Positions 1-36,930 of a DNA stretch of 36,930 nt are shown piece after piece. The position numbers were made by a program, and so were the translations under genes. The notes beneath the pieces are model-generated. The model did not search any database and was not told the origin of the DNA. It saw only the letters and a program-made list of their open reading frames with translations. Numbering within the stretch: the first letter of the stretch is position 1; every line of letters starts with the position of its first letter. This DNA comes from a virus, in IMG/VR virus record IMGVR_UViG_3300024346_000224, positions 1-36,930 of that record; one strand, given 5' to 3'.

Positions 1-55
1 CCTGGGCGGTGCCTGGGCGGTGCCTGGGCGGTGCCTGGGCGGTGCCTGGGCGGTG
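1..55. repeat. Tandem repeat, five copies of an 11-bp unit
   Basis: Five perfect head-to-tail copies of CCTGGGCGGTG fill the left edge, and the next bases begin a diverging copy (CCCGATAG). The array starts at base 1, so the true copy number may be larger. A repeat exactly at a sequence end is a usual place for an assembly to break. In a linearised phage genome it could also lie near the packaging site, because the HNH and terminase genes sit at the opposite edge. No coding function is apparent. Confidence 0.9.
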
Positions 56-159
56 CCCGATAGCCCGAAATGCTTATCAAAAAGCGCAATATAGGCCTAA
101 AAAACCCCTTACCCCTTACGTCGGCTTTTTAAAAAAAAAATTTGCCTCTTTTTTTCGCC

Positions 160-189
160 GGTCGGAAAAATTTCAACCGACCTTTTTTT
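160..189 (+). terminator. Rho-independent terminator (rightward)
   Basis: GGTCGG (160-165) pairs perfectly with CCGACC (177-182) across an 11-nt A/T-rich loop and is followed by seven T residues (183-189). The orientation suits transcripts arriving from the left edge. On the minus strand the hairpin lacks a following U tract. The 3' end of the leftward 65-residue gene runs into this hairpin. The surrounding 1-159 stretch is low-complexity A/T tracts and shows no convincing gene. Confidence 0.65.
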
Positions 190-370
190 GTGAACCCTCC
201 ACCAAATGACGCCGAATGATTTCCATCGCGTCCCTCAAGTCCCGCCGTGATTCTTCCATCGCGTCCTGCTGCTCCTTCATCCTCCAGTAAGCGTCCTCCG
301 CGAACCGCGCCAGGTTCTCGTGACTCCATGCGGCAAAGTTCGGGCCGTCCACTTTTTCCATCTTTCCCAT
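173..370 (-). CDS. Hypothetical small charged protein (65 aa)
   Basis: I do not recognise a family. The protein is hydrophilic and probably mostly helical, with a heptad-like stretch around residues 24-57 rich in Glu, Arg and Met, so a short coiled coil is plausible. The ATG at 370 is preceded by AAGGA at good spacing, which supports translation. It is the last gene of the leftward operon behind the primase-helicase, but a 213-bp origin-like region separates them. Its 3' end overlaps the rightward terminator hairpin. A longer overlapping frame (129-377) looks like a shadow because it lacks a comparable ribosome binding site. Confidence 0.55.
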   Translation of the reverse strand: MGKMEKVDGPNFAAWSHENLARFAEDAYWRMKEQQDAMEESRRDLRDAMEIIRRHLVEGSQKKVG

Positions 371-401
371 TTTTCAATCCTTACATCAATCTTACAAAGC
401 C

Positions 402-590
402 TGTGGATAACTTTTCATCACTTAAATCCCAAGTCAGTACCCAAACTGCCCGCATCCATCTGGTAACCGGTAACCCCTTCTAAAGAAGGGGGTTACCACA
501 GTTACCACTTTATGGCTGTTTTGCCCCCGGTAACCGGTTACCTAAAAGTTACCAGCAGTTACCAGTTACCAGTGGATAACCTGTGGATAA
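402..590. other. Putative replication origin: DnaA boxes flanking iterons
   Basis: Two exact copies of the DnaA-box complement TGTGGATAA occur at 402-410 and 582-590, with a near copy AGTGGATAA at 571-579. Between them lies a dense cluster of GGTAACC/AGTTACC heptamers. The region is non-coding and sits directly after the stop codon of the primase-helicase, the usual place for a phage or plasmid origin served by a RepA-like helicase. DnaA-box consensus and iteron origins are established knowledge. That this phage starts replication here is inference. Confidence 0.6.
462..570. repeat. Iteron-like heptamer cluster (nine copies)
   Basis: Heptamers GGTAACC or its complement GGTTACC, or the variant AGTTACC, occur at 462-468, 469-475, 491-497, 500-506, 529-535, 536-542, 547-553, 557-563 and 564-570. 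Copies at 529-542 form a perfect 14-bp palindrome, GGTAACCGGTTACC, while 462-475 are in direct orientation. Copies at 469-475 and 491-497 are arms of an imperfect hairpin that continues through CCCCTTCT and AGAAGGGGG. The mix of direct and inverted copies suits binding by an initiator or by the small HTH protein encoded nearby. Confidence 0.85.
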
Positions 591-2600
591 CTATCGCTGA
601 CCCTTGTCCATGATCAGGGAACTGGCCCATGCTCCGTCCTCAATCACCCACCCATATTCATGGGGAGCAATGAGTCCACTGACCAGCAAAGTATTGATCA
701 GCTTGCCATCGGCGGCAGGCTTTATGTACTGTTTCGCAGATTTTTCTCCGATGTTCATGTCGGTCATGAGGTAACTGAGCAATCCACTTTCAGACACATA
801 GGGTTTACCCTGGCGCTCTTCTGCCGCAGTTGCCCACCATCCATTGGCGAAAGTCTTTTGTGCTGTGGCGATCTTGCTGTCCTTCTTGGCTGATGGTGGC
901 GGCGCATCCTCTTGCACAAGCACCGCGCTGGTGACCTGAATTCCATCCTCATCGAACCAGCCTGGAATCTCCACGCTTTTCAAGCTGGCGTGAAGTGGTG
1001 CTGCCATCTCGGCGTCTTTGGACTTGCGTTGGACGATCTGCATGGGTGTATCGCCCTTGGCTGGGACAATGCTGATCTCGATGTCCAGGGCGCCCTTCCA
1101 GGCACTCGATCCACGCGCTCGGTGCTGGGCTTCATCTGAGTTGCCGGTGTGGTGAACCAGGATCACCGAGCATTTGAATTTGATCATCAATGCTGCACAT
1201 GCGTCGAGCATCGTCTTGGCGTCTTGGGAACTGTTCTCATCACCTGCCAAGAATCGGTGTAGAGTATCAATCACGAGCACATCAGGAATTATGTCAAGGG
1301 CTGCAATGCTGTCTATGACACGTTTTAGACCTCCAATCGTGTTCAGATCGCAACCATCTTTTGACAGCCACATTTGCAACTTGGATGCCTTGTTGTAATG
1401 CTTCCAGGCTGCTATGCGTCCACGCAATCCTTGGTGGCCTTCACCGGCCAGGTACACGATCTTGGCGGGTTTGACCTTGTTGCCCATCCAGTCATCCATG
1501 CCAGACCCCATGCGCAGGCACCAATCAAGCACTGCGAAGGTCTTGCCACCGCCGGAAGGGCCATGCACCATGATCAGGGCTTCCTGCTGAATCCAGTTCT
1601 TCACAAACCATTTGATGGGGGCTGGCTGGGCGCAGAAATCGTCGGCTGGGACAAGCCATTCGATCTTTGGCGGGTTGAGGAGTAGGTTCAGGTCGTTGCC
1701 CGCCTGGGCATAGTCATTGGCGTCCCCAAGGGTCGGTGGCATGACCATCCGAACACCGTACTTTGCTGACGCCTGCTCGGCGTACTTCTGGCCAACGCCT
1801 GACGCATCATGGTCGGCCACAATCACCATGTCTGGGTAAAGGGTGTGCAATGTCGCGACCACTGGCACGATGTTGCTGGCGCTGTAGGCCACCACGCAAG
1901 GGCGCCCGGTGATCTCATGGATGGTGGCTGCGGTGGCGAATCCCTCGGCCACATAGAGCGGGCCTGGTTCTTCCGTGTTGCCAATGATGTTGAACTTGCC
2001 GCCTGTGGCCCCGCCAGGGTGATAGAGCTTGCCGCCCTCATTGTCGATGTATTGGAGCGTGGACAAAACGCCGTCCTCATCGTAGAGCGGTACCACCAGC
2101 CTGCCATCGCCTGTGACTCGTGCGCCGTTGGGTTCAATGCCTTTGCGGGCCAGGTATGGATGCTCTGGTGAGGCGCCCATGCAGCCCGTCCAGATGGTGT
2201 CCACCGTGTTGGCAGCGGCCTCCTGGCTTTTCTTCTTCTCCGCATCGCGCAAGGTGCGTGCCTCATTGGTGCGCCGAGCGATGGCCATCTCATCTGCCTG
2301 GGTCAACTCTCGGCCCATCTCGGCTTTGAATGACACCTCGACGCCTGCCCGCCAGCAGCCAAATCGACCAGCCGGAACGCCATCACCAAACACCACATAC
2401 CAGCCAGGCTTATCAGTGTGACCGCCCTCGCCCTTGGTGTTGGAGCGGAATCTGTGCAAAGCGCCGTCAAGGAAGATCTTCTCTGGTGGTGTGATGCCAA
2501 TCTCCAGCATGGCACTGCGAAGCTGATCCTCTGGTGAGGCGACTGGTTTGGGTGCTGGTGGTGACCATGCGCCACCAAAAATGGATGTGAGATCAGCCAT
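591..2600 (-). CDS. Bifunctional DNA primase-helicase (Toprim + RepA-like ATPase)
   Basis: This 669-residue protein should make primers and unwind DNA at the phage fork. A Toprim-type segment holds AEG at about 218-220 and DHDASG at 263-268. A RecA-like ATPase of the RepA/AAA_25 type follows, with Walker A GPSGGGKT (347-354), Walker B VLVIDT (441-446) and the helicase-like stretch LVHHTGNSDE (481-490). The C-terminal roughly 120 residues may form a winged-helix or DNA-binding domain. I see no N-terminal zinc finger. The ATG at 2600 has AAGGAG upstream and overlaps the stop of the HTH gene by 8 bp, so the two are translationally coupled. The origin-like region follows immediately. Catalytic activity as a primase is inferred from domain order. 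Confidence 0.9.
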   Translation of the reverse strand: MADLTSIFGGAWSPPAPKPVASPEDQLRSAMLEIGITPPEKIFLDGALHRFRSNTKGEGGHTDKPGWYVVFGDGVPAGRFGCWRAGVEVSFKAEMGRELTQADEMAIARRTNEARTLRDAEKKKSQEAAANTVDTIWTGCMGASPEHPYLARKGIEPNGARVTGDGRLVVPLYDEDGVLSTLQYIDNEGGKLYHPGGATGGKFNIIGNTEEPGPLYVAEGFATAATIHEITGRPCVVAYSASNIVPVVATLHTLYPDMVIVADHDASGVGQKYAEQASAKYGVRMVMPPTLGDANDYAQAGNDLNLLLNPPKIEWLVPADDFCAQPAPIKWFVKNWIQQEALIMVHGPSGGGKTFAVLDWCLRMGSGMDDWMGNKVKPAKIVYLAGEGHQGLRGRIAAWKHYNKASKLQMWLSKDGCDLNTIGGLKRVIDSIAALDIIPDVLVIDTLHRFLAGDENSSQDAKTMLDACAALMIKFKCSVILVHHTGNSDEAQHRARGSSAWKGALDIEISIVPAKGDTPMQIVQRKSKDAEMAAPLHASLKSVEIPGWFDEDGIQVTSAVLVQEDAPPPSAKKDSKIATAQKTFANGWWATAAEERQGKPYVSESGLLSYLMTDMNIGEKSAKQYIKPAADGKLINTLLVSGLIAPHEYGWVIEDGAWASSLIMDKGQR

Positions 2601-2775
2601 GTGCTGTCTCCTTGCTTTGAAGGTATTCGCTCAAGGCTCTGACAGTCTCATATAAGGGGTTGGAATCCTCCTGCATGAACCGGTAAACCGTGGCCGGGTG
2701 GACACCAGCATTCTCAGCCACTCGCTTCAGATTGGCATCTTCCAATCTTGTTTTAATCTGCTCAACAGTCATCAT
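2593..2775 (-). CDS. Small helix-turn-helix DNA-binding regulator (60 aa)
   Basis: The sequence contains a compact HTH: NLKRVAENAGVHPATVYRFM at about residues 14-33 fits helix-turn-recognition helix of the Cro/CI or LacI type. The frame is open to 2823, but GAGGTG lies 6 nt before the ATG at 2775, so I start there. An adjacent ATG at 2772 is equally possible. It is first in the leftward operon and faces the rightward early operon across a 116-bp divergent gap, so it probably represses one or both promoters. No integrase or full-size repressor is present, so lysogeny is not implied. Confidence 0.8.
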   Translation of the reverse strand: MMTVEQIKTRLEDANLKRVAENAGVHPATVYRFMQEDSNPLYETVRALSEYLQSKETAHG

Positions 2776-2810
2776 AGTTTGCACCTCAGTAAAAAAATTT
2801 TCGACAGTGC

Positions 2811-2839
2811 TTGCATGGTACACGATTTTGAGTTATGAT
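2811..2839 (+). promoter_or_regulatory. Sigma70-like early promoter
   Basis: TTGCAT (2811-2816) and TATGAT (2834-2839) are separated by exactly 17 bp, close to the sigma70 consensus. The promoter lies 53 bp upstream of the Sak4-like gene, the first rightward gene, and would drive the whole early region. It lies in the divergent gap opposite the HTH gene, so that protein is the natural candidate regulator. I could not identify an equally good leftward promoter. Confidence 0.6.
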
Positions 2840-2891
2840 TCAGCCACGCACCGAACTGATTTCCAGACGGGTGTGAAAAAAGGAGAGCCAA

Positions 2892-3569
2892 ATGGCTATC
2901 AATCTCAAGAGTACGGGCGGTCTTGCCGCCAATAGCGTGAAGGTGCTTGTCTATGGTCAAGCTGGCGCCGGTAAGACTTCATTGCTGAAGACCTTGCCAA
3001 GCCCCATCGTATTGTCTGCTGAAGGCGGTCTGCTGTCCATCCAGGATGCTGACCTACCCTACATCGAGATCAATTCGATGGAGACATTGTTGGAGGCTTA
3101 CGAGTGGCTGACAACCAGCGAAGAGGCCAAGCACTACAAGTCGGTTGGCTTGGACTCCATCAGCGAGATCGCCGAGGTCGTTCTGAACTACGAGAAGAAG
3201 ACCAACAAAGATCCACGCGCTGCCTACGGTGCGATGCAAGAGCAGATGGCTGACATCATCCGCAACTTCCGCGACATTCCTGGTATGCACGTTTTTATGA
3301 CTGCCAAGTTGGACAAGTCCAGCGATGAGATGGGTCGTCAACTGTACAGCCCGTCCATGCCTGGCAACAAGACCGGCCAGTCGCTGCCCTACTTCTTTGA
3401 TGAAGTGCTGGCCTTGCGCATAGAAAAAGATGGCGATGGAGTTGTCCAACGCGCTTTGATGTGCGAAAGCGACGGCCTGTGGCTTGCCAAAGACCGTAGC
3501 GGCAAACTCGCTGCCTGGGAAGCCCCAGACCTGTCAGAAATCATCGCCAAGATCGGAGGCCGTAAATGA
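2892..3569 (+). CDS. Sak4-like RecA-fold ATPase (single-strand annealing recombinase)
   Basis: The 225-residue protein has an N-terminal Walker A, GQAGAGKTS (22-30), and a Walker B-like VGLDS (85-89), matching the AAA_24 'phage nucleotide-binding protein' family that includes Sak4. Sak4 proteins bind single-stranded DNA and promote annealing during phage recombination and repair, usually together with an SSB-like partner. Such a partner, a DUF669 protein, is encoded three genes downstream. AAGGAG lies just before the ATG. It leads the early operon, and its stop overlaps the next start (ATGA). Recombinase activity is inferred from family and context. Confidence 0.85.
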   Translation: MAINLKSTGGLAANSVKVLVYGQAGAGKTSLLKTLPSPIVLSAEGGLLSIQDADLPYIEINSMETLLEAYEWLTTSEEAKHYKSVGLDSISEIAEVVLNYEKKTNKDPRAAYGAMQEQMADIIRNFRDIPGMHVFMTAKLDKSSDEMGRQLYSPSMPGNKTGQSLPYFFDEVLALRIEKDGDGVVQRALMCESDGLWLAKDRSGKLAAWEAPDLSEIIAKIGGRK

Positions 3570-3820
3570 TCGACCAAGAACCAGCATTCCCAGTCAACTT
3601 CGCCAACGATACCGAGTGGGACATGGAAGACCCATTTGGACGCAATATCCCGCCGTTCTCCAACAGCCAATACACCGGCATGACCAAGCGTGAATTGTTT
3701 GCGATGAAGGCCATGCAAGGTCTTTTGTCAGGAAGCCACAACTTGAATAAGTACGAAATCGCAAGACTGTCAATTGAAGTCGCGGAAGAATTACTTCTTT
3801 GTCTGGATATTGAAGAATGA
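3566..3820 (+). CDS. Conserved phage hypothetical protein (84 aa)
   Basis: The central motif MTKRELFAMKAMQGLLSG (about residues 39-56) is a pattern I recognise from many uncharacterised phage early proteins. No function is known to me. The protein is acidic at the N-terminus and appears helical after residue 39. It overlaps its upstream neighbour by ATGA and its downstream neighbour by ATGA, so it is firmly part of the early operon between the Sak4-like and SSB-like genes. Confidence 0.75.
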   Translation: MIDQEPAFPVNFANDTEWDMEDPFGRNIPPFSNSQYTGMTKRELFAMKAMQGLLSGSHNLNKYEIARLSIEVAEELLLCLDIEE

Positions 3821-4203
3821 TCAAAGAACCATCACTTGCCCAGCAATGGGAAGTCGCCAAATCAACCGAAGCGGAGTGGACTCAGCGCCGCCGCAAGATT
3901 GAAGATCAGTTGGTGAAGCAGCTTCAGATTCCAGAGAATCTGGACGGCACCAAGAATTTTGAACTTGGCGAGTACAAGGTCAAGATTGAAGGTCGAATCA
4001 AAAAAAATGTCAACAGTGACAAGCTGCAAGAACTTGCTGTCGAAGCTGGCCTTGAAGATCACCTGTCCAGCCTATTTCGCTGGAAACCAGAAATCAATGC
4101 AACTGCCTGGAAAGCTGCCGACCCGGCGCTGACCAATCATTTGCTTGGTGCAATCACGTCCACACCCGGACGCCCTTCGTTCTCCGTTATCAAGAAAGAC
4201 TGA
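3817..4203 (+). CDS. Hypothetical protein in recombination module (128 aa)
   Basis: The first half (residues 8-38) is strongly helical and charged (EAEWTQRRRKIEDQLVKQLQ), followed by a small beta-rich part (FELGEYKVKIEGRIKKNVNS) and a C-terminal helical region. The size, the helical start and the position between a Sak4-like ATPase and a DUF669 protein resemble helper proteins such as nuclease inhibitors or exonuclease partners, but no diagnostic motif is visible. It starts in ATGA overlap with the upstream stop and ends 5 bp before the DUF669 start. Confidence 0.7.
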   Translation: MIKEPSLAQQWEVAKSTEAEWTQRRRKIEDQLVKQLQIPENLDGTKNFELGEYKVKIEGRIKKNVNSDKLQELAVEAGLEDHLSSLFRWKPEINATAWKAADPALTNHLLGAITSTPGRPSFSVIKKD

Positions 4204-4208
4204 AAATC

Positions 4209-4718
4209 ATGGCATTTCTAGACCAAACCTTTGAGGCAGACAGCCTCCCCGTTGGCAACACAAGCTACGGCGCAATCCCTGCTGGCTGGTACAACGCCAC
4301 CATCCAGAAAGCCGAACTGAAGCCCACCAAAGCTGGCAATGGCCGACTCATTGGCCTGCGCCTGGCAATCACTGGCCCGACCCATCAAGGCCGGGTGGTG
4401 TTCTGCAACCTGAACATCAACAACCCCAACCCCCAGGCCGAAGAGATCGGACGCCAGCAGCTGGGTGAGATCATGCGTGCAATTGGTCTGGCCCGTGTTG
4501 GCGACACCGACGAATTGGTCGGCGGCATGTTGTCGGTCAAGTTGACGCTCAAGAACGACGACCAGGAAAACGATGTCAAGGGCTTCAAAGCCATTGGCGG
4601 TTCTATTCCAAAGGCAATGCCTGGAGTGGTTGCGGCCCATGTTGCAATGGGAGAGAAGAACGCGACAGTAATGCAATCCGCACCCGCAAAGGCTGCACCA
4701 CCCTGGGCCAAAAAATGA
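4209..4718 (+). CDS. DUF669-type SSB-like protein
   Basis: The N-terminus (MAFLDQTFEADSLP) and the following AGWYNATIQKAELKPTKAGN are typical of DUF669 phage proteins, which have an OB-like fold and act as single-stranded DNA-binding partners of Sak-type recombinases. The end of the protein (AKAAPPWAKK, preceded by Ala/Pro-rich linker) is a flexible tail analogous in place, though not in sequence, to the acidic SSB tail. At 169 residues it is of normal family length. It lies in the same operon as the Sak4-like ATPase and the nucleases, supporting a recombination-replication role. Confidence 0.8.
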   Translation: MAFLDQTFEADSLPVGNTSYGAIPAGWYNATIQKAELKPTKAGNGRLIGLRLAITGPTHQGRVVFCNLNINNPNPQAEEIGRQQLGEIMRAIGLARVGDTDELVGGMLSVKLTLKNDDQENDVKGFKAIGGSIPKAMPGVVAAHVAMGEKNATVMQSAPAKAAPPWAKK

Positions 4719-5020
4719 GTACCTACGCCGAACTGGAAATGAAGATCGTGCAATGGGCGGAAGCCCGCAAGATCATTCCGAACAGCACACCAGCAACGCA
4801 GTTGTTGAAGGCCATGAGCGAGCTTGGTGAGTTGGCTGATGCCACCATCAAGGATGACCGCCTGGGCATTATTGACGGCGTGGGCGATGTGATGGTGTGC
4901 CTGATTAACTTCTGCGCACTCCAGGACATCAACCTGGTGACCTGCATGGACATCGCCTACGATGAGATCAAGGTTCGTAAAGGCACACTGATGCCAAACG
5001 GCGTTTTTGTAAAGGCATAG
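4715..5020 (+). CDS. MazG-like nucleotide pyrophosphohydrolase
   Basis: This 101-residue all-helical protein carries the two metal-binding signatures of the MazG/all-alpha NTP pyrophosphatase superfamily: SELGELADA (about 35-43) gives an E-x-x-E pair, and DGVGDVMVCL (about 54-63) gives the downstream D/E pair. Such enzymes convert NTPs or dNTPs to monophosphates and pyrophosphate. In phages they may clean nucleotide pools or alter host signalling nucleotides. It overlaps the SSB-like gene by ATGA and is followed by the longest gap of the early operon. Confidence 0.8.
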   Translation: MSTYAELEMKIVQWAEARKIIPNSTPATQLLKAMSELGELADATIKDDRLGIIDGVGDVMVCLINFCALQDINLVTCMDIAYDEIKVRKGTLMPNGVFVKA

Positions 5021-5292
5021 TTTACAGTTTCGGGGGGATGCGTACTCCATGTTCCGGTACACGCAAAAAGACCGGGCTTTATGAGGCAAGTCCCCCCACC
5101 CTTTTCGGGGGAAAGCGGATGCTGTGGAGTAATGGGCGGTCTCTTGATCCCACAGACGCAGCGAGTACCCCACCTTTTACGGGAAACAGTGTCGAGTATC
5201 GGGTTAGCGCCGGTATTTTGGTTCCGCTTTAATAGACACTGCTCAATGTGAGTCGGCATTGTTTCCCACCATACAACAGGATAAGACGAATC
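5021..5292 (+). other. Non-coding gap with several inverted repeats (possible structured leader RNA)
   Basis: This 272-bp gap is unusual in an operon whose genes otherwise overlap. It contains inverted pairs CTGTGG (5123-5128) with CCACAG (5152-5157) and CAGTGTC with GACACTG, plus GGGGGGA near 5033-5038 that can pair with TCCCCCC near 5090. A short reading frame (5038-5232) exists but has no family resemblance. I read the stretch as an untranslated, possibly structured leader for the nuclease-helicase pair. No clear promoter or U-tailed terminator was found. Confidence 0.4.
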
Positions 5293-6324
5293 ATGAAAAT
5301 CCCAGAGCCAACAACACCCGTGGTCACCATTGCCACGTTGATTGACGAGGCGCATGAAAAGCGCCAGGAAAAGCCCCGCCCGCACCTTGGCTGCTCTATG
5401 CTTGGTCACTCATGTGATCGTTGGCTCTGGCTGTCATTCCGCTGGGCTGTGGTCGAGAAATTCCCAGGCCGCATCCTGCGACTGTTTCGCCGAGGCCACC
5501 ATGAGGAAAACTTCATCGTGTCCGATCTGCGCTCCGCAGGCATTGACATCCGCAACACCACTGGCGCTCAAAGCCGTGTTGACTTTGGCACACACGTTTC
5601 AGGCTCGATTGATGGCGTGATTCACTCTGGTGTGCCGGGTGCCGAAAAGGGTAAGCACATCGCCGAGTTTAAGACCCATGCACGGAAGTCGTTCGAGTCT
5701 GTGGTCAAGGAGGGCGTCGAGAAATCAAAGTGGATGCACTACGTTCAAATGCAGGTCTATATGCTTGGCTCCAAGATCGATCGTGCGCTCTATCTGGCGG
5801 TCTGCAAAGACGATGACCGCATCTACACCGAGCGGGTGCGCTTGGACAAAGAACTGGCCCAGAAATTTGTCGATCGCGGTCATCGCATCGCCCTGACAGA
5901 TCGCCTGCCCGAGCCAATGAATACCGACCCGACTTGGTACGAATGTATGTATTGCCCAGGCCATGATTTCTGCTTTGGCAGCAAGACCACCAAGGAGGTG
6001 AATTGCCGCACCTGCGCCAATGCCACGGCCCTGAGTGACAGCACATGGCACTGCGCCAAATGGGACGATGTGATTCCGGTGGACGCCCAGCACGCTGGTT
6101 GCGAAAGCCATGTCCTACATCCTGATCTGGTGCCGTGGCAGCAAATCGACAGTCCCAAAGACTGGGTCGCCAAGTACCGCATCGGCAAGAAGGAAGTTAT
6201 GAACGGTGAGCATGGGCCTGATGTGTACTCATCCAAAGAATTGCTGGCAAACCCTGATGCCTGCGGCCAGCCCCACCTGTTCATCGACAAGATGCGTGCA
6301 GACTTCAACGCGAGGATTGTTTGA
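5293..6324 (+). CDS. Cas4-like PD-(D/E)XK exonuclease with Fe-S type cysteines
   Basis: The 343-residue protein has the PD-(D/E)XK core: D107 in GSIDGVI, E125-F-K127 in IAEFKTH, then QMQVYM near 152-157, as in RecB/Cas4/AddB nucleases. Cysteines C34 or C41 together with C218, C221 and C227 match the split four-cysteine pattern that holds a 4Fe-4S cluster in Cas4 and AddB. A second cysteine group (C238, C241, C254, C270) lies in the C-terminal extension and may bind zinc. The frame opens at a GTG at 5248, but I start at the ATG at 5293, which follows AGGA and begins a compact protein. It overlaps the helicase start by one base, suggesting a nuclease-helicase pair in recombination. Confidence 0.85.
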   Translation: MKIPEPTTPVVTIATLIDEAHEKRQEKPRPHLGCSMLGHSCDRWLWLSFRWAVVEKFPGRILRLFRRGHHEENFIVSDLRSAGIDIRNTTGAQSRVDFGTHVSGSIDGVIHSGVPGAEKGKHIAEFKTHARKSFESVVKEGVEKSKWMHYVQMQVYMLGSKIDRALYLAVCKDDDRIYTERVRLDKELAQKFVDRGHRIALTDRLPEPMNTDPTWYECMYCPGHDFCFGSKTTKEVNCRTCANATALSDSTWHCAKWDDVIPVDAQHAGCESHVLHPDLVPWQQIDSPKDWVAKYRIGKKEVMNGEHGPDVYSSKELLANPDACGQPHLFIDKMRADFNARIV

Positions 6325-7904
6325 TGCTCCGCGACTATCAACAAAGAGCCATAGATGACCTCTACAAGTGGTTTGAAGAGGGCAACCAAGGCAACCCCTG
6401 CTTGGTACTGCCCACAGGCTCAGGAAAGAGCCATATCGTGGCCGCGCTGTGCAAGGATGCATTGCAGAACTGGCCTGAGACTCAGGTGTTGATGCTGACC
6501 CATGTCAAAGAACTGATTGAGCAGAATGCCGAGAAGATGCGACAGCACTGGCCCAATGCGCCGATGGGGATTTACAGCGCCAGCATGAGGAGCAAGGAAC
6601 TGGGCCAGCCCATCACCTTTGCTGGCATCCAGTCGATCCACAAACGCGCCAAGGAGATCGGCCACATCGATCTGGTCATCATTGATGAGTGCCATCTGGT
6701 CAGCCACAAGAACGAAGGCGGCTACCGCAAGCTGCTTGGTGACCTGCTGGAGATCAACCCGGCCATGCGGGTGATTGGTTTGACGGCCACACCTTACCGC
6801 CTGGGACATGGTCTGATCACCGACAAGCCTGCGCTGTTTGATGGCCTGATTGAGTCGATCACGATCCCTGAGTTGATCTTCAAAGGCTTTTTGGCTACCT
6901 TGCGATCCAAGATCACCAAGTCGAAGCTGAACACCGATGGCGTCCACAAGCGCGGCGGCGAGTACATCGAATCCGAACTGCAAGATGCCGTGGACACCGA
7001 CGAGCAGAACCATGCTGTCGTGCGCGAGGTCATCTCGCTGGCTGGTGATCGCAAGGCGTGGCTATTTTTCTGCACTGGCGTCGATCACGCCAAGCACATC
7101 GCTGAAGTCCTGATCTCCAACGGCATCGCGGCAGGCTGCGTGACCGGCGAGACACCAAAAAAAGAGCGCGAGGAGATGCTCAAGGCATTCAAGGCAGGCC
7201 AGCTACGGGCGCTCACCAACGCCAATGTGTTGACCACCGGCTTTGACTACCCTGACATCGATCTGGTCGCCATGCTGCGGCCAACCATGTCGCCTGGGCT
7301 GTATGTGCAGATGGCCGGTCGTGGCCTTCGACCCAAGTCACACACCGACCACTGCCTAGTGCTGGACTTTGCCGGTGTGGTCGCAACGCATGGGCCAATC
7401 ACCGCCGTGCAGCCGCCAAAAAAGGGTGGTGAGGGAAATGGTGAGGCACCTGTGAAGGTCTGCGACAACTGTGGCGAGTTATGCGCCATTTCGGTGGCCG
7501 TATGCCCTGCCTGCGACACAGCCTTTCCTGCGCCAGAGCCGCCAAAGATGTTGCTCCGCAATGATGACATCATGGGCCTTGAAGGCACTGATCTGGAGGT
7601 CACAGCGTGGACATGGCGCAAGCACACCAGCAGGGCGAGTGGGAAAGATATGCTGGCCGTGACGTACTACGGCGGTCTGAGTGATGCACCAATCACCGAG
7701 TATTTGCCGGTGCTGCACGATGGCTATGCGGCCAACAAAGCCATGCGCTTGCTGCTGACGATGGCAAGTTCAGGTGGCGTTTCGCTGCTGAACATAGAAG
7801 GTCTTGAGGCCATCTCAAGCATGATGAACACCGCTCGCGCACCAAGCCTGATCGAGTTCAAAAAGGATGGAAAATTTTACCGAGTCATAAGGAGAGAATG
7901 GTAA
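6324..7904 (+). CDS. Superfamily 2 DEAD/DEAH-type helicase with zinc ribbon
   Basis: The protein shows SF2 helicase motifs in order: an N-terminal Q-like YQQRAID, Walker A LPTGSGKS (29-36), DECH (121-124), TATPYRLG (about 154-161) and motif VI QMAGRGLRP. After the second RecA domain comes a C-x2-C...C-x2-C zinc ribbon (VCDNCGELC and VCPACDTAF) and a roughly 110-residue C-terminal domain. This is the SSL2/YejH-like arrangement found in many phages next to a Cas4-like nuclease. The ATG at 6324 overlaps the preceding stop as TGATG. A TTG at 6321 is an alternative start. Role: DNA unwinding or remodelling in replication or recombination. Confidence 0.88.
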   Translation: MLRDYQQRAIDDLYKWFEEGNQGNPCLVLPTGSGKSHIVAALCKDALQNWPETQVLMLTHVKELIEQNAEKMRQHWPNAPMGIYSASMRSKELGQPITFAGIQSIHKRAKEIGHIDLVIIDECHLVSHKNEGGYRKLLGDLLEINPAMRVIGLTATPYRLGHGLITDKPALFDGLIESITIPELIFKGFLATLRSKITKSKLNTDGVHKRGGEYIESELQDAVDTDEQNHAVVREVISLAGDRKAWLFFCTGVDHAKHIAEVLISNGIAAGCVTGETPKKEREEMLKAFKAGQLRALTNANVLTTGFDYPDIDLVAMLRPTMSPGLYVQMAGRGLRPKSHTDHCLVLDFAGVVATHGPITAVQPPKKGGEGNGEAPVKVCDNCGELCAISVAVCPACDTAFPAPEPPKMLLRNDDIMGLEGTDLEVTAWTWRKHTSRASGKDMLAVTYYGGLSDAPITEYLPVLHDGYAANKAMRLLLTMASSGGVSLLNIEGLEAISSMMNTARAPSLIEFKKDGKFYRVIRREW

Positions 7905-8095
7905 TGCGACACCCTATACCCGATATCGTTTCGGACTACGACCGACTGATTGCACAGGGGCCACCAAGATGCTGCCACACCTGCGAGTTCTACGACATCA
8001 AAGGAATGTGTACAGTTTTCTTTATGGAGCCACCAGAGGCGTTTGCGGCAACGCCAAGCGAGTGTCCTGAATACGAAAGCGAGATCCCATTTTGA
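7904..8095 (+). CDS. Small cysteine-containing hypothetical protein (63 aa)
   Basis: The motif PPRCCHTCEFYDIKGMCTVF (near residues 21-40) contains four cysteines and the C-terminal part adds C55 in PSECPEYESEIPF, so a small zinc-binding module is likely. Phages often carry such short proteins beside their nucleases. The ATG at 7904 overlaps the helicase stop (TAATG) and sits 9 nt after AAGGAG. An ATG at 7898 is too close to that site. Its stop overlaps the TTG start of the VRR-NUC gene. Confidence 0.7.
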   Translation: MRHPIPDIVSDYDRLIAQGPPRCCHTCEFYDIKGMCTVFFMEPPEAFAATPSECPEYESEIPF

Positions 8096-8433
8096 TCCCT
8101 TCAGAACACTACGAACAAGCCCTTGTCGTGCAGTGGTTCAGACGCACCTACCCGGGCGTCCTGATCCACTCAATTCCCAATGGCGGGGCCAGGAGCATGG
8201 CGACCGCCGTGGCGCTCAAAGTCGAAGGTACCGTCAAAGGAATCCCTGATCTTTTCATCCCGGCTTGGCGACTCTGGGTCGAGATGAAACGGGTCAAAGG
8301 TGGCGTACTCAGCCCAGACCAAAAAGAAATCATCGCGTATCTCGAACGTGTTGGATATTGTGTTATAGTGGGAAAAGGTGCTGAAGATGCAAAAACGCAA
8401 ATCATCACCTATCACTCAACTCTTAAAGGATAA
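8092..8433 (+). CDS. VRR-NUC domain nuclease
   Basis: The 113-residue protein is a complete single VRR-NUC domain of the PD-(D/E)XK superfamily. The active-site series is KGIPDLFIP (D53) followed by LWVEMKR (E64, K66), and an N-terminal SEHYEQALVVQWF carries the usual conserved Glu. Stand-alone phage VRR-NUC proteins are thought to act on branched or flap DNA during replication and recombination. There is no ATG before the domain, so translation must begin at the TTG at 8092, which overlaps the preceding stop (TTGA). Confidence 0.85.
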   Translation: MIPSEHYEQALVVQWFRRTYPGVLIHSIPNGGARSMATAVALKVEGTVKGIPDLFIPAWRLWVEMKRVKGGVLSPDQKEIIAYLERVGYCVIVGKGAEDAKTQIITYHSTLKG

Positions 8434-8436
8434 GAC

Positions 8437-8637
8437 ATGGCAATCCGCATCTACGTTGTCACCGACAACGAAACCCAAAAACAGCGCCTGATCCGCGCTA
8501 CCAACCGCGCTGAAGCAGTTCGCTTTGCTTCTCGCACTCGCTTCACCGTCGAGGCCGCAAGCCAAGATGATCTGGTGAATCTGTTGCCAAATGGCGTGAC
8601 GATTGAGTCGCAAGATGAAACAGCAAAAGCCGAATAA
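8437..8637 (+). CDS. Small hypothetical phage protein (66 aa)
   Basis: The protein begins MAIRIYVVTDNETQKQRLIR and continues with an alternating strand-helix pattern (AEAVRFASRTRFTVEAAS), suggesting a compact alpha/beta fold. The pattern resembles short phage proteins often placed beside an Arc-like regulator, but no function is known to me. AAAGGATAAG precedes the ATG at 8437. The last 23 bp overlap the start of the ribbon-helix-helix gene in another frame. Confidence 0.7.
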   Translation: MAIRIYVVTDNETQKQRLIRATNRAEAVRFASRTRFTVEAASQDDLVNLLPNGVTIESQDETAKAE

Positions 8638-8779
8638 AGAGATCAAAGAGTTGTTCCTGAACATTCGGATGCCTGCATCCGTGATGGAAGAACTCAAGAT
8701 CGCGGCTGAAGCCAACACCAGAACGATTTCTGGGCAGGCTTTGCTTTACATCAAGCAAGGGATTGCCCAGAAGTCTTGA
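8615..8779 (+). CDS. Arc-like ribbon-helix-helix DNA-binding protein (54 aa)
   Basis: Translation from the ATG at 8615 gives a 54-residue protein with LFLNIRMPASVMEELKIAA, a DNA-contacting beta strand followed by the first helix, then NTRTISGQALLYIKQGIAQ as turn and second helix. This is the Arc/MetJ ribbon-helix-helix plan, including the small residues at the turn. Such proteins act as dimeric repressors. The gene starts inside the end of the upstream gene and is followed immediately by a strong terminator, so it closes the replication-recombination operon. It could regulate the next promoter or the divergent early promoter. Confidence 0.75.
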   Translation: MKQQKPNKEIKELFLNIRMPASVMEELKIAAEANTRTISGQALLYIKQGIAQKS

Positions 8780-8792
8780 TGCAAGGCTGAAG

Positions 8793-8819
8793 AAAGATCA
8801 CTTTATGTGGTCTTTTTTT
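8793..8819 (+). terminator. Rho-independent terminator
   Basis: AAAGATCAC (8793-8801) pairs with GTGGTCTTT (8807-8815) over nine positions, with one T-G wobble and a 5-nt loop. The stem is followed by further T residues to 8819. It ends the replication and recombination operon just after the ribbon-helix-helix gene. Confidence 0.8.
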
Positions 8820-8856
8820 GACTTAAATGTTGAAACGTGTTTTTTTGTGTTAGGAT
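8818..8856 (+). promoter_or_regulatory. Possible promoter for accessory gene cluster
   Basis: TTGACT at 8818-8823 begins within the terminator T tract. TTGAAA at 8830-8835 and TAGGAT at 8851-8856 form a second candidate with a short 15-bp spacer. Neither pair is ideal. A promoter is expected here because a strong terminator ends the preceding operon and the genes from 8863 onward overlap each other. Confidence 0.3.
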
Positions 8857-8862
8857 CACAGC

Positions 8863-9066
8863 ATGACTTCAAAATTCTTTGGCTACGCTTTTGTGATTCT
8901 CGCCCTGTACGGTTTTGTGTCTCACGCAGACTATCAGGATGAGATACAACAGGAGGCCGATTACTGTTCAATGGTGGCGCTCTGGAAAGCGGATGCCTTG
9001 AAGAAAATCCCAAAACGGGCCAGGGCAGGTTGGCCCCCATTCAAACCGGAGATTTCATGCAACTGA
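8863..9066 (+). CDS. Hypothetical protein with N-terminal signal or anchor (67 aa)
   Basis: Residues 5-21 (FFGYAFVILALYGFVSH) form a hydrophobic signal-like segment. The remainder, with EADYCSMVALWKADA and the ending RARGWPPFKPEISC-like pattern, resembles a recurrent family of small uncharacterised proteins in betaproteobacterial phages. Two cysteines (C35, C66) could form a disulfide outside the cytoplasm. AGGA lies 7-8 nt before the ATG. The gene is first after the terminator and overlaps the next membrane-protein gene by 10 bp. Confidence 0.65.
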   Translation: MTSKFFGYAFVILALYGFVSHADYQDEIQQEADYCSMVALWKADALKKIPKRARAGWPPFKPEISCN

Positions 9067-9206
9067 TCAAGTGGGTGGCGTCCTATTTTGTCGCCGTGTT
9101 CAGCTTGGTGGTGGCCGTTGGCCTCATCGGCTTCACCTTTGGAGCGTGTTTTGGCGCTGCCAACTACGCCTTCAAACTGGCCTTCCAACTCTGGAACGCA
9201 TTATGA
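9057..9206 (+). CDS. Small membrane protein (49 aa)
   Basis: Translation from the ATG at 9057 gives a 49-residue protein that is almost entirely one or two hydrophobic segments (residues 7-36, with SLVVAVGLIGFTFGA). It starts within the end of the upstream gene and its stop overlaps the next ATG. No family is recognised. The tight coupling on both sides is the main support for translation. Confidence 0.55.
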   Translation: MQLIKWVASYFVAVFSLVVAVGLIGFTFGACFGAANYAFKLAFQLWNAL

Positions 9207-9322
9207 CCAACACAGAGTTTTTTTTACTCATTGCAACAATATACATTGCGCCGCACTCACCCGCACCAGTAGGAATTCCAATTGGTTTGTTTTTTATAGC
9301 ACTGTCTTACTTTTTCAAATGA
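9203..9322 (+). CDS. Very small membrane protein (39 aa)
   Basis: The ATG at 9203 overlaps the preceding stop (ATGA) and encodes 39 residues with two hydrophobic stretches, FFLLIATIYIA (6-16) and IPIGLFFIALSYFF (25-38), separated by a Pro-rich turn (APHSPAPVG). Its stop overlaps the next ATG. A two-helix hairpin in the inner membrane is plausible. Function is unknown. Confidence 0.5.
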   Translation: MTNTEFFLLIATIYIAPHSPAPVGIPIGLFFIALSYFFK

Positions 9323-9414
9323 CGTGGCCCTTCCCGCCTTTCCCCACACCGATACCCGTGCAGACCGCACCGGAGAAGTTCAACCCTGACAACTACGAGG
9401 ACGCATTGATATGA
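9319..9414 (+). CDS. Tiny proline-rich peptide (31 aa)
   Basis: The ATG at 9319 overlaps the upstream stop, and the TGA at 9412-9414 overlaps the downstream ATG. The peptide starts MTWPFPPFPTPIP and ends with an acidic FNPDNYEDALI segment. Short proline-rich phage peptides like this occur in similar gene strings. The evidence is only the unbroken start-stop overlap on both sides. Confidence 0.4.
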   Translation: MTWPFPPFPTPIPVQTAPEKFNPDNYEDALI

Positions 9415-9689
9415 AAACACCACACAAACACGCCGCCCTCATCAAGGCATGGGCCGATGGCGCTGAAATTGAACTCAAAGACGGCAAAGATTGGCGCGCT
9501 ATAAGCGAACCAAGTTGGAACAGAAACATGGAGTACCGCATCAAGCCCGAGCCGAAGCCTGATGTTGTTGAAAAGTATGTTGCCAGCCCTTGCGGCTTTA
9601 GATTAGTAGAGCACTGGGAACGCAAAAACCTCAAACTCACTTTTGACGGTGAGACTGGCAAACTGAAAGCAGCAGAGGTGATCGCATGA
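9411..9689 (+). CDS. Conserved phage hypothetical protein (92 aa)
   Basis: The start HKHAALIKAWADGAEIEL followed by W-rich text and EYRIKPEPKPD (about residues 42-52) is a recurrent pattern in phage proteins of unknown role. It looks like a compact alpha/beta domain of about 50 residues with a C-terminal beta-strand region (RKNLKLTFDGETGKLKAAEV). It overlaps both neighbours by ATGA. Confidence 0.7.
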   Translation: MKTPHKHAALIKAWADGAEIELKDGKDWRAISEPSWNRNMEYRIKPEPKPDVVEKYVASPCGFRLVEHWERKNLKLTFDGETGKLKAAEVIA

Positions 9690-9964
9690 AACTCGACCGA
9701 GGCAACCCCAACCTGATGAAAAAAGCAGCAACCCGTGTGAATTCTCCTGCTCCGCTGGAGGCATTTGCCAATACCCTGGGTGACGTAGCGGCCAAGCGCC
9801 GACATCGAGCCACGGTGGGCTACGTGCCTTTGCCAAAAGATCCCAACGCCGCCCTGCCGCCGACGATCAGTGTCTGGGCGCAGCCAGTCTATGTGCCGCC
9901 CAAGTCGGAGTACGTCCGACCAGGCGCTGAAGACTTTCTCCGTTGCAAGAGCAGGGGGCTGTGA
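9686..9964 (+). CDS. Hypothetical protein (92 aa)
   Basis: No domain is recognised. The first half is basic (RGNPNLMKKAATRVNSP, KRRHRATVGYV) and the second half is proline-rich, ending in SEYVRPGAEDFLRCKSRG, a tail I associate with small phage proteins. It overlaps its upstream neighbour by ATGA and its downstream neighbour as TGATG. A basic N-terminus would allow nucleic acid contact, but this is speculative. Confidence 0.6.
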   Translation: MKLDRGNPNLMKKAATRVNSPAPLEAFANTLGDVAAKRRHRATVGYVPLPKDPNAALPPTISVWAQPVYVPPKSEYVRPGAEDFLRCKSRGL

Positions 9965-10416
9965 TGAAGAAAGACAAGACATTGAAGCTGGCGCTTGAGG
10001 CGTTAGAGTCTGCGGATTGGTACATAGATCAACTTGAAATGATTGTGTACTCTGTTGATGACGATGGAACTCATGAAAACCGCGCCAAAGTGCAAGCAGC
10101 CATCACCGCCATTAAAGAAGCATTGGCACAACCTGTGCAGGAGCCTGTGGCGCAATGGCAAAAGCGTCACCAACTGTGGACAGAAGATGCATGGGAAAAT
10201 TCCGAAGAACATGATGCCAAGCAGTGGCGCGACAAAGCACAAGGCTGGGAGATACGCGCCCTCTACACCGCCCCACAGCAACGCCCGTGGGTAGGACTGA
10301 CGCCGCAGGAGATTGATGACATTGATGAGGCAAATTGGGAAGAAGACCATAAGGTATGGGGCATACATGAATTTGCCCAAGCCATTGAAACCGCATTACG
10401 GAGAAAAAACACATGA
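9964..10416 (+). CDS. Member 1 of tandem KLALEALE/TAPQQR paralogue family (150 aa)
   Basis: The protein has the family architecture: N-terminal helix KTLKLALEALESADW, then AAITAIKEALAQP (about 51-63), a variable centre, LYTAPQQRPWVGLT (about 105-118) and a C-terminal acidic helical segment. Related proteins are common in betaproteobacterial phages, with no known function. The frame opens at a TTG at 9943, but the ATG at 9964 follows AGGGGG and overlaps the upstream stop, so I use it. Its 3' half shares a 42-bp near-identical block with the next gene. Confidence 0.7.
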   Translation: MKKDKTLKLALEALESADWYIDQLEMIVYSVDDDGTHENRAKVQAAITAIKEALAQPVQEPVAQWQKRHQLWTEDAWENSEEHDAKQWRDKAQGWEIRALYTAPQQRPWVGLTPQEIDDIDEANWEEDHKVWGIHEFAQAIETALRRKNT

Positions 10417-10895
10417 CCAAAGACGAAGCACTGAAGCTGGCGCTTGATGCGCTGGAACTACCAAGCATGAAAACTTATGCGATGCTGGAACAATCTGGCG
10501 CAGCCATCACCGCCATCAAAGAAGCCCTAGCACAGCCAGCGCCGCCACCAGAGTGCAAGACCGAGGCCGAGCAAACGGAGTATGCCTTTGGATGGTGGAA
10601 GGCATTGGAGACGGTGAGGACTGAACAGCCAGCGCAGGAGCCGGTGGCGTGGATGATGAAATGGGCACAACATTCGCCATCTTTTACGACAGACAAATCA
10701 GATTACGTTTCTTGGTTTGCAGGTAAGGCGTCTTATCCAGACGAATTGGTCCCCCTCTACACCGCCCCACAGCAACGCCCGTGGGTAGGGCTGACGGATG
10801 AGGAAATAAACTTGATTTACGCAGCGCCACAAACCCATATTGGTCAATACGCTAGAGCCATCGAAGACAAGCTAAAGGAGAAGAATTTTGACTGA
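10413..10895 (+). CDS. Member 2 of tandem KLALEALE/TAPQQR paralogue family (160 aa)
   Basis: This copy carries DEALKLALDALELP, AAITAIKEALAQPAP, a central block with EAEQTEYAFGWWKALETV, QPAQEPVAWM and LYTAPQQRPWVGLT followed by a C-terminal helix. Its 10531-10610 segment matches 10988-11067 in the next gene with about five differences in 80 bp, and 10755-10796 matches 10261-10302 in the previous gene. It therefore looks like a mosaic of its two neighbours. Function is unknown. Confidence 0.7.
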   Translation: MTKDEALKLALDALELPSMKTYAMLEQSGAAITAIKEALAQPAPPPECKTEAEQTEYAFGWWKALETVRTEQPAQEPVAWMMKWAQHSPSFTTDKSDYVSWFAGKASYPDELVPLYTAPQQRPWVGLTDEEINLIYAAPQTHIGQYARAIEDKLKEKNFD

Positions 10896-11298
10896 ACGAC
10901 TTAAAGAACGTATCGCAGAGGAATGGGCAATGCTTGATCCCGTTGACCCGCTGCGTGGATTGTTGTCAGATGTGATGGACGTTTTGGCACAGCCAGCGCC
11001 TCCACCAGAGTGCAAGACCGAGGCCGAGCAAACAGCGTATGCCTTTGGCTGGTGGAAGGCCTTGGAGTCGTTGAGGACTGGACAGCCAGCGCAGGAGTCG
11101 GTGGGTCACCGCGTTGGGTTTTGGTGCGCCGAATTAACTTGTAATAAGTGTTATAGCGCAGAGTTTCGATTTAAGCACACCACCCAACAACAGCGCCAGT
11201 GGGTAGGGCTGACGGAAGCGGAAATTGACGAATGGCCACCGGAAATACACGGCGTAATTCGCTTAATTGACGCCCAACTCAAGGAGAAGAACACATGA
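10888..11298 (+). CDS. Member 3 of tandem paralogue family (136 aa), TTG start
   Basis: Translation begins at the TTG at 10888: AAGGAG lies 7 nt before it and no ATG gives the full domain. The N-terminus differs from the other members (MTERLKERIAEEWAML), but the protein keeps VLAQPAPPPECKTEAEQ, AFGWWKALE, GQPAQESVG and a QQRQWVGLTEAEIDEW block. A centre with two C-x2-C-like cysteines (WCAELTCNKCYS) is private to this copy. The tail helix resembles member 2. Confidence 0.7.
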   Translation: MTERLKERIAEEWAMLDPVDPLRGLLSDVMDVLAQPAPPPECKTEAEQTAYAFGWWKALESLRTGQPAQESVGHRVGFWCAELTCNKCYSAEFRFKHTTQQQRQWVGLTEAEIDEWPPEIHGVIRLIDAQLKEKNT

Positions 11299-11597
11299 CC
11301 AAAGACGAAGCATTGAAGCTGGCGCTACACGAACTGGAAGGCATACCCGTCTACAAAAAGTATGGTGTACGCATAAGTAACGCAATCACCGCCATCAAAG
11401 AAGCTTTGGCACTAACGAGCACGCAGTACGAGGAACAGCCAGCTCAGGAGTCGGTGGAATCTTTATACAACCCAAATCCGGTTGAGTATCAATACCATTA
11501 TCCAGACGGTTCATGGAGGTGTTCAAACGGTGAGGTAATAAATGGTATGCACCCAGATAAAGCAAGATCACTTTACGCACTAAAGGACAACACATAA
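11295..11597 (+). CDS. Member 4, short relative of the paralogue family (100 aa)
   Basis: It retains only the front half of the family: KDEALKLALHELEG (about 3-16), NAITAIKEALAL (about 29-40) and QPAQESVESL. The TAPQQR-GLT block is absent, and the C-terminal part reads YQYHYPDGSWRCSNGEVING. AAGGAG precedes the ATG, which overlaps the upstream stop. It may be a shortened or recombined copy. Confidence 0.65.
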   Translation: MTKDEALKLALHELEGIPVYKKYGVRISNAITAIKEALALTSTQYEEQPAQESVESLYNPNPVEYQYHYPDGSWRCSNGEVINGMHPDKARSLYALKDNT

Positions 11598-11998
11598 TGG
11601 ACATTTTGAAACGCATTGACCAAGCCCAGCAGTTTTGCAAGTTTTATGCGGATGGCGCTTATTCCGTTGAAACTGAAAAATGGAATCATCATGTCAATCC
11701 TGAATTTATTGAGGACATTCGCCAGTACATTGAATCGTTGCAACTTAAGCTGATGCACCTTCAAACTCAGCAAGCATACAAGGCTATATGTAAAGATGAA
11801 TCCTACGACATGATTGATCGCTTTTTACGTAACAACCTTTATGACGATGACTACGAATCTTTTTCAGAGGCACTGCACGAAATTGCCACCACCCCACAAC
11901 AGCAAGAGCCCCGCAACTTCTGCCCGAGGTGCGGTAAGCGCACGGCTGACTTGACGGTGATACACACCTGCACGCCACCGGAAGGAGGACACCAATGA
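11597..11998 (+). CDS. Hypothetical protein with C-terminal zinc-ribbon-like motif (133 aa)
   Basis: The first 90 residues are helical and acidic, with DMIDRFLRNNLYDDDYESF near the middle. The end contains TPQQQEPRNFCPRCGKRTAD and a later HTC, giving C-x2-C...H-x-C, likely a small zinc-binding tail. The TPQQ linker echoes the paralogue family just upstream. It starts in TAATG overlap and ends in ATGA overlap. Confidence 0.65.
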   Translation: MDILKRIDQAQQFCKFYADGAYSVETEKWNHHVNPEFIEDIRQYIESLQLKLMHLQTQQAYKAICKDESYDMIDRFLRNNLYDDDYESFSEALHEIATTPQQQEPRNFCPRCGKRTADLTVIHTCTPPEGGHQ

Positions 11999-12198
11999 CC
12001 AGACGAGACAAAGAGATGGCGAGGCAGTGCCTAAGCAACGCAGAAATGTTAAATACTGTCAATTTTGATTTGGACAAGTTTGCCGACCTCATCCGTGCCG
12101 ACGAGCGTGAGGCTTGTGCAAAGTTGTGTGTAAGCCACATTGGCTACCCACACCGACTTCATTTTGCAGCAGCAATCCGAGCAATGGGGAACACATGA
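11995..12198 (+). CDS. Conserved small phage protein with DEREACAKLC motif (67 aa)
   Basis: The motif FADLIRADEREACAKLCVSH (about residues 25-44) is a hallmark of a common but uncharacterised group of small phage proteins. The whole sequence is predicted helical, with two nearby cysteines. GGAGG precedes the ATG and the start overlaps the upstream stop. Confidence 0.7.
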   Translation: MTRRDKEMARQCLSNAEMLNTVNFDLDKFADLIRADEREACAKLCVSHIGYPHRLHFAAAIRAMGNT

Positions 12199-12278
12199 AA
12201 TTTGAAATCACTATTGCAGTTCTTGCTGCTGTCGGCGGGTTTGTCTGGCTGCTAATTTTGACGAAGGGGATGGTATGA
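12195..12278 (+). CDS. Tiny single-pass membrane peptide (27 aa)
   Basis: The ATG at 12195 overlaps the preceding stop, and the TGA at 12276-12278 overlaps the next ATG. The peptide is one transmembrane helix (ITIAVLAAVGGFVWLLIL, about residues 5-22) with charged ends. Its reality rests on the start-stop overlaps and on clear membrane character. Confidence 0.45.
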   Translation: MKFEITIAVLAAVGGFVWLLILTKGMV

Positions 12279-12472
12279 CCGAACAACGCTATCTTGCAGG
12301 GGGGCAAGAGTTCTACTACCCCCACGCAGGCGACCCGCCAGCGCCTGAGAACACCAAGCTGCTGCTGCTCACCACTGGCGGCATCTGCACCACGGGAACG
12401 TGGAACAACAACTGGTGCATCGGCTGGCTGCCGCTGCCCAAACGCAACATGACAAAAGAGGACATGAAATGA
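12275..12472 (+). CDS. DUF551-like small protein (65 aa)
   Basis: The C-terminal text TGTWNNNWCIGWLPLPKRN resembles the Trp/Pro-rich core of DUF551 proteins found in phages, and the N-terminal half has the usual Pro-rich approach (DPPAPENTKLLLLTTGG). Function is unknown for the family. AAGGGG precedes the ATG, which overlaps the tiny membrane peptide stop. Confidence 0.6.
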   Translation: MTEQRYLAGGQEFYYPHAGDPPAPENTKLLLLTTGGICTTGTWNNNWCIGWLPLPKRNMTKEDMK

Positions 12473-12714
12473 GAAAGTCAAACCAGAGCGCCCTGCGCGT
12501 TTTACTGCGTGGGTATGAGGATGGCCTGACTGTTTCCCAAATGGCAGCGTTCACTGACGCCCCTCAGAATTCAGTGCAACAATCCCTCAAGTGTATGCCT
12601 GACGCCTATATCGACCGCTGGAAAACCAGTGGGAGTAATCGGTATTTAAGCGCCGTCTGGTGTGTAGTTGTACCACCAGAGAATTGCCCCAAACCAGAAA
12701 GGAAGAAGCCATGA
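12469..12714 (+). CDS. Winged-helix-like hypothetical protein (81 aa)
   Basis: Residues 6-55 fit a helix-turn-helix plan: ALRVLLRGYEDGLTVSQMAA, then APQNSVQQSLKCMPDAYIDR as putative recognition helix. A beta-rich tail AVWCVVVPPENCPKPERK follows. I recognise the ending as shared by many small phage proteins. A longer open frame begins at 12400, but the ATG at 12469 has GAGG upstream and overlaps the previous stop. Confidence 0.7.
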   Translation: MRKSNQSALRVLLRGYEDGLTVSQMAAFTDAPQNSVQQSLKCMPDAYIDRWKTSGSNRYLSAVWCVVVPPENCPKPERKKP

Positions 12715-12926
12715 CACCATCACCATCAGGAACCGAACTCGCAGTCTGTATGGACATCGCCAGTCGCCAGCAAATGGGAAGATTCAAGTACGGCACCACC
12801 GTATCTGAAAACCCGCTGACCAAAGCGCAATGGCGGCAGCACCTGTACGAGGAGTTGCTGGACGCCGTGATCTACCTCAAGCGCGAGATGCAGGAGGAGC
12901 AGCGCCAGATGGACGATCAGAAGTAG
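12711..12926 (+). CDS. Small helical protein resembling MazG-like or dNTP-binding folds (71 aa)
   Basis: The pattern GRFKYGTTVSENPLTKAQWR then HLYEELLDAVIYLKREMQ occurs in small phage proteins related to the all-alpha pyrophosphohydrolase group: an E-E-x-x-D on a helix could bind metal. The second metal-binding helix of a full MazG is not evident, so catalysis is uncertain. AAAGGAAG precedes the ATG at 12711. The last 10 bp overlap the end of the convergent endolysin gene. Confidence 0.65.
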   Translation: MTPSPSGTELAVCMDIASRQQMGRFKYGTTVSENPLTKAQWRQHLYEELLDAVIYLKREMQEEQRQMDDQK

Positions 12927-13336
12927 CGTGTGCCGGCCTTGTCGATGATGAGAGCCTGACGGCGGGGTTCATCACCGGCATTGCTGGGAACGCTGATATG
13001 CACCCAGGAATCGAATTCGCGGATGATTTGATCGTAGGGTAGCCCAGAGGCCACCAAGACGCGCACAACCTCATCTGGGGTCATTCCTGGCACCCTGATG
13101 TCGGCTGCACAGCCCAAGCGGTGCTGGCTAGTGTCTTTAGACCCTACGGCATCATTCACAGCTTTAGACCGGAACGCGCTGTTTATCATGATGGGGCGCA
13201 TATCAAGCGCAGACTTTACCCGTTCTAAGAACTCAGCTAAACGCAGCAAGTTGGCTTTTTCCTCATCATTGGGCGTGTTGTCAAACTGCCGGTGCTGCGT
13301 AGCCGTTAACTCGGCAAGCGTAAAGTGCGGCGTCAT
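12917..13336 (-). CDS. Endolysin, peptidase M15 family
   Basis: The 139-residue protein carries the M15 zinc-peptidase signature: SAFRSKAVN (R56), SQHRLGCAADIR (H72, D79) and WVHISV (H113), with a candidate catalytic Glu at 107. It should cut peptide cross-links of peptidoglycan at lysis. There is no signal peptide, so release depends on the holin encoded upstream. It is the last late gene. Its start overlaps the holin stop (ATGA), and its end overlaps the last early gene tail to tail. Confidence 0.9.
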   Translation of the reverse strand: MTPHFTLAELTATQHRQFDNTPNDEEKANLLRLAEFLERVKSALDMRPIMINSAFRSKAVNDAVGSKDTSQHRLGCAADIRVPGMTPDEVVRVLVASGLPYDQIIREFDSWVHISVPSNAGDEPRRQALIIDKAGTRYF

Positions 13337-13827
13337 TTCAAACCACCTTTCAAGGCATCAGTTTTGTCTTTGCTGGATTTGCTGGAGCCGTAGAAGAAGC
13401 TGATGATGGTTGCTACGGCAGTGCCAAGCAGAAAGCCCAGAATGATGTTGCCGAAGTCTTTGCCGCTGGAGGGTACTTGCCCAAAGGTGATGGCGAAGAA
13501 GTACGCCATTGAGCCGACAGACCAGAACCACGCAAAGTTGTAGATGAAATGCTTGGCGTACTTGTCCTCTTGATTCAACGCGACTTCCTGCATATGGCGG
13601 GCAGAGTCACGATCTTGGTTCTCAAGCTCAAACTGGCGCAAATCTAGTTCAGCCAATTTGGTCGCCGCTTCTGGGTCACCAGCAATGGCTTTTGCCACGG
13701 CTTCAACAGAATCTGCAACGCCAAATTTGTCAGCGATAGCGGTAACAGCAAGACCGCCAAGAGGCCCAGCGACAGCAGCGGCAGCAGCAGGGGCCAGACC
13801 CTTGAGTAGATTGAGTAAAGTTTCCAT
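13333..13827 (-). CDS. Holin-like membrane protein (3TM type)
   Basis: The first 36 residues are hydrophobic (LAPAAAAAVAGPLGGLAVTAI). After a charged amphipathic middle (ATKLAELDLRQFELENQDRD) come two strong membrane segments, FIYNFAWFWSVGSMAYFFAI and IILGFLLGTAVATIISFFYG, and a Lys-rich tail. This matches three-TM phage holins encoded just before the endolysin. The frame extends to a TTG at 13848, but GGAG lies 5 nt before the ATG at 13827, giving 164 residues. Confidence 0.8.
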   Translation of the reverse strand: METLLNLLKGLAPAAAAAVAGPLGGLAVTAIADKFGVADSVEAVAKAIAGDPEAATKLAELDLRQFELENQDRDSARHMQEVALNQEDKYAKHFIYNFAWFWSVGSMAYFFAITFGQVPSSGKDFGNIILGFLLGTAVATIISFFYGSSKSSKDKTDALKGGLK

Positions 13828-13828
13828 A

Positions 13829-14311
13829 TCATCTCCGCATGAAATCAACGTATTCCATAGTTCCCCAAGCCACCAAGGTCACCAGACCGGCAGCAGCAAC
13901 CATGAGCAATACCATCTCAATGGTTTCCTCAATTTCTTTCTTGCGCTTGGCTTTTGCTTTTTCCATTTGCATTTCCTCCGCTTTGCGCTTGTGGACGATG
14001 TTGTTGCGCTCCATCAGAATTGACTGCCAAACATCGGCGTTGCCCGACCAGATCAACATTTGCTTCAATTCGTTCTCGGCATCCTGAAGCTGTTTGGCGT
14101 GGATCACAGTCTCAAATGCCTGCGCTGTGTCTGACTTGCCGAACGTGGCCTTCTTGGGCTGGGACGCCGCCTTTGCGACGACATCCTTGGCCTCAAAGAA
14201 CTTCATCAGGTCGCCGGACACCGCGCTGATGTCCTTGCCCATCTTGATCGCCGCTTGAACGCCCTTTATGGCGGCTTGCGCCGTGGCGAAAGCGGTGATC
14301 GGATCAATCAT
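13829..14311 (-). CDS. Lysis-cassette membrane protein of unknown role (160 aa)
   Basis: The N-terminus MIDPITAFATAQAAIKGVQA and the following GKDISAVSGDLMKFFEAKD match a group of phage proteins that sit beside holins. A long basic coiled-coil-like helix (about residues 100-130, KRKAEEMQMEKAKAKRKKE) leads into one membrane segment, VLLMVAAAGLVTLVAWG (about 133-149). It could be a spanin-like, holin-modulating or other lysis factor. Confidence 0.7.
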   Translation of the reverse strand: MIDPITAFATAQAAIKGVQAAIKMGKDISAVSGDLMKFFEAKDVVAKAASQPKKATFGKSDTAQAFETVIHAKQLQDAENELKQMLIWSGNADVWQSILMERNNIVHKRKAEEMQMEKAKAKRKKEIEETIEMVLLMVAAAGLVTLVAWGTMEYVDFMRR

Positions 14312-14313
14312 AG

Positions 14314-14529
14314 TTAGATATTGAATAGTTTTTTGACAAACTCAGCGGCTACACCGGGGCCAAGCAGCACAACCGCCAACAGCACATAAAGCAAATATTC
14401 AATTTTGGTCATGCGCTTGGAGCCATCATCAAACCGCGCTTGAATGCCCTCGTACCGTTGGGCGCAAACCGCCTCATGGACGCTTAACCGTTTATCAGTT
14501 TCGGTGGCTAATTCGTGTATCTGTTCCAT
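14314..14529 (-). CDS. Small C-terminally anchored membrane protein (71 aa)
   Basis: The first 45 residues are a charged helix (EQIHELATETDKRLSVHEAV and more) and residues 46-63 form a membrane span (LLYVLLAVVLLGPGVAAE), followed by a short basic end. This resembles XhlA-type or other small lysis accessory proteins. It sits directly before the two other membrane proteins of the lysis cassette and 2 bp after the tail fibre gene. Confidence 0.7.
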   Translation of the reverse strand: MEQIHELATETDKRLSVHEAVCAQRYEGIQARFDDGSKRMTKIEYLLYVLLAVVLLGPGVAAEFVKKLFNI

Positions 14530-14531
14530 GA

Positions 14532-16799
14532 TTAAACCCGGTATACGATAAATGTGTTTGCCGCTGTTCTGCGAATACGGAAATTGGCAGAAATGCCGGT
14601 CAACACCGTCATAGTACCAACGCTTGTAACGCCAATTTCCGTTGCATCCAGTGTAATCGTGCCAGATGCCGTATTGATAACGGTAAAGTTAAATCCAATG
14701 TTGGTTGCAGGCCAAGCAATCAAAGTTTCAAGCGTTGTACCCAAAGGCATTGTGAGAATAAACGTGGTGCCGCTGGTGACTACAATTTGCGGCAGAATTT
14801 GAGCATTAGTCAGCGTTGTGGCTGCGGAAATTGTTGTTGCTGGGGCTGGAACATAAGGCAAAAATGCGCCAGTGGAAAGTATTAAATTTCCATTAACATC
14901 TAATGTCGCCCGGCTTGTATTTCCTGTTCCCAAATACAAAGAGCCTGATTGAAAATTGGTGATGTAACTATTTAAATTTACGCTGTCTTGATAAATACGC
15001 AATCCATTGGTTCCTGCGCCATAAATATTTATCCCGCCAGAAGCATTATCAGTTCCTTGAATATTTAATCTTGCCAGCAAAGAGTTTGCTCCCGTGCCAA
15101 TACCAACATCACCAGAGTTACTAATTCGAACACGCTCGGTTAATGCGCCAGCACTTGACTCAACAGTATTAAATATCATACTTGCTGATCCACCAGATGT
15201 GGCATTGGAAATTACATCAATAGATGCTTGCAGCTTTGGCCCAAACGAACTTACATCAGCAGAATAATACCCAAGCCGCCCCCAAGGTAAAGTCGTACTC
15301 CAGTCGGAAGCATTGGTGGCGGTAGAAATCCTGACCTCTGTTGGAACTGGCGTAAGTGATCCTGTAGCTGAAGATACTTCAAGATTTGCATTTGGCGTAG
15401 CAGTGCCAATGCCTACATTGCCATTGGATTGAATCCGCATCCTGTCTTGACCTGCAAGAGTTTGAAAAGTTATTGCAGGAGAAACAGCACCTGCATACGC
15501 AGTTGCAAATAATACTGTGTTAGTAGTTTCAGCAAAACTGATTTGAATGCCGGGATTTATGGTAGCGCCAGTTCTACGAAAATATGCAATAACACCGTCT
15601 TCAGTTTTTTCCGAATATAGTCTTATAGTTGGATGTGCAGTTGCTCCAATACCAAGGTTTCCAGACAAGGACGCTTTCCATAAAGACGTTTGACCAGCAA
15701 CGGAGAAATTTTGATACACGGCTAGGTTGCCATTGGCATTTAAGTTGCCGGTTGCGTTCCATTCAATTTCAGAAATGCTAAGTTGAAATACCGTTGCTGT
15801 GCTTGCAATATCGTTTATTACGTAAGCATAATTTCCATCTGGCGAAACATACATTCCAGTTGGAGATGCAATTGTCAATCCCATGCTTGCAAAAGTGTAA
15901 TTTGTAAAAAATACAGCAGTTGTTAAATCCCATGCGGTGGAAAGTTTGTAAACATTAATGTCATCGCCAGAAGTTCCTACAACAAAAAACTTCAAACCAT
16001 CATTTGAGAATGAAATTGAATTGACGTTAGTTTCTTGTGCAGCAATACTAATATAGCCACCATAAACGAAACTTGGAACTGACCAAGGGATGGGTACATC
16101 CCAATAATGAATTGCATCGTTTGGTGTTCCGGTATTACTAGCCAAATATGCTTTTGTGCCAGTTGGATTAAACCAAATTCCAGTTGGCGCAGTAGACAGA
16201 GATGAAATATCAAATGATGGCGCAAGAAGCGTTATTGTTGAAATGTCCCAAGGAATAGATAATGTATATGTGTAAATTGTAGCTGGAGCAGTTGCTCCAA
16301 CAATGAAAACATTTAATCCATCAGGAGAGAAAAACAAGTCATGCGGCGCTGTATTTGCTACTGCGGCAGATGCAGATACAAAAGTTGCCGTTGAAATATC
16401 CCATGCAGTTGATAGTGCATAGTAATTAATGTCATCACCAGAAGTTCCAATAACATAAAAAGCCAAGCCATCTGGCCGCATAAAACAACCAACGGGAGAA
16501 CTTTCTTGCGTTTCTACTAAAAGCGATTTAGTGGAATTTGTTGGAGAGGCATTCATTACACTGCCTTCGCTGATGTTTGTTCCGGTAATCCGGTTTACAC
16601 CGTCAAAGGTAAAGTTTGGCGAACCTGCAAAGTTGCTTGCGGAGTTGTATTGAACTTGAGTCGTTGAGCCACCGGGAACACCAGCAGGCCCAGCAGGGCC
16701 AGCGATGCCGCGATCAATGGTGATTACTTGGGTAGGCGTGGGCGTGGTTACTAGCGTGATATTGTTGCCATCAACAACGCTGACAGATATGTTTGGCAT
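14532..16799 (-). CDS. Tail fibre with collagen-like stretch and beta-propeller-like repeats
   Basis: The 755-residue protein is a likely receptor-binding fibre. After the N-terminus comes a collagen-like GIAGPAGPAGVPGG (about 31-44). Then about five roughly 45-residue repeats follow (starting near residue 95), each with a phrase such as SPDGLNVFIVG and then LSTAWDIST, the typical Y/F-WD-like strand pattern of a beta-propeller. The next part has repeated NGNVGIGTATP-type beta turns seen in phage fibres with trimeric beta-helix shafts, and the end is a beta-rich knob (FRIRRTAANTFIVYRV). The gene is visibly richer in A and T than the head genes, consistent with exchange of host-range parts. Confidence 0.8.
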   Translation of the reverse strand: MPNISVSVVDGNNITLVTTPTPTQVITIDRGIAGPAGPAGVPGGSTTQVQYNSASNFAGSPNFTFDGVNRITGTNISEGSVMNASPTNSTKSLLVETQESSPVGCFMRPDGLAFYVIGTSGDDINYYALSTAWDISTATFVSASAAVANTAPHDLFFSPDGLNVFIVGATAPATIYTYTLSIPWDISTITLLAPSFDISSLSTAPTGIWFNPTGTKAYLASNTGTPNDAIHYWDVPIPWSVPSFVYGGYISIAAQETNVNSISFSNDGLKFFVVGTSGDDINVYKLSTAWDLTTAVFFTNYTFASMGLTIASPTGMYVSPDGNYAYVINDIASTATVFQLSISEIEWNATGNLNANGNLAVYQNFSVAGQTSLWKASLSGNLGIGATAHPTIRLYSEKTEDGVIAYFRRTGATINPGIQISFAETTNTVLFATAYAGAVSPAITFQTLAGQDRMRIQSNGNVGIGTATPNANLEVSSATGSLTPVPTEVRISTATNASDWSTTLPWGRLGYYSADVSSFGPKLQASIDVISNATSGGSASMIFNTVESSAGALTERVRISNSGDVGIGTGANSLLARLNIQGTDNASGGINIYGAGTNGLRIYQDSVNLNSYITNFQSGSLYLGTGNTSRATLDVNGNLILSTGAFLPYVPAPATTISAATTLTNAQILPQIVVTSGTTFILTMPLGTTLETLIAWPATNIGFNFTVINTASGTITLDATEIGVTSVGTMTVLTGISANFRIRRTAANTFIVYRV

Positions 16800-17278
16800 C
16801 AGTTGTACACTCCATCAGAACGAACCAAGAACAAGAGGAAAATGATTCCATCATCGGCTGGTGTGGCACCAACGGCAGGGAAGCCAATTTTTATCCGACC
16901 ACTGAACCCCACGCAATTTTGCGCATTGATGTCCAATTCAGGATCATTGCTCAACACGCTCCACGTTGATTCGTCAATGACCAATGTAAACGTGCCGCTG
17001 GCATCTACTCGATTGGAAATCGTGAGAGCCACAGGTGTCGGCGCTGGCTCGTAGTCGGCAATGTCAAACGTCAAGCCATTGCGCGTGTCAGTGATGTTGG
17101 TCACAGATCGCCGAAGGATAGATGCGTCAATGGTTGCGCCTACCAAACTCACTGGGGAGCCATTGGCGGTCATGGACAGGTTCCAGTAGGTCTTTTGGTT
17201 GTAGACCAACTCCCCGGCGATGATGGGGTTGCTAAAGCCGCTGACTTGCGTCAGGGTGTTCTGATTGAAGATTGCCAA
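16799..17278 (-). CDS. Tail or baseplate-associated beta-rich protein (159 aa), TTG start
   Basis: The protein is strongly beta-predicted with a Ser/Thr-rich N-terminal half (YWNLSMTANGSPVSLVGATI) and resembles the N-terminal domain of phage upper-baseplate or fibre-attachment proteins. AGGGGA lies 6 nt before the TTG at 17278. The frame could extend to a GTG at 17317, but that codon lies inside a strong hairpin, so I prefer the TTG. It overlaps the next gene by one base (TGATG), so it may link that fibre to the tail tip. Confidence 0.6.
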   Translation of the reverse strand: MAIFNQNTLTQVSGFSNPIIAGELVYNQKTYWNLSMTANGSPVSLVGATIDASILRRSVTNITDTRNGLTFDIADYEPAPTPVALTISNRVDASGTFTLVIDESTWSVLSNDPELDINAQNCVGFSGRIKIGFPAVGATPADDGIIFLLFLVRSDGVYN

Positions 17279-17309
17279 GATAGTTCCCCTAAACTCGGGT
17301 GGTGACGCT

Positions 17310-17327
17310 CCCCGCACACTTGCGGGG
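17310..17327 (-). other. GC-rich hairpin in intergenic leader
   Basis: On the minus strand CCCCGCA and TGCGGGG form a perfect 7-bp stem with a 4-nt loop. It lies in the 75-bp gap between the tail chaperone-like gene and the beta-rich protein gene. No U tract follows, so it is more likely an RNA-stability or translation-control element than a terminator. Confidence 0.65.
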
Positions 17328-17353
17328 CTACGGTCTTGTCTTGTGATTCTACA

Positions 17354-17770
17354 TCAGCCTGCTGGCGGTGTGGGCCAGATGATATTGAACGGGTCTGCTT
17401 GTTTTGTGATGTCTCTGAGTGCTTGTCGATAATCTGCCCAAGCAGCTTTGTCTGATAACGGAACATCAGGAAGTTGCGTCCAGTCAGACGCTACAAGAAG
17501 TGCATTACGTTGACTTTTGACAATAGGCCATTGCGTTGCATCTGTACGAGGGTCTACCCATTGCTTGGTGTTGTAATCAAATACGTAGTATTGATTAGGC
17601 GCGTTTGGGATAGCTACTGGTTGGTTATCTTGAATATAATAACTGTTGTAATCATAATTTCCGTCAATGTACGATTCTATTGATGAATCATATTGAAGAA
17701 AAATATCAGATTCTAAGCAATTGCAAACTTTAGAAATTATCCCGGTAGTTTGGTTATATATTGTTATCAT
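17354..17770 (-). CDS. Tail fibre/assembly chaperone-like protein (Phage_tail_APC type)
   Basis: The C-terminal 60 residues contain the conserved block QRNALLVASDWTQLPDVPLS followed by WADYRQALRDIT and a final IIWPTPP, typical of phage tail assembly chaperone proteins of the APC family that accompany fibre genes. The N-terminal part is an acidic, Tyr-rich segment (SYIDGNYDYNSYYIQDNQP). The gene is immediately downstream of the tip protein gene, sharing one base. It probably assists folding or attachment of fibres. Confidence 0.8.
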   Translation of the reverse strand: MITIYNQTTGIISKVCNCLESDIFLQYDSSIESYIDGNYDYNSYYIQDNQPVAIPNAPNQYYVFDYNTKQWVDPRTDATQWPIVKSQRNALLVASDWTQLPDVPLSDKAAWADYRQALRDITKQADPFNIIWPTPPAG

Positions 17771-20700
17771 TAACGCTTTACCTCCAATGTTGTAATAATT
17801 CGGTAATTAGAAGATGGACTTCCTGATCCTGAAATGCTAATTACGTATGATACAGAACCTGACGCAGGCGTATCTAAAAGTGGAAATGCAAATTCTTGAG
17901 CAGGAATTACATAGCCTCCAAATTCGCTGTTAAATACTTCAAGACCTCCTTCAATTGTGTAACTAAAAATTGAAGTGCCATTTCTTGTAAGTGAAACAGT
18001 AACTGCATACGTATATCCGCGCGGATTTGCGCCGCCTGTTTGATAATATCCCGGATAAAAAATAATTCCAGTGTTTACAACGACAGGATTACCAGAGGAA
18101 GTATAAGTATGAGTCAATGAAAGGCTACTTGCGCTACTAGAAGTGGCCGAAGGAATGGTTACCGCTTGACCCGCGATTTGCAAAGTGTTTACAGCAGCGT
18201 TGGCAATTGCAGCGTTAGCAGCCGTAATGCTATTTGCAGCCATTTGAGATGCTGTAATAGTTCCAGATATATTTGCGGCGGGAACAGCCAAAGTTGTTCC
18301 GTCAAAAGTTAATGCACCAATACTGACTTTGTATGCGCTTCCGCTATAACCCAAAAAGAAACCTGTGCCTGTGTTATAGGCTGTTTGACCGCCTAATATT
18401 GCACCTGTGCTGTTTAATGTAAGGTTTCCGTTAACCGTTAATGAACCAGTATCAACAGTAATTGCAGAAAGATTGCCCACCTTCAAGTTGGAAAGGTATG
18501 GTGTATTCCAAATGGTTTGGTTTGTCGTTGGATAGTACAACCCGTCCGACTGGAACATCGCTTGGCCGGTTGCTGGAGTCTGCGTGGTCGTAGTGAAAGC
18601 CGTTGCCGCCGTTGGGGCAAAGTCCGTGGTCGCTGGAAGCGCGGTTCCTGTCTTTGTGACTGCTGCACCAGTGACCGTGGGGTTTCCCGTGTACAGCGCA
18701 TAAGCACGAACAGCATTTACGCCGTTTGCGCCGTTTGTGGCGATTGCCGTCTTAGAAAACCCAACAGTCCAGCTTACAGTTGTAGTCGTGGCTGTAGCCA
18801 ATGCTGAGATTCCAATTGCAGCTTGCCAAAGTGAAAGCCCAGCCGTGCCGGGGTTTGCTGGAATGGCAGTGAGCCAGCCATTGCCGCCCGTATAGGAGCC
18901 ATTGCTTGCTGTTGCCCATGTGTAGGTAGATGAGCCTGAAGGGTCGCCCGGAGCGGCGGCAAGCCACTGGTACAAGTATGCGGTGGCAGTCTGCGTTCCC
19001 GTTGTCCCTGTTGGCGCCCACACCAGCGCGGAGCTTGCTCCACTGATCTGCGATTGACCAATGTCATTCAGTGCAACCGCGCCAAAATAATAGGTCGCCG
19101 CAGGCAGCATCTCATTCAAAAAGTTGAATGTAGAACCCGCCGTCAAAGATGTTGACGCAGGCGAAGTGTAGGTATCAAAAAGAGTCCACTGCGAAGCCGT
19201 AGGTGTTGGCGTTGTAGCGTAGTAAAGTTGAAGACTTGTGGTTCGCCCAATGCTTGGCGTTACAACTGCAATATCAAACGATGGAATGTCATTTGCTGGA
19301 CGGCTGGCTGAAACAGTTGGCGCTGCAATTGTGGAAAAATAACTGGGCGATGCAAGATTTGTATTTGCCGCTGGGCTGTATTGAGTAATTGCCGCATTGT
19401 CATAGACCTGAGCGTTGTACTCATTTAGGTCAAGCGAAGCGCCAAGGTTTCCATCTGGCAACGAAATTTCGCTAACCTTCATTACCCTGAACAGCTTGGC
19501 ATTCCAGCCGTAGGCGGCATTGGTCAACGTGACCACATCGCCCGCATCAACTTGAATGGCTGGGTAGGCCGCATTGATGGTGACGATCAAATCTTCCCGT
19601 GCCTGCTCAAGCATTCGGTTTGCCAAGTAAGTAGCTTGGACGGAATCGTTCACCAAGTCAAAGTTGCAACTGTACTTGTTGATCGGCTCATTGGCGTAAA
19701 GCAGTCCAGACGGCGTTTCAATGTAGACCACATCACGCTGGTCGCGATTGAGCTTTGATGGGAATTGCGCTTCAACTTGATTGATTGAGTTGGACAAATC
19801 AAGCAGCGAAGTTTTGATTTCACCGATGACGTTGTTGTCGTCAAATGCAAAGGTGGATGCCGTAGCCTTGTTGATTACGATGGCCCACTTGCCATTGGCC
19901 TCGTTGTACTGGTTCCACGAATCGCAAGACAACATGATGCGGTCAATGTTTGCCAATACGTTCTGACCGGTGTCAATTACGCCATTGACCTTGTATCGTG
20001 CCTGAGTTGCGGCAAAACCTGAACTATCGGTGAAGGTAATGGTTTCCTGCGCGTATGTGTCTAGGGCGGCAGCAGAGGCCGAATCTACAAGCCCAACAGC
20101 CATGCCAGCACCGTAGACCGTACTCTTCATGTAATCCAGCCAAACAGCGCCGGGATAAGCCGCAGATGCCCCGTTGAGGTACTGACCCACCTTAAAGGTG
20201 ATCGCCTGCATTTGGGTCGTTTCTGCGTCCCTGCTGTAGTTCAGTTTAACGATTGCAAAGGCCAAGCCGTTCATCTGGCGATTTGTAGAGGGCCAGCGTT
20301 GCGCCACATCAATGTCTGCGCCGCCCATCAGGGTTGAAGGAGCAACTGAGGTGTTAAAGCCGGTGATTGTTCCAGCGTAGTCTGATGTGTAAAGGTTGAT
20401 AAATAGATTTCCAGAAACCTTTGTATCCACATTGCCAGCGCCATCGGTAAGGCTGACCACCTTTGTTTGGTCTGTACCATCAAACGTGATGGTTCGATCT
20501 GAGTAATAAAACTTGGTGGTGTCAAATGTAAATGTACTAGTTGATTCGGCAATGCTGGAAATCACCAGAACGTAGTACATTGTTTTCTGGTCAGTAGACA
20601 ACACAGCGTCCACAAACGTCCCGCCAAGATAGGCGTCACCATAAATGATTGGGATGTTGTTTGTTGGTGCTGGTGGATTCTGCTGACGCACTCCACTGTC

Positions 20701-20871
20701 TGTACCTACATTGGCACTAGGGTCGCCGGGGGCGAATGCGCGAGACACTAAAGATGAAATGACAAAGGTAACTGCAAATGAAGCCGCAGCCATACCAACA
20801 GAACCAAGAGCAGCCGCCATCAAGATGGCATCTCCGGCAAAAAATACAGCCGCAATAAGTGTTGTTGGCAT
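17770..20871 (-). CDS. Tail tip / host specificity protein, lambda gpJ-like
   Basis: At 1033 residues it is close to lambda gpJ in size. The hydrophobic N-terminus (residues 3-45) and the following PGDPSANVGTDSGVRQQNPP and IPIIYGDAYLGG are typical of gpJ-like central tail proteins. The middle has a fibronectin-III-like domain (about 540-640, ending ATYYFGAVALNDIGQSQ). The last 350 residues are Ser/Thr/Gly-rich beta structure with short repeated turns, likely the receptor-contacting end. Base composition becomes richer in A/T toward the 3' end, as if that part had been exchanged. It is the largest gene and lies between a GNAT gene and the chaperone-like gene. Confidence 0.88.
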   Translation of the reverse strand: MPTTLIAAVFFAGDAILMAAALGSVGMAAASFAVTFVISSLVSRAFAPGDPSANVGTDSGVRQQNPPAPTNNIPIIYGDAYLGGTFVDAVLSTDQKTMYYVLVISSIAESTSTFTFDTTKFYYSDRTITFDGTDQTKVVSLTDGAGNVDTKVSGNLFINLYTSDYAGTITGFNTSVAPSTLMGGADIDVAQRWPSTNRQMNGLAFAIVKLNYSRDAETTQMQAITFKVGQYLNGASAAYPGAVWLDYMKSTVYGAGMAVGLVDSASAAALDTYAQETITFTDSSGFAATQARYKVNGVIDTGQNVLANIDRIMLSCDSWNQYNEANGKWAIVINKATASTFAFDDNNVIGEIKTSLLDLSNSINQVEAQFPSKLNRDQRDVVYIETPSGLLYANEPINKYSCNFDLVNDSVQATYLANRMLEQAREDLIVTINAAYPAIQVDAGDVVTLTNAAYGWNAKLFRVMKVSEISLPDGNLGASLDLNEYNAQVYDNAAITQYSPAANTNLASPSYFSTIAAPTVSASRPANDIPSFDIAVVTPSIGRTTSLQLYYATTPTPTASQWTLFDTYTSPASTSLTAGSTFNFLNEMLPAATYYFGAVALNDIGQSQISGASSALVWAPTGTTGTQTATAYLYQWLAAAPGDPSGSSTYTWATASNGSYTGGNGWLTAIPANPGTAGLSLWQAAIGISALATATTTTVSWTVGFSKTAIATNGANGVNAVRAYALYTGNPTVTGAAVTKTGTALPATTDFAPTAATAFTTTTQTPATGQAMFQSDGLYYPTTNQTIWNTPYLSNLKVGNLSAITVDTGSLTVNGNLTLNSTGAILGGQTAYNTGTGFFLGYSGSAYKVSIGALTFDGTTLAVPAANISGTITASQMAANSITAANAAIANAAVNTLQIAGQAVTIPSATSSSASSLSLTHTYTSSGNPVVVNTGIIFYPGYYQTGGANPRGYTYAVTVSLTRNGTSIFSYTIEGGLEVFNSEFGGYVIPAQEFAFPLLDTPASGSVSYVISISGSGSPSSNYRIITTLEVKR

Positions 20872-20873
20872 AA

Positions 20874-21320
20874 TTATTCTCTGAAAAAAGTTGCTTCAAG
20901 CAGCTTGTATTTGCGTTTTGTAAAGTCTATAAATGGCGAGTTTGAAAGCACTGAGGTGCAAACAAAATCAATGCGCCCATCATCAATCATTTTTGTTGCC
21001 CGACGATCAAACTCAGTCCAGAGTCTACCCCCTACCGTACCGTTGCGATGCTTTGGATCAACCCACCAAGCCAATTCTCGCAGTTCAAGAACTTCTGGAC
21101 ACCAGACATTGCCGGTAACGATTGCAGCAAGGAATCCACGGTGCTTGTCATCAATCAGGATAAACCCTCGTCCCGCAAGCATCATTTCCATCAACCTTGC
21201 CACATGAACTGGATCGTGAGCATCTTTATTTTGTAGTATTGCAATTGGCGATTGAGATGAGTAGTCTTTCATCATTTCAATCAAAATTGGCATATCGTAT
21301 TTTGTGGCTTCTCTTATCAT
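20874..21320 (-). CDS. GNAT-family N-acetyltransferase
   Basis: This 148-residue protein fits the GNAT fold: an N-terminal IREATKYDMPILIEMM helix, strand RGFILIDDKHRGFLAAIV, strand LELRELAWWVDP, then the acetyl-CoA binding loop HRNGTVGGRLW with the R-x-G-x-G-like signature and a final strand-helix unit. GNAT genes are seen now and then among phage tail genes, where they may modify a virion or host protein. It sits between minor tail genes and the gpJ-like gene, where lambdoid phages carry tail-tip genes. Confidence 0.8.
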   Translation of the reverse strand: MIREATKYDMPILIEMMKDYSSQSPIAILQNKDAHDPVHVARLMEMMLAGRGFILIDDKHRGFLAAIVTGNVWCPEVLELRELAWWVDPKHRNGTVGGRLWTEFDRRATKMIDDGRIDFVCTSVLSNSPFIDFTKRKYKLLEATFFRE

Positions 21321-21325
21321 GTTAT

Positions 21326-21979
21326 TTAAACGCCTGCACTTTCATAAACGTAATTATCTGGCGCAACGGTTTCCGTTGTAGCTGCTTGAGTTGCAACGAT
21401 TGGCGGCTTGCCGAAGTCAAAATATGTAGACGCAACAATTGGAACCCGGTTCATTGATGTATCACTTGGGTAAATAAAGTTCCACGCTTTTGGCACCGTC
21501 TTGATTCCTTGAATGCGATTGTCAAGAATTGTTCGGAAACTGGAACAAGAAATCCCCACAGTGGCAATGCGAATTCTCAGATTGTCATCAAACTGCTCTG
21601 TGATAGAAGCGTTCGAAACGATGCCGGTGTATCGTTTGAAGAACTGAAGCGTGGGTGATATGATGATCTGATTTTGCGAATCAAGGAACCCGCGCCACAC
21701 ATCAATATTGGAGCCTTTGATATTTGCCGCCAAGATGATTGAGACATTAGAGCCATCAACGCCAGTTAACTGGACAGTTAGATCGGTTGAGGTGGCCTTG
21801 ATGTTTCGATCAATCTGGCTTATTGACAAAAGACTTCCGAGATTATTGAAGGTCATGCCAGACACCGTAATCGGTGCTGCGGCATTGCAGAAGTAGTAAG
21901 TGTCTGTTGAAGTGGTCAGCCTGACAAATTCAGCTTGAACGATTGATGCGCTGTTCAGCGCGTTCATTGTTGTACTCAT
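21326..21979 (-). CDS. Minor tail protein (217 aa)
   Basis: The protein is beta-rich and carries ITVSGMTFNNLGSLLSISQI (about 38-57) and then DLTVQLTGVDGSN, a pattern common in phage distal-tail proteins lying between the tape measure and tip genes. No catalytic motif is visible. It starts in overlap with the upstream minor tail gene and is 5 bp from the GNAT gene. Lambda gpM/gpL-like baseplate hub roles are possible by position only. Confidence 0.7.
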   Translation of the reverse strand: MSTTMNALNSASIVQAEFVRLTTSTDTYYFCNAAAPITVSGMTFNNLGSLLSISQIDRNIKATSTDLTVQLTGVDGSNVSIILAANIKGSNIDVWRGFLDSQNQIIISPTLQFFKRYTGIVSNASITEQFDDNLRIRIATVGISCSSFRTILDNRIQGIKTVPKAWNFIYPSDTSMNRVPIVASTYFDFGKPPIVATQAATTETVAPDNYVYESAGV

Positions 21980-22626
21980 CCTATGATGTCCTCTATAAAC
22001 ACGAAATCACCGTCCCATTGCACAAAAGCGCCGTTGGTCATGGGGTTGAGCGTGTATGTCGGGCATTGTGCCGCAAGCAAGTAAAAGGTACAAGCCGATC
22101 CAACGGCGGTCAAGGTTCCAACGGATACGCTACCGATAACAGGCCGATGCAATGTCACCGGCACAGTGACACCTACTCCGCGCAAGACTTGAGCCGTCAC
22201 CTTGTAGGTGTAACTTCCAAGCTGGATGAAATCGCCAGCCGCAAAAATTACAACGCCAGAAGTAACGGAAGGAAGATTGCCCACGGTAATGGTTGTCGCA
22301 TTGGTGGCCGGGACAGATGCAAGTGTCAAAGCTGATACTTGGCCCAATGTCAAGCCACCTTGATATGCCGTAAACCAATTGAGGCCAGTGCCTGCAAACG
22401 TGATGGTCTGGGGAATCTGGCGGTCGTAGTTGTCAATGGTCTGTATCACGCCACGCACTTGGGGGTAATACAGGTAGTTGTGCGGCTTAACGGTGAATTG
22501 CCAAGGGACGGAAGTTAGGTACTGGGCCACACGCACCTGACCTGATCGGCTGACCTGTTGCCCAATAGTTCGTCGATTCTGGACGCCAATAGACTGGCTA
22601 ATGTCAAAGATGGTTTGAAAGCTCAT
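21976..22626 (-). CDS. Distal tail-like minor tail protein (216 aa)
   Basis: It directly follows the tape measure gene (TAATG overlap), the place occupied by gpM or a distal tail protein in lambda-like tails. Residues 20-100 have RTIGQQVSRSGQVRVAQYL and PWQFTVKPHNYLYYPQVRG, strand-rich text as in Dit-like proteins. The second half is a compact beta domain (FAAGDFIQLGSYTYKVT) typical of tail hub folds. Assignment is from position and composition. Confidence 0.7.
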   Translation of the reverse strand: MSFQTIFDISQSIGVQNRRTIGQQVSRSGQVRVAQYLTSVPWQFTVKPHNYLYYPQVRGVIQTIDNYDRQIPQTITFAGTGLNWFTAYQGGLTLGQVSALTLASVPATNATTITVGNLPSVTSGVVIFAAGDFIQLGSYTYKVTAQVLRGVGVTVPVTLHRPVIGSVSVGTLTAVGSACTFYLLAAQCPTYTLNPMTNGAFVQWDGDFVFIEDIIG

Positions 22627-25061
22627 TATGTTCTCCCGCGCCCAACGGCAAGGTTTTTATTGCCATAAGCATTTGCCGCCCAAACTGCTTTGGAACTGCC
22701 AAGAATTCTATCTTCAAAACTCTTGGTATCGATTGCATCAATGTTGTAGTTAGTGATATTGTTTACTGTTCCACCCATATCCCCAAGTTTGCCGTTTGGA
22801 ACAATGGTTCCAGCCGTCTTTGGCACAAACAATTCTGGCCCACGTTCACCGACCATTGAGGGAACGCCCACAGGTGGATCACCGCCATCAGCAAAGCCAA
22901 GCAGCTTTATACCGGCAGAAATAAGACCGCCAAAGCCGCCGCCACCGCTTGCACCTTCCCACAGTGCCATTGCCTGCTTCTTCAATTGGATCTTCAGCAA
23001 GTCTTGGAGAATGCTTTGCGTGAGCTTGCTAAAGTTTAGCGAGCCGGTGTTGACGAACTCATCCAATGCGGAGGTCATGTCCTTCCATACGGTGTCGTTG
23101 ATTTCTTTCATGTACGCCAACTGCTCTGTCAACTCGACATTCAGCTTTGCATCATTCTTCTTGGCGGCAGCGAGCCTGTTCCACTGATCCAATGTGGCCT
23201 TGTCGCCTTTGGACTCAAGAACATTTTTGGCAATATCGGCTTGGTATTTCGCCTCAATCTCCGCCAGCTTGACCTGCTTTTCGCTCATGCCAACAGTCTT
23301 GATCTGGGCTTCCAGCTTTTCCTTTTCAATTGACAGCGTGTTTTGGGCTGCATAGTATTGATTGGTGTAAACACCAAGCCGCTCCAGCCTATTGTTGTTT
23401 TCCTCGTCCTCAATCTTTTGACGCGCAAATCGTTCTGCCTGGGCGGCGTCTACGGCCTTGTTGATCCGCTTCTGATTAAAGTCGTCCATCTTTGCAAGAT
23501 ACTCAACACCCTCTTTCTCCACCTCAGAAAGATAGACGCGCAAACGCTGACCTTGGAAGTCTTTGTCCTTGGTTGCAATGTCCAGCAAATAATTTGCATA
23601 CATGTCTTCCCGAGTCTTGTTTGACTCAAGATAAATCTTCTGCTCATCATCAGCAGCAGCCAGCAGGTATGCGTACTCCAACGCTCGCTTGGCGTCAGCA
23701 GCTTGTTTCTTGCGCGAAAGCTCCGTATCAGCGCCACCGGAATCACCATACTTTTTGATGGCGCCCTTCTGGCCTTCCATTCTTGCTGACTCTTCCTCTG
23801 CGCTGACAAGAGTGGCAATCAGCTTCTTCTTCTGTTCTTCCAGGCGGCTTAATTCGTCTGCATAAGCCTTGACGTTTTCATCTTTATCACCGAGCAATGG
23901 GCGTGCCTTTGGCGCACCTTTGGCGGTCACCAAATTAATTTGCTCTTGGATTTTCCGGATCTGTTCTGGAATGGTGTCTGGCTTGCCAATATCCTTTACA
24001 GCCGCCCAAAAGTTTCCCCAGAATTTTGTACTGGCATCAAGGGCTTGATCCAAGTACCCAAGCTCAATCTTTGTCTTGTTGAAACTTTCGTTCAGCAAGT
24101 CACTGGTGTAGATAATTGATTCTTGCCTTTTGCCCTGCTTGTCAAGTGCCTCGATGTGCTTGTATTGTTCAAGCGTCAAAAAGTTGTATTGGTCGTTCAG
24201 CTTTCTGGCGCTCGACGCCGTTCCGTCAAGAGCAGGAATAAGTTTCGCGGCAGCTTCACTCGCAGTCAATCCGCTCAACTCAGAGAATTTCTGAATGGTC
24301 TTGGAGACGGAATCAAAGGTCTTGTTGGTAAACTGACCTGAGCCAATCATGGAGTTCAGGATTTCTTTGGCGTCGCCAATAGATGCCCTGGACGTGCTTG
24401 CAATGGTGGTCGCCATCACGCCAAACTCATCCACCGTGACTTTGGAATAGTTGCCGGTCAGGATGATGGAGTTGGTCAGGGCGTCAAATTCTTTGCGGCC
24501 TTGATATGCCCCAAAAGCCGCAGCGCCAATAGCTGCTCCGACAGCAATCATTCCGCCAGTGACGCTGAACACGATTGGGCCAAGCACTCGAAACATGTTG
24601 CCCAGGCCACCCATCTGATCCTTCAACTGACCACCCTGCTGGATGGCGGCAATCATCACGCTCTGGCCCGAAGCGATCTGAGTGAAGAAGTCGGTCGTCT
24701 GGTACATCAGACCTTGCTTTTGCCATGCTGTGAGGCCACCAGCGGCCTTGTGGGCGCCCGCAGCCACCTGGTCATAGGCAGCGGCCTCGGCAAGAAGTTT
24801 CGCTTTGTATGTGTCTGTTGCAGACATGAAGCGGCCTTCATTAATTTCTCGTTCAATTAATTGAACTTTAGTTAATGTTTTTCCGTAATCTTCTGTTGCG
24901 TATTTAAGCGAAAGTATTTCTTTAGCAGCCGCCTCAGAATCACGCTTAATAGCTTGACCAAGTTTTTTATTTTCTTGGATTGCCTTGTCAACAGACGCAG
25001 TAAACTCAGCCATGTCTAGGCCGAGAACAACACCCAGTCTAGCTGTGTAATTTGAAGCCAT
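22626..25061 (-). CDS. Tail tape measure protein
   Basis: The 811-residue protein sets tail length and later leaves the tail during DNA injection. It has long helical regions (residues 20-110 and 380-680), one clear hydrophobic segment (about 158-186, VLGPIVFSVTGG and following Ala/Gly) that may insert in the host membrane, and a C-terminal part with LTQSILQDLLKIQLKKQAMA, the lambda-family tape measure signature region. A Gly-rich segment and MVGERGPELFVPKTAG (near 745) are also typical. By the usual 1.5 angstrom per helical residue rule the tail would be roughly 120 nm (inference). Confidence 0.92.
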   Translation of the reverse strand: MASNYTARLGVVLGLDMAEFTASVDKAIQENKKLGQAIKRDSEAAAKEILSLKYATEDYGKTLTKVQLIEREINEGRFMSATDTYKAKLLAEAAAYDQVAAGAHKAAGGLTAWQKQGLMYQTTDFFTQIASGQSVMIAAIQQGGQLKDQMGGLGNMFRVLGPIVFSVTGGMIAVGAAIGAAAFGAYQGRKEFDALTNSIILTGNYSKVTVDEFGVMATTIASTSRASIGDAKEILNSMIGSGQFTNKTFDSVSKTIQKFSELSGLTASEAAAKLIPALDGTASSARKLNDQYNFLTLEQYKHIEALDKQGKRQESIIYTSDLLNESFNKTKIELGYLDQALDASTKFWGNFWAAVKDIGKPDTIPEQIRKIQEQINLVTAKGAPKARPLLGDKDENVKAYADELSRLEEQKKKLIATLVSAEEESARMEGQKGAIKKYGDSGGADTELSRKKQAADAKRALEYAYLLAAADDEQKIYLESNKTREDMYANYLLDIATKDKDFQGQRLRVYLSEVEKEGVEYLAKMDDFNQKRINKAVDAAQAERFARQKIEDEENNNRLERLGVYTNQYYAAQNTLSIEKEKLEAQIKTVGMSEKQVKLAEIEAKYQADIAKNVLESKGDKATLDQWNRLAAAKKNDAKLNVELTEQLAYMKEINDTVWKDMTSALDEFVNTGSLNFSKLTQSILQDLLKIQLKKQAMALWEGASGGGGFGGLISAGIKLLGFADGGDPPVGVPSMVGERGPELFVPKTAGTIVPNGKLGDMGGTVNNITNYNIDAIDTKSFEDRILGSSKAVWAANAYGNKNLAVGRGRT

Positions 25062-25549
25062 TATTTCTTCCTTCTTCTGGACAATTTAAGCGCGTATTCC
25101 GGGATGACGGTTGCCAGTCTTGTCTTGAGTATGCCAAGAACCGCATCCACGTTGGAGTCTAAGGCAGGACGAAGAAAAGGTCGCGCTGGCATTTTAGCCG
25201 TTCCAAATTCATTTGCCAAAGATACGGCGCTCCGCTTGACTGATACAACGGCAATGACCGCATCAGTCTCATTTACAAAATTGGATTTTTTGTCCCGTTC
25301 ATTGGGAATTCTGGAATCTATGCGAATGGTGTCCCGCATGTGGATTTTGTCGGTGTTGTTCTCGTCGTAGGCCGCCATTGCTTTTGCGGCAGCTTCAACC
25401 GGCTGCATGGCGTCACGAGCCGCCAGCGCAAGCGTTCTGCGGGCCAGCGTGTCTGCCCGAAAGCCCTGCGCCATAGCCTTCAACTGCTCCTCAAACTCAG
25501 CGAAGCCTTCCAGCTTGATCGTCCTATTGTTTGGGATGTAGTCGGCCAC
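25061..25549 (-). CDS. HK97 gp10-like minor tail/head-tail protein, GTG start
   Basis: The text GFAEFEEQLKAMAQGFRADT (about 15-34) followed by MQPVEAAAKAMA and the end segment EFGTAKMPARPFLRPALDSN (about 114-133) is the conserved skeleton of HK97 gp10-like proteins, which work at the head-tail interface. Translation starts at a GTG at 25549, two bases past the stop of the chaperone extension frame. The C-terminus is basic (LSRRRKK). Its place between chaperone and tape measure is unusual, since gp10-like genes normally precede the tail tube gene. Confidence 0.8.
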   Translation of the reverse strand: MADYIPNNRTIKLEGFAEFEEQLKAMAQGFRADTLARRTLALAARDAMQPVEAAAKAMAAYDENNTDKIHMRDTIRIDSRIPNERDKKSNFVNETDAVIAVVSVKRSAVSLANEFGTAKMPARPFLRPALDSNVDAVLGILKTRLATVIPEYALKLSRRRKK

Positions 25550-25550
25550 T

Positions 25551-25898
25551 TTACTCTTTCAGAAATTCCTTCGATTCTGGTCGTGACAACATGAACGAAA
25601 GCAATTGATTTTGAACCTCAACCCTTTGACCCTCCTCGCTCGGAGGTGGAATAATGTATTCGTGCATCGAGGGAAGCACTTGTTTTATCGTATACGGCGA
25701 AGTCACCGGCTGCTTGAGTTTCGCATTCAAGTTCCCGGTAGTCAAGCAACTGAGCGCGAGCAAAATTGCTTTATTTCCAATGAACCCATCACTCAGCAAT
25801 ATCTCAATATTTCTGAAGTCCTCGGAGTCAATTTCATCAGGACACCCACCGTGGGCCAGGACATATGCCCTGGTCTGTGCATGAGTGTCCTGGATTAG
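25551..25898 (-). CDS. -1 frameshift extension of tail assembly chaperone (GT-type, T part)
   Basis: This 115-codon stretch has no good start of its own. It is open from CTA at 25898, exactly the codon read after a -1 slip on the A_AAA_AAC heptamer, to the TAA at 25551-25553. The fused product would be 266 residues (151 + 115), like lambda gpGT. The extension starts LIQDTHAQTRAYVLAHGGCP and has two helical parts, the second with LLSFMLSRPESKEFL. In lambda, the T part binds the tail tube while G coats the tape measure. An in-frame TTG at 25799 is probably only an internal codon. Confidence 0.75.
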   Translation of the reverse strand, partial: LIQDTHAQTRAYVLAHGGCPDEIDSEDFRNIEILLSDGFIGNKAILLALSCLTTGNLNAKLKQPVTSPYTIKQVLPSMHEYIIPPPSEEGQRVEVQNQLLSFMLSRPESKEFLKE

Positions 25899-25904
25899 TT
25901 TTTT
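25856..25904 (-). promoter_or_regulatory. Programmed -1 ribosomal frameshift signal
   Basis: On the minus strand AAAAAAC (25904-25898) lies in the right phase (CGA AAA AAC TAA) to act as an X_XXY_YYZ slippery heptamer. The 0-frame stop follows at once. Four bases later CCAGGACA (25893-25886) pairs perfectly with TGTCCTGG (25863-25856) over a 22-nt loop. GGG in that loop could pair with CCC just after the stem, giving a possible pseudoknot. Tail chaperone frameshifting is known across long-tailed phages. Efficiency here is unmeasured. Confidence 0.75.
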
Positions 25905-26350
25905 CGAGCGTCCTTGTAACCGGGTTGGATTGCATCAGAGATTTTCTCCAGCAACTCCATCTGAACCTGGGTCGGCCATTCTTCTTCAATCTCTTCGTAG
26001 GTGATGTCGGCCAGCGTGCCTTCCACGGGCACCAGCAGCTTGACGTACTCCACGATCTTGTTTTCCATCATGGTGACAGTCTTCACCAATTCGCGCAGAG
26101 AGCGGCCATCGACCACCACATCGTCGTCCTTGATTTCCACGCCGCTGATTGAGGGGTCTGCAACGAATGGCGCCGCCATCTTGGTGTACCGGGCTTCTGC
26201 CTTGTCCTTATCAATCTCGCTGATGCGGGCCTGAATGCTTTCAAGCTCTTTGGATAGCGGCACACGAACCTTGAAGTCGTGGTCACCCAAAGTGAAAGTC
26301 TTGATGCGAAGGGATTTGGAATCGCCAAATGCGTTGCCGAGCTTGCTCAT
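25895..26350 (-). CDS. Tail assembly chaperone (G-type)
   Basis: The 151-residue protein starts with a beta-rich FTLGDHDFKVRVPLSKELES typical of tail chaperone N-terminal domains and continues as a helical protein (MMENKIVEYVKLLVPVEGTL, VQMELLEKISDAIQPG). It lies two genes upstream of the tape measure and carries the -1 slip site at its last codons, the defining arrangement of gpG/gpGT chaperones that keep the tape measure soluble and recruit tube subunits. AAAGGATAA precedes the ATG at 26350. The stop follows the slip site directly, so the short form is the default product. Confidence 0.85.
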   Translation of the reverse strand: MSKLGNAFGDSKSLRIKTFTLGDHDFKVRVPLSKELESIQARISEIDKDKAEARYTKMAAPFVADPSISGVEIKDDDVVVDGRSLRELVKTVTMMENKIVEYVKLLVPVEGTLADITYEEIEEEWPTQVQMELLEKISDAIQPGYKDARKN

Positions 26351-26353
26351 GTT

Positions 26354-26581
26354 TTATCCTTTGATTATCTTGTTGAAAATTTCTTGATTGAGCGCCAGCG
26401 CATACGCTACCACTTCGCCTGGAGACATGTGGTGTGCGTGATGCTTGGCAATCTCATGGGCCAGTGTAACAGCGGTCATTCGCTGCTGCATAAACCCAAA
26501 CCAATCTTTGCGAGTTTCTGATTGCTTTGCAAGAAAGCTCAAAAGATCGCCGGTATTTTGTATTGTCGTTTGTTGTGTCAT
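26354..26581 (-). CDS. Hypothetical small tail-module protein (75 aa)
   Basis: The protein is helical, with a His-rich helix TLAHEIAKHHAHHMSPGEVV (about 39-58) whose four clustered histidines might bind metal. I do not recognise a family. It overlaps the upstream gene by ATGA and sits 3 bp before the chaperone gene, so it is translated with the tail genes, perhaps as a further assembly factor. Confidence 0.65.
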   Translation of the reverse strand: MTQQTTIQNTGDLLSFLAKQSETRKDWFGFMQQRMTAVTLAHEIAKHHAHHMSPGEVVAYALALNQEIFNKIIKG

Positions 26582-26964
26582 TTGAGTGTGAGCAGATAAA
26601 GTGTGCTGTCGATCAATAAAGCAATTTCATCAATGATGTTTTGAAGCTCTGAATCCTGCGGAAAACCATCGGTTACACGCAGAGTTGCAACCTCACCCTT
26701 GAGATACATCAGATAGTCTTCAGGCTCTGTCGGCAAATCGAAGCCAGGCACATAGGAAACGCGATTGGCATACTTGCCCTGGTACGCCTCAATAAAGCCG
26801 TCTACGAGGTCGCCAATGGCCGAATAAAAGGCTTTCAAGGCCATGTGTTGGGCATGACTACGTGTTGCCAAGTGCAGCATGTGTGCGCCGGTCACGCTGT
26901 GCAAAATGCAAGTGGCAAATTCTCCAACTGAATTGGACTGAGCTTGTTCCACACTGAATTTCAT
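26578..26964 (-). CDS. Dps/ferritin-like protein of DUF5856 type
   Basis: The segment TGAHMLHLATRSHAQHMALK followed by FYSAIGDLVDGFIEAYQGKY (about residues 25-65) resembles the four-helix-bundle proteins annotated in phages as DUF5856 or Dps-like. Histidine and acidic residues on the first helices could form a metal site. Their role in virions is unknown. The gene lies between the second tail tube gene and the chaperone, which is an unexpected place for an enzyme-like protein. Family assignment is by remembered pattern. Confidence 0.65.
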   Translation of the reverse strand: MKFSVEQAQSNSVGEFATCILHSVTGAHMLHLATRSHAQHMALKAFYSAIGDLVDGFIEAYQGKYANRVSYVPGFDLPTEPEDYLMYLKGEVATLRVTDGFPQDSELQNIIDEIALLIDSTLYLLTLK

Positions 26965-27170
26965 GATTTGGCTTTTTTGCTTACAACCACCACTTCAACG
27001 GGGTTGTACTTCGACAACAAACGCAATGCCACGCCTTCAGCCGAATCGGCATCAGCGGTCAACAATGCGGCAGCAACTTCGTTGGCATCAACCGATGAAA
27101 ACCTGGCGATTAAGTCCAAGTCTCCATTGGCTGATACCAACCCCTCAACCACTTGGTCAAGGGTTTCCAT
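26961..27170 (-). CDS. Hypothetical small protein after tail tube gene (69 aa)
   Basis: No family is recognised. The sequence has a helical N-terminus (METLDQVVEGLVSANGDLDL), an Ala-rich acidic middle and a strand-rich basic end (VEVVVVSKKAKS). The frame extends to 27224, but the ATG at 27170 overlaps the tube gene stop (TAATG) and follows GGAG, so I start there. Confidence 0.65.
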   Translation of the reverse strand: METLDQVVEGLVSANGDLDLIARFSSVDANEVAAALLTADADSAEGVALRLLSKYNPVEVVVVSKKAKS

Positions 27171-27688
27171 TACGTGTTGCTCCAGCCGTACTGACCACCG
27201 CGAGGGTGTACGGTGAACACGCATTTGGCTTCAGCACCAGGTTGAGCATCAATCTGGAACTGGCTGACACGACCATTGAATGCATAGGCAATCGTGCTGG
27301 CACCGCTGACAGCGGCAACAACGAAGGTGCGGTCAATGATGCCACTGATAGCGTCACCGCGAATCAACAGCAAACCGGCGTCCGAAGGATTCCAAGCGGC
27401 GGTAATGGTCATGCTGGTGGGAGCCGACTGAACCGGCACTTTGTCCGATTGACGGGCGCCTGCGACACTGAAGTTTGCCACTGCGTCGTCCTGGCCAAAG
27501 GCTGGGACTGCTTCCACGTTCAGCGCGGTGCCTGCTGCGCCAGTGCCGTTTGCCACGGTGCCGACGATGGTGGCGACTTGAGCCGCCCAGACCGACAAGT
27601 TGGCGGTCGAGAGAGCAGAGGGCGTAGCGCCCGACTGCATCCACATTGAGGCACTAAAGCCTGGGAGAATAACTGCTGGTGCTGCCAT
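27170..27688 (-). CDS. Tail tube protein, second paralogue (172 aa)
   Basis: It begins with LPGFSASMWMQSG and holds PAFGQDDAVANFSVAGARQS, APTSMTITAAWNPSDAG and GRVSQFQIDAQPGAEAK, all nearly identical in the adjacent upstream gene. The beta-rich core, size and position before the chaperone and tape measure genes identify a major tail tube subunit. The two copies differ mainly in an N-terminal loop (a Gly/Thr/Ala-rich insertion near residues 40-52 here) and in the region around residue 120. TAGGAGT precedes the ATG at 27688. It may be an alternative tube isoform. Confidence 0.8.
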   Translation of the reverse strand: MAAPAVILPGFSASMWMQSGATPSALSTANLSVWAAQVATIVGTVANGTGAAGTALNVEAVPAFGQDDAVANFSVAGARQSDKVPVQSAPTSMTITAAWNPSDAGLLLIRGDAISGIIDRTFVVAAVSGASTIAYAFNGRVSQFQIDAQPGAEAKCVFTVHPRGGQYGWSNT

Positions 27689-27703
27689 GATTGACTCCTA
27701 AAA

Positions 27704-28198
27704 TTAAGCGTTGTTCGACCAGCCGTACAGATTGCCACGGGGGTGGATCGTGTAAACGGCTTTGGCTTCTGCACCGGGCTGTGCGTCGATTTGGAATTGC
27801 GACACGCGACCAATGAAGGCGTAGTAAACGATGTTGGTGCCATCGGTGGCAGCGATCACAAAGGTGCGATCCACAGTGCCGCTGTAGGCGTCTGTGCGAA
27901 GCAACAAGGTCACGGCATCAGAGGGATTCCAAGCTGCGGTGATGGTCATCGAAGTTGGGGCCGACTGAGCGGGGATTTTGTCGCTTTGACGAGAACCAGC
28001 AACCGAGAAGGATGCAACGGCATCGTCTTGACCAAAAGCTGGGATTGCCTCAATGTTCATCAGATTGCCAGAAACAGCAATAGGAGAAACACTGGCGACC
28101 AAAGACAATTGAGCCAAAGTCAAGGGCGTAGGCGAAGCCAAAGGCTGGGCATACATCGAGGCACTAAAGCCTGGGAGAATTTTATTGGGTAAAGCCAT
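27704..28198 (-). CDS. Tail tube protein, first paralogue (164 aa)
   Basis: This is the first of two tandem tail tube genes. Core blocks PAFGQDDAVASFSVAGSRQS, TSMTITAAWNPSDA and GRVSQFQIDAQPGAEAK match the neighbour almost residue for residue, and the C-terminus is also shared (HPRG...YGWSN). GAAGGAAA stands before the ATG at 28198, a strong ribosome binding site fitting high expression. It lies directly after the tail terminator gene. Which copy is the main tube subunit cannot be told from sequence. Confidence 0.82.
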   Translation of the reverse strand: MALPNKILPGFSASMYAQPLASPTPLTLAQLSLVASVSPIAVSGNLMNIEAIPAFGQDDAVASFSVAGSRQSDKIPAQSAPTSMTITAAWNPSDAVTLLLRTDAYSGTVDRTFVIAATDGTNIVYYAFIGRVSQFQIDAQPGAEAKAVYTIHPRGNLYGWSNNA

Positions 28199-28232
28199 TT
28201 TGCATTTCCTTCAAAGAGTGGTACGAGTTATC

Positions 28233-28652
28233 TTATGTTGGTATGTCCAATGTGCAATCCAAAAATACCTGCGCCAACTTGTTTTCGTTGTCATAGGAAT
28301 TGTAAAGCCATTGCACATCCGCTTTTGAAATCTGGAATCCATCAGTCACACCGCCAAAGAGGCCCGCATAACCATGAAGTGATTGCAAAATCTGATTCGA
28401 TATTGTAAATCCATCTTCGATCACTTGTGTGAAGATTGAAATCTGGATCACGGGTCGATCAATACCTTTGTTGTCCTGGTTGCCGCCAGTGTAGACCGGC
28501 TGGTGGACATTGCGCAACATCCATGTGATGAACTTGGGCTGTGTGGCAAAGTTCCGGTTGAAGGCGGCATACACCGGCACGGGCGTGACAATGCTTGCCA
28601 GTTGATACTGGATCGCCTTTGCATACTGAACCGGATTTTGTTGTGTTGCCAT
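28233..28652 (-). CDS. Tail terminator/completion protein
   Basis: The 139-residue protein begins with a helix (YAKAIQYQLASIVTPVPVYA) followed by beta strands RPVIQISIFTQVIEDGFTIS and a final strand AQVFLDCTLDI, the alpha-beta plan of DUF3168/lambda gpU-like tail terminators. Position supports it: after the head closure gene (one-base overlap) and before the tail tube genes. It would stop tube growth and join the tail to the head. Confidence 0.75.
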   Translation of the reverse strand: MATQQNPVQYAKAIQYQLASIVTPVPVYAAFNRNFATQPKFITWMLRNVHQPVYTGGNQDNKGIDRPVIQISIFTQVIEDGFTISNQILQSLHGYAGLFGGVTDGFQISKADVQWLYNSYDNENKLAQVFLDCTLDIPT

Positions 28653-28996
28653 TAAACCGCCGTCAAAGGATCATTTCGGACGCACAAGAACAGTGCCGAC
28701 ATACGGTCATCTGCTTCGCGCACATTGTCAATTCGCCAGTCAAAACCACGCCAAGTAATCGAGTACAAGTTCTGGTTGTCGATGATGGTCTTTATGTTGG
28801 GTGTGTAGTTCAACGTAAATTCAACGACATCAGAATAAACCCGGTACTTTTCCGTGATTTTCACATTGTTTGCGACAGCATGAACCCGGCCTCTGGTGAT
28901 AAACCATAAAGTTTGGGTCGTTGCTTGCTCACCAAAGGTCGATTGACCAAAGGTGAGATTGTTGACCGTCAGGTTTTCAAACCGTGCTATTGCCAT
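28652..28996 (-). CDS. Head closure / head-tail joining protein
   Basis: The 114-residue beta-rich protein contains YRVYSDVVEFTLNYTPNIKT and SITWRGFDWRIDNVREADDR, like SPP1 gp16 / Phage_H_T_join proteins, where a beta barrel plugs the connector. It lies in the conserved order connector - head closure - tail terminator. It starts directly behind the connector stop and overlaps the next gene (TAATG). Confidence 0.75.
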   Translation of the reverse strand: MAIARFENLTVNNLTFGQSTFGEQATTQTLWFITRGRVHAVANNVKITEKYRVYSDVVEFTLNYTPNIKTIIDNQNLYSITWRGFDWRIDNVREADDRMSALFLCVRNDPLTAV

Positions 28997-29668
28997 TTAC
29001 ATCACCAAAGGTTTGTATGGGCGCAAAAGAGTTGCAACGCCAAATGGAATGTCATGCAGTTTCCGGTCGGTAGTGTTGCTGCGATTGTTGTATATGTGAG
29101 TAAGCAACAAAAGACCAGCTTGCTTGATGACGGGATATGCCGCCAATGGGCTTGCCACAGTCGAATAGTCGATCACGATTGGCGCGGTCATGGTCGAGTT
29201 GATGCTGGTGGGCAGACTCTGCACGATCAATTTGTTGCCAGAGTTGTCGTAGTAATACTGCGATGGATCAACAGTCACCGAGGTGGCTGGGAAATCGTCA
29301 TTCCAGTATTTCAACGCCGTGATGGTCACTCCAGGCAAAGACGAATTGATGTTTTGACTGACCTCTGGAATGTCCAGGCACACAGGTGCCGCTGCAAGGC
29401 TCTCAATACCGTACCAGACGCGATAAGACACCGGGAAGATGGAAAGCCCTAGGTAATCCTCAATCGCCTGCCTGATGGCTACTTCTAGCCCTGACAAATA
29501 CGTGTCCTGACTTTCGTCATCAAACATATTTAGCTGATTGGTGATTTCTGCAAGCGTCAACCAAGGCGTTGCATTATCACGACCAATCTGCTCAACCTTG
29601 GAGTAGTTGAACGGATTGCGCGTCACTGCCCCGAAGGGCAGGCCAGCAAGTGTGGAATCTGCTGCCAT
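28997..29668 (-). CDS. Head-tail connector protein (gp6-like)
   Basis: Residues 34-78 (TPWLTLAEITNQLNMFDDES then LSGLEVAIRQAIEDYLGLSI) form the helical DNA-packaging adaptor pattern of HK97 gp6-like connectors, followed by a longer beta-rich region. At 223 residues it is longer than HK97 gp6 but normal for the extended family that includes the FPVSYRVWY-type middle. It starts 3 bp after the second capsid gene and binds beneath the portal in related phages. Confidence 0.8.
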   Translation of the reverse strand: MAADSTLAGLPFGAVTRNPFNYSKVEQIGRDNATPWLTLAEITNQLNMFDDESQDTYLSGLEVAIRQAIEDYLGLSIFPVSYRVWYGIESLAAAPVCLDIPEVSQNINSSLPGVTITALKYWNDDFPATSVTVDPSQYYYDNSGNKLIVQSLPTSINSTMTAPIVIDYSTVASPLAAYPVIKQAGLLLLTHIYNNRSNTTDRKLHDIPFGVATLLRPYKPLVM

Positions 29669-29671
29669 TGA

Positions 29672-30712
29672 TTACGTCTCGATCAATCGAACGCCAGCAA
29701 ACGGGTCGCGCACGGAACTGACCATACGTTTCTCTGCGTACAGAGTAACGAAGCCGGGGGTCGTTTGTTCCATTGCTTGGACAGTCATTTCTTCAACATC
29801 GCAGATGTTGAGGAATCGAGGCCAGTTCGCCAGGTACACGGGGATTGCTCCGTCTGTACCGGTTGCGTCAAGGTAGGGGTTCGGGATGACGGGGAAGCCA
29901 AGAATGTTGACCGCTGGGCCTTCGCCAAGCTCACCAGTTTCAACCAAAGAGTAACCACCAGCGCCGTGAGCGTATTGACGGATTGCGCTGATGTAGCTGG
30001 GGTGCATCTGCCAAGCAGTTCCGGGCATATTCCAGTATTGAGGCGGCAATGCCTCTGCCATCTCAGCCAACGACTCATAGTCCACTGAGGTGTGAAGGTG
30101 CCCAACGGTAGCCAAGGTGTGCAGGCCATTGGTGATGCTGGTTCCAGACGTTCCGAAGGCCGCTGTAGCGCCCGCAGCGCCAGGGTAGCTGTTCAGGCCA
30201 CGCAAGCCGTCAGTGCCGCCAGTGGTCGTGGTGGTAGTTCCAGCCTGGTCATCGTTCAGGCCCATTGAGGCGCCTTCGATAGCCGCGAATTCCATCATCA
30301 GGTCTTCGACCAATTCAGACTCAAGGCCATTGATGTCGGACATGGCTGCGGTGCGGATCGGCAACTGAGCCGTGATCACGCGAGTGGGCAATTGCCAGAT
30401 CGTGGTGTTGGTGCCTGGCGTGCCGCTGTTGGGGGTAAACGTGTAGCCCCAAGGGTTTGTTTGGTTTGCCGCATTACCGGTCTTGGCTACGAATTGGGCG
30501 CTGGAGCCAGCAACTTTTTTCTGCCGCGCATAAACACGGAATGGGTTTGCATATCGCAGTGCTGCGAATGCGTCATCAAAATAAGTCTTACCACCTTGTC
30601 CATCGCCGCTGCCACCCAACGAGGCTGCTTCGCGCAAATCAATGGTGATTTTTTCTCCGGTTTCCAGAGTTTGTTTAACGCCGTCGAGGATTTTTTCGGT
30701 AATGGTTTTCAT
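29672..30712 (-). CDS. HK97-type major capsid protein, second paralogue (346 aa)
   Basis: This protein is homologous over its length to the product of the upstream capsid gene: both share GDGQGG-K/R-T, ALR-x-AN, a WGY box, Q-x-PIRTAA, GGTDGLRGLN and AFGTSGT. It lacks the roughly 100-residue N-terminal coiled-coil found in the first copy: here GSGDGQGG is near 34-41, against 111-117 there. A lattice of two HK97 folds is implied, or one copy may serve a special position such as the vertices. The ATG at 30712 follows GGAAG; a TTG at 30724 is the alternative. A cUUCGg hairpin separates it from the first copy. Confidence 0.85.
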   Translation of the reverse strand: MKTITEKILDGVKQTLETGEKITIDLREAASLGGSGDGQGGKTYFDDAFAALRYANPFRVYARQKKVAGSSAQFVAKTGNAANQTNPWGYTFTPNSGTPGTNTTIWQLPTRVITAQLPIRTAAMSDINGLESELVEDLMMEFAAIEGASMGLNDDQAGTTTTTTGGTDGLRGLNSYPGAAGATAAFGTSGTSITNGLHTLATVGHLHTSVDYESLAEMAEALPPQYWNMPGTAWQMHPSYISAIRQYAHGAGGYSLVETGELGEGPAVNILGFPVIPNPYLDATGTDGAIPVYLANWPRFLNICDVEEMTVQAMEQTTPGFVTLYAEKRMVSSVRDPFAGVRLIET

Positions 30713-30739
30713 GGTTTCTTCCAAGTTAGTTTCACCAAT

Positions 30740-30761
30740 AAGAGGGGCCGAAGCCCCCCTT
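30740..30761 (-). terminator. Strong cUUCGg hairpin between the two capsid genes (attenuator or processing site)
   Basis: On the minus strand AAGGGGGGC (30761-30753) pairs with GCCCCTCTT (30748-30740) around the tetraloop TTCG, giving nine base pairs with one G-U wobble. The cUUCGg loop is exceptionally stable. Only a weak U-containing tail (TCTTATT) follows, so it may terminate part of the transcripts, block 3' decay, or guide processing. In each case it would set different yields for the two capsid proteins. Confidence 0.75.
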
Positions 30762-30774
30762 AAAGTATCTGCAA

Positions 30775-32121
30775 TTAAGCAGCAGCAGTGCCGGTCGAGC
30801 GGAAACGCACCAGGGCGTTAGGATCGCGCACCGAAGTTGCCAGACGCTTCTCACCGTAGAAGGTGATGTAGCCAGGCAGGGTCTGGTCATAGCGACGCAT
30901 CACCATGTTCAGGCGGTCGATAATCGTGTGACCACGAGTCCAGTCGCCGAAGAACATTGGGTACTTGCTCACAGTGCCAGCCGCGCCGGTAGCCAGTTGG
31001 CTTGGTGCGTCCAGATACTTGTTCATGACCACATCAAAGCCCAACAACTGACCAATGATGCCATTGGGATTCAACGACTCAGTGGAGTTAAAAATTGGAC
31101 GACCATTGGTGTCTTGCAGGCCACGGATGGCTTGAGCAAGAATTGGGCTGACCATGAAACGCGCACTTTCCGTCCAATACTGTTGAGGCAGAGCGTAGAT
31201 CGTGTTGATCACGTCTTTGTACTGGATGTTGTTTGCGCCAACGGTGTTTGCATTGGTGGTCAACTGGTCGTAGGTTGCCAAACTGTGCAAGCCAGTCGTG
31301 GAACCAGTACCGGAAGTACCAAATGCGGGAGTGGAGGTCGTGCCGCCAGTGTAGGTTGCGTTTGCGCCAGGGTACTGGTTCAAGCCACGCAGACCATCAG
31401 CGCCGCCAGTAGCCACGGTAGAACCGGTGCCAGTTTGGTCGTTGTTGGAAATCATGGATTGAGCTTCAGACTGGGCGAACTCAGCCAGCATGTCGTCAAC
31501 GATGTTGGCTTCCAGGCCGTCGATGTCGTCCAGAGCCGCAGTACGGATCGGGAACTGCACATTGATGTCCTTGAGAACCAATTGCCAGATGCTGGTGTTT
31601 TCAGTGGTAGGCGTGCCGTTGTTTTGAACAGCGTAACCCCATTGAGCGCCAGCATTGCCGGTCTTCACGCGGAACTGATAGCTGGAGCCATCGGTAGCCA
31701 CGGTGCGAGACAGACCACGCATTTGGTTAGCCAAACGCAGAGCGACGAACACAGGGTCGTAGCTAGTGCGTCCACCTTGACCATCACCGCCAGCGGTCAG
31801 GCCAGCAGCTTCTTTCAAGTAGGCGTCGTACTGATCGGTGCTTTCAAACATCTTCAGTTCTTTTTCGCCTTGACGGCCTTTGTAGTACGTGGACAGTTGC
31901 TCACGCACAGCACGGTTGACATCGCCGCGAACGGTCTTGGCAATATTGATGACGGGGGCAGCTTGCACGGAGGCTACTTTGGCTTCCAGGGCGGCAACCA
32001 TTACAGCCATTTCAGCTTTTACAGCTTCCACGGCGGCGGGGATTTTGGCTTCAACAGCCGACACAGCTTCAGCCTGCTTGGCTTCAATTGCGTCCAGTTT
32101 TTCTAGGATCACTTGAGACAT
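30775..32121 (-). CDS. HK97-type major capsid protein, first paralogue with delta-like coiled coil (448 aa)
   Basis: Residues 1-60 are a Glu/Lys/Ala/Val coiled coil (KLDAIEAKQAEAVSAVEAKI and onward), corresponding to the HK97 delta domain that acts as internal scaffold and is removed by the prohead protease encoded just upstream. The HK97 fold follows: GGDGQGGRTSYDPVFVALRL, then PIRTAALDDIDGLEANIVDD, and a C-terminal GYITFYGEKRLATSVRDPNA. AAAGG precedes the ATG. Presence of scaffold domain and place after the protease suggest this is the main shell subunit. Confidence 0.92.
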   Translation of the reverse strand: MSQVILEKLDAIEAKQAEAVSAVEAKIPAAVEAVKAEMAVMVAALEAKVASVQAAPVINIAKTVRGDVNRAVREQLSTYYKGRQGEKELKMFESTDQYDAYLKEAAGLTAGGDGQGGRTSYDPVFVALRLANQMRGLSRTVATDGSSYQFRVKTGNAGAQWGYAVQNNGTPTTENTSIWQLVLKDINVQFPIRTAALDDIDGLEANIVDDMLAEFAQSEAQSMISNNDQTGTGSTVATGGADGLRGLNQYPGANATYTGGTTSTPAFGTSGTGSTTGLHSLATYDQLTTNANTVGANNIQYKDVINTIYALPQQYWTESARFMVSPILAQAIRGLQDTNGRPIFNSTESLNPNGIIGQLLGFDVVMNKYLDAPSQLATGAAGTVSKYPMFFGDWTRGHTIIDRLNMVMRRYDQTLPGYITFYGEKRLATSVRDPNALVRFRSTGTAAA

Positions 32122-32125
32122 GGAA

Positions 32126-32902
32126 TTAACCTTTCAGTCGTTTTTCGAGGGATTTGAGAAGCTCACGACGCTCAAGAGCGGCGAGAATTTCATCGTTAGC
32201 CGCATCTGATAATACATCCCGTACTTCAGATTCGGTTTCAACTGCAACAGGAGCAACATCACGTTTCTCCACGATGCCTTTGATTACAGACGCGGCTAAT
32301 TTCGCATCTTTTTTGTCAAGTCCTGCATCCCGCAGAGCCTGTTCAAAAACCTTCAGATCGGCAGAGCCGTCGGGCCGGAAATACTCCAACTTGCTGACGT
32401 TTGCTTCTGGGTTGTTGGGGTACATCACCACGGAGACTTCGCGCAGTCCGCCTTTGGTGATTTGGAAATAGGCTTCATCCGATTGATCGGGTTCGCCATT
32501 GGCGTTGACCATTTGATAGTCTTCAGCATAAGCACCAACAGACACGCCGCCAAACATGCTGGGCGACTCGCACATGATGGTGTACATGTCTTTGCCGGCA
32601 GCGGTGTTCATGTAAATGCGGCCTTCAGCAGTCATGCCGGAGTCGGTCATTTCAAACGATGTCCACTCACCAATCGGCATTGAATCCGAGTTGTGATTCA
32701 TGAACATTGGAAGAGGCTTGCCAGTCTTGGCAAAGGCTTCCGCCCAGTCCATGAAGCCTTCTGGCTTGTAATTGAACCTGCGACCATCGGCGCCTTCACG
32801 AGCGCCCCATGTGGTTACGGTGGCTTCAATTTTGCCGGTCTGGCCCTTGGCTTCTTTCACCAACCGTGCTTCGCACAGCATCGTTACATTTTTTTGCGTC
32901 AT
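32126..32902 (-). CDS. Prohead protease (HK97 family, S78)
   Basis: The 258-residue protein carries the serine protease signature of HK97 proheads: H70 in MFMNHN and S121 in MFGGVSVGAYAED, followed by LREVSVVMYPNNPEANVSKL, the usual third conserved block. It removes the scaffold part of the capsid protein and itself before DNA packaging. The C-terminal 80 residues are helical and charged and may bind the capsid protein. GGAG lies before the ATG; the first capsid gene starts 4 bp beyond its end. Confidence 0.9.
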   Translation of the reverse strand: MTQKNVTMLCEARLVKEAKGQTGKIEATVTTWGAREGADGRRFNYKPEGFMDWAEAFAKTGKPLPMFMNHNSDSMPIGEWTSFEMTDSGMTAEGRIYMNTAAGKDMYTIMCESPSMFGGVSVGAYAEDYQMVNANGEPDQSDEAYFQITKGGLREVSVVMYPNNPEANVSKLEYFRPDGSADLKVFEQALRDAGLDKKDAKLAASVIKGIVEKRDVAPVAVETESEVRDVLSDAANDEILAALERRELLKSLEKRLKG

Positions 32903-33013
32903 TGATTACTCCATCAACTTTGGTTCTGTCAATGTCATATGTTGTGATGGATTTTTTCTTCACACGCAGCATTTGGCGTGCAAAGAATTGTTTGATTGTA
33001 TCCTGCAAAATGA

Positions 33014-34411
33014 TTATTTTCCAATATTCATCTTTTTGGACTGGTTGCCACCACCACCGCCCGTGTCTTGAGGGCTTGTTCCGGGAATAGTATCAGATTT
33101 TGCAGAAGGATCAAGCAGATCATCGGCGCCTTCTTTGTTGGACATATTCATGTATTGGCGGGCCTCATTTGGCGTCATGATACCAGCACCAACTCCGGCA
33201 ACAGCAAAGTTCATTTGATCCAAGGGAGCGCCCTTGAGGAAATCGCGCGTATCAAACTCAATTTTCAGGTTGGGGTATCCCTGAAACAATTGCATCTTCA
33301 GCTTCTGTTGGATATTCACCGTAGTGGGGTAAATCGTGGACTTGTAGAACTCATCCAGAATCGTCTGGGTGTTGTTGTACTTCTGGTCGGCGATTCCGAT
33401 CAATGCGGGTGGCACACCAAACAGGCCACAGATCCGTTTCATGGTTTGCGTCTTCAGCTTCTCTGTGTCAGCGTCCTGCAAGGTGAGCATTTGCAGTGGC
33501 GTGTACTTCATGCCTTGATCCAGCAGCATTCCCTGTCCAGGCTTGCTCGGATCTGACTGACGTGAGCCGGTCATGCTCGACCAGGCTTCCTTCAGGCGGG
33601 CTGCAATCTCCTTGAACTTGCCATCGGGGATGACTTGCTCGGTGGTGAACATGCCAGAGGGTTTTGCACCGTTCTGCATGACGTAGTTGGCGTACAGGTC
33701 GATGTCCTGATCCAGGCTGACCAGTTCAGCGGCCAGGATGCCCTTGTTGAAGCCCGCAGAGCCTTGCCACGCCATGTCTTTGACGTGCATGACCTGGTGG
33801 GCAGTCAAAGGCTCATCGCGGCTGAAACCGTAGCTGGGCGTGGACAGGCGATAGCTGGGGTAGCGCGTGGGCGTGATGGTCACAGCAATCAGCGTGCTGT
33901 CCAGCATGTACATCTCCAGCGGAGTCTCTAGGGAGTTGCCCTGATTCTCGCGCCACCAGAGGGTGAATGCCTCGCCAGACAATTCGTACCACATGATCCA
34001 CTGATACCAGAACTCATAGGCGCTCTGGAAGCGATTTGGGGCGGCAAGAAGCGCCGCAACCTGCTTGGCCTTGGCCTTGTCTCGCTTGCCTACCTTTTCG
34101 TCCTTGCAGGCGTCCACATAGGTGCCATCGTCCAGTTCCGCCATCACGCGGATGGGAAGCTGGGAGATTGCCCGAGCCTTGGTGGCAACGCACGCCAGGA
34201 CAGTCGAATTGCGGGTGAGCAGCGACATGTCCACCGGGCGACCGGCGTTGTTGGTCGATGACGTGGTGACGTACAGAATCTGGGTATTGACCGTGGGATT
34301 GGTCTTACCGGCCTGATAAACGATGTTATTTCCAAGCGCGGTCTGTCCAAATAGCGTATTGGATTCGTTCGCGGGCGCTTGTTTTTGCTTGAAAATGTCG
34401 AAAATAGCCAT
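33014..34411 (-). CDS. Portal protein (HK97 family)
   Basis: At 465 residues it matches HK97 portal size. Clear family blocks are STVLACVATKARAISQLPIR (about 67-86), a central GVPPALIGIADQKYNN and the C-terminal GVGAGIMTPNEARQYMNMSN. It forms the dodecameric ring through which DNA is packed and ejected. The last 30 residues are a flexible Gly-rich tail (DTGGGGGNQSKKMN). The gap of 111 bp after the gene is the longest among the head genes and holds no convincing gene. GGAG precedes the ATG. Confidence 0.92.
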   Translation of the reverse strand: MAIFDIFKQKQAPANESNTLFGQTALGNNIVYQAGKTNPTVNTQILYVTTSSTNNAGRPVDMSLLTRNSTVLACVATKARAISQLPIRVMAELDDGTYVDACKDEKVGKRDKAKAKQVAALLAAPNRFQSAYEFWYQWIMWYELSGEAFTLWWRENQGNSLETPLEMYMLDSTLIAVTITPTRYPSYRLSTPSYGFSRDEPLTAHQVMHVKDMAWQGSAGFNKGILAAELVSLDQDIDLYANYVMQNGAKPSGMFTTEQVIPDGKFKEIAARLKEAWSSMTGSRQSDPSKPGQGMLLDQGMKYTPLQMLTLQDADTEKLKTQTMKRICGLFGVPPALIGIADQKYNNTQTILDEFYKSTIYPTTVNIQQKLKMQLFQGYPNLKIEFDTRDFLKGAPLDQMNFAVAGVGAGIMTPNEARQYMNMSNKEGADDLLDPSAKSDTIPGTSPQDTGGGGGNQSKKMNIGK

Positions 34412-34435
34412 GTTTTTCTCCGGTTTTGTCCGATT

Positions 34436-36115
34436 CTACCAATCAACTGACCGAAAGCCAAATGAATCGTTCACAAAGACGTTGTCCAGATGGCAATGCA
34501 TCGCCATGATGAGGGTAATGATGCCGTCCACCTTGGCTGATGGGTCGGATTCGTTCTTCCTGACCTTGACGTTTCCATTCACGTCAGTATAGACCTCGCA
34601 GTTGCCAAGCTGCCAGCCCACAAATGGGTTGCCATCGTGCTTGATTGCCTTCTTCAGAATCAGCTGTTCTGTGGTCTTGGACGGGTTGGAAAGTACCGAC
34701 ATACTCTGACCGACCTTTTTTACGGGTAAAGCATTCCCAAAAAGATTCGCGACCAGTGATGCAGCATTATATGGGTCAAAGCCAATTTCCTTGACCTCAT
34801 TCTCTTTGCATTCGTTGTTGATGTACTGCTCAATCTCGTTCATGTCCGTCACATTGCCTTGGGTCAACTTCAGGATGCCAGATTCCACCGCCTGCATATA
34901 AATGGATCGGTAGTGGTTCGGAATGAACGAAAGCGACTCCTCTGGCAAGAAGAATTTGAACTTGGCAAAGAAGTCTTCTTCGCCGTACCGCTTCACCGTG
35001 GCGACCGCATTCAAATCGCGGCTGTGCGCCAGGTCAAACGCCATGAAAACGGCCTCTGGCTTGTCTGCTGGCTCTACCCCCACGGATTCGTCCCAATGGC
35101 GTCTATCGACCCATGCGGAGTTCGCGCTGACGTAGATGTTCAACTGCTTGCACAGGAATTCATTCAGGCTGGCAGGCTTGGCCGATGCCTCTGCCGCCAT
35201 GTGGGCGATATGCTCTGTAGTGACAGAAACTCCCAGCATGGGATTGGCCTTGCCCCACACTGCCGGGTCGCTCCACTCATCGCCCGGATCGATGCTGTAC
35301 AGCAGGCCAAACCAGCGGAAATTGTCTGGTGCAGCGCCGCGCAGCACATTTCGGAAGTGGCTCAAGTCCTCATAGAACTTGGTTTCCTTGGTGAAACTGG
35401 CTGTGGTCAGGTACATCCGCAGCGGGTTTTTTCGTGCGCCCATACCTGAATGCAGCACCTCAATGGATGACCGCTCCACGATCTGCGCCGCCTCATCAAT
35501 CATGGCACAGGACGGGTTCTTTCCATCGCCGGTCTTCTTGTTGTCTCTGGACAGCGCCCGATAGGTCGAGGTGGAGTCACCGGCCTTTTTCAATTCGTTG
35601 CGGTAGACGATGAATTTTGAGGTCAGTTCCGACTTCATATTCTCGACAATGGCTTTGGACGAATCAAAGCAAATCGTGGCCTGTTCCCGGTTGGTCGCCA
35701 GGGTGAAGACTTCAGCGCCAGCGTCACCGAACTGGAGTTCGTAGAGCGCAATGATGGATGCCAAAGTGGTCTTGCCAGATTTGCGCGGAACGAACAGGAT
35801 AACGTCAGTTGTCCAGCGGAAGCTGTGGTCACGCTTGTCGCGGAAGCCGTAGATGGCCGCCAGCATCAATACCTGAAATCCGCTCAACTCAATTGTTTTG
35901 CCTGCTTCTGCGCCCTTTACATGGCGCGTGAACTTGACAAATTTCAGGATGTGTTCAGCCTTGGCTGGGACGAACTCATAAGGTGCGTCCTTGCGCTCCA
36001 CCATGTCGAGGAATCTCTGACACGATAGCCTGACATCCTCGCAGGCCGATACATCTCCACGGACTACGCCAATGGCGTATTCAAAAGCTGGTTTAAGCAG
36101 AGGCGAATAATTCAT
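34436..36115 (-). CDS. Terminase large subunit
   Basis: The 559-residue packaging motor has an N-terminal ATPase with Walker A VPRKSGKT (109-116) and Walker B CAMIDEAA (203-210), and a C-terminal nuclease with acidic residues in MAFDLAHSRDLNAV and in EIGFDPYNAA. These are hallmarks of Terminase_1/HK97-like large subunits, which cut concatemers and drive DNA into the prohead. Its start overlaps the small subunit by 23 bp. The family often packages from cos ends, but the end type of this phage cannot be proven from sequence. Confidence 0.93.
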   Translation of the reverse strand: MNYSPLLKPAFEYAIGVVRGDVSACEDVRLSCQRFLDMVERKDAPYEFVPAKAEHILKFVKFTRHVKGAEAGKTIELSGFQVLMLAAIYGFRDKRDHSFRWTTDVILFVPRKSGKTTLASIIALYELQFGDAGAEVFTLATNREQATICFDSSKAIVENMKSELTSKFIVYRNELKKAGDSTSTYRALSRDNKKTGDGKNPSCAMIDEAAQIVERSSIEVLHSGMGARKNPLRMYLTTASFTKETKFYEDLSHFRNVLRGAAPDNFRWFGLLYSIDPGDEWSDPAVWGKANPMLGVSVTTEHIAHMAAEASAKPASLNEFLCKQLNIYVSANSAWVDRRHWDESVGVEPADKPEAVFMAFDLAHSRDLNAVATVKRYGEEDFFAKFKFFLPEESLSFIPNHYRSIYMQAVESGILKLTQGNVTDMNEIEQYINNECKENEVKEIGFDPYNAASLVANLFGNALPVKKVGQSMSVLSNPSKTTEQLILKKAIKHDGNPFVGWQLGNCEVYTDVNGNVKVRKNESDPSAKVDGIITLIMAMHCHLDNVFVNDSFGFRSVDW

Positions 36116-36464
36116 CTACGTCACTGACCTTATTTGATTTCTTGGGCCGTCCACGGGCGACCAGCGCCAGTTCAGCCAATATCTTGATTGCTTTGTCGAG
36201 GGATTCGGTGCGGATCTTGTACCACGCGCTGGGGGCTTCACCAGAATGGAATTCGTAGGTTAATCCAGTGTCCAGAATACGCACATGGGCGGTGATCATT
36301 GTGCCGACCACCATCACCAATGAGCCAATCAGAAGTTCATCTGACGCCGTGATGTTGCCGGTGTTGTTCTCCACCTCATTGCGGATGGCTGTCTCGAATG
36401 ACTTCTCTTCCCACTTCATGGGGTCGCGGAGGAACTCAATAATTTGTCGAGGGGCTGCTCTCAT
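36093..36464 (-). CDS. Terminase small subunit (P27-like)
   Basis: The 123-residue protein lies directly upstream of the large subunit and overlaps it by 23 bp. The C-terminal half has SAWYKIRTESLDKAIKILAE, characteristic of P27-family small terminases, and ends with a basic-acidic GRPKKSNKVSDVDELF. The N-terminal half is helical and would bind the packaging start site. The order HNH - small - large terminase is standard in HK97-like genomes. Confidence 0.85.
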   Translation of the reverse strand: MRAAPRQIIEFLRDPMKWEEKSFETAIRNEVENNTGNITASDELLIGSLVMVVGTMITAHVRILDTGLTYEFHSGEAPSAWYKIRTESLDKAIKILAELALVARGRPKKSNKVSDVDELFASA

Positions 36465-36909
36465 ATTCGTTTAATACTCGCTGGTAATCGACCAATTCAT
36501 AGTCAATTGGTTCGGGTTGAACGTAATGCCTAAATATACCCTTCTTCTCCAAAGCGGATTTGACGCCGTGGCATTCAGGGCAAAGTGATTGGAAAACATT
36601 GTGCGTGAATGCGTGCTCTCCAATAGCACGCCATGCAAACAAATGGTCTACATGGGAAGCCATATTTACGTAGCCAAGTGATTGACAGGAAACGCAAAGC
36701 GGGTTCTGAGATAACACGCGCTGACGTATAGAGTCCCACGCAATCATGGCATACATTTTATTGAACTGTTTTCTGTTGTCATCTACCTTTCTTTTTGGTG
36801 CATGGCCTTCGCAGAGCGATTTACCACGGGCGCAAGGCATTTTGCAGCCAAACTCTGAGCAACGATCTGTTGGGAATGTGGGCATTTGTGTGATATTAGC
36901 ACGAGGCAT
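36436..36909 (-). CDS. HNH endonuclease
   Basis: The 157-residue protein has C72-x2-C75, ASHVDHLFAW (H86, D88, H89), N104 and C110-x2-C113-H114, a complete zinc-bound HNH nuclease core. An N-terminal cluster (C17, C22, C26, C33) likely binds a second zinc. HNH proteins next to terminase stimulate cos cutting and packaging in HK97-like phages. The ATG at 36909 lies directly behind AAGGGGG, closer than ideal, so an ATG at 36885 is an alternative. Its promoter must lie beyond the right edge. Confidence 0.88.
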   Translation of the reverse strand: MPRANITQMPTFPTDRCSEFGCKMPCARGKSLCEGHAPKRKVDDNRKQFNKMYAMIAWDSIRQRVLSQNPLCVSCQSLGYVNMASHVDHLFAWRAIGEHAFTHNVFQSLCPECHGVKSALEKKGIFRHYVQPEPIDYELVDYQRVLNEYESSPSTNY

Positions 36910-36930
36910 CCCCCTTACTGACTTTTGGTG

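Follow-up and report, generated by a model that had tools for sequence, protein, structure and literature searches.

Two adjacent paralogous genes for HK97-type capsid proteins, here termed MCP1 and MCP2, were found in the head module of a 36,930-base viral record, the whole of which is called the window below. The same pair recurs throughout the sampled part of an abundant aquatic phage lineage. We propose that these phages probably have an obligatory two-protein HK97 capsid that arose independently of T4. Its scaffold-less paralogue would be located at the vertices, or at fixed positions in mixed capsomers, and could serve as a display platform accepting tail-fibre-like domains.

The head module lies on the minus strand. 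Its order is the terminase large subunit (34436..36115, Pfam TerL ATPase and nuclease domains), the portal protein (33014..34411, PF04860, E 8e-63), a Peptidase_S78 prohead maturation protease (32126..32902, PF04586, E 2.5e-8, with a PHROG head maturation protease match), MCP1 (30775..32121, 448 aa), MCP2 (29672..30712, 346 aa) and, adjoining MCP2, an Ad1/gp6-like head-tail adaptor (28997..29668, PF05135, E 2e-5, with a PHROG head-tail adaptor match). The length of MCP2 is counted from an ATG; a TTG located 12 nt upstream would give 350 aa. Pfam and PHROG profile searches found a single gene each for protease, portal and terminase in the genome, and no small terminase was identified in the window. 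An ORF just upstream of the terminase (36436-36909) weakly resembles HNH nucleases (Pfam E 0.001, below the cut-off) and is possibly an HK97 gp74-like packaging nuclease. The 111-nt gap between the portal and protease genes (32903-33013) has a sizeable predicted fold of -23.2 kcal/mol. A promoter scan found no sigma-70 promoter in 28900-32200, and thus an internal promoter for MCP2 is not suggested.

An earlier note on this DNA, made from the sequence alone, described the two genes as tandem homologous capsid genes of the HK97 type, and the ORFs, profile matches, sequence comparison and structural models all agree with this description. In a single BLASTP comparison MCP1 and MCP2 share 150 identities over 359 positions (42%, 199 bits), and the E-value of 9e-65 excludes chance kinship. 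The GDGQGG, PIRTAA, GLRGLN and AFGTSGT blocks named in the same note are present in both proteins. Both match the Phage_capsid family PF05065 with scores above the cut-off of 24.2 bits (102 bits, E 5e-29 for MCP1; 62.2 bits, E 7e-17 for MCP2). AlphaFold2 models, built from alignments of 53 sequences for MCP1 and 70 for MCP2, are of moderate confidence (pLDDT 70 and 72, pTM 0.62 and 0.70, respectively). Compared with solved structures by VIA-align, the MCP1 model gives Z 22.6 with the RcGTA capsid and 17.7 with HK97 (1ohg), and the MCP2 model gives 21.6 and 16.7; the RcGTA capsid is the best solved match of both among the matches listed. Both models also match the encapsulin chains 9bje and 9bix with Z 16-18. 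The profile match and the predicted fold thus identify MCP1 as a putative HK97-fold major capsid protein. The same two lines of evidence point to an HK97 fold in MCP2, which retains the whole HK97 core and has many positions in common with MCP1. The prediction of a different fold for the second protein, named in the note as a refuting outcome, was thus not obtained, at moderate model confidence. By sequence and predicted fold, the relatives of the pair are the capsids of RcGTA and HK97-type siphophages, the fold being closest to RcGTA.

The two proteins differ mainly at the N-terminus and in the presumed A-domain. In the window, the GDGQGG block is preceded by about 111 aa in MCP1 versus 36 aa in MCP2; among 257 distinct protein pairs the median length of the N-terminal region is 116 aa in MCP1 and 38 aa in MCP2. 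The pro-region of MCP1 (residues 1 to about 110) has predicted helices at residues 2-51 and 64-81, and MCP2 keeps a single short predicted helix at its N-terminus (residues 4-18). A helical N-terminus of about 100 aa and an adjoining maturation protease gene are what characterizes a fused delta scaffold, and the predicted helices of MCP1, whose gene adjoins that of the S78 protease, fit a scaffold of this delta-like kind. The earlier proposal that only the first protein carries such a region stands for MCP1 and needs correction for MCP2, in which most of the region is absent but not all of its 100 residues: about 75 aa are missing and 36 aa are kept. In addition, MCP2 lacks some MCP1 segments in the presumed A-domain. 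The variability of MCP2 peaks at residues 201-220, 241-260 and 281-300, which probably correspond to this domain and are better conserved in MCP1.

Relatives of the pair were drawn from scans of viral contigs and a scan of genome contigs; three of the viral-contig scans gave at least about 590 relatives each. Both genes are complete in 373 of the fetched loci, and in every one of these MCP2 immediately follows MCP1 and is encoded on the same strand. As some of these loci overlap, the number of distinct protein pairs, 257, is the more reliable figure. The search for further genomes with the same arrangement, suggested in the earlier note, thus returned the pair in one and the same order. All loci with a single copy are cut by the end of the contig or of the flank, L401 being read by eye. 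The invariant linkage indicates that the pair is ancestral to the whole sampled lineage, a large group of small, mostly freshwater tailed phages. The lineage includes a cultured freshwater siphophage of Methylophilaceae, P19250A (KX815270), which has the same gene pair; its proteins are 59% (MCP1) and 53% (MCP2) identical to those of the window. In that record MCP2 (P19250A_0006, 6066-7124, our locus L375) is annotated as a 'hypothetical protein' and the pair has passed unnoticed, so that the annotation can now be corrected. P19250A is further annotated with two tape-measure genes, at 10718-12502 and at 21390-24995. Another member of the lineage, on contig JAHEYD010000010.1 (L232), was found in a metagenome-assembled genome (MAG) labelled Candidatus Nitrosotalea, an archaeon, and is probably a mis-binned phage contig. 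In one relative (L175:5395-6348) a frameshift divides the MCP2 gene into two ORFs, as a result of either an assembly error or a real loss.

In order to date and root the duplication, we sought a close relative with a single copy. None was found among the matches listed from the viral-contig and genome-contig scans, three whole MAGs bearing relatives and about 750 class-level genomes, and the only outgroup available consists of remote phages with one MCP (21-28% identity). Burkholderia phage Bcep176, Rhizobium phage RHph_X2_25 and Azospirillum phage Cd share the terminase-portal-protease-MCP order with the window and, as for MCP1, have a full-length MCP and a hairpin after its gene; these phages and RcGTA differ from the window in having one capsid protein only. 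The annotated MCPs of the three phages have the MCP1-like length of 425-458 aa. Judging from the length of the outgroup proteins, the pro-region was more likely lost in MCP2 than gained in MCP1.

Both genes are under purifying selection, as indicated by the median pairwise dN/dS of 0.13 for MCP1 and 0.14 for MCP2, and both are therefore functional. A FastTree phylogeny built from 54 pairs places the MCP1 and the MCP2 sequences in two distinct clades, with support of 0.994 for MCP2 and a low 0.28 for MCP1. The separation indicates one old duplication without subsequent gene conversion, and the sequences are thus consistent with a single ancient event whose products have been kept without homogenization. 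The paralogues still have 62 positions in common, and 14 differences between them are fixed. MCP2 has diverged faster than MCP1, most of all in the presumed A-domain. In a Mantel test the trees of the two genes are positively but modestly correlated (r 0.30; none of 999 permutations as high), hence strict co-divergence is not claimed. The scenario of tandem duplication followed by loss of most of the scaffold from the downstream copy, put forward in the note, is well supported by the finding of 42% identical neighbours that are mutually monophyletic and of single-MCP relatives with full-length proteins and the same gene order.

The gap between the two genes is about 60 nt long and nearly always contains a GC-rich hairpin, whose sequence varies and whose structure is kept. 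In the window the hairpin (30741..30760, minus strand) has a UUCG loop and resembles a terminator or attenuator with a weak T-run, and the predicted fold of the gap is -18.7 kcal/mol. For 125 distinct gaps the mean fold z is -2.9, compared with -0.03 for control sequence preceding MCP1 and -0.85 for that downstream of MCP2. By our count a clear T-run is present in only about half of the gaps. MCP2 would thus lie, behind the hairpin, in a portion of the module expected to have lower expression. A comparable hairpin follows the MCP gene in four single-MCP phages. We therefore consider the hairpin an old feature, and reject the possibility that it evolved as a device for setting the MCP1:MCP2 ratio. 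The gap exceeds 200 nt in 11 pairs. Among these, an HNH-like ORF (Pfam E 4e-5) lies between the capsid genes at L401:5341-5710, and ORFs resembling GIY-YIG homing endonucleases by eye lie there at L030:5358-6003 and L050:2250-2897; both capsid genes persist in these three loci despite the insertions.

In five contigs (L472, L473, which equals L445, L474, L475 and L476) an insertion of 70 aa was found between the E-loop strands of MCP2 (for example, L472:4238-4450). It is a tail-fibre-like beta domain that matches PHROG 21413 (E 7e-15) and PHROG 38233, a 'tail fiber protein' family (E 8e-12). The MCP1 proteins of L472 and L474 do not have it, and a tblastn search did not find the insert sequence elsewhere in the fetched DNA. 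The presence of an adhesion-like domain on MCP2 only suggests that this protein is surface-exposed at positions where crowding permits, and its E-loop is a possible natural surface-display site.

The closest functional parallel is the gp23/gp24 pair of T4: two paralogous HK97-fold shell proteins, one with a far shorter propeptide, and the pair described here likewise consists of adjacent, maintained HK97-fold paralogues, one of them short in this region. In T4 the propeptide of gp23 has 65 aa and that of the vertex protein gp24, which is thought to derive from a gp23 duplication, has 10 aa, and the gp24-bypass mutations, which allow gp23 to replace gp24, are partly located within the gp23 A-domain (PMC9958956). 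By analogy, the short pro-region and the A-domain difference of MCP2 would form the same kind of pattern. Unlike T4, the genomes considered here are small and siphophage-like (about 37-41 kb), and the paralogues are 42% identical versus 17-20% for gp23/gp24. A tblastn search of the phage collection gave no T4-like record, and no T4 chain was present among the structure matches listed. The resemblance to gp23/gp24 would be one of working mode, the duplication having presumably occurred independently of T4.

A division of labour between MCP1 and MCP2 appears to be the best explanation of these observations. On balance we lean slightly towards a two-component capsid with hexamers of MCP1 and with MCP2 as a minor scaffold-less subunit, most likely at the vertices; the co-assembly, stoichiometry and vertex position of MCP2 are what we infer for it. 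MCP1, with its own delta-like scaffold, would assemble with the portal and the protease and form most of the shell, presumably as hexamers. MCP2, a duplicate lacking the scaffold coiled coil, would be unable to start assembly alone. It would probably be made in a smaller amount because of its position behind the conserved hairpin, and could enter the shell as a minor component, most likely in vertex pentamers, like gp24 of T4. About 55 copies of MCP2 would be needed if the shell is T=7, both figures being derived from genome size only. MCP2 would also offer a surface site at which some relatives display an extra domain. Against this model, HK97-type capsids of such a genome size normally need one protein only.

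The main rival of the vertex model is a shell of mixed capsomers, in which MCP1 and MCP2 occupy fixed or random positions in the same hexamers and pentamers. We regard it as distinctly less probable, yet it has real points in its favour: the interfaces may remain compatible at 42% identity, which is higher than that of gp23/gp24, both models match encapsulin chains, and mixed HK97-fold shells are known from the Family 2B encapsulin of Streptomyces lydicus, in which two co-encoded HK97-fold proteins, Enc1 and Enc2, co-assemble (PMC12407261). That system differs from the present pair in that it is not a virus, has no pro-region, protease or portal, and shows irregular tiling and variable composition. 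Two-component encapsulins are set apart by enzyme cargo and by the absence of portal, protease and terminase, and all three of these genes flank the pair. The deep separation of the paralogues without gene conversion, their 14 fixed differences, the A-domain difference and the loss of one pro-region together suggest that the roles are specialized and not interchangeable.

An accessory role, with MCP2 acting as a capsid-derived decoration, cement or surface-display protein or as a portal-vertex collar, could account for the tail-fibre-like domain in the E-loop of the five relatives and for the position of the gene, which immediately precedes that of the head-tail adaptor, a site often occupied by small genes in single-MCP relatives. 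We consider it unlikely, given that MCP2 retains the entire HK97 core and many positions shared with MCP1; to our knowledge, no decoration protein with an HK97 fold has been described. Two complete capsid genes could also provide two particle types, a possibility raised in the note, or two alternative shells, in either case of one protein each. This reading finds no support here and is very improbable, as MCP2 lacks the scaffold region and there is a single protease, portal and terminase. Least credible of all is a redundant or decaying MCP2 without any role. The frameshifted ORF of one relative, perhaps an assembly error, would agree with decay, but the copy is universally retained, has a dN/dS of about 0.14 and persists despite the homing-endonuclease-like insertions; the maintenance of both copies rules out that MCP2 is a degenerate leftover.

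The authors of a 2025 paper on the S. lydicus encapsulin named T4 as the other known HK97 assembly that preferentially uses two protomers; in all other shells above T=1, according to them, a single protein supplies both the hexamers and the pentamers (PMC12407261). We found no description of an HK97 capsid pair of the present kind in the open-access literature on two-capsid phages and shells. The existence of the cultured relative P19250A makes virion proteomics and cryo-EM feasible. At 42% identity, MCP1 and MCP2 are close enough for direct domain-swap tests of how a subunit chooses between five-fold and six-fold rings. If the proposed model is true, an old pair of capsid genes kept universally within a common phage lineage would represent an independent second solution besides that of T4.

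Follow-up and report, generated by a model that had tools for sequence, protein, structure and literature searches.

The late region of this lake-type phage raises the question of why two neighbouring capsid genes should be separated by a strong RNA hairpin, and what that hairpin might do there. The window, by which we mean the whole 36.9-kb IMG/VR virus record analysed here, carries its late genes on the minus strand in the order TerS, TerL, portal, protease, MCP1, MCP2, connector and tail genes. An initial annotation of this DNA had proposed that the hairpin, by partial termination or mRNA processing, yields unequal amounts of the two capsid proteins. The features on which the present analysis turns are as follows.

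30775-32121, minus strand: MCP1, 448 aa, main HK97-fold capsid protein (PF05065, 5e-29; phrog_10 major head protein)
30739-30762, minus strand: stem-loop TAAGGGGGGCUUCGGCCCCUCUUA, predicted to fold into a 10-bp stem with one G-U pair and a UUCG tetraloop
30733-30741, minus strand: weak U-rich tail TTATTGGTG after the G+C core of the stem, longest T run 2
30718-30722, minus strand: probable MCP2 ribosome-binding site GGAAG, from sequence, outside the hairpin
29672-30712, minus strand: MCP2, 346 aa, second HK97-fold capsid paralogue (PF05065, 7e-17)

The hairpin and its flanking capsid genes

Both flanking proteins match PF05065 and are 42% identical (41.8% over 359 alignment columns), confirming that the hairpin lies between capsid paralogues as had been assumed. 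The same alignment places an N-terminal extension of about 75-100 aa in MCP1 that is absent from MCP2. In HK97-type proteins such an extension could be a scaffolding domain, and a vertex subunit is one candidate for the role of MCP2 in the head. AlphaFold2 models of the two proteins were poor, with a mean pLDDT of 36.7 for MCP1 and 50.7 for MCP2. Among annotated phage records, the two capsid genes were found together only in Methylophilaceae phage P19250A, in which the gene order is identical to that of the window and the capsid proteins are 59% and 53% identical. No close relatives of MCP2 turned up when reference genomes of bacteria and archaea were scanned, and a search of the open-access literature found no report of the hairpin or of the two-MCP arrangement in P19250A-like phages.

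Read from 30762 to 30739 on the coding (minus) strand, the hairpin is TAAGGGGGGC-UUCG-GCCCCUCUUA, with the loop closed by a C-G pair. The stem that had been described is real, but it comprises ten pairs rather than nine, the outermost U-A having been left out. It does fall inside the 62-nt gap separating MCP1 from MCP2, although not exactly midway but closer to MCP1, since the stem starts 12 nt past the MCP1 stop and ends 26 nt ahead of the MCP2 ATG. On its own the hairpin scores -17.0. The 86-nt region around it has a minimum free energy of -27.8 (z -2.5), and 2 of 200 shuffles were equally stable. A search of the window against Rfam gave no family match at the gathering score. The G+C-rich stem-loop characteristic of an intrinsic terminator is present in the RNA of the strand that encodes the late genes. 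The lack of a strong U tail, already pointed out in the initial annotation, is correct for the window genome, where the first three bases of the tail also pair within the outer A-U part of the stem. The terminator score of the window, obtained on the identical sequence L001, is marginal (d = +2.6).

Most of the late genes had been described as overlapping or nearly touching, which is broadly right, although the portal-protease gap measures 111 nt. That gap contains a hairpin of its own (-14.7; 32956-32987, minus strand), and a hairpin at this junction occurs in 1% of relatives.

Conservation among relatives

Relatives were gathered from IMG/VR with MCP1, MCP2 and portal queries, and the gap downstream of MCP1 was searched for hairpins at a cut-off of -11 kcal/mol with a finder whose loop limit is 9 nt. 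This yielded 248 distinct MCP1 downstream gaps with a readable junction, a set that includes near relatives, so that the counts are not counts of independent events. A hairpin was present in 248 of the 248. It reached -11 kcal/mol or better in 245 and -10.9 in one, while the remaining two (L300 and L302, each with an 8-bp stem and a 10-nt loop) were scored low by the finder and read by eye. The first set of relatives had already given 93 out of 93, and the hairpin-bearing relatives extend down to 57% MCP1 identity with the window. At the same cut-off, hairpins were detected in 6.7% of shuffled gaps and in 0-8% of flanking windows. Behind the other head genes the hairpin fraction was 0 for TerL, 0.01 for portal, 0 for protease, 0.13 for MCP2 and 0 for connector.

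When the stem was compared in 20 relatives on the same side of the family as the window, double compensatory changes were seen at seven of the ten pairs. In these relatives 96.5% of the alignment cells were paired, and 32 cells were double-changed versus 10.6 in shuffles. A covariation score of 0.60 dropped to 0.23-0.26 when the partner was shifted by one column. The expectation that the stem would be kept, with compensatory changes, in relatives retaining both capsid genes was therefore borne out. The letters themselves are fluid, with 177 distinct core sequences across the whole set. The initial annotation had singled out the UUCG tetraloop as extra-stable, and here the comparison points the other way. 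Among 246 scored relatives the loop belongs to the UNCG type in only 28 and to the GNRA type in 94, with the remainder of other types, and a special importance of UUCG was accordingly rejected. What is conserved is where the hairpin lies and how it folds, whereas its letters and loop type, UUCG included, vary.

A leaky terminator and its alternatives

Across relatives, T makes up 70-81% of the first six bases after the stem (+1 to +6) and drops to 31-47% beyond them. Judged from these sequences, the family shows the coding-strand profile of an intrinsic terminator, and we take from this family-wide U tract that termination is probably part of the hairpin's job. The longest T run is four or more in 163 of 246 relatives, and a d'Aubenton-Carafa type terminator score is above 0 in 147 of them. 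Positive scores are unevenly spread. They amount to 7 of 14 in the window's close clade, which shares its weak tail, and to 36 of 39 in the identity band that follows.

We consider it likely, though well short of certain, that the hairpin acts as an intrinsic (factor-independent) terminator of the leaky kind, immediately downstream of the main capsid gene in the late operon. An RNA polymerase transcribing the head genes would meet a G+C hairpin and a U-rich stretch right past the MCP1 stop. Some polymerases would release at that point, giving many transcripts that end after MCP1, while the others would continue through MCP2 to the connector and tail genes. The expected outcome is more MCP1 mRNA than MCP2 and tail mRNA, and the hairpin at the 3' end would also protect the MCP1 message against 3' exonucleases. 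In the window's lineage the weak U tract would allow more readthrough than in many relatives. Partial termination is the likeliest form because a full terminator would silence everything beyond it, from MCP2 and the connector to the tail genes, if no promoter inside MCP1 served them. From the end of the stem to the MCP2 ATG the distance has a median of 24 nt and a 5-95% range of 16-30 nt in 172 relatives, which leaves no room for a promoter. We infer that the hairpin terminates, how much it does so, and that unequal dosage is the benefit under selection. Against termination stand the poor U tract of the window and the 33 of 246 relatives whose longest T run is two or less. Moreover, a quick MCP1 tree implies at least 26 switches between strong and weak U tails (37 by parsimony) while the hairpin is lost in no sampled lineage, and so the hairpin may be useful without efficient termination.

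This last pattern is what would be expected of an mRNA processing or stability element, in which the polymerase is not stopped but 3'-5' exonucleases are blocked after a downstream cut and the MCP1 segment outlives the rest. Such an element would account for a hairpin that stays invariant as its U tail comes and goes, for the many stable tetraloops of the GNRA and UNCG types and for the weak U tract of the window. It also has a precedent in the Rhodobacter puf operon, where mRNA segments of differing stability are reported to contribute to the stoichiometry of a complex (PMC6238624). It leaves unexplained, however, why T enrichment is limited to the first six bases after the stem, and no cleavage site was identified. 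As a replacement for termination we regard it as unlikely, although protection of the mRNA 3' end may be either the main rival or a second role of the same hairpin.

Less probable still is a terminator that is fully read through under late antitermination, and that serves only to stop stray transcription with no part in the capsid ratio. The same option has been raised for the intra-operon terminators of phage L (PMC8022706), but it offers no clear reason why the structure should be confined to the MCP1 junction when the other head genes lack it. The position of the hairpin within the MCP2 leader might suggest control of MCP2 translation, with the ribosome-binding site hidden or presented by the stem. 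We judge this very improbable because GGAAG lies outside the stem, about 16 nt past it; the distance from stem to ATG is also variable, and the U-tract enrichment would go unexplained. A chance palindrome, or a module boundary or recombination site acting at the DNA level, has an equally negligible probability: a hairpin of this strength does turn up about once per strand of a shuffled genome (0-3 in each of eight shuffles), and it is conservation with compensatory change in the relatives, not strength, that refutes chance, while the unconserved primary sequence and the T tail on the coding strand speak against a DNA site.

The capsid ratio and comparison with known systems

With a leaky terminator as the preferred reading, it can be asked whether the hairpin specifically sets the MCP1:MCP2 ratio, as the initial annotation had suggested. 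Of that interpretation, the functional RNA hairpin is upheld by compensatory change and termination is made probable by the U tract. The ratio setting itself may be correct and is plausible, but the evidence does not single it out. As a new promoter would not fit into the gap, partial termination would lower every downstream late gene and not MCP2 alone. The hairpin could equally be a generic post-capsid terminator of the kind carried by phages T7 and LUZ100. Since both of these also have a terminator behind the capsid gene, post-capsid terminator is the simpler label.

A relative with MCP1 and no MCP2 would separate the two readings. None was found at loci offering 900 nt of room or more, even in searches that took the most distant MCP1, MCP2 or the portal as their starting point, and a paralogue-ratio device and a generic terminator are consequently inseparable in this set. 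In 16 cases MCP2 appeared to lie far from MCP1. Nine examples were looked at, and in these a separation of the two genes was rejected, as the distance reflected an added N-terminal or inserted domain and the hairpin was still beside MCP1. The relatives L206, L222 and L228 have an extra MCP2 N-terminal domain of about 100 aa (MPKPTQAMKEEAQRGLDWRKEF...) just after the hairpin, which gave no Pfam match in the one tested, L222. L146, L157, L171, L180, L220 and L268 carry an insertion of about 60 aa inside MCP2 that is rich in T, G and V and is possibly a surface-exposed domain; the one tested, L146, gave no separate Pfam match for it.

The window contains a second pair of adjacent paralogues, two tail-tube-like proteins at 27170-27688 and 27704-28198 on the minus strand, the first of which matches phrog_158 major tail protein. 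They are 65% identical and 15 nt apart, and a hairpin follows the first in 4% of relatives. This junction being mostly hairpin-free, a hairpin is not simply a by-product of gene duplication. P19250A, as annotated, has one gene of tail-tube-like length at this place, and the duplication in the window may therefore be local.

Comparison with characterized phages places the hairpin in a familiar position. T7 has the stem-loop Tphi, located between genes 10B and 11 and described as an inefficient terminator (PMC3276506). As with the present hairpin, the major capsid gene lies immediately upstream, and late genes that are still required follow on the same strand. The likeness is one of anatomy and position. 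Tphi serves a phage-coded single-subunit RNA polymerase and is followed by a tail gene, whereas the window has a capsid paralogue there. LUZ100 has an apparent strong terminator immediately after the MCP gene, reported as 'similar to T7' (PMC10134795); that terminator was mapped experimentally, in a T7-like podovirus with a local phage promoter for its MCP gene. The P22-like phage L likewise has a terminator inside a late operon with a single promoter, for which partial termination was proposed and the role stated to be unknown (PMC8022706). It differs from ours in lying at the end of the whole procapsid module, and it is predicted only. The puf hairpin region, between pufA and pufL, resembles the present case in separating genes whose proteins are needed in unequal amounts. 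It acts with RNase E by mRNA stability and not by termination (PMC6238624), and is the best model for mRNA protection as a rival.

Post-capsid phage terminators are already known as a kind of control element, and the hairpin described here is most likely a further example. What began as a guess from one sequence now has good support as a regulatory element conserved throughout a phage group that has been little studied, and it bears on terminators inside phage late operons, whose role is an acknowledged open point (PMC8022706). Because the stem stays constant across the group while the strength of the U tract differs, its members form a natural series, and one of them, P19250A, is in culture. 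The hairpin further draws attention to an unstudied pair of capsid paralogues. A broader proposal, which we put forward tentatively and consider rather unlikely, is that these aquatic phages build heads from two HK97-fold paralogues with an attenuator between the genes that has no known exception, is fixed in place and fold and fluid in sequence, and whose U-tract length tunes the MCP1:MCP2 ratio of a two-component capsid.

Several other features were observed elsewhere in the window. Positions 1-55, at the start of the contig, consist of a tandem repeat with the 11-base unit cctgggcggtg. Many repeats resembling GGTTACC or GTTACCAG occupy 460-580 and could be replication-origin repeats; a 29-nt hairpin, GGTAACCCCTTCTAAAGAAGGGGGTTACC, lies among the GGTTACC-like repeats at 469-497. 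At 8785-8823 on the plus strand a stem-loop with a run of seven T (AAAGATCACTTTATGTGGTCTTTTTTT) is a possible terminator of plus-strand genes.
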